A stretch of DNA of 46,402 bases from Clostridia bacterium (GTDB lineage Bacteria; Bacillota_A; Clostridia; Oscillospirales; CAG-272): NCBI GenBank assembly GCA_017542695.1, contig JAFXWT010000142.1, positions 1 through 46,402 on the forward strand. The letters are read 5' to 3'. This document shows positions 1 through 46,402 of the stretch, piece after piece. The notes below the pieces were generated by a model. It saw only the letters and a list, made by a program, of their open reading frames with translations. It was not told the DNA's origin and made no database searches. The position numbers were made by a program, and so were the translations under genes. The stretch's first letter is position 1, and every line of letters begins with the position of its first letter.

Positions 1-726
1 AAACGGCGTCGTGTAAAAAAAGAGGTTTGGTCTTATGTTCTTAAACGTGAGTATCTTCTTTTTCAAAAGCTTTTCCGTCGTGATGCCGTTGTTCTCGTGC
101 TCTGGGATGAAATCGGTCTTAGTTGCAATCAGTATGCTCATTCGGATCCTAATATTGTTTCGGCGAATATCAATGATAACTTTCGCACCGTCGATACCTT
201 CATCCGTTTCTTCCGGCACGTTTATGGAGAAGCTTCCGGAGACGCTTGTCGGCTTTGGGCGACAGATCAGGCGACCGGTGAGATCGTTATTGCGCTGCGT
301 CGTCGTTTTGGCATGATCGATTACCTCAACGGCTTCCGTCGTTTCTTCGGATTCCTTCCGTTTTACAAGATCGATGTCAGAACGATGTTGATGTCTGACG
401 ATCAGGTGCAGAACGTCAATAATATGAAGGATGAGGAAAAGGCTCGTGTCGAGTTTTATATGGGTTTTCTCCCGTACCGTCGCTTTTCGAAGAAACGATA
501 TGACTCCCACGCCTTTTCCGAGATCGGCAATACAGGCATTGTCAGAGATCTTCCGTTTGACAATTGGGGCGACAATGATTATCATTATATTGATGAGACC
601 ACCGGCGAGGTCATTTATAATAAATTCAAAACGAATTACTGTCCGGATCTTCGGATGACTCTCGAAGAACGTCGAGTTTATGAAGCTCGTCTCGGTAATT
701 TGAGAAATAAGTATAAGATCTCGTGA
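1..726 (+). CDS. Zot-like / filamentous-phage pI-type P-loop ATPase, 5'-truncated
   Basis: The frame is open from base 1, so the N-terminus and Walker A motif lie outside the window; 241 codons are visible. A hydrophobic strand ending in Asp-Glu (AVVLVLWDEIG, near residues 30-40) looks like a Walker B. It is followed by FIRFFRHVYG, a TDQ triplet and an RRR cluster, an order that resembles Zot/pI ATPases, where the DE box is followed by an RH motif and a TQ sensor. The C-terminal part has an aromatic- and Arg-rich KKRYDSHAF segment and no clear membrane span, which is unlike classical pI. The next gene is an IS30-type transposase in the same orientation; some inoviruses of Gram-positive bacteria use transposases to integrate. 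Family assignment is by motif reading only; another viral or plasmid ATPase remains possible. Confidence 0.45.
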   Translation, partial: KRRRVKKEVWSYVLKREYLLFQKLFRRDAVVLVLWDEIGLSCNQYAHSDPNIVSANINDNFRTVDTFIRFFRHVYGEASGDACRLWATDQATGEIVIALRRRFGMIDYLNGFRRFFGFLPFYKIDVRTMLMSDDQVQNVNNMKDEEKARVEFYMGFLPYRRFSKKRYDSHAFSEIGNTGIVRDLPFDNWGDNDYHYIDETTGEVIYNKFKTNYCPDLRMTLEERRVYEARLGNLRNKYKIS

Positions 727-794
727 GGCATTTCTTTATAAACCAGCGCTTCGGGAGAAGCGTTCGCTCTCATTACCGCCGATCAGGCGGTCGG

Positions 795-827
795 AATGCG
801 GCAGGACCTTTTTGGTCTTGTCGCATT
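795..827 (+). other. 14-bp stem-loop between the Zot-like gene and the transposase
   Basis: An almost perfect hairpin: arms AATGCGGCAGGACC and GGTCTTGTCGCATT around a five-T loop, with two G-T wobbles. No T-run follows, so it is not a standard terminator. A smaller inverted repeat (ACCGCC/GGCGGT) lies just before it. It could be a recombination end, a single-strand origin or a packaging-type hairpin of the adjacent element; the role is not known. Confidence 0.5.
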
Positions 828-875
828 TCGTTCGTCATGTGAAGCTTGCGGCGAATTATAAATTTGGGTGTGTTT

Positions 876-1871
876 ATGTATAGAAGATTGTGTTATAGTG
901 ATAGAGTGAGAATTGAAACATTATTGAAATTGAAAATGAAACCCATAAAGATAGCGGAGATCCTCGGAGTATCTCGACAGGCGATCTCGTATGAAATTAA
1001 AAAAGGAAAGTATCAGAAGCGTACATCTGATCTTCTTTTGATCGATTCATATTCTGCTGATATTGCTCAGCAGAAAACGGATTTTGAAGCAAGCTCAAAA
1101 GGTCCTCAAATCAAGCTCGGAAACGATTTCGAACTTGTGTCGCGCATTGAAGCTCTGATGGCTGATCATTATTCCCCGAAGGCGATTATTGTGAAGCTGA
1201 AGGCTCAAGGTAAACTCTCCACGGAGATCTGTTGGCGTACTTTGTATAATTACATATATTCCGGATATATCAACGGCAAACTTACTTATAAGCCGCGCAA
1301 GAAAAAAGCGCAGCGTGTGAGAAAGCCGGCGCGTTATGGTACGTCAATAGATCTTCGCCCTCAATGTATCAATAGCCGGCTTGAATTTGGTCACTGGGAA
1401 GGTGACAGCGTTCTCGGAAAGCGTGAATCCGGAGAAACGCTGCTTGTGTATACCGAGCGATTGACTCGTTTTGAAATCGTTTTGCGCTGTCATAAACGAG
1501 CTGATGAGACGGCCAGCGCGTTCCTGAAGCTTAAGTCATGGTGTCCGGAGATCTTCAAAAGCGTTACGTATGACAATGGCAGCGAGTTCTCTCGCTTCGA
1601 TCAGATCGAGCGTTCCGGAACGAAAGTATATTTCTGTCATCCTTATTCGAGTTGGGAGCGAGGATCCAACGAGAAACAAAATCAGATGATCCGTCGGAAG
1701 ATCCTCAAAGGATCCCGGATCGAGTCATATTCTGACGATCAGATCTCCTCTTGTCAACGTTGGCTCAATAATTACCCGCGGGAGATCTTCGGATGGCGTT
1801 CATCAGCCGAAATTTTCGCCGATGAATGCGAAAAAATCGGTGTTGATGTGAAAAATTTGAACTTTTTTTGA
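876..1871 (+). mobile_element. IS30-family transposase
   Basis: The 331-residue protein has an N-terminal helix-turn-helix (IKIAEILGVSRQAISYEI, about residues 25-45) typical of IS30 family members. A DDE catalytic core follows: first Asp in HWEGDSVLG, second Asp in VTYDNGSEF, and Glu in SSWERGSNEKQN, matching the IS30 signature SWERG(T/S)NE. Length is usual for the family. The ATG at 876 is preferred over an upstream in-frame TTG at 846. It cuts and rejoins DNA at element ends. No convincing terminal inverted repeats were found around it, so it may belong to the phage-like gene upstream rather than to a stand-alone IS. The element appears to end before the metallophosphoesterase stop codon at 1921. 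Confidence 0.85.
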
Positions 1872-1920
1872 AAAATGTCAAAAAACCTATTGCAATTTGC
1901 CTATATTATATGATAATCGC

Positions 1921-2652
1921 TCATTTTTCGAGCGGAACGATCGCCTGCGGGGTGAAATTCACATAGTCGGCAGATATCAAGCGAAATTCGATGTCGGCGT
2001 ATTTCATGACGGCGGGCGCGTCGTAATTTCCGTGGATATGCCCGTACCAGCATCTTTTTACACCCGCGCGGTAGAGCTCCATAATTATTTCATCGCACAT
2101 ATAGCCGGGGAAAATGGCGGGGAAATGGAGAAACATCAACAGCTCACGCTCTCGCCCGTCCTCGCTCGACAGCGCGCGGCCGCAGGCGACGCTGTGCTTT
2201 ATCCTTTCGACCTCGCGCGCGATTATCTTGGCGCTGTCGGCGCCGCGCAGCAATTTCGGCTTATCTTCGCTGTACCAGCCGCGCGAGCCGCATATTATGA
2301 AATCGTCGACTATATAGGCGTTGTTGTGAAGGAAGTTTATCGTTTTGTATCCGCGCTCGGCGATGAATGCGTCGAGCTTCGCTTTCGTCTGCCACCAATA
2401 GTCGTGGTTGCCTTTTGACAGTATCTTTTTGCCGGGGAGCGATTCGATGAAATCAAAGTCGGGGCCGAGTTCGGACGGAGTCATCGCCCACGATATATCG
2501 CCCGCGACGACGACGGTATCTTCATCCGTTACCTTCTCGCGCCAGCGTTTTTCGATCTTATCCATATAACTGTCCCAGCGCGATCCGAATATATCCATCG
2601 GCTTTTCCGTCGATTTCGACAGATGCAGGTCGGCGATAACGTAAAGCGACAT
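1921..2652 (-). CDS. Calcineurin-like metallophosphoesterase
   Basis: The 243-residue protein carries the full metallophosphoesterase motif set in order: DLHLS near the N-terminus, GDISW, KGNHDYWW, the HFP histidine and YGHIHG near the C-terminus. These residues bind two metal ions and hydrolyse phosphoester bonds. The substrate cannot be told from sequence. No signal peptide or membrane segment is visible, so it is cytoplasmic. The start is set by AAGGAGG just upstream of the ATG at 2652. It is transcribed divergently from the DUF1540 gene and lies next to the phage-like end at 1.9 kb. Confidence 0.85.
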   Translation of the reverse strand: MSLYVIADLHLSKSTEKPMDIFGSRWDSYMDKIEKRWREKVTDEDTVVVAGDISWAMTPSELGPDFDFIESLPGKKILSKGNHDYWWQTKAKLDAFIAERGYKTINFLHNNAYIVDDFIICGSRGWYSEDKPKLLRGADSAKIIAREVERIKHSVACGRALSSEDGRERELLMFLHFPAIFPGYMCDEIIMELYRAGVKRCWYGHIHGNYDAPAVMKYADIEFRLISADYVNFTPQAIVPLEK

Positions 2653-2731
2653 ATTTCCTCCTTAACCGAATAATTTTTCATCATCTCGGCATACTATGAC
2701 CGACATTTTCTTTGATGAAAGGATGTTTTAT

Positions 2732-2926
2732 ATGAAAAACAGTGAAAAAGACAGTATGAGCTGCAAGACTTGCAGGGAAAACCGCGGCGTAAGGTGCGAC
2801 GTGATCAACTGCGTCTATCACGACGGCGACGACAGATGCGTCGCGGAAAAGATCAGCGTCGGGCCGAGCTACGCGACGAGCTGCACAGACACCGTATGCG
2901 CGACGTTCAAGCAAAAAACCGTCTGA
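2732..2926 (+). CDS. DUF1540 small Cys-rich protein
   Basis: A 64-residue protein with the DUF1540 pattern: CDVINCVYH, then CVAEKISVGP, then a C-terminal T-x-C-x-TF. The regularly spaced cysteines suggest a small metal-binding fold. DUF1540 proteins are common in Clostridia and their function is unknown. The start at ATG 2732 is preferred because AAAGGATG lies six bases upstream; an earlier in-frame ATG at 2696 has no clear ribosome-binding site. It converges on the dipeptidase gene, with a short GGGGC/GCCCC hairpin between the two stop codons. Confidence 0.8.
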   Translation: MKNSEKDSMSCKTCRENRGVRCDVINCVYHDGDDRCVAEKISVGPSYATSCTDTVCATFKQKTV

Positions 2927-2943
2927 CGCGGGGGCTTTGCCCC

Positions 2944-3873
2944 TTACATATTCATTTTTATAAAATTTTCGGCATTCTGCCAGAAAATCTTTTCGCGGAT
3001 ATCGGCGGGGATGCCCGCTTTTTCAAAAGCGGAGTCGACATCGAGGATGTTTTTCTCGTTTATCACTCCGCGCGGAAGATTGACGATGCCGTCAAAATCC
3101 GCGCCTATACAGAGCGCATTTTCAAGTCCGAGCGAGAGATAATGCTCGGCGTGCGCGACGATATCGGAAATGTCGGCGTTCCCCGACGGATTGAGATGCC
3201 CCGGGGTGAAGCTGATGCCGACAATGCCGCCGAGCGCGGCTATCTTCTTTGCCTCAACGTCGGTGAGATTACGCCCGTGGGGGCACAGCTTATCGCAGTT
3301 TGAGTGCGTCGCGATGACGCGGAGCGGCGTATTTTCCGCCATTTTGAACACGTCATCCATCATCTTGTGAGAGGCGTGCGAGAGGTCGACCGTTATTTTA
3401 AGTTCGGAGCAGCGAGCGACGACGTCATATCCAAACGGTGAAAGTCCCGCTTCCGTGTTCCACGAGCCGCCGATGCAGCCGTCGTCTTTCCATGTCAGCG
3501 TCAAAAATCGCACGCCGTCTTTGTTGAGAGTATCGAGACGTGAGATGTCGCCGCCAAGGAGCGTAGCGCCCTCGACTGCGAGAAAATACGGGATCTTTTT
3601 TTCTTTTTCCGCTCGTGCGAGATCCGCGTACGTGCGACACTGCGCGACGCGATCGTCCATGCTGTTTTTCATGTGCGAAACGACGGCTTTATAATGATCA
3701 AACGCCTCGTCGTCGGGTATGCCCGATTTCGTCCATATCGCCATAATGCGCGCGTAGCGTTCAAACAGCGCGGCGTTTTCAAACGAAACGGCGAGCGCGC
3801 CGCCGTTAAAAAATCCTTCGCCGCGCTTTTCCATTTCAAAAAGCGTGTCGCAGTGGAGATCGAAATATTTCAC
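2944..3873 (-). CDS. Membrane dipeptidase (peptidase family M19)
   Basis: The 309-residue protein begins with FDLHCDT, the metal-binding His-x-Asp of renal-dipeptidase-type enzymes. It continues with the LSHAS and ATHSNC histidine motifs and the GADFDG motif. The family hydrolyses dipeptides, including some D-amino-acid dipeptides, with two zinc ions. No signal peptide is seen. The start is a GTG at 3873 with AAGGAGG seven bases upstream. It overlaps the yraN stop by four bases (GTGA), so translation is probably coupled. It is the last gene of the minus-strand run that starts at lepB or above. Confidence 0.88.
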   Translation of the reverse strand: MKYFDLHCDTLFEMEKRGEGFFNGGALAVSFENAALFERYARIMAIWTKSGIPDDEAFDHYKAVVSHMKNSMDDRVAQCRTYADLARAEKEKKIPYFLAVEGATLLGGDISRLDTLNKDGVRFLTLTWKDDGCIGGSWNTEAGLSPFGYDVVARCSELKITVDLSHASHKMMDDVFKMAENTPLRVIATHSNCDKLCPHGRNLTDVEAKKIAALGGIVGISFTPGHLNPSGNADISDIVAHAEHYLSLGLENALCIGADFDGIVNLPRGVINEKNILDVDSAFEKAGIPADIREKIFWQNAENFIKMNM

Positions 3874-4256
3874 GGCGTGTCCTCCTTTTTGATGACGGCG
3901 TTTTTGATGTGATTTATCTTTATCGAGCCGCCGACGAAGTAGATCTCGACAACGTCGATGCGCGGGCGCTTTGTCGGTCTGCCTTCGGCGCGTGCGACGC
4001 GCAGATATGCCTCGGCACACCTGATTAGATTTTCACTCTTTTTCTTGTTGACGGACGCGGCGGGGCGACCGTATTTTTCCGACGCGGGAGTGCGCGTCTT
4101 TACCTCGACGAAAACGGTGTGCGTTTCGTCCTCGCAGATGATGTCCGTTTCGAGATGTCCCGCGCGGTAGTTGCGGGCGATCACGGCGTAGCCGTTTTTT
4201 TCAAGATATTCTGCCGCCTCGTCTTCTCCGCGGCGACCGAGTTCACTTCTCTTCAT
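3870..4256 (-). CDS. YraN/UPF0102 family endonuclease-like protein
   Basis: A 128-residue protein with the UPF0102 hallmarks: an N-terminal GRRGEDEAAEYL helix, NYR....ETDIIC and VFVEVKTR. The E-x-D...EVK pattern is the PD-(D/E)XK nuclease-like active site of this family. Its physiological role is not settled. It overlaps the start of rnhB's downstream end by 14 bases and ends in the GTGA overlap with the dipeptidase gene. The rnhB-yraN neighbourhood is conserved in many Firmicutes, which supports the call. Confidence 0.85.
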   Translation of the reverse strand: MKRSELGRRGEDEAAEYLEKNGYAVIARNYRAGHLETDIICEDETHTVFVEVKTRTPASEKYGRPAASVNKKKSENLIRCAEAYLRVARAEGRPTKRPRIDVVEIYFVGGSIKINHIKNAVIKKEDTP

Positions 4257-4854
4257 CTGTCATGCTCGCAAACGACAAAAAACTTCGTCTGTGCTCGGGG
4301 CAAGGGCCAAGTTCGATGACCTTTTGCATATGTTCTTTTGTCGGATATCCCTTGTGTTTTGCGAAATTATAGGCGGGGTATTTTTTGTCGAGCTCTTCGC
4401 ATTCGCGGTCTCTCGTCACTTTTGCGATTATCGACGCCGCCGCGACGGACGGCGATTTTCCGTCGCCGCCTACGATCGTTCGCGTTGGGATGTCGAATCC
4501 GCGCGAGCAGTTGCCGTCGATGAGCGCAAAGTCCGCTTTTATGCTGAGAGCGGCGACGGCGCGGCGCATGGCAAGCATCGTCGCGTTCAGTATGTTCAGC
4601 TCGTCTATCTCGGTCGGCGACGCCTCTCCGACAGCCCAAACGGTGTTTCCCGTTATAACTTCATAGAGAGCTTCACGGCGCTTCGGCGTGAGCTTTTTGG
4701 AATCGTTCAGCCCGTCCGGAAGGAAGCCCCCGGGCATTATGACCGCCGCTGCGACGACGTTGCCCGCGAGCGGGCCGCGTCCCGCTTCGTCGATGCCGCA
4801 GATATGAAGATATCCTTTTGCGCGGCACTCGTTTTCGTATGTGTATTCAAGCAT
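4243..4854 (-). CDS. rnhB: Ribonuclease HII
   Basis: A 203-residue protein with the RNase HII active site: GIDEAGRGPLAG near the N-terminus (the Asp-Glu pair), ALIDGN, and the AAASIIAKVTRDR segment. It removes RNA from RNA:DNA hybrids, including single ribonucleotides in DNA. The ATG at 4854 has GGAGG six bases upstream and lies one base after the rbgA TGA, so the two genes are translationally linked. An upstream in-frame TTG was rejected because it lies inside rbgA and has no ribosome-binding site. Confidence 0.93.
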   Translation of the reverse strand: MLEYTYENECRAKGYLHICGIDEAGRGPLAGNVVAAAVIMPGGFLPDGLNDSKKLTPKRREALYEVITGNTVWAVGEASPTEIDELNILNATMLAMRRAVAALSIKADFALIDGNCSRGFDIPTRTIVGGDGKSPSVAAASIIAKVTRDRECEELDKKYPAYNFAKHKGYPTKEHMQKVIELGPCPEHRRSFLSFASMTDEEK

Positions 4855-4855
4855 T

Positions 4856-5719
4856 TCAGCCCTCCGGCTTTTCAAGTGTGATCTTCCCTATCGCGCCCGA
4901 GCGAAATTCGTCAAGCATCATTTTCGCCGTGCGCTCGAAGTTGATCTCCCCGCCCGAAACGAGAAATCCGCGCTTTCTGCCGATCAGCTCGACTATCTCC
5001 CAGCCCTCAAGGTCGGTTATTTCGTCGGGCGAAAGTTTGTATCTTTCGCAGATCAGCGCGGGATAGCCCTCGCGCAGGCGCAAAGAAAGCGTGCAGGCAA
5101 GCGTGTCGGTGTCCATGATGTCGTCCTTGATCGCGCCCGTCATTGCCAGATTTTCGCCGACACGCCGCTCGTCGAATTTCGGCCAAAGGACGCCCGGCAT
5201 ATCTAGCAGATCAATGCCTATCGACGTCTTTACCCACTGCTTGTTCAGCGTCACGCCCGGTCGGTTTTCGACTTTTGCCTTTTTGTCGGCGGCGAGACGG
5301 TTGATGAGCGAGCTTTTGCCGACATTCGGAATGCCGACGATCATCGCGCGGAGCGGGCGCGTCATTCCTTTTGCCTCGTCGCGCGCGAGCTTTTCGGCGC
5401 AGAGACGACGCGACGCTGGCGCTATTTTGTCGATGCCCTCGCCCGTTCTGACGTCGTAGAAGATGCACTCGCGGCCGCTCTTTTCAAGCTCGCGCCGCCA
5501 CGGCTCGATAAGAGTCGGATCGCATAGCGACGATTTCGAGAGAAGCGTCAGTCGCGGGCGCGTGCTTGTCAGCGTCGGTATTTCGGGGTTCTGCGACGAG
5601 TACGGAATGCGCGCGTCGAGAAGCTCGAATACGATATCTGTGAGTTTAAGGTTTTCCGCGATCATCCGGCGCGTTTTCGCCATGTGACCCGGAAACCACT
5701 GTATTATTTCAGACGGCAT
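4856..5719 (-). CDS. rbgA: Ribosome biogenesis GTPase RbgA (YlqF)
   Basis: A 287-residue circularly permuted GTPase. It opens with IIQWFPGHMAK, the YlqF signature. The G4-type segment (LLSKSSLCD, about residues 58-67) comes before the P-loop (GIPNVGKSS, about 127-135), and G3 is DMPG. YlqF acts late in assembly of the 50S ribosomal subunit. The G4 motif is degenerate: the usual Asn-Lys-x-Asp reads Ser-Lys-Ser-Ser, which may alter guanine recognition. The order lepB-rbgA-rnhB is common in Firmicutes. AAGGAG precedes the ATG at 5719. Confidence 0.93.
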   Translation of the reverse strand: MPSEIIQWFPGHMAKTRRMIAENLKLTDIVFELLDARIPYSSQNPEIPTLTSTRPRLTLLSKSSLCDPTLIEPWRRELEKSGRECIFYDVRTGEGIDKIAPASRRLCAEKLARDEAKGMTRPLRAMIVGIPNVGKSSLINRLAADKKAKVENRPGVTLNKQWVKTSIGIDLLDMPGVLWPKFDERRVGENLAMTGAIKDDIMDTDTLACTLSLRLREGYPALICERYKLSPDEITDLEGWEIVELIGRKRGFLVSGGEINFERTAKMMLDEFRSGAIGKITLEKPEG

Positions 5720-5728
5720 ATTATCTCC

Positions 5729-6328
5729 TTATTCCACAAAGCCGAAATGCGGGAACAAGCGTAGGATGACGCGCCCCATCACGTCTTCGACTCTGACGAG
5801 TCCCACTCCCGAAAATCTGCTGTCGCTTGAATGATTGCGGTTGTCGCCCATGACGAAGATATACCCCTCGGGGATGGTGATCTCACCGTTTTCGTTCATT
5901 ATGTCGGCGTACATCGTTTCGTAACTGTCGATCTTCATTCTCTTTCCTTTTTCGTGCGTGACATAGTTTTCGTTGAGCAAAACGCCGTCAACCCAAACAA
6001 GCCACGCGTCAAAGTCGATTTTCAGCGTCTGTCCCTCGACGGCGATGACGCGCTTGACGAGCGGCTCCTCAAAGTGCATCCCCGACTGCTGAAAAACGAT
6101 GACGTCGCCTGTTTTCGGCTTGTAAAAGAAATTCGATATGATAAGGCGCTCTCCTTCTTCCAGCGTGTCGTACATGGACTCGCCCATGACCGTCGAGAGC
6201 CGCCCGATAAACGTGAACAGCACAAGCACTATGACGACTGCCACCGCCACGACTTCAAGCGCGTCGTAGAATTTTGTGAGTTTATCTTTTTTTATCTTTG
6301 GTATTACTTTTTTCTGTTCGGGATCCAT
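5729..6328 (-). CDS. lepB: Signal peptidase I
   Basis: A 199-residue enzyme. A charged N-terminus is followed by one membrane anchor (about residues 23-45). The catalytic Ser lies in MGESM, the Lys in LVKRVIAVEG and the conserved GDNRNHSSDSR box near residue 160. It cleaves signal peptides from secreted preproteins on the outer face of the membrane. The length is normal for the single-anchor Gram-positive type. AAGGAG precedes the ATG. It is the first gene of the rbgA-rnhB-yraN run and lies downstream of secA and two membrane-protein genes, so secretion functions are clustered here. Confidence 0.93.
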   Translation of the reverse strand: MDPEQKKVIPKIKKDKLTKFYDALEVVAVAVVIVLVLFTFIGRLSTVMGESMYDTLEEGERLIISNFFYKPKTGDVIVFQQSGMHFEEPLVKRVIAVEGQTLKIDFDAWLVWVDGVLLNENYVTHEKGKRMKIDSYETMYADIMNENGEITIPEGYIFVMGDNRNHSSDSRFSGVGLVRVEDVMGRVILRLFPHFGFVE

Positions 6329-6338
6329 ACTGTTCTCC

Positions 6339-7637
6339 TTAAAGAGTGTTTTCCGCTTCGGCGGATACCGTTCTCGTCACCCAGAGCCATACGGAAAAGA
6401 GGATGACGCCCGCCGTCAGCCGTGCGAGCCACGCCGCCTCGAAAAACGGGAGCGCGGCGACAGCGGCGACTCCGACGGCGGCGTAAATATAGAGGACCAC
6501 CTCGGCGAATTTTATCCTTCGGAATATCTTTTTCTTTTGCTCGGCGTCGATATCTCGGCGGCGATCGTCGGTGTAATTGCCGCCGAGACCGACTGTGTCC
6601 GCCGTCATTTTTCCGAGCACGTCGGCGATCCTTTTGCCGCATACGGCAAACAGGATGAACATCGCCGCCGCAAGCGCGACGAGCGCCGCGTAGAGCGGGA
6701 TGAAGCCGTCCTTGCCGAAGGGCATATACGCGTCGCCGAATCTTGGCGAATAGATCATCATTACCGCATATTCCGCGGCGGCGACGGCGGTGAAAGAAAT
6801 GAGCAATGCCGTCAGTTTTTTATCTTGCGCGTATTTTTTCGTTATAAGATTTGCGACGAGCATCACTATCCCGAACGCAAATTCGGGGAGGAAATATATC
6901 CCGTCGACGCGCAGTGTGACAAACGGAATGAGCGACAGCGACGCGAGCAGGCAGAAACGCCCGACGCGGCGCGATGTCATTTTCTGATCATTTGACAAAA
7001 TCTCGTCTGCGTATCTTTTTTCAAGCGACGCGACGAATTCCCTGTTTTTGCGCGCCGGATTGATAAATCCGAAAACGTGGTACAGCCAGAACGCGCCGCA
7101 AAGCGTCGTCAGAACGAGAGAGACGGTGATAAGGATCGTCCACAGCATTTCCGGAGTGATCGCGTTTGGCTTTACCGCGCCGCCCGACGTTTCGTATATC
7201 ATACGCGCCGCGTCGGGAAGGACCGAGCCGACGGCGCGCAGGATGAAGAACACCGCTGTGAGCGGTTTTATTCCCGACGAGATTTTTTCGTTTATCTCAA
7301 CATTCCCCGTCGCAAGCGCGGAAAAACCCTCGAACAGCTCTGTCAGCGCGGGGATAAGGAACACACATTCGAGCACGCCGAAACCGAGCGTCAGCGTTGT
7401 CCTCATCGTCGGGTCGAACACGCCGATGAGCGCCATGCAAACGAGCTTTGCAAACGTCACGAACGCCGCGCTCCTCATCTTTGAGTAAGCGGCAAAAACA
7501 TGACTGTTCAGGTCGGCAAGGCGCGACATTCCGTAAAGTATCAGCGCGACGCCGACAAAATCCGGAGGGACGTCTATTAAATTGTAGATCGGGTCAAACA
7601 GAAACACGCATCCGATAAGGATATATAAAAGTCCCAT
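6339..7637 (-). CDS. Polytopic membrane protein of unknown function
   Basis: A 432-residue protein with about ten hydrophobic stretches and no catalytic motif that I recognise. The first 45 residues (FDPIYNLIDVPPDFVGVALILYG) match the pattern of the neighbouring 241-residue protein (xILPDFIGYLIILYG), so the two are probably paralogues. The start codon lies one base after the neighbour's stop codon. The gene sits between secA and lepB, in the same operon, but nothing in the sequence shows a role in secretion. Confidence 0.75.
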   Translation of the reverse strand: MGLLYILIGCVFLFDPIYNLIDVPPDFVGVALILYGMSRLADLNSHVFAAYSKMRSAAFVTFAKLVCMALIGVFDPTMRTTLTLGFGVLECVFLIPALTELFEGFSALATGNVEINEKISSGIKPLTAVFFILRAVGSVLPDAARMIYETSGGAVKPNAITPEMLWTILITVSLVLTTLCGAFWLYHVFGFINPARKNREFVASLEKRYADEILSNDQKMTSRRVGRFCLLASLSLIPFVTLRVDGIYFLPEFAFGIVMLVANLITKKYAQDKKLTALLISFTAVAAAEYAVMMIYSPRFGDAYMPFGKDGFIPLYAALVALAAAMFILFAVCGKRIADVLGKMTADTVGLGGNYTDDRRRDIDAEQKKKIFRRIKFAEVVLYIYAAVGVAAVAALPFFEAAWLARLTAGVILFSVWLWVTRTVSAEAENTL

Positions 7638-7638
7638 T

Positions 7639-8364
7639 TTACCTGCCTTTTTTCTTCTTTTTCTTTACTCCGTACATCTCGGCGACGGATTTTCCGGCCG
7701 CCTCGGCGTTTTGTTTTTTTATCTGCTCATCGTTTTTTTCCGCCGCTTCTCTTTCGCGGCGGCGGTCGAAGTAGTCCATCGGCGTTTTTATTTTATTGCG
7801 CTTCGGCATATCTTCGTCGCCCTCGACGCATATCCACATATACGCCGAAAAAACGGCGATCGCCGCAAACGCGACGTAAATAATCTCGCACATCAGCGCG
7901 GCGGAGAGGAATTTTTCGTCTTTTATTACTCCGAAACGGTTGAGAAGTCCTATGGCGATATAGCCGAGCCACAAGACCGGCACAGTGATTATCGAGATAA
8001 GCGAGCGCTTTTTCGTCTTTTCCGCTCCCGTCTCCTTTGCGAGAGAAAATATCGCAAGAAGGAGCAGCATTAAGAAAACGATTCGCGTGAGCTGATTAAC
8101 GGCGCCTATGATCTCGCTCGCGCCGTCGGTAAACAGCTTCACGTTCATCAGTTCGAGTCCCTGAGAGACAAACACGACGAGCGATACCGCGCCGCCCGCG
8201 TAAGCCGCGAAGCGCGCGAGCTTGAAGTTGTTGCAGTAGCGCGTGGCGCACTTTATTCCGTAGAGGATGATCAGATATCCGATAAAATCGGGCAGGATGT
8301 CAAAATTTGCGATCTTGGCGTTCCAAAAAAAGAACATCCCGAGAAACATTATTCCGAATCCCAT
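7639..8364 (-). CDS. Membrane protein of unknown function, paralogous N-terminus with its neighbour
   Basis: A 241-residue protein with about five hydrophobic segments and a long cytoplasmic-looking C-terminal tail. The tail is rich in Arg, Glu and Lys and ends in a poly-Lys run (KKKKKKGR), suggesting contact with nucleic acid or phospholipid heads, though this is inference. The N-terminal DILPDFIGYLIILYG segment is shared with the downstream gene. Its ATG follows the secA stop after one base, so it is translated from the secA message. Confidence 0.72.
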   Translation of the reverse strand: MGFGIMFLGMFFFWNAKIANFDILPDFIGYLIILYGIKCATRYCNNFKLARFAAYAGGAVSLVVFVSQGLELMNVKLFTDGASEIIGAVNQLTRIVFLMLLLLAIFSLAKETGAEKTKKRSLISIITVPVLWLGYIAIGLLNRFGVIKDEKFLSAALMCEIIYVAFAAIAVFSAYMWICVEGDEDMPKRNKIKTPMDYFDRRREREAAEKNDEQIKKQNAEAAGKSVAEMYGVKKKKKKGR

Positions 8365-8365
8365 A

Positions 8366-11089
<2,724 letters not shown>

Positions 11090-11165
11090 TTTTATCTCCT
11101 GAAAATATTTTTATAAAAAATTATACACGAATTTATTGACACATAACACATTGATTTGTAAAAAT

Positions 11166-11681
11166 TCATCCGTCGAGGAGGTCTTTCAGCGACTTTAGCC
11201 GCTCGCCCTCCGTTTGCAGTTCGGAAAATCCACGCTGGCGGAGCACCTCGAACACGGCGACGGCGACGCTGTTAGAGAGGTTGAGACTTCTTTTTTCAAA
11301 TCGCATCGGTATGCGCGCCGTCCTGTCCTCGTTTGAGAGAAGCAGGTTTTCAGGCAGACCTTTCGATTCCTTTCCGAAAACGAGCCACGCCTCGCCGGTT
11401 GTAAAGTCGCGCTCGGTGTATATGTAGTCCGACTTTGTGGTGAAAAAGCAAAGCGGCTTGTCCCCGTGCGTATTCATAAAGTCGTTCAGAGATTCGTAGT
11501 AGTGTATTTCAAGGTCCCACCAATAGTCGAGTCCCGCCCGCTTGAGTTTTTTGTCGTCTATTTCAAAGCCCATCGGCTTGACTATATGCAGCGCCGCTCC
11601 GGTGCAGTCGCAGGTGCGGGCGATGTTGCCCGTGTTCTGCGGTATCTCGGGCTCGACGAGGACTATATTTATGTCAGCCAA
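11166..11681 (-). CDS. trmL: tRNA (cytidine/uridine-34-2'-O)-methyltransferase TrmL
   Basis: A 171-residue SPOUT methyltransferase. It starts with INIVLVEPEIPQNTGNIART, the TrmL/TrmH N-terminal motif. It ends with the knotted SAM-binding region: LVFGKESKGLP, ARIPM and RSLNLSNSVAVAVFE. It methylates the 2'-OH of the wobble base of tRNA-Leu. The start is taken as TTG 11681, with GAGGTGG upstream; a GTG at 11690 lies inside that ribosome-binding site. It has its own transcription unit upstream of secA on the same strand. Confidence 0.9.
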   Translation of the reverse strand: MADINIVLVEPEIPQNTGNIARTCDCTGAALHIVKPMGFEIDDKKLKRAGLDYWWDLEIHYYESLNDFMNTHGDKPLCFFTTKSDYIYTERDFTTGEAWLVFGKESKGLPENLLLSNEDRTARIPMRFEKRSLNLSNSVAVAVFEVLRQRGFSELQTEGERLKSLKDLLDG

Positions 11682-11826
11682 AAAAGCCACCTCTTTTCCA
11701 TTTTCCTATTATACACCATAAAAGCAAATTTTGCAACCGTATATATTTATTTACTTATTTAACTTTATTTTTTCGGCGTAAAAACGGCTCGCGGCGGCAG
11801 AATAAAAAGAAAAAACGGAGTTTTTT

Positions 11827-12588
11827 ATGAAAAGATTTTTGATTTTGTTTATTGCCGCGATCTTTTGCTTCACTGCGGCGACACCCGCCGTCGCGGGCGA
11901 AGGTTACGGCTGGTACTGCATGAGAAAAAAGGATCACGAGAGGCCGACGTGCGAGCCGGAAATGGCGTTCATCTCGGAACATTCGGGCTACTATATCGGG
12001 AGCGATCCCGATGAGAAAGTGATCTATCTGACATTTGACGCGGGGTATGAAAACGGCAACGTCGCGCGCATCGTCGATACGCTCGACCGTCACGGAGCGA
12101 AAGGCGCGTTTTTCGTTCTTGAAAATTTCATCGAAAAGAATCCCGAACTTATCAAAAAGATGAGCGACGGTGGGCATTTCATCTGCAATCACACGTGTCG
12201 CCACCGCGACATGACAAAGCTCGGGGACGATGAGTTTGAGGCGGAGCTGACGGCGCTCGAAGACGTCGCTGCGGCAAACGGGATCGAGCTGAAAAAATAC
12301 TATCGCCCGCCTGAGGGAAGGTTCTCACGCGAAAATCTTGAAAAAGCCGAAGAAATGGGCTATAAAACGATATTCTGGAGCGTCGCTTATGCCGACTGGG
12401 ACAATTCAAAGCAACCTCCGGCCGACAAGGCGACACGGCTTCTCATTGACAACACTCACAACGGCGCGGTGATCCTGCTTCATCCGACTTCAAAGACGAA
12501 CGCGGACATTCTCGATGCGCTCCTTTCGGCGTGGGAGAAAGACGGCTACCGCTTCGGCACGCTCGACGAGCTGACGGAGGCGAAATGA
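11827..12588 (+). CDS. PdaA-type polysaccharide deacetylase (secreted)
   Basis: A 253-residue protein with an N-terminal signal peptide (hydrophobic stretch at residues 4-22, AxA cleavage site near VAG). The NodB deacetylase motifs follow: LTFDAGYENG, HFICNHTCRHRDM, YRPPEGRFS and AVILLHPTSKTN. The FDAGYEN variant of motif 1 is typical of PdaA, which removes acetyl groups from N-acetylmuramic acid to form muramic-lactam in spore cortex. Together with spoIIID it points to a sporulating host. The downstream deacetylase overlaps its stop codon (ATGA), so the pair is co-translated. Confidence 0.87.
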   Translation: MKRFLILFIAAIFCFTAATPAVAGEGYGWYCMRKKDHERPTCEPEMAFISEHSGYYIGSDPDEKVIYLTFDAGYENGNVARIVDTLDRHGAKGAFFVLENFIEKNPELIKKMSDGGHFICNHTCRHRDMTKLGDDEFEAELTALEDVAAANGIELKKYYRPPEGRFSRENLEKAEEMGYKTIFWSVAYADWDNSKQPPADKATRLLIDNTHNGAVILLHPTSKTNADILDALLSAWEKDGYRFGTLDELTEAK

Positions 12589-13262
12589 TACGCATTTTGA
12601 AATGCGCCGCGGCGCTTTTTCTCGCCGCGGCTTTCGTCACGTCGCCGAAAGCGGAAATAAGAAAAGCCGTGCGTCACGTGGCGACGAACGAAAAGATCGT
12701 GGCGCTGACGTTCGACGACGGCCCGCACCCGACAGAAACAGCGAGGATAGTCGAGCTGCTCGACAGCTACGGCGCGAGAGCGACGTTTTTCGTCGTCGGC
12801 AAGAACGCGGAGCTTTATCCCGACGCGCTCAGAATGGCGGCGGCGAGCGGGCACGAGATCGCAAATCACACGTATTCGCACAAATCGCTTGCGGCGTGCG
12901 CGGCGGAAAAGGTCAGAGACGAGATATCACGAGGCGAAGAGGCGATATTCTTCGTTTCGGGCGCGCGTCCGCACTTGTTTCGCCCGCCCGAAGGAGCTAT
13001 ATCGAAGAGCGTCATCGGCGCGGCGTGCGAGATGGGATACGACGTCGTACTGTGGAACATCGACACGCGCGACTGGGCGCATCGCGGTACGGCGGAAATA
13101 GTCGGCAATATAAAGAAAAACATCTCGCCCGGAAGTATCATCCTCTTTCACGACTACATCGGCGGCGAGCGCCACACGTACGACGTTTTGTCGGTGATAC
13201 TTCCCTATCTGTCGTCGCTCGGGTACAAGTTCGTGACAGTCAGCGAGATGCTGAATTATTGA
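12585..13262 (+). CDS. Second polysaccharide deacetylase (NodB domain)
   Basis: A 225-residue protein. An N-terminal hydrophobic segment (residues 4-20) serves as a signal or anchor. The NodB motifs are canonical: LTFDDGPHP, EIANHTYSHKSL, FRPPEGAIS and IILFHDYIGG. The TFDDGP form suggests a deacetylase of N-acetylglucosamine-type sugars, in contrast to the PdaA-like gene before it. GGAGG lies before the ATG and the ATG overlaps the preceding stop. It converges with aspartate kinase, with a seven-base overlap of the coding ends. Confidence 0.87.
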   Translation: MIRILKCAAALFLAAAFVTSPKAEIRKAVRHVATNEKIVALTFDDGPHPTETARIVELLDSYGARATFFVVGKNAELYPDALRMAAASGHEIANHTYSHKSLAACAAEKVRDEISRGEEAIFFVSGARPHLFRPPEGAISKSVIGAACEMGYDVVLWNIDTRDWAHRGTAEIVGNIKKNISPGSIILFHDYIGGERHTYDVLSVILPYLSSLGYKFVTVSEMLNY

Positions 13263-14299
13263 CCGAGTCCATTCATCGTCGGCTTGAGATCGGCGTTTTT
13301 GACCTTAAAAACGACGCCGCACGTCTCCGAATGATGGAATTCGGCGGCGACGCCGATATCCGAAAATCTTGCGGCGGCGTATGCTTTCGCCGCTTCGATA
13401 TCGGAACATCCGACTGCGACGGCGGCGCAGTCGCCGAAATATCCGAACGCGCCGGCGACGCCGTAAATGTCGCCGCCGCGCGACGCGGTGTCGGTAATTA
13501 ACGTTCCCGTGTCGGCGGGTGAAAATGTGTTTTTGACGTGGATATTCACTCCCGCGTCGCATGCGTATCGCGCCGCGTCGGCGTGGAGCACGCCCGCGCC
13601 GTATGACGCAAGGAACACCGCCTCGCCGTACGAAAGCGTCGGTATCGTGCGCGGGCGCGGCGTGAATCCCGGGTCGATATACATAAATCCCGACACGTCG
13701 GTGTAGTTATAATAATCGCACCCGAGCGCCGCCGAAACGAGCGCGCCCGTTATATCCGAGCCGCCGCGCGGAAATATGTTTATCGCGCCGCCATCATCCG
13801 CGCCGTAAAAGCCGGGGATGACGCATTTCCCGCGCGACGCGGCGGTTTTTATAAGCTCGAGAGTCGCAGTTTTGTCAAGCGCGCCGCGCGCGTCGAAGCG
13901 GACGACAGCGGCAGCGTCGACAAAGGCAAAATCGAGGTATTCCGCCATGATCTTCGCCATAAGGTACTCTCCGCGCGATACGACGAAGCGCGTGTCGCCG
14001 TCCATTGCCGCGCGGGCGATCTTTTCGTATTCGGCGGCAAAATCAAGGCGCGCGCCGAGCGCCGATATCATCTCGTCAAAGCGGTTTTTGACCTCGGTAA
14101 GCGCCGCTGAAGCGCCGCGCGACTGCGCGACGTCGTAGAGCAGATCGGTTATTTTGTTGTCGCTTTTGCGCCGCTTGCCCGGCGCCGAAACGACGACGGC
14201 GCGGGCGTTTTCGTCGCCGCGGACGATGGCGGCGGACTTTATCAGAGCGGAGGCGTCGCCGAGCGACGTCCCGCCGAATTTCAGAACATTTCCGTTCAC
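13256..14299 (-). CDS. Aspartate kinase
   Basis: A 347-residue protein. The amino-acid kinase core has KFGGTSLGDAS at the N-terminus, VVVSAPGKRRKSDNKITDLL, SRGEYLMAKI and FPRGGSDITGALVSAAL. It phosphorylates aspartate, the first step toward lysine, threonine, methionine and diaminopimelate. It is shorter than the usual 400-450 residues; only one short ACT-like part follows the kinase domain. The usual GRGGSDTTA is PRGGSDITG here. The GTG at 14299 is chosen because GAAGGAG lies eight bases upstream. Confidence 0.83.
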   Translation of the reverse strand: MNGNVLKFGGTSLGDASALIKSAAIVRGDENARAVVVSAPGKRRKSDNKITDLLYDVAQSRGASAALTEVKNRFDEMISALGARLDFAAEYEKIARAAMDGDTRFVVSRGEYLMAKIMAEYLDFAFVDAAAVVRFDARGALDKTATLELIKTAASRGKCVIPGFYGADDGGAINIFPRGGSDITGALVSAALGCDYYNYTDVSGFMYIDPGFTPRPRTIPTLSYGEAVFLASYGAGVLHADAARYACDAGVNIHVKNTFSPADTGTLITDTASRGGDIYGVAGAFGYFGDCAAVAVGCSDIEAAKAYAAARFSDIGVAAEFHHSETCGVVFKVKNADLKPTMNGLGQ

Positions 14300-14380
14300 A
14301 TGATGCACTCCTTCGTTTTTTCTTTCCGCGGATATCCGCATTACAGTTTATTCACCGAAATGGGCGGGTGTGAGTAAGAG

Positions 14381-14412
14381 AAAAACGGACTGCCCGCGGG
14401 CAGTCCGTTTTT
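14381..14412 (-). terminator. Perfect 32-bp palindromic terminator after the holin operon
   Basis: Two exact complementary arms meet at CCCGCGGG, flanked by five As and five Ts, so it can stop transcription from either strand. It lies two bases beyond the stop codon of the holin gene and upstream of aspartate kinase, separating the two minus-strand units. Confidence 0.9.
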
Positions 14413-14414
14413 AT

Positions 14415-14711
14415 TTATCCGAGTATTTCTTTCAGCTTTCCGACGGCGGATTCGATGATCTTCGATATCGTCGTCTCGCCGATGAGCATTCGCGCGAACG
14501 CGGGCAACTTTTCGTAAAGCAGTGAGACGACCTCGGCGTACTTGATCTCGCCCGTTCCGCCGCCCCAGCGTGCTTCCGCCGCCGCGACGAGCGACAAAAC
14601 TATCGACTTCGCCTGCTTTTTATACCCGCGGCGGAACATCAGCACTATTGCGACGATAAACAGCGCCGCGGCGATGAGCTCCACGTAGTGCGTTTTCAAA
14701 AATTCAAGCAT
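14415..14711 (-). CDS. LLH-family phage-holin-like protein
   Basis: A 98-residue protein. One N-terminal membrane segment (about residues 9-26) is followed by a basic patch (RRGYKKQAKS). The amphipathic region LLYEKLPAFARMLIGETTISKIIESAV closely resembles the C-terminal part of LLH-type holins. Holins make the membrane leaky so that cell-wall hydrolases escape. No endolysin gene is nearby, so this may be a domesticated phage remnant or a membrane effector. GGAGG precedes the ATG. It is the second gene of a two-gene operon. Confidence 0.72.
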   Translation of the reverse strand: MLEFLKTHYVELIAAALFIVAIVLMFRRGYKKQAKSIVLSLVAAAEARWGGGTGEIKYAEVVSLLYEKLPAFARMLIGETTISKIIESAVGKLKEILG

Positions 14712-14720
14712 ATTTCCTCC

Positions 14721-15035
14721 TTAAAGCGCGGAGATGACAGCCGTCACGACAGCGCCGACGGCGGCGCTGATTATCGCCGTTATGAGCGTGCCCCACAGGA
14801 GATTGAGCCGTGCGCGCGGCTGCTTTTCCATATCGGAAAGGCGCTCGTCGTGCGCGGCAAGCTGCTTGTTGGTAAATTCGAGCTCCGCGATCAGCCGCGC
14901 GATGTTTTCGTTCTGCGCGTGCACCTCGCTCACCAGCCCTTCTAGCCGATCGAGCCGATGCGTGTTGCTTTTTTCACGTTCCTCGAGCTTGATCAGACGG
15001 CGCGACGCTTCGTCGCCGTCAAATCTGTCTGTCAT
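14721..15035 (-). CDS. XhlA-like coiled-coil membrane-anchored protein
   Basis: A 104-residue protein with a charged coiled-coil (about residues 12-70, heptad-like repeats of Leu and Ile) and a C-terminal membrane segment (about residues 80-104, rich in Ala, Ile and Val). This layout matches haemolysin XhlA-type proteins encoded beside holins in prophages. The ribosome-binding site is GAGGTG before the ATG. It is the first gene of the holin-like operon, transcribed from a strong promoter flanked by a LexA-like box. Confidence 0.62.
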   Translation of the reverse strand: MTDRFDGDEASRRLIKLEEREKSNTHRLDRLEGLVSEVHAQNENIARLIAELEFTNKQLAAHDERLSDMEKQPRARLNLLWGTLITAIISAAVGAVVTAVISAL

Positions 15036-15076
15036 TTGTCACCTCTTTTCCGCATCCCCGGCGGCGAGGTGGGTAT

Positions 15077-15125
15077 ATTATACCATAAAACGAGAGAAAA
15101 GTCAAGATAAAAGGAACATTTGTTC
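15077..15125 (-). promoter_or_regulatory. Promoter of the holin-like operon with LexA-like (SOS) box
   Basis: On the minus strand, -35 TTGACT (15105-15100) and -10 TATAAT (15082-15077) are separated by 17 bases. Eight bases upstream of the -35 is GAACATTTGTTC (15114-15125), an exact match to the Gram-positive LexA consensus GAAC-N4-GTTC. Binding there could block RNA polymerase. LexA control is inferred from the box alone. Confidence 0.6.
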
Positions 15126-15159
15126 GGATAGACAGGAAACAGCGCAAATTCAATCAATG

Positions 15160-15228
15160 GTTGTTTTTGAAACAACTAATTGATAATTGATTTTTGTTTT
15201 CCGGTGTGCTATGATAAAGGCACACCGG
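15160..15228 (+). promoter_or_regulatory. Promoter and palindromes upstream of the XRE regulator
   Basis: On the plus strand, -35 TTGATT (15187-15192) and -10 TATGAT (15210-15215) are 17 bases apart. A perfect nine-base inverted repeat (CCGGTGTGC at 15201-15209, GCACACCGG at 15220-15228) brackets the -10 box. A second palindrome, GTTGTTT-TTG-AAACAAC (15160-15176), lies just upstream of the -35. Either could be the operator for autoregulation by the XRE protein; this is inference. Confidence 0.55.
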
Positions 15229-15253
15229 TGAAAAACTTTTTTTGGAGGAATTT

Positions 15254-16585
15254 ATGCAGCTCAATTTAGGAAATAAGATACGCGAGCTTCGCCGCGCTCA
15301 AAAGCGCACGCAGGAAGAACTTGCAATGGCGCTCGGCGTGACGAGTCAAGCCGTTTCGCGCTGGGAGGCGGGCGGAAGCTATCCCGATATGGAGCTTATC
15401 GTGCCTCTTGCTCACTTTTTCGGCGTAACGACTGACGAGCTCTTTGACAATAACGCCGAACGCGACAAAAAAATCAAAGAAATCATTAAAAAGGTAAACG
15501 AGTATTATTTGCCCGGTCAAACCGACGGCAAGCAATTTGACGAGTGTATCGCTTTGCTACGCAACGGACTTGCCGAATTTCCCGGAGACGAATACCTTTC
15601 TTTGTCGCTTGCGTCAACGCTTTACGAAACGGGATACAGGCGTTACGGTCAGCAGTTTCATTACGACGAAAAGGGATATCTTTCGTATGTTCACACATCG
15701 CACGAAAAAAACAAGTATTGGAATGAGGCAATAAAACTATGCGAAGATATCGTGTCTAAAACAACAAACATGACAAACTCTGCTATGGCAACGAAAATAC
15801 TTGTCGATCTTTATAAGAATATCGGCGATACAAAAACAGCCAAAAAATATGCGGAAACGATGCCTGTAATGGCTTTTTCGCGTCAGAATTTGCTCAAATT
15901 GGCGACAGACGGAGAAGAACACTCCAAGCAGGTTTCGGAAGACTTGCTTATTATGGCAAAAAGCACCGCATTCTGCATCGTCGATAAACTTAGAAGCAAC
16001 ATAAAAAGCTTTGAAAGCGATATGCCCATTGAAAAAATAAAGGGAGCCATTGATTTTATCAATCTCGTCTTTGAGGGCGAAAAAGGACCGAACGAATGCA
16101 GTCCGCTCGTAAGTCTTTATCTTTACCTCGCCCGCGTACAATGGGAACGCGGATATCACGACGATGCATTTGTATCGCTTGACAATGCGCTTGAATATGC
16201 AAAAGCGTTTGATCGCATTCCCGACGGTAATTTTCATTACAAGTCTCCGCTTCTTTATCCGCTCGTGCACAACTATGTCAGAAACAAAATCCCTGCCTAT
16301 GCAAAAACTCTGCCTGATGATTTTCCGTGGTGGCAAACGCCGGACTGCTCCGACGTCAAAAAAAGAAATGCAAGCCGATCCGCGCTGGGACGCTTGGGTC
16401 AAAAAGTGCAACGAATAAAAAACGCCCGACGGCTCGCCGTCAGGCTATCTTTTCGCTTCGGCGATGTCGAGGTACTTCTGCCGCGTCGCTTCCCCGCCGC
16501 GCAGGTGGCGCTCCGATTTGTTCTTTTCAAGCACCGTCTTGACCTCGCGCCACAGCGCCGGATTTATGTATTCGAGCCGGCATGA
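15254..16585 (+). CDS. XRE-family regulator with TPR-like C-terminal region, frameshifted near the 3' end
   Basis: Residues 1-65 form an XRE DNA-binding domain (TQEELAMALGVTSQAVSRWEAG). The following 300 residues are helical and repeat-like, as in regulators with TPR-type sensing domains. The ATG at 15254 has GGAGGA five bases upstream. From about base 16358 the frame reads an unlikely Arg-rich tail antisense to spoIIID. Removing one A from an A7 run (16358-16364) gives a plausible ending (DVKKEMQADPRWDAWVKK) and a stop at 16416-16418, right before a terminator. The natural gene therefore most likely ends at 16418, and the extra A is a sequencing error or mutation. Confidence 0.8.
   Translation: MQLNLGNKIRELRRAQKRTQEELAMALGVTSQAVSRWEAGGSYPDMELIVPLAHFFGVTTDELFDNNAERDKKIKEIIKKVNEYYLPGQTDGKQFDECIALLRNGLAEFPGDEYLSLSLASTLYETGYRRYGQQFHYDEKGYLSYVHTSHEKNKYWNEAIKLCEDIVSKTTNMTNSAMATKILVDLYKNIGDTKTAKKYAETMPVMAFSRQNLLKLATDGEEHSKQVSEDLLIMAKSTAFCIVDKLRSNIKSFESDMPIEKIKGAIDFINLVFEGEKGPNECSPLVSLYLYLARVQWERGYHDDAFVSLDNALEYAKAFDRIPDGNFHYKSPLLYPLVHNYVRNKIPAYAKTLPDDFPWWQTPDCSDVKKRNASRSALGRLGQKVQRIKNARRLAVRLSFRFGDVEVLLPRRFPAAQVALRFVLFKHRLDLAPQRRIYVFEPA
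16417..16445 (-). terminator. Terminator of spoIIID
   Basis: On the minus strand, GCCTGACGG and CCGTCGGGC form a stem with one U-G wobble, followed by GTTTTTT. It begins at the spoIIID stop codon. It lies immediately after the restored XRE stop, so it separates two convergent genes. Confidence 0.75.
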
Positions 16586-16705
16586 AACGTCCTTGTGCAC
16601 CGTCGATTTCGACACGCCGAACTTCTCCGCCGCCGCGCGCACCGTGTCGCCCGTTTCGACAATGTGCCTGCCGATTATGATAGCCCTGTCCTGCGATCTG
16701 TCCAT
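16445..16705 (-). CDS. spoIIID: Sporulation transcriptional regulator SpoIIID
   Basis: An 86-residue protein of normal SpoIIID length. The helix-turn-helix VRAAAEKFGVSKSTVHKDVSCRL (about residues 22-44) is almost diagnostic, as are IIIGRHIVETGDTVR before it and the basic region NKSERHLRGGEATRQKY after it. SpoIIID controls mother-cell genes under sigma-E during endospore formation. GGAGG lies just before the ATG. This is the best marker in the window that the host forms spores. Confidence 0.93.
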   Translation of the reverse strand: MDRSQDRAIIIGRHIVETGDTVRAAAEKFGVSKSTVHKDVSCRLEYINPALWREVKTVLEKNKSERHLRGGEATRQKYLDIAEAKR

Positions 16706-16804
16706 TTCCGCCTCCGCGATTTGCTTACGCTACATTATATGAGGCGACGGCGCGCGTTATGTCGATTATTTGGCAAAGATTTTTCGGAAAAGGTGAAAAA
16801 GGTA

Positions 16805-16833
16805 TTGACTTAATTATCTATTTGTGCTAAAAT
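16805..16833 (+). promoter_or_regulatory. Promoter of tRNA-Pro
   Basis: TTGACT and TAAAAT are separated by 17 bases. The tRNA begins 20 bases after the -10 box. Confidence 0.7.
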
Positions 16834-16853
16834 AATCGTTGCCGCAAAGGTAT

Positions 16854-16929
16854 CTGGGTGTGGCGCAGTTGGTAGCGCGCTACCTTGGGGTGGTAGAGGC
16901 CGCTGGTTCAAGTCCAGTCACTCAGACCA
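16854..16929 (+). tRNA. tRNA-Pro (anticodon GGG)
   Basis: The 76-base sequence folds as a complete cloverleaf. The acceptor arm is CTGGGTG paired with CACTCAG, with one G-T wobble. The anticodon stem CTACC/GGTAG holds the loop TTGGGGT, giving anticodon GGG. The T-arm is GCTGG-TTCAAGT-CCAGT. The discriminator is A and CCA is encoded. The 3' half (16885-16929) is repeated exactly at 41924-41968, and 16898-16942 is repeated at 42123-42167, marking this gene as the integration site of the downstream island. The tRNA itself is intact. Confidence 0.96.
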
Positions 16930-16942
16930 GAAAAAGTCCGAT
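16898..16942 (+). repeat. Left attachment site (attL), 45-bp direct repeat with 42123-42167
   Basis: It covers the T-arm and acceptor 3' strand of tRNA-Pro plus 13 bases of the terminator stem downstream. The exact copy at the right boundary also continues into a rho-independent terminator. This is the expected layout for a tyrosine integrase that recombines in a tRNA gene and rebuilds its 3' end. Confidence 0.8.
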
Positions 16943-16970
16943 AAGCGCTTGCTTTTCGGGCTTTTTGTTT
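16931..16970 (+). terminator. tRNA-Pro terminator (island-side copy)
   Basis: AAAAAGTCCGA pairs with TCGGGCTTTTT with one wobble, followed by GTTTTT. The first half belongs to the direct repeat and the second half to the island. The better-matched original is at 42156-42197. Confidence 0.75.
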
Positions 16971-17167
16971 TTCTGCTCGCGGCCGCAAAACGCCTTTGAC
17001 CACAATTTTGACCACATCCGGCGGCGGAACGTGCGCCGCCGAAGACGAAACAAGACGACGGAAACCGATAAAGCCGACTCGCGCGAGTCGGCTTTTCTTT
17101 GTTTACTGCGGGTAAGAAATTGAAACGGCGTATGAGTTTCCGCTAAAGAAATAGGCGTTATGAAATA
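16971..17167. other. Non-coding left end of the island
   Basis: After the tRNA terminator this stretch holds the heptamer pair, then a GC-rich hairpin (GGCGGC/GCCGCC near 17022-17041). A second hairpin (AAAGCCGACTC/GAGTCGGCTTT near 17070-17094) runs into the 22-base sequence 17086-17107 that is repeated at 21735-21756, just after the integrase gene. It looks like the remains of another integrase 3' end. Confidence 0.5.
16997..17015. repeat. Paired TGACCAC heptamers, left arm
   Basis: Two TGACCAC units start 12 bases apart (16997 and 17009). The same arrangement recurs twice just inside the right end (41695, 41790). They could be integrase arm-binding sites. Read on the minus strand they encode CGQNCGQ, which can also occur at the C-terminus of integrases, so they may be a leftover integrase 3' end. 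Confidence 0.5.
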
Positions 17168-17344
17168 TCATTCTCCGTACTCGCCGTACTCGCAGCCGAT
17201 GTGTGTCGCTTCGATCTCGTCGACGATTTTAAATTTGCCGCCGACTTTGTCGTAAAGTTTTACCGTGCCGACGCCGTTGCCGCCGTTCCACAGGTGATTG
17301 TGTTTTTTCGAGCCGTCGGGCGCTTCGTAATTGACGAGCAGCAT
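17168..17344 (-). CDS. Small protein of unknown function
   Basis: A 58-residue protein, start at ATG 17344 with CGGAGG seven bases upstream; a longer in-frame start inside the acetyltransferase gene lacks such a site. The sequence is rich in Gly, Asn and charged residues (KKHNHLWNGGNGVGTVKLYD) and ends in a repeated EYGEYGE. No family recognised. It follows the acetyltransferase gene by 17 bases and is probably on the same message. Confidence 0.55.
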   Translation of the reverse strand: MLLVNYEAPDGSKKHNHLWNGGNGVGTVKLYDKVGGKFKIVDEIEATHIGCEYGEYGE

Positions 17345-17361
17345 ATTTGCCTCCGAAAGAA

Positions 17362-17919
17362 TCAATGCCACTCCTTTTTCAGGATAGCGTACTGATATGT
17401 GTTTTCATAGTGCGGAGTGCCGTCAGGATTCTTCACGAAAGAAATAAAGTCCAAAAACAGCCCTTCGCGGCGCATTCCGAGTCTTTCGCAAAGGCGTTGA
17501 CTTGCCGTATTGTAATCCTCGGTGTATGCGTATATGCGTCGCGCATCTTTTTTATTGAACAGATAATCGAAGAACGCGTGCGCGGCTTCGTAAGCGTAGC
17601 CTTTGCCGGTGTAGTTCAGGTTCAGCATCCAGCAAGGGCTGAAGGTGTCCTGCGGCGCAGTTTCATCTTCGCCGGGTCCATCGCCCTCGGGATAGGCGTC
17701 GATCTCTCCGATCACCTTGCCGCCGTCTTTGAGCGTGATGGCAAAGTAGTATTCGGTCTCGCCGCTGCGTTTCTTTATTTCTGCGACCGCTTCGTCGAGC
17801 GAGTTCAATTTCATTGACGCGAAACAGTTCACCGCCGGCTCTTTCAGATATTCGTAAACGTCCGCCGCGTCGCTTTCGACAAACGGTCTGAGTATAAGTC
17901 TTTCGGTTTCTATGATCAT
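17362..17919 (-). CDS. GNAT-family N-acetyltransferase (RimJ/RimL-like)
   Basis: A 185-residue protein. It begins with IIETERLILRPFVESDA, the hallmark of RimJ/RimL-type acetyltransferases. The acetyl-CoA-binding region is GKGYAYEAAHAFFDYLF (about residues 110-127), followed by the ARRIYAYTEDYNTASQRLCERLGMRREG motif. It transfers acetyl groups to an amine; the substrate is unknown. GAGG precedes the ATG. Confidence 0.87.
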   Translation of the reverse strand: MIIETERLILRPFVESDAADVYEYLKEPAVNCFASMKLNSLDEAVAEIKKRSGETEYYFAITLKDGGKVIGEIDAYPEGDGPGEDETAPQDTFSPCWMLNLNYTGKGYAYEAAHAFFDYLFNKKDARRIYAYTEDYNTASQRLCERLGMRREGLFLDFISFVKNPDGTPHYENTYQYAILKKEWH

Positions 17920-17944
17920 ATCATTTTCCTCTGCAAGCCGGAAT

Positions 17945-18595
17945 TTATCTAACTGCCTTTATGGTATAGGTTGCTCCCCAATTTTTCATCACCTCAACAG
18001 AAGAAAAGCCCGCTTCCAGAAGCGCTTCTGTTTCGTGGTTTACCGTAAGAGGAGTGTCATAATGATAAAACTCATCATCGGCAACTCCCTGCTCTGCTTT
18101 CAATGCGATCAAGTTTTGTCGGTGCATCCGTTCTTCTTCATCAGACAAAGAAAAGTAGTCCGTCAGTACAAAATATCCATCGTCTTTTAATGCTTTATGC
18201 AGTTTGGTATATAAAGGTACTTTTTCTGCCTTCGTGAAATGGTGCAAACTCTCCACCGATACTGCACTATCAAACAAGGACACACCAAAAGGCACATCAA
18301 AATAAGAGCCGCAAATCAAAGTAATGTCTTTGTATACAGATTTCTTTTTAAGAGCAGATAACATTCCTTGCGACAAATCAATACCCGTTATCCTTGCGGA
18401 TGGGTTTAACAGATAGTATTTTTCTAACTCCAATCCGGTGCCGCATCCCAAATCAAGTATATGGCAGTTTTCGGCAGTCGGCAGCTGCTTCGCCGTAAAG
18501 GGATAGAACTCGTCTGCCGCTTCAATATCAGTCATCATATGTTCGTCGTATCCATCTAATCTGGTCTCGAAAAAATCAGCCATCTTTTCAAGCAT
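17945..18595 (-). CDS. Class I SAM-dependent methyltransferase
   Basis: A 216-residue protein. The SAM-binding motif I is ILDLGCGTGLELE (about residues 47-58), motif II ITGIDLSQGML, and post-motif SVESLHHF is typical of small-molecule methyltransferases. GGAG precedes the ATG at 18595. The substrate is unknown. It lies between the acetyltransferase and the glycyl-radical activase genes, all on the minus strand. Confidence 0.87.
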   Translation of the reverse strand: MLEKMADFFETRLDGYDEHMMTDIEAADEFYPFTAKQLPTAENCHILDLGCGTGLELEKYYLLNPSARITGIDLSQGMLSALKKKSVYKDITLICGSYFDVPFGVSLFDSAVSVESLHHFTKAEKVPLYTKLHKALKDDGYFVLTDYFSLSDEEERMHRQNLIALKAEQGVADDEFYHYDTPLTVNHETEALLEAGFSSVEVMKNWGATYTIKAVR

Positions 18596-18633
18596 ATCTA
18601 ATCTCCGTTAAATCCCGATTTGCCGGGATGTTT

Positions 18634-19500
18634 TTATCCGCAAATAATTCTTTTCGCTTCGCTTATCTCATCGTCGGTCGGGATGAGCGACGTGTCGCCG
18701 TTGTCGGGCAGTCCCAAAGCGACTGCCTTCGAGCCGCCGTAAGCGTGATACGGCAGAATATCGGCACCCGTGCAGTTTTTGAGTTTCGCTTTGATCTCGT
18801 GAACGCGCCTGTAATGATCGACGTCGGCGTTTACGCCGTTTATTATGATACAGCGCAGGCGCGTTTTCGCGCCCATTTCGTCGGCGGCGAAAAGATTTTC
18901 GAGTATCCTTTCGTTTGTCGCACCCGTGTATTTTTCGTGCCGCGCGGGATCGGTGTCTTTAACGTCCCACAAAAAGAGATCGGTGTACGGCAAGACGGGG
19001 GAAACGTCAAAATATCCGCACGTTTCGATCGCAGTGTTGATGCCGTCGGATTTAAGAGCTTTTAAGAGATCGACGACGCCCGCCTGCGCGAGCGGCTCGC
19101 CGCCAGATAGCGTCACGCCGCCGCTCAAACCGTAGAAGGCAACGTCTTTTTTCACTTCGCGGACGATCTCGTCGACGGTCATATCCCTGCCGCATATCTG
19201 AAGCGCCGTCGTCGGGCACAGCTCGGCGCACTTGCCGCAAGATGTGCATTTTTCGCGGTCGACGGTATGCTCGCCGCCGTCAAAGGAGTGCACGACGCAC
19301 GACGCGCAGAGGCGGCAGGAAATGCACTTATTCCCGAAAAACATCAGTTCCCGCGCGCTCTTTTGCATTTCCGGGTTATGACACCAGACGCACCGAAGCG
19401 GACATCCTTTGAAAAATACGGTCGTCCGCACGCCCGGTCCGTCGTGCATACAGAATCTTTGTATTTCCGCCACTCGGAGCGTAGTTATATTATCGTTCAT
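18634..19500 (-). CDS. Glycyl-radical enzyme activating enzyme (radical SAM)
   Basis: A 288-residue protein. The radical-SAM cluster motif is CPLRCVWC (C-x3-C-x2-C). An inserted ferredoxin-like region has two more Cys groups (CISCRLCASC and CTSCGKCAELC), as in activases of glycyl-radical dehydratases and decarboxylases but not of pyruvate formate-lyase itself. GVTLSGGEPL is the SAM-binding GGE motif. It abstracts hydrogen from the glycine of its partner to form the radical. The start overlaps the partner's coding end by 11 bases, which supports a dedicated pair. Confidence 0.92.
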   Translation of the reverse strand: MNDNITTLRVAEIQRFCMHDGPGVRTTVFFKGCPLRCVWCHNPEMQKSARELMFFGNKCISCRLCASCVVHSFDGGEHTVDREKCTSCGKCAELCPTTALQICGRDMTVDEIVREVKKDVAFYGLSGGVTLSGGEPLAQAGVVDLLKALKSDGINTAIETCGYFDVSPVLPYTDLFLWDVKDTDPARHEKYTGATNERILENLFAADEMGAKTRLRCIIINGVNADVDHYRRVHEIKAKLKNCTGADILPYHAYGGSKAVALGLPDNGDTSLIPTDDEISEAKRIICG

Positions 19501-21640
19501 TTTGCTCTATCACCATATCCTGCCACTCTTTGTTCAGCGTTACGAATCTCGCGTTCCAGCCGGAAACGCGGACGGAAAGGTTTTGATATTCCTCGGGGTT
19601 TTTCTGCGCTTTTTTCAGTATTTCCGCGTCGATGACGTCGGGCTGCATGAAGAATCCGCCGAGCGCGACAAAGCCGCGCAAAAGCGCTACGAGCGCGTCG
19701 ATCCCCTCGTCGCCCTTTATGTACGACGGGAGGAGTTTGAGATCGAGCGCCGCGCCGACAGACAGTTTTTCAAGCGGATTTTTGCAGTACGAGCGAATTA
19801 TCGCCGTCGCACCTTCCTTGTCACTGCCCGGCGTCGGCGACGCGTTCGCCGCGAGGACTTCGCCGCTTTTTCTTCCGTACGGACACGCGAGCCGATGCGG
19901 CGACCATTCGAGCTGTCGCCCGAAAGTGCTGACGCCGCCGGGGAAAGAATATCCGCTCCTGCCGTCGATCTTTTTGCACAGATCGGCAAAATCCGAAAGA
20001 AGGCGCACGCATATCACGTCGACCTCGTCGCTGTCGTTGCCGTAATAAACGTACCTGTTCAGTACGTATCGGCGCAAAGCTTCACTGCCTTCCCAGTTGT
20101 TTTTCAGTATCTCCATAAGCTCGCCGAAGCCGACTTTTTTCTCGTCGAATACGAGTTTTTTGATCGCGTAAAGACTGTTCACCGTGTCGGCAAGTCCGCC
20201 GATGTGCGGGGAAACGATGTTGTATATCGGGCCGCCCTCGCGGTACGAAAGTCCTTTTTCGATGCACCCCTCTTCAAACAGCGAAATTACCGTGCATTTT
20301 ATGTCCTCTTTCCATACCCATCCGTCGGGCGTTTCGCGCTCCATGTTTTCGTCGAGGAGCATCGCGAGATGCCCTTCGAGAAGGTCGGCGACGTCGGAAA
20401 TATACGCCTTGTAAAGCGCCTCGAAATCGGGGAATATGACCGATCCGTCGTAGCTTTTCAGCGTCTTTTTCTGTAATAGCTGCAAAAAATCGTACGGTAT
20501 GTACCTGAAATACGTCTTGCCCGGCACCTGAACTTCCCAGCAGCCGTCGTTGGCAAATCTCCGCGCTTCGCCCAGCGAATAGCCGTATTTTGTCATCGAC
20601 TCGATCACTTTTTCCTCGTTATAGACGGCAAGCACGCCGCCGCCGAAACGCATTACCTCTGCGGTGCGGCGGAGCAGTTTTTCGGGACTTTTCGAACTTA
20701 ACCTGACAGTCGTCGGGAAATCGCTTATCCCGAGTTCTTCTATTATGTCGAGAATGAGGTACGTCACGTCGTTCGTTACGTCTTTGCCGTTTTCGTCGAC
20801 GCCCGAAATCACGAGATTTTGGTAGTGCTGTGCGTCGCCCGAGCCGTAATTGCCGCCGCATATCCACTCGCACCCTTTTATGAAGAAATGAGCGAGTATT
20901 TCGCGCGCATCGTCGAGCGTCAGCACGCCGTTTTTCATGTCGTTTTCAAGATACGGTCCGAGCATTTCGTCGAGCCGTCCGATCCCCGGCCAGTTGCCGC
21001 AAAGACGCATGAACGCGAACGTGAACCACACGCTTTGCACCGCCTGATAAAACGTCTTTGCCGGCTTGTGCGGCACGACGCAGAGATTTTCGTAATTCTG
21101 CGTGTAACCTTTTTCGCGGAGCGCGTCGAGGTATCTTTTGTGCCATATATCGAAACTGTCAAGGCAAAAGATGCAGCTGCGCGCAAATTCCTCTTTTTCG
21201 GTGCCGCGATGTTTTTCGAGCGCGTGTTCCGCCCGCGCGCGTATCGTGTCGATGCCGTCCTTGACGACGGTAAAAAAATCGGGCGTGAGATGGCTGATAC
21301 TGCGGCAAAGCGCCTCGCCTTTATATAGCGCCGGTACGAGATGCGAGATCGCCGCGCCGAGCGTCGCCGAGCCGCTGACGAGTTCACCGTCGCATATTCT
21401 TATCGGCGCCGTTTCGGCGATACGACGGATCGCCAGATCGTACTTGCGGCACGGCGTGAGATTTTCAAATCCTTCAATATCGTCGAGCGTTACGCCTCGC
21501 GTCTTTTTCGTTTCAAGCCCGTACCTGTGGCCGAGCGATTCCGCGGCGAAAAGACGCGTCTTTTCGCAAAGACGCACAGGCCGCGAAATATTGTTTACCG
21601 AGGCAAATACAGTTTTGCCGCCGGGCGACGTGGTTTTCAT
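19490..21640 (-). CDS. Glycyl-radical enzyme of unknown substrate
   Basis: A 716-residue protein with the glycyl-radical loop RVSGWNARF near the C-terminus and the active-site loop NDGCWEVQVPG (near residue 400). The Cys-x-Glu arrangement, with no Cys-Cys pair, differs from pyruvate formate-lyase and resembles eliminases such as choline lyase and glycerol or diol dehydratases, whose Glu acts as base. The actual substrate cannot be read. The ATG at 21640 is preferred: GGAG lies nine bases upstream, whereas the ATG at 21655 has none. It is a strictly anaerobic enzyme, fitting a clostridial host. Confidence 0.9.
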   Translation of the reverse strand: MKTTSPGGKTVFASVNNISRPVRLCEKTRLFAAESLGHRYGLETKKTRGVTLDDIEGFENLTPCRKYDLAIRRIAETAPIRICDGELVSGSATLGAAISHLVPALYKGEALCRSISHLTPDFFTVVKDGIDTIRARAEHALEKHRGTEKEEFARSCIFCLDSFDIWHKRYLDALREKGYTQNYENLCVVPHKPAKTFYQAVQSVWFTFAFMRLCGNWPGIGRLDEMLGPYLENDMKNGVLTLDDAREILAHFFIKGCEWICGGNYGSGDAQHYQNLVISGVDENGKDVTNDVTYLILDIIEELGISDFPTTVRLSSKSPEKLLRRTAEVMRFGGGVLAVYNEEKVIESMTKYGYSLGEARRFANDGCWEVQVPGKTYFRYIPYDFLQLLQKKTLKSYDGSVIFPDFEALYKAYISDVADLLEGHLAMLLDENMERETPDGWVWKEDIKCTVISLFEEGCIEKGLSYREGGPIYNIVSPHIGGLADTVNSLYAIKKLVFDEKKVGFGELMEILKNNWEGSEALRRYVLNRYVYYGNDSDEVDVICVRLLSDFADLCKKIDGRSGYSFPGGVSTFGRQLEWSPHRLACPYGRKSGEVLAANASPTPGSDKEGATAIIRSYCKNPLEKLSVGAALDLKLLPSYIKGDEGIDALVALLRGFVALGGFFMQPDVIDAEILKKAQKNPEEYQNLSVRVSGWNARFVTLNKEWQDMVIEQNER

Positions 21641-21717
21641 TTTTGAGTTCTCCATTGGATGTAGAAATGGGGTTTTCCGTGTTTAGTATACCATATCATC
21701 ACGCGATTTTCAAGAGA

Positions 21718-21745
21718 AAAAGCCAACTCGGGTTAGTCGGCTTTT
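21718..21745 (-). terminator. Hairpin terminator after the integrase genes
   Basis: AAAAGCC and GGCTTTT arms with an extended ACT/AGT stem, lying nine bases beyond the stop codon of the first integrase. The 22-base end of this region is shared with 17086-17107. Confidence 0.6.
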
Positions 21746-21754
21746 CTTTGTTTA

Positions 21755-23170
21755 CTACATCGCATTTTTCGCTCTGATTTGCTTTATCATCTCCCCCAGC
21801 TTCCTCTCGCATTCCTCTTCCGTTTCGGCGTAGACGCAATGGGTTTGGCGGGTGCCGTTGGGGTTGCGCGGAGTGAATTTGCCCTGCCAGGTGTTCTTGC
21901 TGATTTTCGTGATACAGCCGGTGCCGGGGCGACGCCGTTTGCCGCGATACGGCGTGAATACAGGCTCCGTGTTCACCGACGGTGTCGTGTTCGCATTGTT
22001 TTCCCCACCCGCTGTTTCCGTGTCGGACACGGCGGTTTTTGTTATTGCTCGGTCGATGCGCACCGCCGATTTTCTCTGCATATCCGAGGTGATGTGGCTG
22101 TATATGTCGAGCGTTGTCGCCGCCGTCGAGTGACCGATCACGGCCGACAGCGTTTTTATATCCATGCCGCCTTCGAGCGCCATCGTCGCGAACGTATGGC
22201 GCAAGTCGTGAAAGCGGACGTGCTTGCATCCCGCGTGTTCGAGTATCAGACCGAGGCGCTTGCGGCAGCCGCTCGGATCGCGCGGACGCGAATTGTCGTG
22301 CGGCGACGGGAACATCCATTCCGAATCGACCGTTTTGCGATACTCGGTCAGCGCGTCGACGACAGCTTTCGGCAATTTTATCACGCGCCCCGACGTTCTC
22401 GTTTTCGGCGACGTGATGACGAGTTTCCCACCGACGATCGCCGCTTGCCGACTTATGCGGAGTTCGCACGTTTTCGTGTCGAGATCCTCCCATTTCAGTC
22501 CGAGCAATTCTCCGCGGCGCATCCCCGTTGTAAGATCGAGCAGGAAGAGTTCATACATCCCTTCGTACTTCGCTTGTATCAAAAATCGCCGTATCTCGCT
22601 GTGCGAGAGCGTTTTCATCTCGCGGCTTTTCTTCGGCGGGAGAGCGCAGTCGGACGCGGGATTTTGGATTATCAATCCGTCGGCGACGGCTCTGTCGAGC
22701 GCAGATTTGCACCTTGCGTGGATGCCGCGCACCATCGAATTCGACAGCCCGTCGCCGTACGTGTCGCGCCGCGACAGGCGGCCGTTTTTCTTCTGATCGG
22801 CATAGAACTGTTCGACGTCGCTGTGCCTGAGTTCGCCGAGCGGTATGTTCCCGATCTTCGGAATGATGTGTCCGTATATCTCGGCTTCGTATTTTCTGCG
22901 CGTCGTTGCTTTCAGTTTCGGCGCGGCAAACGTAGTAAACCAGAAGTCGATATACGCGCCGAACGTCATATCGGTCGTCGCTTTTTCCGCGCGATCCGTG
23001 ACCGTCGATTTCAGCGCGTCGAGCTTTTCGCGGCACTCGTTTTTCGTTTTGCCGAGAACGTTTTTCGTTATCGCGCGACCGTTTTCATCGTGACCGACGA
23101 CGATCCTGCCTTCCCACCGCCCGTCTTTGCGATGGCGTATCGTGCCTTCCCCGTTCTTTCTTCTCGCCAT
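21755..23170 (-). CDS. Tyrosine integrase with a second arm-type domain at the C-terminus
   Basis: A 471-residue recombinase. The N-terminal arm-binding domain (GEGTIRHRKDGRWEGRIVVG) is followed by a SAM-like core-binding domain. The catalytic residues are Arg in TTGMRRGE, His-x-x-Arg in FHDLRHTFAT, His in VIGHS and Tyr in LDIYSH. After the catalytic domain comes an extra 100-residue tail, where RRPGTGCITKISKNTWQGKF repeats the layout of the N-terminal domain. It inserts and excises DNA at attachment sites. Its ATG overlaps the stop of the upstream integrase by one base (TAATG). Confidence 0.92.
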   Translation of the reverse strand: MARRKNGEGTIRHRKDGRWEGRIVVGHDENGRAITKNVLGKTKNECREKLDALKSTVTDRAEKATTDMTFGAYIDFWFTTFAAPKLKATTRRKYEAEIYGHIIPKIGNIPLGELRHSDVEQFYADQKKNGRLSRRDTYGDGLSNSMVRGIHARCKSALDRAVADGLIIQNPASDCALPPKKSREMKTLSHSEIRRFLIQAKYEGMYELFLLDLTTGMRRGELLGLKWEDLDTKTCELRISRQAAIVGGKLVITSPKTRTSGRVIKLPKAVVDALTEYRKTVDSEWMFPSPHDNSRPRDPSGCRKRLGLILEHAGCKHVRFHDLRHTFATMALEGGMDIKTLSAVIGHSTAATTLDIYSHITSDMQRKSAVRIDRAITKTAVSDTETAGGENNANTTPSVNTEPVFTPYRGKRRRPGTGCITKISKNTWQGKFTPRNPNGTRQTHCVYAETEEECERKLGEMIKQIRAKNAM

Positions 23171-24327
23171 TACTTTATCCCTCCGATGATGTTTTCCATC
23201 GCACCGCCGACGATCTCGGACGCGCGATCGCGCATATCGGGCGTGACGTGTGTGTACGTATCGAGGGTGAAGCTCGCGTTCGTGTGACCGAGTATGCCGG
23301 CGAGCGTCTTTTCGTCGACGCCCGCCGCTTGCGCGTGAGTCGCGAATGTGTGGCGCAGATCGTGGAATCTGATGTCGGGCAGGTCGCTTTTTTTCAGCAG
23401 CGATTTCAGTTTCGTGTACGCCGCGTTGGGACTTGTCGGCAGTTCACAGCGGATCGGCCGCGGGAATATCCACTCCGAGATCGCGCTTTCTTTTCTATCC
23501 CGGAGCAGTTTCGCCGTGCTCGGCGGGAGAAGTATCGTGCGCGTTCCGCGCTCGGTCTTTGTTTCGCCGACGATACATTCTCCGCCTTTTCCGACGCCGA
23601 CCGATCTGCATACCTTGATCGTTCCCGAGTCGGCGTCGAAGTCTTTCCATTTCAGTCCGCATATTTCTCCGCGACGGAGCCCCGTTGTTATCTCCGTGTA
23701 GAAGAAGTCGTGCCATTCGTCGCCATCGATCGCTTGCATGAATCTTTCGAGTTGACTGTCGCCGAGCACCTGCATCGGCTTTTTGTCAAGGCGAGGGATC
23801 GTCGTTCCGTTTGTCGGATTCTTCACCGTCAACCGTTCGCGCGCCGCGTCTTCGAGTGCTTCGTGGAGCATCATGTGGATCGAGCGCACCATTGTTGCGG
23901 ACATCTCTTTCCCGTGCTCGGGATGGGGTTTCACTCTGCCTTCGGACTTGATCTTGTTATAGAATCTTTGCACGTCCGTCGTTGTGAGCGACGATATTTT
24001 TCTGTCGCCGAGGTGCGGTTTGATGTACGAATTCGAGTAGTGACTGTACTTTTCGATCGTGCCGGGGCGCAAGGTCTCGCTTTTGAACGCGAGCCATTTG
24101 TCGAGCCAATCTCCGAGTGTCATGCCGCAGTTTTCGTCGAGTTTCACGCCGCGGAACGCGTCGATGAGCTGATGAAGTTTTTGCATCACTTCCTTTTGAG
24201 TCTTCCCGAATGCCGAGCGGAATATCGGTTTTCCGTCGCTTTTGTGTCCGACGACGATCCGTCCTTCCCACCGTCCGTCCGACCTTTTTCTCACCATTCC
24301 GTCGCCCGACGGTCTTCTTTTTGACAT
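23170..24327 (-). CDS. Tyrosine integrase (second, upstream copy)
   Basis: A 385-residue recombinase, homologous to the next gene along its length. The arm domain is GDGMVRKRSDGRWEGRIVVG. The catalytic residues are Arg in TTGLRRGE, HDLRHTFATHA, GILGHTN and LDTYTH. The ATG at 24327 is chosen because GGAGGTGAT lies six bases upstream; the frame extends further without a start that makes sense. Two full integrases in tandem with translational overlap are unusual; both may be needed, or one may be left from an older element. Confidence 0.92.
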   Translation of the reverse strand: MSKRRPSGDGMVRKRSDGRWEGRIVVGHKSDGKPIFRSAFGKTQKEVMQKLHQLIDAFRGVKLDENCGMTLGDWLDKWLAFKSETLRPGTIEKYSHYSNSYIKPHLGDRKISSLTTTDVQRFYNKIKSEGRVKPHPEHGKEMSATMVRSIHMMLHEALEDAARERLTVKNPTNGTTIPRLDKKPMQVLGDSQLERFMQAIDGDEWHDFFYTEITTGLRRGEICGLKWKDFDADSGTIKVCRSVGVGKGGECIVGETKTERGTRTILLPPSTAKLLRDRKESAISEWIFPRPIRCELPTSPNAAYTKLKSLLKKSDLPDIRFHDLRHTFATHAQAAGVDEKTLAGILGHTNASFTLDTYTHVTPDMRDRASEIVGGAMENIIGGIK

Positions 24328-24430
24328 TGTATCACCTCCCAAGCACACAACAATACCACAACGTTTCCGAAATAGCAAGCGTTTTCGATAAAAACCGCAA
24401 TAATACATCTTTTTGATCTTAAAAACCCTG

Positions 24431-25054
24431 TTAATTGCTTGCTTTTTCTTGTTTTTGGGCAGGATTTCTGATGACGACGTCGATTTCTGATGAAACCGTA
24501 ATCCCCGAACGGCGTTGCCGGTCGGTGTTTTTCGGCTCGGCAGGTGAATTCCTGCCAAGCTCTTTATCCTGCACGAAAATCGAACGCGATTTTTCGCCGC
24601 TTTTTTGGGTATGATTTTCGTCAAATCCCCTGATCGCTTTCTGTACTTCGGCTTTGCGCGACTCGGCGATCAATTCTTTCATCTGCCTTTCGTCGAATTT
24701 GTTTTCGGCAGCGGTGATCGGCTTTATCAGGTATTTCAAAGTCCCGTTGTGCTTTTCGCCTCGCCTTGTGATCACCGTCGTGTTCTCCGTTTCGATGAGC
24801 CCCTTTTCTTCAAGCCTGCGCACGTATTTAAGTACCGTGTTTTTCGACATACCGACGCCTTTCCCGATCTTTGAAAGCGACGGGTAGCAGGTGAACGTTT
24901 CGCGGTCTTCGCAGTATAGCAGGTACGAATAAACAAGTATCTCGCCGCCGGACAGATCCATTTGAAACACGTGATTCGGCACGGAAAAATACTTTCCTCG
25001 CGTTTTGTTTTTCGATCCTTTTATGCCGTTCCTCCCGTGTGAGCTTTCACCCAC
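24431..25054 (-). CDS. Winged-helix replication-initiator-like protein
   Basis: About 200 residues. The segment KGSKNKTRGKYFSVPNHVF and the helix-turn-helix YPSLSKIGKGVGMSKNTVLKYVRRLEEKGLI (about residues 60-90) are typical of DNA-binding proteins beside excisionase genes in integrative elements. The only canonical start in frame is GTG 25054, deep inside the excisionase gene and without a clear ribosome-binding site. GGGAGG at 25031-25036 is spaced six bases from an ATA at 25024, which overlaps the excisionase TAA as ATAA. True translation may therefore begin at ATA. Confidence 0.72.
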   Translation of the reverse strand: MGESSHGRNGIKGSKNKTRGKYFSVPNHVFQMDLSGGEILVYSYLLYCEDRETFTCYPSLSKIGKGVGMSKNTVLKYVRRLEEKGLIETENTTVITRRGEKHNGTLKYLIKPITAAENKFDERQMKELIAESRKAEVQKAIRGFDENHTQKSGEKSRSIFVQDKELGRNSPAEPKNTDRQRRSGITVSSEIDVVIRNPAQKQEKASN

Positions 25055-25230
25055 TCGATGAATTTTTCCTTCGGCACGACAAGTCTGTTCCCGATCTTCA
25101 GCGTCGGGAAATCTTTTTCGTGCATCAGCTCGTACGCCGACGACGGAGCGATGCCGAGAACTTTCACAACGACGTCCGCGTTGAGGAAGAGCGGCAGCTC
25201 ATCATAGTTTTTGTAAACGGATTCTTTCAA
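25021..25230 (-). CDS. xis: Excisionase / helix-turn-helix DNA-binding protein
   Basis: A 69-residue MerR-like winged-helix protein of the excisionase family: LNADVVVKVLGIAPSSAYELM, then FPTLKIGNRLVVPKEKFIEWV. Such proteins bend DNA at attachment sites and turn the integrase toward excision. The start is TTG 25230, with GGAGGT seven bases upstream. It is the first gene of the xis-rep-int-int operon, behind the promoter at 25.34-25.37 kb. Confidence 0.85.
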   Translation of the reverse strand: MKESVYKNYDELPLFLNADVVVKVLGIAPSSAYELMHEKDFPTLKIGNRLVVPKEKFIEWVKAHTGGTA

Positions 25231-25316
25231 TAATCTACCTCCGGTTTTTTATATTTTCAAACATCCGTGAGAACGATATTTGAATTTCAAAGAACAATTT
25301 GCGCTTGCGCGCAATG

Positions 25317-25380
25317 CGAACATTTGTTTAGAGATTATATTATAACAAACATTTGTTCGTTTGTCAAGAGTATTTGTTCG
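25317..25380 (-). promoter_or_regulatory. Promoter of the excision operon with LexA-like operators
   Basis: On the minus strand, -35 TTGACA (25367-25362) and -10 TATAAT (25344-25339) are 17 bases apart. CAAACATTTGTTCG (25346-25359) fills the spacer and CGAACATTTGTTT (25317-25329) covers the start site; each is one base off the GAAC-N4-GTTC consensus. A weaker half site (TATTTGTTCG) ends at 25380. The same ATTTGTTCG core is in the box at 15114. Repression by host LexA is a reasonable inference. Confidence 0.65.
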
Positions 25381-25436
25381 GTTTTGGGATAAAAAAAGAC
25401 TTTCGCGTAGAAAGTCTCTATTTGAAAAAACATTAA

Positions 25437-26189
25437 TTATTTCTTGGAATATTTGAAAACACTATTTTCACATGATTTGCTCAAGACAATACCATGGTGA
25501 TCATCAACAACAGCTGGCCATGTCGGACCCCTATTTCTCCAATCATCTTGTCCAAATATAAGTAATGATGGCTCAACTAACGAATTAAATAAATCGTTTT
25601 TAAATGAAGATTTCTGTTTGTCTGCCAAAATAAACACAAAAGGAAAAAAATAAAAACTGGAGAGCATGCCCTCTGGTTTTATTTCGTTTATTCCAAATGA
25701 AAGTGGCACATAATTTTTTAAAATGAAAATGTTTTTCTCATATGGGTAATAACAGCAAAATAGACTATATGACTTTATTAACTTGTCACTTATTCCAAAA
25801 TAGTATTCCCTCATTGCTTTCGCCGGAATTGATGGATCAAATTCCGATGCGGCTAATAAATGTCCAATTACCCCCATTATTACTTTTTTTAAATCAAATT
25901 CAATTTGTGGTCTATCATTTTTCATCGCTGCAATAACAAATTCTCTAAAACGTCCTAAATCTTTATCATACAATTCTCCCAATTTGTTGTTACATTCATG
26001 ACATATGGATTGAATCTTGATTCCATTTTGAGAATGCATATTTTTTTCTTTTGCGCCTTTACCTAAATACTTTGGGGTAAACGAAATGAAGTACGAATCA
26101 CCGTTGTTTCCGCAACATTTTGGTGGAATATGGTCATAACTTAATTCGGCTCTTCTGCCGCAAATTGCACATATGTCTGTTTTTTTCAT
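25437..26189 (-). CDS. HNH-type zinc-binding protein
   Basis: A 250-residue protein. The N-terminus has CAICG, then SYDHIPPKCC and SICHECNNKLG: two Cys pairs around a DH motif, the layout of HNH endonuclease-like domains (about residues 5-85). The rest is AT-rich, aromatic and not recognised. The ATG at 26189 is chosen over a GTG five codons upstream, but both are weakly supported. It may be a defence nuclease; the catalytic His and Asn are only partly clear. Confidence 0.6.
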   Translation of the reverse strand: MKKTDICAICGRRAELSYDHIPPKCCGNNGDSYFISFTPKYLGKGAKEKNMHSQNGIKIQSICHECNNKLGELYDKDLGRFREFVIAAMKNDRPQIEFDLKKVIMGVIGHLLAASEFDPSIPAKAMREYYFGISDKLIKSYSLFCCYYPYEKNIFILKNYVPLSFGINEIKPEGMLSSFYFFPFVFILADKQKSSFKNDLFNSLVEPSLLIFGQDDWRNRGPTWPAVVDDHHGIVLSKSCENSVFKYSKK

Positions 26190-26242
26190 CTTATCTCTCA
26201 CCAACGAAATACAGTTTTTTTGAAAATATCACTTTGCTTTTT

Positions 26243-26899
26243 TTAATCAATTATCTCCGGTTCTTCGAGCAGGTCTTCGGTATTACACCCGAGCGCTCTT
26301 GCGAGTTTATACACGGTCTGTGCCTGAGCCCTGTCGATGTTGTTGACTCTCTGTTCGTATAGCTGGATTGATCTGAGCGGCACGCCGGACATCTTTGAGA
26401 GCTCGGATTGAGAGACCTGTCTGCTTTCTCTAATCCTGCGCAGTTTTGTTTCAAGCACCGTTTCGTCGTATATTTCGTCCATCGACTCAATAAAGCGGCT
26501 TATATCCATTTCGTGATAGATCTTATACATGGATAGTATCCTGCTTAACGATATGCGATTGAAAATGTCTTTGAAACGTTTTGCCGTTGTCCATTGATAC
26601 TGAGCAAGCGCCCAGCCCGCCCAATATTCCGGCGATCTTCCTTCGGCGAATATGTTTTCCGGGAATTTCTCGTTGGGATAGACTCGTCCGAGCATTTCAC
26701 GGACTGTATCTTCCGCTGCCTTTCCGGATATCACCGACGGATTTCCCATTTCAAATTGATCCGCCAATCCCGACGACACAAACAGCTTTGCAAACCAGTC
26801 GGCGTCTTGATCGCAGATATTTATCGCATAGTCGAACATTTCAGCCAAGAACTTCTTGGCGTCACTTAAGTACAATTCGTTGTATGCGCGGATCGTCAT
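26243..26899 (-). CDS. XRE-family antitoxin of the ART-like toxin
   Basis: A 218-residue protein. The N-terminal 150 residues are of an unrecognised helical type. The C-terminal XRE domain has LRRIRESRQVSQSELSKMSGVPLRSIQLYEQ (about residues 150-185). It overlaps the toxin gene by 38 bases, with GAGGAAA before its ATG. It probably neutralises the toxin and binds the palindromes at 27.57-27.62 kb. Order toxin-then-antitoxin with tight overlap is known for this family. Confidence 0.78.
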   Translation of the reverse strand: MTIRAYNELYLSDAKKFLAEMFDYAINICDQDADWFAKLFVSSGLADQFEMGNPSVISGKAAEDTVREMLGRVYPNEKFPENIFAEGRSPEYWAGWALAQYQWTTAKRFKDIFNRISLSRILSMYKIYHEMDISRFIESMDEIYDETVLETKLRRIRESRQVSQSELSKMSGVPLRSIQLYEQRVNNIDRAQAQTVYKLARALGCNTEDLLEEPEIID

Positions 26900-27557
26900 T
26901 TTTCATTTCCTCTCTTATAATATCGATCACGAAAATGTCATCTAACAATGAACTCTTTTTGACTTCGTTTCTGTAATCTTTTCTCGCTTTTGTGTCGCGG
27001 GCGACGAATTTCGGATAATATATCTCTTTATCCGCGGTGTCCGCGCCGACAAATTTTATCTGTTTGAATGCCTTTTCGGAAACAAGAGCGTTTTGCTTTC
27101 CGAGTTTTCCGAGTGTCAGCGCTTTCCCGAGACTTCTCAGCGGCAACGTGTTGCTGACGAACGACTGAGCATAGGAAAAATATGAGTCGTCCGCTCTGTA
27201 TCCTATGATAACATCGACATTTGTTGTGTCGACCGAATAATGCTCGATTATATATTCTCTTGCTTGGATCGATATCGCGTCTTGCAATGAGAACACGCGG
27301 TTTTTGAGAAGTATCGCTATCCAATTGAGCACGGTGTGGTTGCCGTCAAGGAGATTCAATATTTTAAGTCCTTTGGTGTCGAATCTGTATTCGTTTGAAA
27401 AGCCGTCCTTGTTTTCTTTGCACGCCCATTCTTTCGCCATTTCGGGAAGCTCCGTGCAGTAAAACCCGCGACCGTAGTCATTGGTCTCTTTTCCGAGTTT
27501 CAGTTCCGGCTTTTTTATTATGTGATCCGAACCGTGTAATAATGTGATTACCGACAT
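26862..27557 (-). CDS. DUF3990 ADP-ribosyltransferase-like toxin
   Basis: A 231-residue protein. LLHGSDHIIKKPELKLG, followed by NDYGRGFYCTELPEMAKEWA, matches DUF3990 proteins, which belong to the ADP-ribosyltransferase (ART) superfamily. The His of HGS and the Tyr of GFYCT fit the NAD-binding triad; the third acidic residue was not identified with certainty. A central IIGYRADDSYFSYAQSF segment is also typical. AAAGGA precedes the ATG. Toxin activity and target are inferred, not shown by sequence. Confidence 0.75.
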   Translation of the reverse strand: MSVITLLHGSDHIIKKPELKLGKETNDYGRGFYCTELPEMAKEWACKENKDGFSNEYRFDTKGLKILNLLDGNHTVLNWIAILLKNRVFSLQDAISIQAREYIIEHYSVDTTNVDVIIGYRADDSYFSYAQSFVSNTLPLRSLGKALTLGKLGKQNALVSEKAFKQIKFVGADTADKEIYYPKFVARDTKARKDYRNEVKKSSLLDDIFVIDIIREEMKNDDPRIQRIVLK

Positions 27558-27572
27558 GATAAAGTCCTTTCT

Positions 27573-27625
27573 GTATCGTTACAACGATACAATAATATTA
27601 TATCGTCCCAACGATATAATGTCAA
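27573..27625 (-). promoter_or_regulatory. Toxin-antitoxin promoter with two palindromic operators
   Basis: On the minus strand, -35 TTGACA (27625-27620) and -10 TATAAT (27602-27597) are 17 bases apart. Operator one is ATATCGT-N4-ACGATAT (27600-27617), filling the spacer. Operator two is GTATCGTT-N2-AACGATAC (27573-27590), covering the transcription start region. Both share ATCGT half-sites. Autoregulation by the XRE antitoxin is the natural reading. Confidence 0.8.
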
Positions 27626-27724
27626 GCGGTTTTTTCAAAAATCTTTTCTTTGTTTACTGTGTCGCAATAATAGAGTTTACCGAAATATATCTCTTTTTTC
27701 CTGAAAACTTGTTTCTTGATAATA

Positions 27725-28366
27725 CTATGTATTATTTGTTTGCTCTTTTTTTCTGTTCAGCGTAAGTTCATACGTTACTGGCGTATAATGATTCAAAACC
27801 AAAACTGCATTTGTTGCAGCCATCTCAATTAGTGAAACATAAGAAAAGTTATTTTCCTCACTTAGCATATAGTGCGGAAAGAAAAACTCGGGGAAAAATG
27901 TTTTTGATTTCACATGCCAACCACCTTGCGAAGGAACAAAAAGCGCGTTGGATTTATACATAATATCTTCAAGTTTGAAATATATTGTTTTTTTACCTTT
28001 TGTATGTACATCTTCATTTTTGCAAATTATCGTTCTCGCAAAAGCCGAAATCCAAATTGCTGCTCGTTCCTCGTCGGTTTGAGAAAGTGTTAACAAGCAT
28101 GCAGTGTGAATAGTTCCTGCATTCCACAGAAAAGCATTATCACGCATCATTTGTTCAAATAAAACAGATTCTGGTTTTTGGGGTTCATTTCTTGTGTTTT
28201 TTTCGGCCCAAGTTGAATGATATAAATGACTGACTTTTTGCTCACATTTTTTGGGAACAGGTTTAATAATGTAATTCATGGGATCTTTTAATTCCGGATA
28301 AAAGCACTCAAAATAGCACCAATAACTATATATTTTTTCCCAAGTCAATTCTTCATTAGACATCAT
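27725..28366 (-). CDS. Hypothetical protein
   Basis: A 213-residue, AT-rich gene. No family is recognised. The protein is rich in aromatic residues (WEKIYSYWCYFECFYPEL at the N-terminus; KTFFPEFFFPHYML near residue 175) and has no signal peptide or membrane segment. GAAAGGAAG precedes the ATG at 28366. It is monocistronic, between the toxin promoter and the divergent phosphatase gene, so it is likely cargo of the island. Confidence 0.6.
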   Translation of the reverse strand: MMSNEELTWEKIYSYWCYFECFYPELKDPMNYIIKPVPKKCEQKVSHLYHSTWAEKNTRNEPQKPESVLFEQMMRDNAFLWNAGTIHTACLLTLSQTDEERAAIWISAFARTIICKNEDVHTKGKKTIYFKLEDIMYKSNALFVPSQGGWHVKSKTFFPEFFFPHYMLSEENNFSYVSLIEMAATNAVLVLNHYTPVTYELTLNRKKEQTNNT

Positions 28367-28480
28367 AGATGCTTCCTTTCTTCTTTTCGGCAGTAAATGA
28401 TAAAATCAAAAATCTTTTTTGTTTTATAGTAACTGATTTTTTATGCTTTGTCAAGGAAAAACGTTTTTTTGAAATGCATC

Positions 28481-28525
28481 TTGACAAATCTTCAAAGTCA
28501 AGGTATAATGCCACAACGTTATGGC
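28481..28525 (+). promoter_or_regulatory. Promoter of the phosphatase-HepT operon with near-palindromic operator
   Basis: TTGACA (28481-28486) and TATAAT (28504-28509) are 17 bases apart. GCCACAACGTTATGGC (28510-28525), a palindrome with two mismatches, lies at the expected transcription start. Confidence 0.7.
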
Positions 28526-28551
28526 GTAATACTCTCGAAAGAAGGAAAAAT

Positions 28552-29271
28552 ATGATCTACATAACTGCCGACATTCACGGAAATATGGAGCGATACCGGT
28601 CGCTCATGAGCAAGATCGACTTAAAACCCGACGACACGCTTTATGTCCTTGGCGACGTCATCGACAGGCATCCTGACGGCATCAAGATACTGCTTGAAAT
28701 AATGGACTCTGAAAACATCAAAATGCTACTCGGAAATCACGAATATATGATGCTGAACGCTTTGCGCCCGTCACCCAAAGCAAATTTTTTTGAAAAAGTC
28801 GAAAATGTCAGACTGTGGCACAACAACGGCGGTCAAGTTACACACGACGCATTCAACGATGAGTCCAAGGACACACAAGATCAAATCATTGGTTTTCTTA
28901 AGGATCTGCCGATAAATATCGATCTTGAAGTAAACGGCAAAAAGTTCAAATTGGTACACGCCGATTCGCTGACGAGATACCCTTCTTTTTGCAAAGCGCA
29001 CCGAAGATTTAATCCGTACTCTGACAGAACGGAATTTGCGGTTTGGAACAGGTGGGAAATCGGCGACAGCAAGCCGCGCAACTATATGATGATCTTCGGT
29101 CACACGCCGACGAACAATTATCAATATCACATTCCGTTTTGCATTTATAGAAACGGCAACGTCATCGGCGTTGACTGCGGAGCCGGTCTTCCGTTGGGAA
29201 GAAAGCGCGGCCCGCGGCTCGGGTGTCTGCGGCTCGACGATATGGCGGAGTTTTATTCGGATCTGATGTGA
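28552..29271 (+). CDS. Serine/threonine protein phosphatase-like metallophosphoesterase
   Basis: A 239-residue protein. It has ADIHGNMERY, LGDVIDRHPDG, LLGNHEYMM, KLVHADSL and FGHTPTNNY, the full PPP-type phosphatase motif set. It may dephosphorylate protein or hydrolyse a dinucleotide. The ATG at 28552 follows GAAAGGAAA; the long upstream frame extension is not supported. It is the first gene of a two-gene operon with a HepT-like partner 14 bases downstream, so a role as a partner in a toxin-type system is possible. Confidence 0.85.
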   Translation: MIYITADIHGNMERYRSLMSKIDLKPDDTLYVLGDVIDRHPDGIKILLEIMDSENIKMLLGNHEYMMLNALRPSPKANFFEKVENVRLWHNNGGQVTHDAFNDESKDTQDQIIGFLKDLPINIDLEVNGKKFKLVHADSLTRYPSFCKAHRRFNPYSDRTEFAVWNRWEIGDSKPRNYMMIFGHTPTNNYQYHIPFCIYRNGNVIGVDCGAGLPLGRKRGPRLGCLRLDDMAEFYSDLM

Positions 29272-29285
29272 AAGGAGCAATTTCA

Positions 29286-29732
29286 ATGAACGATACTAAA
29301 AACGACGATTTTTACATCGGCAAAATAAAAAACGATTTGGAATTCATTATTGATCATACTGCCGAAAAGATGCAAAAAGATATTGAGTCTGATGAGTTGC
29401 TTAATGACTCAATAATGCTGCGGATCATGCGCATTTCAGAAATCACCGACAAATTGACCGAGCAGTTCAAATCAGCGCATAAAGAGATCCCGTGGAGCAA
29501 CATCAAAGGACTTGCAGACAAAATCGTCCATGATTACGATGATTCAGATCTTGCACTTGTTTATGATGCCGTTTTTCACGGGATACCGGATATGTATGAA
29601 AAAATGAAATGTATATTGATTGATAGCAACACTAACGCCGAAGCAGAAATGACCGATGATGAAAAAATCGATCTTGTTTCCGCGCGCATTTTGAAAGAAT
29701 ATCGTGAAGCGTTTGAAGAACTTGCGAAATAA
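29286..29732 (+). CDS. HepT-like (DUF86) protein without the catalytic Arg
   Basis: A 148-residue helical protein. The central segment RIMRISEITDKLTEQF, then EIPWSNIKGLADKIVHDYDDSDLALVY, matches HepT/DUF86 nucleases of the HEPN superfamily. In HepT the active site is R-x4-6-H; here the six residues before the His (LADKIV) contain no Arg. It may be inactive or use other residues. There is no MntA nucleotidyltransferase nearby; the neighbour is the phosphatase. AAAGGAG precedes the ATG at 29286. Confidence 0.68.
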   Translation: MNDTKNDDFYIGKIKNDLEFIIDHTAEKMQKDIESDELLNDSIMLRIMRISEITDKLTEQFKSAHKEIPWSNIKGLADKIVHDYDDSDLALVYDAVFHGIPDMYEKMKCILIDSNTNAEAEMTDDEKIDLVSARILKEYREAFEELAK

Positions 29733-29753
29733 AAATCGTTGATCAAAAAAACA

Positions 29754-29776
29754 AAGCGGAGCCGTAAGCTCCGCTT
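29754..29776. terminator. Bidirectional terminator
   Basis: AGCGGAG and CTCCGCT arms around a short loop, with A and T runs on the two sides, between the convergent HepT-like and kinase genes. Confidence 0.8.
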
Positions 29777-29779
29777 TTC

Positions 29780-30412
29780 TTATGTCAATCCAAGTAGTTT
29801 TTCCGCGAGCGCCAAGGTATGCTCTATGTCTCGGTCTTTGTTTCGCACTATGACGTTGAAACCAGAATTCAGAAAACGGTCGTACCGCTCCTGTGAGTTG
29901 ATCCGCATAAGCCCCCTACGGTAGTTTTCCATCGCGGCTTCGGGGTCTTTTTCTTCCATTATGAGTCGATACAAAAACTGCTTTTCACGGTCCGGTCTGT
30001 CGAAAAAACTGCTGACCGACATCCCCGGGTCGGCAAGCATGATCAGTACGTGCTGCGGCTCGGCGATCTTTTTCAGCGTTTCGATAGATATGTTCGTGTC
30101 GACAAATATCTTCTTGTCCTGCTTGCAAAGATCGGACAGGATCTTGAGTTCGAGTTTTTCGCATTCTTTTGAAACGCCGTCGTACCACACTTCATATTCC
30201 TCGGGCGAACGTCTGATGAAATCGTGCCAATCCTCGAGGTCTCGCGTGTATGTAAGGCACGGGAACTCGTCTTTGTCGAGCTCGGGTAGGAGCGCGTCGT
30301 GGTAGTTTTCTTCGCAGGCGATGCCGCCGTACTTTTCGGCGAGCAACTTCACCGTCGTCGATTTGCCCGCATATGCGTTTCCGTTGATGAAATAGACGTT
30401 GTGGAATTTCAT
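29780..30412 (-). CDS. P-loop nucleoside/shikimate-kinase-like protein
   Basis: A 210-residue protein. Walker A is NGNAYAGKSTT (residues 10-20). A DTN motif follows at residue 105 and LADPGMS at residue 130. It most likely binds ATP and acts as a small-molecule kinase or phosphotransferase; no specific family is recognised. It ends 11 bases before the terminator and follows the GIY-YIG gene by ten bases, so it may be the last gene of the restriction operon. The ribosome-binding site is weak. Confidence 0.68.
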   Translation of the reverse strand: MKFHNVYFINGNAYAGKSTTVKLLAEKYGGIACEENYHDALLPELDKDEFPCLTYTRDLEDWHDFIRRSPEEYEVWYDGVSKECEKLELKILSDLCKQDKKIFVDTNISIETLKKIAEPQHVLIMLADPGMSVSSFFDRPDREKQFLYRLIMEEKDPEAAMENYRRGLMRINSQERYDRFLNSGFNVIVRNKDRDIEHTLALAEKLLGLT

Positions 30413-30422
30413 GTAATATCTT

Positions 30423-31079
30423 TCATATCATCTGTCTGCGGATTTCATTTAGCCATTCGCCTTTGTATTTGAAAAAGCGAGGGCCTTGAATTGGTCGATG
30501 GATATCCAGAAAAAACTTTGCCAACGCTGAAAGTGACCAGGTTTTTCCTCCATATTCGACATGTTTATCGTCGACGACTGTGCATAACGCGCCGTCGTGC
30601 TCATTTCCGCCACAGCAAAACTGAACTTGCTCTCCAATGGCAATTTTACACATTGAAAACGCAAATGGTGCCAAGCGTTCTTGATGCGCATCACTAATCT
30701 CTTGCGCTATCTCTTCTTCTTTTTTCTCTTCTGCTGTTGCTTTCCATTTTTTCAGTCGATGAGTATATCCATTGATCTCAGCAATCGCTTCCAAAATGGC
30801 ATATGCGTCCTCTGGTGTCATGGCATAGAATTCTCGCACGCGTCTTTTTCCGTTTATTTCTTCCGTAGAGCGAAGTTCCGGATTTAGCTTGTCCAAAATA
30901 GAGTGGATTTTCTTGTCAGAAAGCGCGGAATCCACTTCGTATGTAGCATAAACCCTAAACGCAAACGGTACCGCCGTACTGCGATTAAGTTCATCCAAAC
31001 GTTGTTTTAAGTCTCCAGCGTACCCAATTTTAACGTATTCCGGGAATGACGGATTTGTAAGAATGTAAATGTAGCCCAT
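30423..31079 (-). CDS. GIY-YIG nuclease-like protein with RAMA-type C-terminal domain
   Basis: A 218-residue protein. Residues 1-100 begin with GYIYILTNPSFPEYVKIGYAGDLKQRL, a GIY-YIG domain of the T5orf172 type. The C-terminal 75 residues (VVDDKHVEYGGKTWSLSALAKFF, then QGPRFFKYKGEWLNEIRR) look like a RAMA/DUF2924-type module found in restriction-linked proteins. RAMA domains are predicted to sense modified adenine. The start ATG 31079 has GGAGG. It follows hsdR by 13 bases, in the same operon. Confidence 0.72.
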   Translation of the reverse strand: MGYIYILTNPSFPEYVKIGYAGDLKQRLDELNRSTAVPFAFRVYATYEVDSALSDKKIHSILDKLNPELRSTEEINGKRRVREFYAMTPEDAYAILEAIAEINGYTHRLKKWKATAEEKKEEEIAQEISDAHQERLAPFAFSMCKIAIGEQVQFCCGGNEHDGALCTVVDDKHVEYGGKTWSLSALAKFFLDIHRPIQGPRFFKYKGEWLNEIRRQMI

Positions 31080-31092
31080 GATTTTTCCTCCA

Positions 31093-34000
31093 TTATGCTG
31101 CAACCCATCCATATCCTTGAACTGCCATATCGATGAAATGAGTTAGTAGCAGATCGATTTTTGCTGCAAATTTTTCTTTGTCATATGATATCGGTAAATC
31201 CTCATCCAACGATGTCTCAATCGCAGATTTCACTTTCGCGCGAGGTTGTTCATCTTTATACCAGTCAACAACCATCAATGATGCCTTTTCATCAGAGAGT
31301 TTCTTAAACAGATTCTTTGCCGATAGCTTAACTTTTTGTTCCTCTTCTTTTGTGAGTTTCTTTCCGGCAATCAGCAAATCGTAGATTTCGAGTTCTTCTT
31401 CAGACAATCCTTCTACATCCGGCCGTTTTTCTTCCACTTTCAGATCCTCGATAAGCTGCAAAAGCTGTTCATAGTAGTCCTCGTTTTCGGATCCGCCGGC
31501 ATTGTACCGATCTATAATACCGCGGAAGCGCTGTGAGAACTTTTGCCTCGTGCAGTTACGGCTGAGCATCTGCTGAATCGCCTGTTCGATAAACGTTTTC
31601 AGATCGTCGATTTCCACAGCTTTATATTTTGCAACCTTGATTTCTTTCTTCAGTTCTTCGATATCCACCTTTGAAAGATCTATGACCTTTCCTTGATGAA
31701 TCACCAGGTCTTCGTCGTTATCTTCCGCCTGTCCCGAAGAAACGCTGGTGTCCAGTACCTGAGCCATACGGATCCTCGCACGGTTGATTTTTTCGTCGTC
31801 AATTGAATGACAGAACAGCCCGTACAAATACGCCAGCGCCGAAAACTTTTCATTGCTCCAGTTTTTCTCGAAAATCTCCGGACGGGAGGCTTCGTAAAGA
31901 TTCATCAGCGTATTAATAATCACCTTGAACTTGTCCTTGTTTTCGTCGTTAGAAACAATAACGTTATATGCGTCGCGCAACAGTTCCAAACGGTCAAGTG
32001 TCGATGCCTCAGCAATAATCGCGCCAATGTCAATACCAAGTCCGAGTAAGAACTCATCCGCCTCGTCCAAGGCACTGTTGATCAAAACAATCAGCTGATC
32101 AATATCCTTCGCCGGGAACTCGGTGCCGTCGTCTCCGGAGGCATATTCGGTCAACGCCTTCTGCATGTACTTGAACACATTGACGTAATCGACAACGATT
32201 CCGCAGGGCTTGCCCGGATACACGCGGTTAGCGCGAGCTATTGCCTGCATCAACGTGTGACCTTTCATCGGCTTATCCAAATAGAGGGTGGAGAGGTTCT
32301 CCACGTCGAAGCCGGTCAGCCACATGGCGCATACGAATACAAGCTGTAAGGGATCATCCGGATCTTTGAATCGGTCTTCAATATCCAGTCCCTCCGGTGT
32401 GATCGCATTCATTTTTTGTCGGTGTGTAGCGATATCAAGTCCTTGCTTTTGGAACTTCTCGTTTTCATCCGCCTCTTCGGAAACGATGACGGCCATCTCC
32501 ACGCGATTCATATAATTGAGAATCCGCGTCAATTCGTCGCGTTTTTCCTTTGTGTCGGCAGCGTTGCGTTCCTGAACGACCTTCTGCTTTTCAATCGCCC
32601 AGTAATGCTGCACCTTGTCGTACATTTTCACCGTCGTGTATTTATCAACGGAAATGACTATGCCTTTTCCGAGAAATCCACGGCGCGGGAAGTGATGCGC
32701 GATGTCCTGCGCGATCTTATCAATACGGTCTTCTCGCTTGATCACTTCAAGGATACGGGACGCAGAATTTTCGAGAAGTCGCGTTTCATCCTCGTTCAGG
32801 TTCTCGTCCTCGATGATTTCCACCACGTCATCATCCAAGAAGTCGTTTTCAAGACCGACTTCCGGCACGCGACGGGAATAGAACAGCGGCACAGTAGATC
32901 CGTCTTCAACCGACTGCGCAAAGTTGTATTCGGAAACGTAGTTGCCAAACCACTGATTTGTCAGGCGCTTGCTGCCCAGCAGCGGTGTGCCTGTGAAGGC
33001 AATATAGTTTGCGTTCGGCAGGGCAGTGCGCATATTCTCCGCCAAGTCCTTGTACTGCGTCCGGTGCGCTTCATCCACCAGCACAATGATATCGTCGCGC
33101 GTGGAAAGAACGGGGTATTTTTTACCCTTGTCGTAGCGGAACTTATGGATCAGCGTGAAGATAAACGATTTATTGGTTTGCAGATATTCACGCAGCTGCT
33201 TTCCGTCTTTCGGTTGGCACTCTTCCTTTGATCCGATCACTTCGGTTTTCACGAAGTTTTTGTGGATCTGGTCGTCCAGATCCTCGCGGTCGGTGATGAC
33301 GAGAAAGGTGAAATTGCCGGGAATCTTCCGCCGTACCTTGCGGGCAAAGAAGACCATCGAAAAAGATTTGCCGGAACCCTGCGTATGCCAGAAAACGCCC
33401 AGTTTGCCCTGCAATTCCGCGCGGTTCTTCACAGATTCTATCAAATTGTTCACACCGAAATACTGGTGATTCTTTGCAATAATCTTGTCTTTCTGATCGC
33501 GGAACATGATGAAGTTTTCTATGTAATCGATCAGTCGATCTTTCTTCAGCAAACCGTCGATGAAATACCGAACAGAACTTTCACCCACGGTCGCGGCATC
33601 TTTGAGAGCTTTTCTGTCTGGGCGCTCTTTTTCAGAATCAACCTTCAGCCATTCAAAGAAATGATTATAAGTGGCGTTGAAAGCGCCAAGCCGTGTTTCA
33701 AGTCCGTTGGAAAGGACGCAAATCTGATTGAACGCAAATAGATTCGGAATATCCTTCAGATAGCTTTTTAAGTTATCGTTATATGCCTCTTCGACCTTGA
33801 CGATGCTATTTTTCAATTCTACGAACACCATAGGCAGTCCGTTAATAAAGATGAGAACGTCCGGCCTGTGCCAATAAATGCGACCTTGAATCCACATCTG
33901 CGAAACGGCGGTGAAGGTGTTGTTTTCCGGTCGGTCGAAATCCACCAGTTTTACAAAGTCGAAGTCTTCTTTTCCGTTTCTGCAGAGGGTGATTTTAATG

Positions 34001-34311
34001 CCGTTGCGGATCTGGTTAAAGAACTTGTAATTGGTAGCGGTCATATCCGAAGCGGAAAAGTCACGGCAGAGGTCTTTGGCGATTTCAAGCAGTTTTTCCC
34101 GCGGGAGATCGGGATTCAGGCGCGACAAAGCCGCGTGCAGCACTTGCGGGAGCACGCATTCCTTTTTGTTCTCGCGTCCGGTTCCGTCCGGTAGCACTTC
34201 GCGCTGATCCGGCGAGGGATCGCAACGGACAATATCATAACCAAGCAATTCTCCCTGCAACTTTTGCAGGATCGCCTGTTCAATATCGTCTTCGAAAATG
34301 AAGTTTCTCAT
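31093..34311 (-). CDS. hsdR: Type I restriction enzyme, R (restriction/translocation) subunit
   Basis: A 1072-residue protein, normal for HsdR. The N-terminal nuclease domain has the PD-(D/E)XK-type motif RPDVLIFINGLPMVFVELK. The helicase domain has Walker A (HTQGSGKSFSM), DEAH-like VDEAHRTQ, FTGTPL and, near residue 680, MWLTGFDVENLSTLYLDKPMKGHTLMQAIARANR. It translocates DNA and cuts unmethylated DNA. The ATG at 34311 has AGAGG upstream; a GTG at 34326, directly after the previous stop codon, is also possible. It lies last in the hsdM-hsdS-hsdR order, separated from hsdS by four genes. Confidence 0.95.
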   Translation of the reverse strand: MRNFIFEDDIEQAILQKLQGELLGYDIVRCDPSPDQREVLPDGTGRENKKECVLPQVLHAALSRLNPDLPREKLLEIAKDLCRDFSASDMTATNYKFFNQIRNGIKITLCRNGKEDFDFVKLVDFDRPENNTFTAVSQMWIQGRIYWHRPDVLIFINGLPMVFVELKNSIVKVEEAYNDNLKSYLKDIPNLFAFNQICVLSNGLETRLGAFNATYNHFFEWLKVDSEKERPDRKALKDAATVGESSVRYFIDGLLKKDRLIDYIENFIMFRDQKDKIIAKNHQYFGVNNLIESVKNRAELQGKLGVFWHTQGSGKSFSMVFFARKVRRKIPGNFTFLVITDREDLDDQIHKNFVKTEVIGSKEECQPKDGKQLREYLQTNKSFIFTLIHKFRYDKGKKYPVLSTRDDIIVLVDEAHRTQYKDLAENMRTALPNANYIAFTGTPLLGSKRLTNQWFGNYVSEYNFAQSVEDGSTVPLFYSRRVPEVGLENDFLDDDVVEIIEDENLNEDETRLLENSASRILEVIKREDRIDKIAQDIAHHFPRRGFLGKGIVISVDKYTTVKMYDKVQHYWAIEKQKVVQERNAADTKEKRDELTRILNYMNRVEMAVIVSEEADENEKFQKQGLDIATHRQKMNAITPEGLDIEDRFKDPDDPLQLVFVCAMWLTGFDVENLSTLYLDKPMKGHTLMQAIARANRVYPGKPCGIVVDYVNVFKYMQKALTEYASGDDGTEFPAKDIDQLIVLINSALDEADEFLLGLGIDIGAIIAEASTLDRLELLRDAYNVIVSNDENKDKFKVIINTLMNLYEASRPEIFEKNWSNEKFSALAYLYGLFCHSIDDEKINRARIRMAQVLDTSVSSGQAEDNDEDLVIHQGKVIDLSKVDIEELKKEIKVAKYKAVEIDDLKTFIEQAIQQMLSRNCTRQKFSQRFRGIIDRYNAGGSENEDYYEQLLQLIEDLKVEEKRPDVEGLSEEELEIYDLLIAGKKLTKEEEQKVKLSAKNLFKKLSDEKASLMVVDWYKDEQPRAKVKSAIETSLDEDLPISYDKEKFAAKIDLLLTHFIDMAVQGYGWVAA

Positions 34312-34326
34312 CTTAACCTCTTTCAC

Positions 34327-35433
34327 TTAATCTAAATCTGGTAACGATTGATCTATTCTCTTAGCATTTGCTTGGGCTATGGCTCTACCTATAGACGTAA
34401 TTTGAAAATAAGGTTTTAAATGATCCCACCATACGTGGGCTTTTTCAATGGCTTCGTATGAACGCAATTTGTTTTTAAAGGCTTCTTGCGTAGTTTTAAC
34501 TAATGCAGGCGTTTTATCATACATTTCGAAGATTTCCGCGACAACTGTCTTTTGCTGTTCGGATAGCAATATAGAAGACTGAGTGGTAATCCCATCAATC
34601 TGAACTAATAACTGCAATTCATCTATTTTTTCCTTGTTAACAACAGGAATTCTCACATAACCATCCAGTAATTCGTTATCAATCAAAAAATCATCAGGCA
34701 ACCCAACTTCTTTCAATTTATTAATGGCTAACTCGTATTGAGGGCTTTCCTTTTTAATTCCGCAACAAACATACCCGTCCCATGATCCCATTATGTATTC
34801 TGAAAATTTTTTAAAAGAGGTGACAGATTGTATTCTTGCCGCCCCCAATATGTCCAGATTATCCATCCAGTCTGTTTTGTCACAGGGTAAATCAATATAT
34901 TGTATTTTACTATACAGATTATTTATCACTAATAACCCTTGCGAAATGCTTCCAGAAACTGGGCAAAACTGGCTCATAACATGCATCATTGTTAGCCCAC
35001 AAAGTGCATCTTCGTCAATTTTATCAATAATCTCTACGGCTTTTTCTATACTTGCTTTTTTCTTTATGTTGTCTTTGTTATTTATTCGATGAGCAATAAG
35101 CTCGGAAAGCATTCCATAATCCAACTCTCTTCCGGAACATGCCGCACTAATTTGTGCTTTTTTATATAAGACTTGAAACGCCGGGTCTGAAAAGGAAACA
35201 AAGTTTTTTTCTATGCTTTCAATTCGCGGTAAAACTATGTCTTGAAATGCCTCGATTCTTTGTTGTGCTACAGCGCCGCTCTCAAATGCACACTTTTCCA
35301 AAACCTGTAGCATAGTCTCTCTCGATATTTCTCTTGCTCTTTCCTCGGTTATTCCGCTATAAATATTTATACTTTGCGCTTGTATCTGGGTTGAGTCTTT
35401 TCCAGCAACTTGTTTTTGACTTTTATTTACCAT
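34327..35433 (-). CDS. LPO_1073/Vpar_1526 family protein
   Basis: A 368-residue protein beginning with KQVAGKDSTQIQAQSINIY, then GITEERAREISRE: the signature of the LPO_1073/Vpar_1526 family. This family has no defined function. The rest is helical and has no recognised catalytic residue. It overlaps the upstream small membrane-protein gene by 11 bases and ends right before hsdR. The DSTQ-x-Q motif also occurs in the partner (DSTQEQVGNITI), so the two probably bind each other or share an oligomerisation element. Confidence 0.75.
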   Translation of the reverse strand: MVNKSQKQVAGKDSTQIQAQSINIYSGITEERAREISRETMLQVLEKCAFESGAVAQQRIEAFQDIVLPRIESIEKNFVSFSDPAFQVLYKKAQISAACSGRELDYGMLSELIAHRINNKDNIKKKASIEKAVEIIDKIDEDALCGLTMMHVMSQFCPVSGSISQGLLVINNLYSKIQYIDLPCDKTDWMDNLDILGAARIQSVTSFKKFSEYIMGSWDGYVCCGIKKESPQYELAINKLKEVGLPDDFLIDNELLDGYVRIPVVNKEKIDELQLLVQIDGITTQSSILLSEQQKTVVAEIFEMYDKTPALVKTTQEAFKNKLRSYEAIEKAHVWWDHLKPYFQITSIGRAIAQANAKRIDQSLPDLD

Positions 35434-35638
35434 TTTTATTTATATCTCCATTTTGGTTAATAATTGTGATGTTTCCAACTTGTTCTTGTGTTGAATCATT
35501 TTTGGCTTTTTGTGATTGCTTTATTTTGTTTTTTATCGCATTCTTATAACCTATAAATCCTCCGGCTATCCCACCAATTATCAAACCTAAGATTGCCCCG
35601 ATAATTGTAGATCCGATTCCATCAAATATCCATTCCAT
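35423..35638 (-). CDS. Small glycine-zipper membrane protein
   Basis: A 71-residue protein. Residues 8-30 form a membrane segment with Gly-rich spacing (GSTIIGAILGLIIGGIAGGFIGY), a pattern that packs helices into oligomers. A basic stretch and the motif DSTQEQVGNITIINQNGD follow. GGAGG lies before the ATG. It overlaps the LPO_1073-type gene by 11 bases; the pair is translated together. It could be a membrane anchor or a pore-forming part; both are inference. Confidence 0.7.
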   Translation of the reverse strand: MEWIFDGIGSTIIGAILGLIIGGIAGGFIGYKNAIKNKIKQSQKAKNDSTQEQVGNITIINQNGDINKNGK

Positions 35639-35718
35639 TTCATACCTCCAATTTATTGTTTGTCAAACACCAAAATAGTTAATTACGAAACTTTATACCG
35701 CTTTTCTTGTTTAACAAT

Positions 35719-35946
35719 TCAAAATGGCAAATCTCCGTCCTCAAATAAAAAAGACATAGGATCATAATTCATATTAAGAATTCTTGCGACCGCCTCATAA
35801 AACTGATCAATATAATGAGGATATTTTGAGATTATTTTTTCGTAAATTCTTAAAGCATTTTCGAGATCTTGAATTGGAATTGATGATTTATCGTCAGTGA
35901 TATTTTTGTCAAAACTAAACAATATTGAAGCAGGTATACTTTTTTT
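35719..35946 (-). pseudogene. Frameshifted C-terminal continuation of the PIN protein
   Basis: After an A7 run (35940-35946, minus strand) the PIN frame ends in a short tail (KKYTCFNIV). One A fewer would continue into KSIPASILFSFDKNITDDK and then 60 residues of helical sequence to a stop at 35719. This continuation has no ATG and no ribosome-binding site of its own; it only has a TTG at 35985. A one-base indel in the run is therefore more likely than a separate gene. Confidence 0.6.
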
Positions 35947-36772
35947 CAAAAATATGCTGGTTAATAGTTTCTCTAAGTTTTTCAAATGCTGTTTTCACAT
36001 AATCTTTATCTATTTTCACTGAGGTTTTAAATGTATGATCACACTGTATGTCACCATAATAATCTTCGCTTTCAACAATACAAAGTTTTCTAATAGCGTT
36101 ATCAATATCTTCTCGAATCAAATCCAGATTCTCAGGTATATTTGCATTGATTGTTTTTTCTGAAGAAATATCCTGCGATGCTATGTATTCTCTGTAAAAT
36201 GAATTTGGCTTAAATTCTATTGTTTTTTTGGTTAGATCCTTAAACTCTTCACATAAAAAACCCGATCTGTTTCTGAATGCGCTTTTATCATCAGTTACAA
36301 AAACAACTTCATTTTCTCCGTTAGATTTGAAATAATCAATTATTGAAAGCCACAACAAGCAGTCCTTGAACCCTTTATCGCTCGCATCTTTTGCATCATA
36401 AAACGGCGGGAGTTTTTGATTTGCCCGATCTATTACTGCACGAAAAACAGTCCCATCATTTTCAAAAGGAATAATTCGATCGTGGAATAGTGATTTGTAT
36501 TTTTCTTGAATTGCTTTTTTATAATAATCACATGACTCTTCGTATGTTTTTTTGATTTTGACACTTGCAAAAAGAGTACATTTTGTTTTTATCCTTTCAA
36601 CATTTTCGAACTCCTTTTTTAGATCTCTGCATTGTTGAGCAATTCGTTCATCTATTGAAACCTGCGAAACATATACGTTATAATCTTTTTCAAGGTTTTT
36701 TGTAACCTCACTTAATTGCTGATATTGAATAATAAAGTTTGTATCAAAAACAAATGCTTTCTTTTCGCTCAT
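35915..36772 (-). CDS. PIN-domain nuclease (DUF4935-type)
   Basis: A 285-residue protein as sequenced. The PIN acidic residues are seen as FVFDTNFII at the N-terminus, KDASDKGFKDCLLWLS (about residues 127-142) and VFVTDDKSAF (about residues 157-166), the layout of PIN_4/DUF4935 ribonucleases. These enzymes cut RNA and often act as toxins or defence effectors. AGAGGAT precedes the ATG. It follows the ImmA/IrrE gene by 16 bases. The C-terminus is probably cut short by an indel (see next entry). Confidence 0.78.
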   Translation of the reverse strand: MSEKKAFVFDTNFIIQYQQLSEVTKNLEKDYNVYVSQVSIDERIAQQCRDLKKEFENVERIKTKCTLFASVKIKKTYEESCDYYKKAIQEKYKSLFHDRIIPFENDGTVFRAVIDRANQKLPPFYDAKDASDKGFKDCLLWLSIIDYFKSNGENEVVFVTDDKSAFRNRSGFLCEEFKDLTKKTIEFKPNSFYREYIASQDISSEKTINANIPENLDLIREDIDNAIRKLCIVESEDYYGDIQCDHTFKTSVKIDKDYVKTAFEKLRETINQHIFEKKYTCFNIV

Positions 36773-36788
36773 TTTTTATCCTCTTATC

Positions 36789-37379
36789 TCATTTTACATT
36801 ATAATTTATTAAACCAATTTTATTAAGTCGATATCCTAGCGCTTCTTTTGAAACTCCAAACCTTGTCGCAAAGTGTCTAGAAACAAGATTCCAATAAATG
36901 GCGTTGCAGTTTTGGTTATCGACGTACAACGGCCGCGAAATACCAATACCCAAAATACATGCAATATTTCTAAATTCATCAATTATCATCTGACGCGGCA
37001 TTAAGAAAAATGTTGCGAACCAGTTTGCCTCAGTTTCAATTCTGGGAAGCGACCATTGATCATTTTCTGAAATGCAATTATTATAACACCAGATTGCGTC
37101 ACCTGATTCCAACTGATGATTGAGAAAAAAGTGTCCAAGTTCATGCGCCTTTGTAAAATTCTTCCTGCCGTCAGACATTGAAGGATTGAAAAAAATATAC
37201 TTATCACCATTAATAACCGAAAACGCACCATCCATTTGTGAGCTAAAAGAAGCTTTTTTCATAATTATCTTTTCTTTTTTACAAATCTGTTTAAGGTGAG
37301 AAAATGGCGAACTTGTTATTCCAAAATCAGATAAAACACGATTTGCTATTTTTTCGATTTCATTCTGTTGCATCGTCAT
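36789..37379 (-). CDS. ImmA/IrrE-family metallopeptidase
   Basis: A 196-residue protein. The zinc-protease motif HELGH is at KAHELGHFFLNH (about residues 79-90). The third ligand lies in ETEANWFATFFLMP (about residues 116-129), the ImmA/IrrE signature. Such proteases cleave repressors or toxin partners upon damage or infection. The coding start overlaps the hsdS end by 20 bases. It probably regulates or activates the PIN protein encoded next to it. Confidence 0.87.
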   Translation of the reverse strand: MTMQQNEIEKIANRVLSDFGITSSPFSHLKQICKKEKIIMKKASFSSQMDGAFSVINGDKYIFFNPSMSDGRKNFTKAHELGHFFLNHQLESGDAIWCYNNCISENDQWSLPRIETEANWFATFFLMPRQMIIDEFRNIACILGIGISRPLYVDNQNCNAIYWNLVSRHFATRFGVSKEALGYRLNKIGLINYNVK

Positions 37380-38691
37380 CTATATAAGCATCATACATTG
37401 CTTTCAAGTCACTTTCTGATATTTGACTTGCTCTTGCCGCCATTCCCATCTCGCTGATAAACTCATTATAAGAGAGTTTAGTTTTTATAGATATAGTTTT
37501 TAATTTATCATCGTTTGTCTCCAACTTCCCATTCATCAAGCGCGGCAAGAGTAAGTCGCGCTGTTTGATGAGGTTGAAGTTTTTTTCTCTAATCGCTGAT
37601 ATCTCATTATGAAAACACATCATTTTTTCAACGATCTCCATATCATTAGGAATAGATATTGGCATTCTGAGAAATCGTTTGAAATTGAAATTGTTTATTC
37701 CGTTTGCACCTGTATTTTTATAGAAAAACATAATTCCACTATTTTGTAAGTATTCAATGTATTGCCATACAAAGAAAGCAACTCTGACGTCTGAAAATCT
37801 CAGCGTCTTACAGAAGCTGGCGCATATTACTTTATCAAAATGCGAAAGAATCTCTTTTGTAATATACAGTGTTCTTCCAATATTATTGATATTCCCATTT
37901 GAAAGCTCTAATATAATATCATTTTCTTTCAACAGCTTTGTTTTGATATCATTTTCTTTATGATACCTTAAAGGAACATCGCAATATCTTGATGCTTTAA
38001 CATCTTCTATATCAGTGCCGCGGATGACAGCTGCTTCATTTGGCATTTTGGGTATAGCGATCTCTTCACCCCATCCGCCATTAAAACTTTCAACCATCCA
38101 TTCGTTTAGGGGTTTAGTAATCCAACCTTTCGGGATGCCGTTTTCAAACTCCGCGGCTTCATGACCAGGGAAGCGGAAACGGACAAACCATTCCTTATAC
38201 AGATTTTCCGCTATCTGCTCCAAAATCTTGATCCGCTTGTTGTTAACTTCAATAAGGTTGTCATAGGCGGAAAGGATAGAAATTATACTCTTTTGCTCAT
38301 TTATGCTTGGTAGAAAAACTTTGTGCCTTTTTAAGCTGTTAATTGTTATTTGCGACTGAGCGGCTCCGCTGTCCAAATATCTCAGTCCTTGAAGATTCAA
38401 GTAGTATTTTAGATAATCAATGTCAGCTAAAGAATCATCAATATCAATAGCAATTGCGAGATTAGTCAAAAATGTCTTTTCTTCGGCAATTCGAGCTTCT
38501 CCCGTTCCACCTACTCCTCGAGCAATAATAACCAATGATCTTTTTTTAATGTTGAATTCTTTGTAATAACCTGTGTATCTATACCCTGAAAAAATAGGAT
38601 AGCCAAATTCACACATCAATTCATCTCGCGGCATTGAACCATATGAAAAACCATGCGCTATTTTTTCGAGGCTATAACTCTTTGTTTCCAT
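37360..38691 (-). CDS. hsdS: Type I restriction enzyme, S (specificity) subunit
   Basis: A 443-residue protein with two target-recognition domains and the conserved spacer helices: LSAYDNLIEVNNKRIKILEQIAENLYKEWFV in the middle, FHNEISAIREKNFNLIKQRDLLLPRLMNGKLE near the C-terminus. It sets the DNA sequence recognised by HsdM and HsdR. An extra tail of about 50 residues follows. The ATG at 38691 is chosen with GGTG nearby; an upstream TTG in frame is unsupported. This gene is AT-rich compared with hsdM and hsdR. Confidence 0.92.
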   Translation of the reverse strand: METKSYSLEKIAHGFSYGSMPRDELMCEFGYPIFSGYRYTGYYKEFNIKKRSLVIIARGVGGTGEARIAEEKTFLTNLAIAIDIDDSLADIDYLKYYLNLQGLRYLDSGAAQSQITINSLKRHKVFLPSINEQKSIISILSAYDNLIEVNNKRIKILEQIAENLYKEWFVRFRFPGHEAAEFENGIPKGWITKPLNEWMVESFNGGWGEEIAIPKMPNEAAVIRGTDIEDVKASRYCDVPLRYHKENDIKTKLLKENDIILELSNGNINNIGRTLYITKEILSHFDKVICASFCKTLRFSDVRVAFFVWQYIEYLQNSGIMFFYKNTGANGINNFNFKRFLRMPISIPNDMEIVEKMMCFHNEISAIREKNFNLIKQRDLLLPRLMNGKLETNDDKLKTISIKTKLSYNEFISEMGMAARASQISESDLKAMYDAYIDDDATE

Positions 38692-38721
38692 TTTTTCACC
38701 AAACAAAACTTTCTTCTTCGA

Positions 38722-39045
38722 TTAAATCATTCCAATCCATGCCAAAATGGTGCAAATCAATGAGGCAAACGCTCCGGCAATTCCCCAAACAAGTTTTTTC
38801 TCTGCACCGTGCAGGCCAAAACCATAAATTGCCCAAACCAAAACTGTTGTAAGAATACTCTTTATTATTTCTTGTGCCACATCTGGAATTGAGAGAAATG
38901 AATTGAAAATCAAAACAAAAACCGTTCCGAATATATTTATAATTTCTCCCAACACTTTCATTCCGGATATAAAACCGCCCGCGCTAAAAGCGCAATACAG
39001 AATTAGTCCGACAAAAATTAAAGCGCTGATTATGATTTTTTTCAT
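38722..39045 (-). CDS. Small membrane protein inserted between hsdM and hsdS
   Basis: A 107-residue protein with three to four hydrophobic segments (about residues 4-30, 33-55, 63-80 and 87-105) and almost no charged residues between them. No family recognised. Its ATG overlaps the hsdM stop by four bases (ATGA), so it is co-translated with hsdM. The location is unusual because hsdM and hsdS normally sit next to each other and their products form one complex. Confidence 0.7.
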   Translation of the reverse strand: MKKIIISALIFVGLILYCAFSAGGFISGMKVLGEIINIFGTVFVLIFNSFLSIPDVAQEIIKSILTTVLVWAIYGFGLHGAEKKLVWGIAGAFASLICTILAWIGMI

Positions 39046-40778
39046 TCAAACAGCCTCTCAATGTTTTTTGCAATCTGCTCTTCCAGCTTTTTCGCTTCTT
39101 TGTTCAGCGCCTCAAAATCTGCGTTTAAGCCGAGCATCGTTTCCTTAAATTCCTCCTCGGTCATGCCGTCATCCTCAATGACCACGCCGACATAACGCCC
39201 GGCGTTGAGCGAGTAATCCTGATCGATAATGCCATCCTCGCCATCGAGTTTCGCCACTTTGCACAGGCCAATCACGTCACGGTAAATTCCGTCTGGGAAA
39301 CGTTCGGTCAGCCAGTCGATCTGGGACTGCCAGTACGCCTTCGTCTTTGCTTCCTTATCTTCCGCCGTCTCCGGCGCATCTGCCAGCGCGGCTTTATATT
39401 CCGCGATCAGCGCGGCAAAAGCCTCGGCGTCGCCGTTATACAAACGGGTGATGATACCGAGATTTTTGATTTGTTCATCGCTGAATTTGCGGTGTGCGCG
39501 GTCAACCTGCGTGAACACGTTGCGGGCGTCGATGAAAAGGATTTCGTCCTTTTTGTCGGTGTTCGGTTTATTCTTGTCGAAAAACCACAGCGTCGCAGGC
39601 AGGGTAACCGAGGAGAACATATTAGAAGGTAGCGTCACCATCTGGCTGATAACGCCTTCTTCGATCATTTTTTTGCGTATATCGTATTCGCTTTTGCCGG
39701 CATCGGAAGCGGAATTTGCCATAACAAGCGCCGCCTTGCCGTGTTCGTTCAAAGCCGTGGCAAAATAACCGATCCACAGATAGTTGGCGTTCGGCACTGT
39801 TTCTTTTTTATCGGATTTTTTCTTTGCTGAAGTGGATGAGTTTCTGGGCACGCCGTAGGTATTGAAACGCGTATCGTCGATAACCTTTTCCACCACAACT
39901 TCGTCTACGTTGAAAGGCGGATTGGCCATGACGTAATCAAACGCGCCAAAGGCGTTGTATGGATCGGAATAGAAGGAGTTTGCCTCGGTGATCTCGCCGC
40001 GCACGTTATTGAGCAGCAGGTTCATTTTGGCAAGCTTGACCGTGTCCGGCTCCTTTTCCACGCCGTAGCAGCGGAACTTCATTTGTTCCGCTTCGTTTGC
40101 ATTGTGCTTGTGCATATAGCGTGCAGCCTGCACGAACATACCGCCTGATCCGCACGCGGGATCAAGGAACTTCTTGTCGCCGGGTTGCGGATCAAGCACT
40201 TCGACCATATAGCGCACGACCGTTGCCGGTGTATAGAACGTGCCGCCGTCTTTGCCTTCCGCCAAAGCGAAATTGCCGAGGAAGTATTCGTATATCTCAC
40301 CGAAAATATCGACGGTGCAGTTCTCGGGGATGTCCTTGAAAATGCGGACGATGTTAGAGAGCAGCTCCGGTTCTTCCTCCGGGACGAGCTGGGCATAAAC
40401 GTCCTTCGGGAGAACGCCTTCCATCTTAGGGTTTTCCTTTTCAATCTCTTCCATCGCCTTCTTGACTATGGCAGCTTTTTCCGCTGTATCGGGAGAATCA
40501 TTTATGTAATCATAATAGGCGCATCCCGGCAGAAAGAAGCCGCATTTCTCGATGGCAATCTCTTTCTTTGTCTTTTCCATCCTGGTACCGATGAGGCGGG
40601 AGTACTCTGTTTCTATCTCTTGCCTATGTTGCTTGAACAGAATGTCGGCATACCGTAGAAAAATCAGACCGAGAATCGGCTGACCGTATTTATTCGCTGC
40701 CAAATGAGCACCGGCGCGCAATACATCTGCCGCGTGCCAAAGATTATCTTTTAAGGTTTTAAGTTCTTTATCTGTCAT
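39042..40778 (-). CDS. hsdM: Type I restriction enzyme, M (adenine-N6 methyltransferase) subunit
   Basis: A 578-residue protein. The N-terminal HsdM helical domain begins NLWHAADVLRAGAHLAANKY. SAM-binding motif I is LDPACGSGGMFVQAA and the catalytic motif IV is NPPF (in MANPPFNVDEV). It methylates adenine at sites chosen by HsdS. GGAGG lies before the ATG at 40778. It is the second gene of the operon, after the small XRE regulator. Confidence 0.95.
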   Translation of the reverse strand: MTDKELKTLKDNLWHAADVLRAGAHLAANKYGQPILGLIFLRYADILFKQHRQEIETEYSRLIGTRMEKTKKEIAIEKCGFFLPGCAYYDYINDSPDTAEKAAIVKKAMEEIEKENPKMEGVLPKDVYAQLVPEEEPELLSNIVRIFKDIPENCTVDIFGEIYEYFLGNFALAEGKDGGTFYTPATVVRYMVEVLDPQPGDKKFLDPACGSGGMFVQAARYMHKHNANEAEQMKFRCYGVEKEPDTVKLAKMNLLLNNVRGEITEANSFYSDPYNAFGAFDYVMANPPFNVDEVVVEKVIDDTRFNTYGVPRNSSTSAKKKSDKKETVPNANYLWIGYFATALNEHGKAALVMANSASDAGKSEYDIRKKMIEEGVISQMVTLPSNMFSSVTLPATLWFFDKNKPNTDKKDEILFIDARNVFTQVDRAHRKFSDEQIKNLGIITRLYNGDAEAFAALIAEYKAALADAPETAEDKEAKTKAYWQSQIDWLTERFPDGIYRDVIGLCKVAKLDGEDGIIDQDYSLNAGRYVGVVIEDDGMTEEEFKETMLGLNADFEALNKEAKKLEEQIAKNIERLFE

Positions 40779-40780
40779 GA

Positions 40781-40999
40781 TTACGCCTCCTGCTTTTCGT
40801 CATCGATAATCTCAACCACATCTTCGATGCCGCAGTCAAGCACATGACAGACTTTCGCCAAAACTTCCATATTGACCGGTTGATTTTTCCCCATCTTCGC
40901 CATTGCATTAGACGTGATACCTGCCTGTTTGCGTAATGTTGTTCTGTTAATATTTTTGTCAATCATTATTTTCCAAAGTTTGTTGTATGAATATGCCAT
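40781..40999 (-). CDS. Small XRE-family regulator of the restriction operon
   Basis: A 72-residue Cro/CI-type helix-turn-helix: KNINRTTLRKQAGITSNAMAKM, then VNMEVLAKVCHVLDCGIEDVVEI. GGAGG precedes the ATG. Its stop is two bases before the hsdM start, so it leads the operon and probably controls it. Similar small regulators often precede Type I hsdM genes. Confidence 0.85.
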   Translation of the reverse strand: MAYSYNKLWKIMIDKNINRTTLRKQAGITSNAMAKMGKNQPVNMEVLAKVCHVLDCGIEDVVEIIDDEKQEA

Positions 41000-41053
41000 T
41001 TCGGCACCTCCGTTTCCGGTTGCTTATATAACTTTTTTCAGTTTTACATATTA

Positions 41054-41082
41054 ATTATATCAGGATTCTTTCATAAATTCAA
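41054..41082 (-). promoter_or_regulatory. Promoter of the restriction operon
   Basis: On the minus strand, TTGAAT (41082-41077) and TATAAT (41059-41054) are 17 bases apart. The first gene starts 55 bases downstream. Confidence 0.7.
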
Positions 41083-41131
41083 CTATTTTTCGACAGTTTT
41101 CAATATAATATGTAATAATTCAACTCGCTCG

Positions 41132-41159
41132 TGGCAGAAAGGCGGGGATTCGAACCCCG
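41132..41159 (-). repeat. 3' fragment of a tRNA (class II, serine-like), antisense orientation
   Basis: On the minus strand it reads as a perfect T-arm (CGGGG-TTCGAAT-CCCCG), then an acceptor 3' strand CCTTTCT, discriminator G and CCA. G73 suggests tRNA-Ser. The rest of the tRNA is missing, though GAAAC-TG-TTTC just before it could be variable-arm sequence. It looks like an attachment-site remnant of a different integrative element. Confidence 0.65.
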
Positions 41160-41182
41160 AGAAACAGTTTCTTCGAATTCTC

Positions 41183-41211
41183 TTGACAAATCCCATTTCC
41201 CAAGGTAAAAT
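41183..41211 (+). promoter_or_regulatory. Promoter of the hypothetical gene at 41240
   Basis: TTGACA (41183-41188) and TAAAAT (41206-41211) are 17 bases apart; the gene starts 28 bases after the -10 box. Confidence 0.7.
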
Positions 41212-41239
41212 ACGCAAAACCACTTAAGGAGAAAGAACC

Positions 41240-41611
41240 ATGGAAAAACTCGAATGGTATTGCTTAAAATGGGACACTAACGCCAAAAGGCCGCGCATGG
41301 TCAATGTAATGTTTGCCATAGATCTTGATGATCTCAGAAAAAAACTGAAGTACAAAGGCAAAAAACCAAGCAAGTATAACAGTGTCAAGAATTATGAAGA
41401 ATTAAAAGAATATTTGCAAAATGAATTCTTTTATCACTTTTGGTGCAAGTGTGAACATGAAATCACGGTCAACTCGTGGCCTTATGTCGACAGATCAACC
41501 GAGGTCAGAGTCGATATATATGACCAAATAGTCCCTAATATTGACAGGATTACGGAGTACGTTGCTCGAGAGTTGAAATTGGATTTCAAGCGCAAAGGAG
41601 TGGCCACTTAA
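41240..41611 (+). CDS. Hypothetical protein
   Basis: A 123-residue protein with no recognised family. It is rich in Lys and Tyr (KKLKYKGKKPSKYNSVKNYEEL, shown in part) and has a WCKCEHEITV segment with two Cys and a His, perhaps metal-binding. AAGGAGA lies eight bases before the ATG and a good promoter precedes it, so it is a real, separately expressed gene. It is the only gene between the restriction operon and the right att sites. Confidence 0.65.
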   Translation: MEKLEWYCLKWDTNAKRPRMVNVMFAIDLDDLRKKLKYKGKKPSKYNSVKNYEELKEYLQNEFFYHFWCKCEHEITVNSWPYVDRSTEVRVDIYDQIVPNIDRITEYVARELKLDFKRKGVAT

Positions 41612-41694
41612 AATAGTAAGTGATATTCTACCAATGCTTGGTCCGACGTTCTTTATAAAACCCCCTCCTTCTTTGTTTACAGCATCGCACGTTT

Positions 41695-41713
41695 TGACCA
41701 CAATTCGTACCAC
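41695..41713. repeat. Paired TGACCAC heptamers, right arm copy 1
   Basis: TGACCAC (41695-41701) and GTACCAC (41707-41713) start 12 bases apart, matching the left-arm pair. A GC-rich hairpin follows at once, as at the left end. Confidence 0.5.
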
Positions 41714-41789
41714 AAACGGCGCGGTGAAGCCGCGCCGTTCAGGGTGAGTTTTATTTCATTACAAATAATAACAAACGAGCCATGCGCTC

Positions 41790-41808
41790 TGACCACAATT
41801 TTGACCAT
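41790..41808. repeat. Paired TGACCAC heptamers, right arm copy 2
   Basis: TGACCAC (41790-41796) and TGACCAT (41802-41808) start 12 bases apart, 115 bases left of the tRNA-Pro copy. Confidence 0.5.
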
Positions 41809-41923
41809 AGACAAACTCGGAACACTCGGAAACAATGCTTCAAAGAGCGCCGAAGAGCATCTCGAGTCGAGCGAAAAGCGCCGAAAATCAAGCAAAGGAG
41901 CGGAGATTTCGTGTTCAGTACAG

Positions 41924-41968
41924 TTGGGGTGGTAGAGGCCGCTGGTTCAAGTCCAGTCACTCAGACCA
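41924..41968 (+). repeat. Internal right attachment copy (45 bp, tRNA-Pro anticodon loop to CCA)
   Basis: Identical to bases 16885-16929 of tRNA-Pro, from the anticodon loop to the encoded CCA. The bases after it differ from the native terminator. It marks the right end of an element that is separate from, or nested in, the one ending at 42167. Confidence 0.85.
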
Positions 41969-42122
41969 AGCAAGGCGGAACGAGATTTTTCCGTTCCGCT
42001 TTGCTTTTTTGTTGCGAATTGTCTTGAAACAGCGTCCGATACCACGCCCTGCGCGGAGCGCAGGAGGGGTGGCGAGGGGTTCCCAAATGCGAGTGAAACG
42101 AGCGTTTGGGGTTCGCGGTTGT

Positions 42123-42167
42123 GGCCGCTGGTTCAAGTCCAGTCACTCAGACCAGAAAAAGTCCGAT
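42123..42167 (+). repeat. Outer right attachment site (attR), 45 bp
   Basis: Identical to 16898-16942, extending past CCA into the terminator. The following terminator stem is perfect here, so this side appears to be the original chromosomal sequence after the tRNA. Confidence 0.85.
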
Positions 42168-42369
42168 GGTTGCTAAACTTTCGGACTTTTTTGTTTTTTT
42201 GTTTTCTCGGAAAATAGCGTTGCTTTTCATTGTATCTCGTTAAAAAGTTGTGTATCTGATCAAAACTAAATCCAAGTATTTCTCCTGTTTCTCGTCTTGT
42301 CTTTCCTTCTGCCTTTAGTCGTAAAATCTCTTCTTCATATTCACTGATATGTCGATAACTTCTTGCCAT
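42133..42369 (-). pseudogene. IS3-family OrfA (helix-turn-helix) remnant
   Basis: 78 codons. SYRHISEYEEEILRLKAEGKTRRETGEILGFSFDQIHNFLTRYN is the typical OrfA helix-turn-helix of clostridial IS3 elements. After about residue 60 the frame runs through the tRNA terminator and the att repeat, so the 3' part of the gene and the OrfB transposase are missing. AGGAGG lies before the ATG but inside a strong hairpin. It was probably cut off when the island inserted or by a deletion. Confidence 0.7.
42156..42197 (+). terminator. Original tRNA-Pro terminator, displaced by the island
   Basis: AAAAAGTCCGA pairs exactly with TCGGACTTTTT, followed by more Ts. It is now 25 kb from its tRNA. Confidence 0.8.
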
Positions 42370-42376
42370 AAAAATT

Positions 42377-42420
42377 CCTCCTATGATACTTTCTTCAATT
42401 GTATCATAGGAGGGCTTTTT
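42377..42420 (-). promoter_or_regulatory. 13-bp hairpin that covers the OrfA ribosome-binding site
   Basis: CCTCCTATGATAC (42377-42389) and GTATCATAGGAGG (42401-42413) pair fully around an 11-base loop. On the OrfA message the AGGAGG lies in the stem, so translation from read-through transcripts would be blocked. On the plus strand the hairpin is followed by GCTTTTTTT and can act as a terminator. Confidence 0.7.
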
Positions 42421-42469
42421 TTCAATGTCCGTTTTTACCGGACTTGTTCACTTTTTATTTGACATTACA

Positions 42470-43738
42470 TTACAGTTTGACTGTGCCGGTTCCGATGAGT
42501 TTGCCTGAAATGCGACTGAACAGCATAATGCCGTCATCGTCGAATTCGATATTGACCTTTTCGCCGATGGCGTATGTGATCTCGCCGAACACGACGCCTG
42601 TCAGAAGGAAGTTTCCGACGCGGATACGCACCGTCGTTTCCATACCTGTCGGCATGGCGCTGTATATTTCGCCCTCGATGCCGCCGTTTTCAACGACGCG
42701 GATCCTCTCGGGGCGAACGCCGATGACGTAGTCGTTTTCGGTCGGCTCGGCGCGTGTGATACCGTCGTCCTCGACGCGCGAGATCGGATAGTTGAACACC
42801 GCGTCTTTGTTGCCCTTTTCGGCGACCGCGTCGCGCGCCGCCTGCGTTGCGGCGGTCTCTTCCGCCGAGCGTTTTTCCTCGGCGCGCCACTGTGCCATAT
42901 CCGTCGCTTCTTTGAATTTGAATTTCACGCTCTTGTCGCCGAATATTGTGAAGTCCATCGCGCCGTCGTCGCTCTGCGTTCCCGCCGCGTCGATAAAGTT
43001 GATCGCGGGATTTCCGACAAAGTCGGCGACGAAGAGGTTGTTCGGTCTGCCGTAAACGTCGAGCGGCGCGTCGTACTGTTGGAGCACACCGTTGTCGATA
43101 AGGCAGATCTTCGTTGCGAGCGTCATTGCTTCCATCTGGTCATGCGTGACGTAGACGAACGTACGGCCCGTCGTCAGATGGAGTCGCTGCAGTTCGGAGC
43201 GCATTTCAAGGCGGAGCTTCGCGTCAAGGTTCGACAGCGGCTCGTCCATAAAGATGACTTCCGGCTCCGGAGCGAGCGTGCGCGCGATGGCGACACGCTG
43301 CTGCTGACCGCCCGAAAGTTCGGACGGATATCTGTCCATAAACATTTCGATTTTGACGACGTGCGCGACACGCGCAACGATCTCGTCGATCTCCTGTTTT
43401 GTGTACTTTTTAAGGTTTTTCAGTCCGAATGAGATGTTCTGATAAACCGTCATGTTCGGCCAGAGGGCGTAGTTCTGGAAAAGGAAGCCCACGTGGCGCT
43501 TGTTTGCGGGAATGTTAATTCCCCTCTCGCTGTCGAAAACGACCTGATCGCCTATCTCGATGCGTCCCGACGTGGGAGTTTCGAGTCCCGCGATCATACG
43601 GAGCGTCGTCGTCTTTCCGCAGCCCGACGGACCGAGGAGCGTGACGAACGAGCAATCGTCGATGACGAGATTGAGATGATCAACGGCGTAGAAATTGCCC
43701 CACCGTTTCGTTACGTCTGTAAGAACTATTTTTGGCAT
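42470..43738 (-). CDS. ABC importer ATPase (MalK/UgpC-like)
   Basis: A 422-residue protein. Walker A is GPSGCGKTT, the Q-loop is QNYALWPNMTV, the signature is LSGGQQQR, Walker B is VIFMDEP and the H-loop is THDQMEAM. A C-terminal regulatory/TOBE region follows, with VIGVRPERIRV. An unusual Ala/Glu-rich insertion (MAQWRAEEKRSAEETAATQA, about residues 275-295) interrupts that region. It powers uptake together with the fused permease. Its ATG lies two bases after the permease stop, with GGAGG before it. Confidence 0.92.
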   Translation of the reverse strand: MPKIVLTDVTKRWGNFYAVDHLNLVIDDCSFVTLLGPSGCGKTTTLRMIAGLETPTSGRIEIGDQVVFDSERGINIPANKRHVGFLFQNYALWPNMTVYQNISFGLKNLKKYTKQEIDEIVARVAHVVKIEMFMDRYPSELSGGQQQRVAIARTLAPEPEVIFMDEPLSNLDAKLRLEMRSELQRLHLTTGRTFVYVTHDQMEAMTLATKICLIDNGVLQQYDAPLDVYGRPNNLFVADFVGNPAINFIDAAGTQSDDGAMDFTIFGDKSVKFKFKEATDMAQWRAEEKRSAEETAATQAARDAVAEKGNKDAVFNYPISRVEDDGITRAEPTENDYVIGVRPERIRVVENGGIEGEIYSAMPTGMETTVRIRVGNFLLTGVVFGEITYAIGEKVNIEFDDDGIMLFSRISGKLIGTGTVKL

Positions 43739-43740
43739 AA

Positions 43741-45561
43741 TTAACCTCCGATCACCTTGTCAAGACTTGCGCCTGTGATCTTATTGACAAGAGCGTTGCA
43801 AATAAGAATAGTTACGATAAGTATCAGGTTGATACCGCTGGAGAACGCGTAAAGTCCCATTTCGTCGAAATAGTCGAGCTGGGTAGACAAGATGAGTCCC
43901 TGTCCGCAAAGGAGCATAAACAGTGACAGCTCGCGCAGACACGTCATAAACGGGAGCAAAAATCCGCTGACGATCGACGATTTCTGGATCGGCACGATAA
44001 TGCGCGTCATTCTCTTGTGCCACGGGATATCCTGGATGATCGCCGCCTCCTCTATCTCGCCGCTGAGCTGGAGCATCGAGTTCAGCGAGCTTCGGCTCGC
44101 GAACGGGATATACTTGACGGTACCTACTATGATAAGCAACCAATACGTGTTATAAAGGTTAAGTCCGCCCGAAAACAGCTTGAAGAACGCGATACCGACC
44201 GCGATCGACGGCATCAGGTAAGGCAAAAACGCCATACTGTTGACGTAGTTTGCGAGCTTTGAGCGGCGGTTCTTCGATACGGCGTAACCGATCAGCGTTC
44301 CGAGCACGCCCGACGTGATGGCACACGCCACGGAAACGAGCATCGTGCCGCCGAAGCCCTGCCAGATCATTTCGTTGAAGAGCATTCCCTTCTGACCGTA
44401 CATACCGTTCTCGGTCACGTTTTCGCTCGTCAGCCACCATTTCGTCGTCAGATTGTCCGTGTTGAACGTCTTAAGGAAGCTGTAGTCGCCCGGGTTCGGC
44501 AAAAACGTCTCGAACGCGAAGGAGATTATCGGGAAGATACTTGTGAAGAACGTCAGCAGTATGAACACGACTGCGATGACGACCTTCCCCGCTTTTCCGA
44601 GGTTGATCTTCGACGTCTGTCCCGACTTGCCCGTGACGGTCGTGTAGCTCTTGCGGCTTTTCAGACTTCGCTGGTTGAGATACATGATCGCGACGCCGAG
44701 AAGCATCATTATCACGGCGAGGATACTCGCCTCGCCGACGCGGCGGTCGTTGAGTTCTATGTATTTTGTCGAGAGAGTCGTGAGTTTGAGGAAGTGCGGC
44801 ACGGGATAGCTGCCCATCGAGCTGCCGAAGACGAGAAGTATCGTCGAAAGGATGGCGGGGCGGATGAGCGGGAGCGTGACGCGCGTCATTATCTTCCATT
44901 TCGGAGTATTGAGTATCGTCGCCGCTTCTTCAAGGTTGGCGTCCATATTCCTGAATATGCCGCCGATGAGAATATACGCAAACGGCGCGTAGTGGAGTCC
45001 GAGCACTATAACGCTCGGGAACATTCCCGCGCACCACCATGACGGCATATGGATGCCGAACAGACCGGCAAGCAAGCCGTCGCGTCCGCCGGTGACGGCT
45101 ACGGAGTCAAAAAGGTTCTTCCACACCGTCGCAAGCGTCCACTGAGGCATTATGTACGGGAAAATGAATATGGAGCTTAAATATTTTTTGCATTTGAGGT
45201 TCGTTCTCGTGACGAGGAACGCGAAAAGTCCGCCGTAAAGGATGGATACCGCGCACGAGCAAACGGCAAGTATCAGCGTGTTGAGAAGCGGCGTCCAAAG
45301 ATGTATCTTCGAGATGCTGCTCGTAAACAGGTCGACGTAGTTGAAGAACGTCAGCCCCTGCGCTCCGCCCTGCGCGTCGATCGTGCCGGGGTGGACGACG
45401 ATCGTATCCTCGATAATGGCGATTATCGGCGCGATCGTCGTAAACGTGCAAATGAGTCCCATTACAACGAGTATCGTATTCTGGGGTTTTGAAAAGAAAG
45501 TCTTTACCTTGTTCCAGAATATGACCCCTCGGCTTACGGGAGCTGTATTTGTTTTCTGCAT
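43741..45561 (-). CDS. ABC importer permease, two fused membrane domains
   Basis: A 606-residue protein with about twelve membrane segments. Two binding-protein-dependent permease halves are joined. Each has an EAA-type loop that contacts the ATPase (EEAATILNTPKWKIMTRVTLP near residue 230 and EEAAIIQDIPWHKRMTRIIVP near residue 510; each shown at most 21 letters in the source frame). Fused double permeases of this type are usual for iron(III) or thiamine importers, and some spermidine ones. The substrate remains open. Confidence 0.88.
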   Translation of the reverse strand: MQKTNTAPVSRGVIFWNKVKTFFSKPQNTILVVMGLICTFTTIAPIIAIIEDTIVVHPGTIDAQGGAQGLTFFNYVDLFTSSISKIHLWTPLLNTLILAVCSCAVSILYGGLFAFLVTRTNLKCKKYLSSIFIFPYIMPQWTLATVWKNLFDSVAVTGGRDGLLAGLFGIHMPSWWCAGMFPSVIVLGLHYAPFAYILIGGIFRNMDANLEEAATILNTPKWKIMTRVTLPLIRPAILSTILLVFGSSMGSYPVPHFLKLTTLSTKYIELNDRRVGEASILAVIMMLLGVAIMYLNQRSLKSRKSYTTVTGKSGQTSKINLGKAGKVVIAVVFILLTFFTSIFPIISFAFETFLPNPGDYSFLKTFNTDNLTTKWWLTSENVTENGMYGQKGMLFNEMIWQGFGGTMLVSVACAITSGVLGTLIGYAVSKNRRSKLANYVNSMAFLPYLMPSIAVGIAFFKLFSGGLNLYNTYWLLIIVGTVKYIPFASRSSLNSMLQLSGEIEEAAIIQDIPWHKRMTRIIVPIQKSSIVSGFLLPFMTCLRELSLFMLLCGQGLILSTQLDYFDEMGLYAFSSGINLILIVTILICNALVNKITGASLDKVIGG

Positions 45562-45582
45562 AAAATTTTCCTCTTATAAAAT

Positions 45583-45607
45583 CAAAGGCGTCGGGGAGAC
45601 GCCTTTG
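45583..45607 (-). terminator. Intra-operon hairpin between binding-protein and permease genes
   Basis: CAAAGGCGTC and GACGCCTTTG form a ten-base stem with a five-base loop, followed by ATTTTAT. It probably acts as a partial terminator or an mRNA stabiliser so that the binding protein is made in excess. Confidence 0.7.
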
Positions 45608-45644
45608 AAAATCAATCGTTTAGTCTTATCTGTGCGTTAGCGGA

Positions 45645-46402
45645 TCACTTTTTGTACTTCGGGAGAAGCTCGATCCAGCTGCCTACCGTGTAAGCGACCT
45701 TCGCGCAATACTCGGGATCTTCGAGAACGAGTTTGCCTGTGCCTACCCACCAGTCGTAGCCGCGGTCGTTTTTAGCCGGGAACGCAACTTCGCCGTTTAC
45801 ATATCCGCCTGTGGAGTGGTGATGGAGCTCTTCATTTTCTTTTGCGACAACGGGGTTAGACGAGTAACCGCCCATATCCTTGCCCCAAGCTTCAAAGCCC
45901 TTCTGCGTGCAGGTCATGAACGCGATGAACGCGCAAGCTGTCCACGGAAGCGGGCTGTTGTCCGTAACGAAGAGGTAATGGCAGTAGCCGTAGCCGCCGA
46001 TGCCTTCGTAACCGTCTTCATAAGCCGCGACTTTGATGTTGTTGACCGATTTGCCCTCGGATTCCGTGATGGAACGTAGTTTCGAGTAAACGAGAAGACC
46101 GAATTCGTCCGTAGCCGATGCGTCGGTAAGGTTGTTGCAGATCGGGCCGTCGTCTTCGACAGCGTTGTAACTGCCTACCCAGAGTTTGATCCACGCGAGA
46201 GCGTACTTGCCGTTTTCGTCAAGACCGAAGTCCTTAGCGTCGTTTGCCACTTCGTTGATCGTCGGTCTGAGAGCGTCCTGCTCTGCTGCCGGAAGTTTGT
46301 CAAACGCGTCTTTGAGGTACTTTGCGTATTCGGGTTTCGTGAGCATATAGAGGAAGTTTTTACCGACTATTTCGGAGTCGATATCCATAAACTGTCCGTG
46401 TG
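45645..46402 (-). CDS. Extracellular solute-binding protein of the ABC importer, C-terminal part
   Basis: The frame is open to the end of the window, so about 250 C-terminal residues are visible and the signal peptide is not. The segment QDALRPTINEVANDAKDFG, several Trp and Tyr-rich loops and the ending WIELLPKYKK resemble periplasmic-type binding proteins. Assignment rests mainly on its place as first gene of the importer operon. The ATG at 46388 is internal, not the true start. The ligand is unknown. Confidence 0.78.
   Translation of the reverse strand, partial: HGQFMDIDSEIVGKNFLYMLTKPEYAKYLKDAFDKLPAAEQDALRPTINEVANDAKDFGLDENGKYALAWIKLWVGSYNAVEDDGPICNNLTDASATDEFGLLVYSKLRSITESEGKSVNNIKVAAYEDGYEGIGGYGYCHYLFVTDNSPLPWTACAFIAFMTCTQKGFEAWGKDMGGYSSNPVVAKENEELHHHSTGGYVNGEVAFPAKNDRGYDWWVGTGKLVLEDPEYCAKVAYTVGSWIELLPKYKK

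Follow-up and report, generated by a model that had tools for sequence, protein, structure and literature searches.

The locus described here raises the question of why a small glycine-zipper membrane protein (GZ) and a member of the LPO_1073/Vpar_1526 family (LPO) should be encoded together inside a type I restriction operon. Our analysis suggests that they are a conserved pair, often situated beside or inside restriction operons, that is predicted to serve as a back-up suicide switch against viruses. In the reading that we prefer, LPO would be a sensor and GZ a membrane effector coupled to it through an amyloid-type (BASS/RHIM-like) motif, probably as an abortive back-up of restriction, and we place the probability of this reading at about 0.5. 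The initial annotation had observed the two-gene module and proposed an abortive or membrane-disrupting defence effector; the observation was confirmed, and the interpretation is partly supported by the comparisons presented here.

In the window, by which we mean the whole 46,402-nucleotide stretch of DNA analysed, the genes concerned all lie on the minus strand. An HTH regulator (40781-40999) comes first and is followed by hsdM (39042-40778), hsdS (37360-38706) and hsdR (31093-34326), the methyltransferase, specificity and restriction subunits as assigned by family matches, with a T5orf172 protein (30423-31112) after hsdR. The open reading frames of the window confirmed the positions of GZ (35423-35638) and LPO (34327-35433) and the 11 bp overlap between them that had first been read from the sequence, and hsdR starts immediately after the LPO stop. 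The placement of the pair between the specificity block and hsdR stood insofar as both genes lie between hsdS and hsdR, but the pair does not adjoin hsdS, from which two genes and a 276 bp gap separate it; the gap, directly upstream of GZ, contains an unassigned 88-aa ORF that overlaps the neighbouring PIN gene. The two intervening genes, which span 35915-37379, encode an ImmA/IrrE peptidase (36789-37379) and, 16 bp further on, a PIN-domain protein (35915-36772; PIN_12, 70 bits), and are possibly a separate toxin-antitoxin-like cargo. A hydrophobic 107-aa membrane ORF (38722-39045) lies between hsdM and hsdS, overlaps hsdM by 4 bp and matches no family above cut-off. Some 6 kb past the hsd operon, an integrase-like ORF and two small DNA-binding-like ORFs were recognised by eye at 23170-25230, and the region around them may be an integrated element.

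The larger partner, a presumed sensor of 368 aa, scores 83.2 bits (E 2.2e-23) against the NCBIfam model NF045477, LPO_1073/Vpar_1526, whose curated cut-off is 45 bits, and is thus a member of the family to which it had been ascribed. All 99 LPO homologues found in the protein database are labelled PF28206; the Pfam copy that we searched gave no report of PF28206 for the LPO of the window, and neither GZ nor LPO of the window passes any family cut-off in that copy. The predicted structure of LPO (mean pLDDT 91.3) consists of helices and a small alpha/beta part preceded by a disordered N-terminal tail that carries the motif described below (pLDDT <50 at residues 14-22), and its core has no clear match among solved structures. 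No NTPase was detected in the window LPO, whose sole Pfam match at E <=1 is to another type of family, which argues that it is not a plain NLR; none appeared in 79 LPO relatives among the matches listed (the first 25 of 71 weak families). The family is rare: across four samples, between which some overlap is possible and from which the centre genomes were excluded, its cut-off is passed by 3 of 1146 genomes. PADLOC-DB 2.0.0 gave no match to the GZ or LPO of the window at E 1 and no recurring model among the 79 relatives (16 families, each of which matched a single relative, best E 0.0032), and no mention of LPO_1073 was found in a literature search whose scope left out preprints and most subscription journals.

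GZ, recognised from its ORF, from Gly-zipper Pfam models that it matches only below their cut-offs and from an alignment of relatives, is a membrane protein of 71 aa with an N-terminal WIFDGIG signature, one Gly-rich helix, a basic tail and a C-terminal motif. The hydrophobic, Gly-spaced helix is placed approximately at 35546-35611 on the minus strand by the sequence, by the hydropathy of relatives and by a long helix, predicted with low confidence, in a fusion model. Across 24 aligned sequences F5, G7 and Q43 are invariant and W3, G9, Q41 and Q53 nearly so. Acidic residues precede the helix and lysines follow it, and the positive-inside rule would accordingly put the basic tail on the cytosolic side, the presumed location of LPO.

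The feature that ties the two proteins together is a motif that they share. In the window the GZ copy, QSQKAKNDSTQEQVGNITI, lies at 35462-35518 and the LPO copy, QKQVAGKDSTQIQAQSINIY, at 35359-35418, both on the minus strand, the latter in the N-terminal tail that is disordered in the model. The match of QSQKAKNDSTQEQVGNITI to QKQVAGKDSTQIQAQSINI has a score of 39. Among 20,000 shuffles of the two tails 87 scored at least as high, as did 88 among 3,000 shuffles of the two complete proteins, so that this match alone is only moderately unlikely by chance. Far stronger evidence came from cross-detection with one profile built from 23 GZ motifs and another from 22 LPO motifs. At a threshold of 10 bits the GZ-motif profile detected 85 of 90 LPO N-termini (0 of 90 shuffled), and the LPO-motif profile detected 120 of 120 GZ tails (0 of 120 shuffled) among the best 120 of 800 clusters; removal of three profile rows that were not verbatim left these counts unchanged. 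The 90 N-termini are the 98 proteins P0002-P0099 less five fusions and three fragments, and five of these eight also reach 10 bits. Because the search profile that yielded the 120 GZ clusters itself contained the GZ motif, the presence of that motif in them partly reflects selection. These profile comparisons bear out the suspicion that the DSTQ element is a true feature of both proteins, and at the level of sequence the motif is beyond doubt common to GZ and LPO across their relatives. Its consensus is approximately Q-x-Q-K-A-G-x-N-S-x-Q-x-Q-[IVA]-G-x-I-x-I. A strict form of this pattern occurs once in 58 and twice in 62 of the best 120 of 800 GZ clusters, and among 93 LPO proteins of <400 aa it occurs once in 57, in none of the other 36 and twice in 0.

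In the genomes that we searched, the motif was matched only at the LPO locus. At E 0.01 a profile of all 45 motifs matched 49 times, in 24 of 25 whole genomes that carry LPO, always at the LPO locus and nowhere else; these genomes contributed to the profile, and the absence of further matches is not a consequence of that. The genome without a match (G810) has an LPO fragment, and in another (G809, locus L022) the profile detects the GZ copy only and none in LPO. The motif profile matched no amyloid or RHIM chain among solved structures. The Pfam RHIM model PF12721 has a gathering score of 20 bits that no sequence reached, the GZ of L011 scoring 12.0 bits and P0080 8.6 bits, and its weak matches to 3 of 26 GZ proteins (best E 0.1) versus 0 of 26 tail-shuffled sequences are too few to count. 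The motif is RHIM-like in form only.

The association of the two genes is nearly constant. We compared 30 LPO loci, comprising 23 genome contigs, three viral contigs, two genomes from the phylum of G004, one from the family of G805, and the window, and found a separate GZ-type small membrane ORF directly upstream of LPO in 28. By longest ORFs the two genes overlap in 25 of these 28 and abut within 2 bp in the other three (L012, L018 and L077). The exceptions are L024, in which a membrane helix is fused to LPO, and L023, an LPO fragment with no partner. The hosts recorded are Clostridia, other Bacillota, Bacteroidota, a Treponema, an alphaproteobacterium and actinobacteria, representing at least five phyla. 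Among the 99 database proteins, five (P0003, P0071, P0074, P0076 and P0090) are natural fusions, single chains that unite the helix, both motifs and the LPO core, with several motif copies in P0090. In the predicted structure of a natural fusion the motif region is disordered and of low confidence, and the two motifs are not brought together. A two-motif GZ with a partial LPO was also seen at about 1227-1850 of L113 (MT837131.1), an unannotated faecal scaffold labelled 'Bacteriophage sp.' that may be a bacterial contig.

If the two motifs touch, they could do so as an ordinary peptide-docking strand with no amyloid involved, and GZ could be a constant anchor that holds LPO, and possibly also the restriction-modification (R-M) complex, at the membrane where phage DNA enters. 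The fusions would suit a permanent anchor, since they keep both parts in a single chain; the motif profile matches no known amyloid structure; and the family namesake Vpar_1526, for which together with NF045477 a single paper was found, has a row there in a membrane-proteome table, as an uncharacterized protein of unclear location (PMC5491611). The variation of the motif among loci bears on the same point. Among 27 pairs, with L022, L023 and L024 left out, the motifs of matched GZ and LPO are more alike than expected (p 0.004; p 0.011 for 22 dereplicated pairs), the signal coming from a single Q-to-N substitution in L026, L035 and L036, since without these p is 0.16; the partial Mantel value is 0.03 (p 0.40). 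The aligned motifs thus indicate partners without detailed co-variation and a motif that is conserved rather than privately matched at each locus, as a generic anchor would also allow. However, an anchor needs no identical motif on both partners and no tandem copies in GZ, yet these occur in 62 of the 120 clusters, and the polar, Q-rich repeats recall motifs that self-assemble. We regard the anchor as a rather unlikely explanation.

It is improbable, in our estimation, that the pair is toxin-antitoxin-like, with GZ a holin-like toxin that LPO keeps inactive until LPO is lost or sequestered. Such a system could have this gene arrangement, in which the gene of a small membrane protein overlaps a larger one downstream, and R-M loci are known to carry defence cargo (PMC11411939), but the fusions would put the putative toxin and antitoxin in one chain, and the same motif on both sides would be unusual for pairs of this kind.

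The genomic setting points to restriction. The order hsdM, hsdS, GZ, LPO, hsdR, in some cases with extra genes, is found in seven loci (the window, L002, L004, L005, L006, L011 and L077). The gene for PrrC lies between hsdS and hsdR, and a PrrC-like location inside the hsd operon is seen in these seven loci and in L003, where an hsdS remnant adjoins the pair. In L002 hsdR is split into two ORFs, and in L077, from a Bacteroidota genome, the hsdM/hsdS/hsdR operon (1243-13675) also includes a DUF1016/YhcG nuclease, GZ-LPO and an AAA_5 ATPase/McrC pair. Elsewhere the pair is accompanied by hsdS upstream and an HsdM-like methylase downstream (L012), an N6-methylase and an hsdS-type match (L017), an EcoRI-type methylase and a GmrSD/HNH nuclease (L013), two N6/N4 methylases on the opposite strand (L014), or a C5 methylase and a Bpu10I nuclease (L015). 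Type I or II R-M genes thus adjoin the pair in at least 13 of the 30 loci, which is a lower bound because only chosen neighbours were annotated (30 chosen proteins besides the hsd searches, with 17 loci annotated partly or not at all); in 17 of the 30 no R-M gene was seen among annotated neighbours. Further neighbours are a GmrSD protein and a YhcG nuclease in L004, a SMODS nucleotidyltransferase and AIPR in L002, an AAA_15 ATPase in L010 and Fic in L016, and no family was matched by the neighbours examined in L001 and L025 or by one examined in L074. An hsdS gene lies <=6 kb from LPO in 8 of 25 genomes versus 0.149 expected (P about 3e-13), on a base of 41 hsdS genes in 73.9 Mb with rounded genome sizes and with two of the eight genomes being close relatives. 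The GZ-LPO pair is strongly enriched beside R-M genes. The initial annotation had named recurrence of the pair inside hsd or other defence loci as supporting evidence; on this point the outcome is mixed, in that GZ stands beside LPO almost always, in some genomes fused to it, but an R-M gene was seen in only 13 of the 30 loci. Another possibility is that the pair belongs to the R-M enzyme itself, as a subunit or as a regulator that might tune restriction, and does not kill. The seven loci with the pair between hsdS and hsdR would agree with this, but the pair also adjoins quite different systems, with an EcoRI-type methylase and an HNH nuclease in one locus and a C5 methylase and Bpu10I in another, and stands in loci where no R-M gene was seen. 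The pair is thus independent of type I subunits, and this is the least probable of the explanations considered.

A predicted role in defence is well founded on this linkage. For the step from motif to killing, the explanation that we favour most is an amyloid mechanism, at roughly even odds: a flexible motif on the folded partner, a matching one on the membrane partner with its single helix, where it occurs in tandem, overlapping genes and fusions together form the layout of an amyloid signalling pair as described in PMC7889193 and PMC12261475. Under the preferred reading of a sensor and a membrane effector, GZ would be held in the inner membrane by its one Gly-rich helix, with the basic tail and motif in the cytosol, and LPO would be a soluble sensor whose flexible N-terminal tail bears the same motif. 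Once triggered, LPO would present or cluster its motifs, which may recruit and template those of GZ in a manner similar to BASS and HET-S/NWD2, and clustering of the GZ helices could make the membrane permeable and so halt the infected cell. The location inside restriction operons suggests that LPO may watch restriction, with PrrC as the best model for the trigger; LPO would remain silent while the R-M complex works and fire when a phage blocks or survives it.

Several consequences would follow. With a regular partner, a motif and a genomic context, the orphan family NF045477 acquires a testable function, and short constructs based on the natural fusions and tandem motifs offer an easy way to examine the mechanism. 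If the proposal is true, PrrC is joined by another kind of guard of restriction systems, and bacterial amyloid-type signalling extends beyond NLRs and filamentous species, which is posed as an open question in PMC7889193. Titles and abstract beginnings in the literature, outside preprints and most subscription journals, gave no bacterial amyloid or RHIM-like signalling pair of this kind in an antiphage or restriction context. We tentatively suggest, at somewhat less than even odds, a new class of amyloid-type immune signalling without an NLR, in which LPO would be a sensor of possibly new fold, GZ a one-helix membrane killer and the Q-rich motif their dedicated link, serving as a suicide back-up in R-M loci of several types and in at least five phyla.

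Comparison with known systems places the pair among several partial relatives. The window LPO is a member of NF045477, but the name and description of that model give no function, partner or motif. Abi-alpha (DUF4393, PF14337), which causes early lysis of infected Enterococcus faecalis cells (PMC6356687), shows a weak profile resemblance to LPO: in a comparison of sequence profiles by hhalign (109 versus 123 sequences), LPO residues 94-209 gave a probability of 30.6% (P 5.3e-4), which is below any accepted threshold, versus 1.3% for reversed controls and at most 0.4% for 30 column shuffles (32 controls in all), and an earlier comparison with only three Abi-alpha sequences gave 0.5%. PF14337 did not match the window LPO at E <=1, nor did it appear for the 79 relatives among the matches listed (the first 25 of 71 weak families), and the GZ/LPO motif is absent from the four Abi-alpha-type proteins examined. 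In two Clostridia genomes (L068 and L069, 1495-2277) Abi-alpha genes lie directly downstream of genes judged by eye to be hsdS-like, a further instance of an abortive gene next to type I genes. TgvAB, a two-gene cargo inside the type I R-M cluster of VPI-2 for which a defence role has been demonstrated (PMC11411939), resembles GZ-LPO as two genes that interrupt a type I R-M locus, but is a GmrSD-type DNA restriction system.

PrrC is an anticodon nuclease linked to the type Ic EcoprrI hsd operon that provides a second line when restriction is blocked, being silenced by its type I enzyme and freed by an anti-restriction peptide (PMC2610378). GZ and LPO are likewise candidate defence genes linked to a type I hsd operon; PrrC, however, is a tRNA nuclease, whereas GZ-LPO is a membrane protein with a partner, and no sequence relation is expected. 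The closest layout is that of the BASS pairs, whose adjacent genes carry the motif at the C-terminus of the effector and at the N-terminus of the receptor (PMC7889193), with HET-S having two motif repeats according to the same source. GZ and LPO are adjacent or overlapping and carry the motif at the C-terminus of a small membrane effector and the N-terminus of a presumed receptor, an arrangement seen in the window and in relatives; GZ adjoins LPO in 28 of 30 loci, and in L022 the motif was not detected in LPO. This likeness is one of layout, and there are differences: no NLR domain, with NTPase and repeats, was found in LPO, GZ is a single helix in a protein of about 50-110 aa whereas the BASS effector is a BELL helical bundle, and the GZ-LPO pair is linked to restriction loci.
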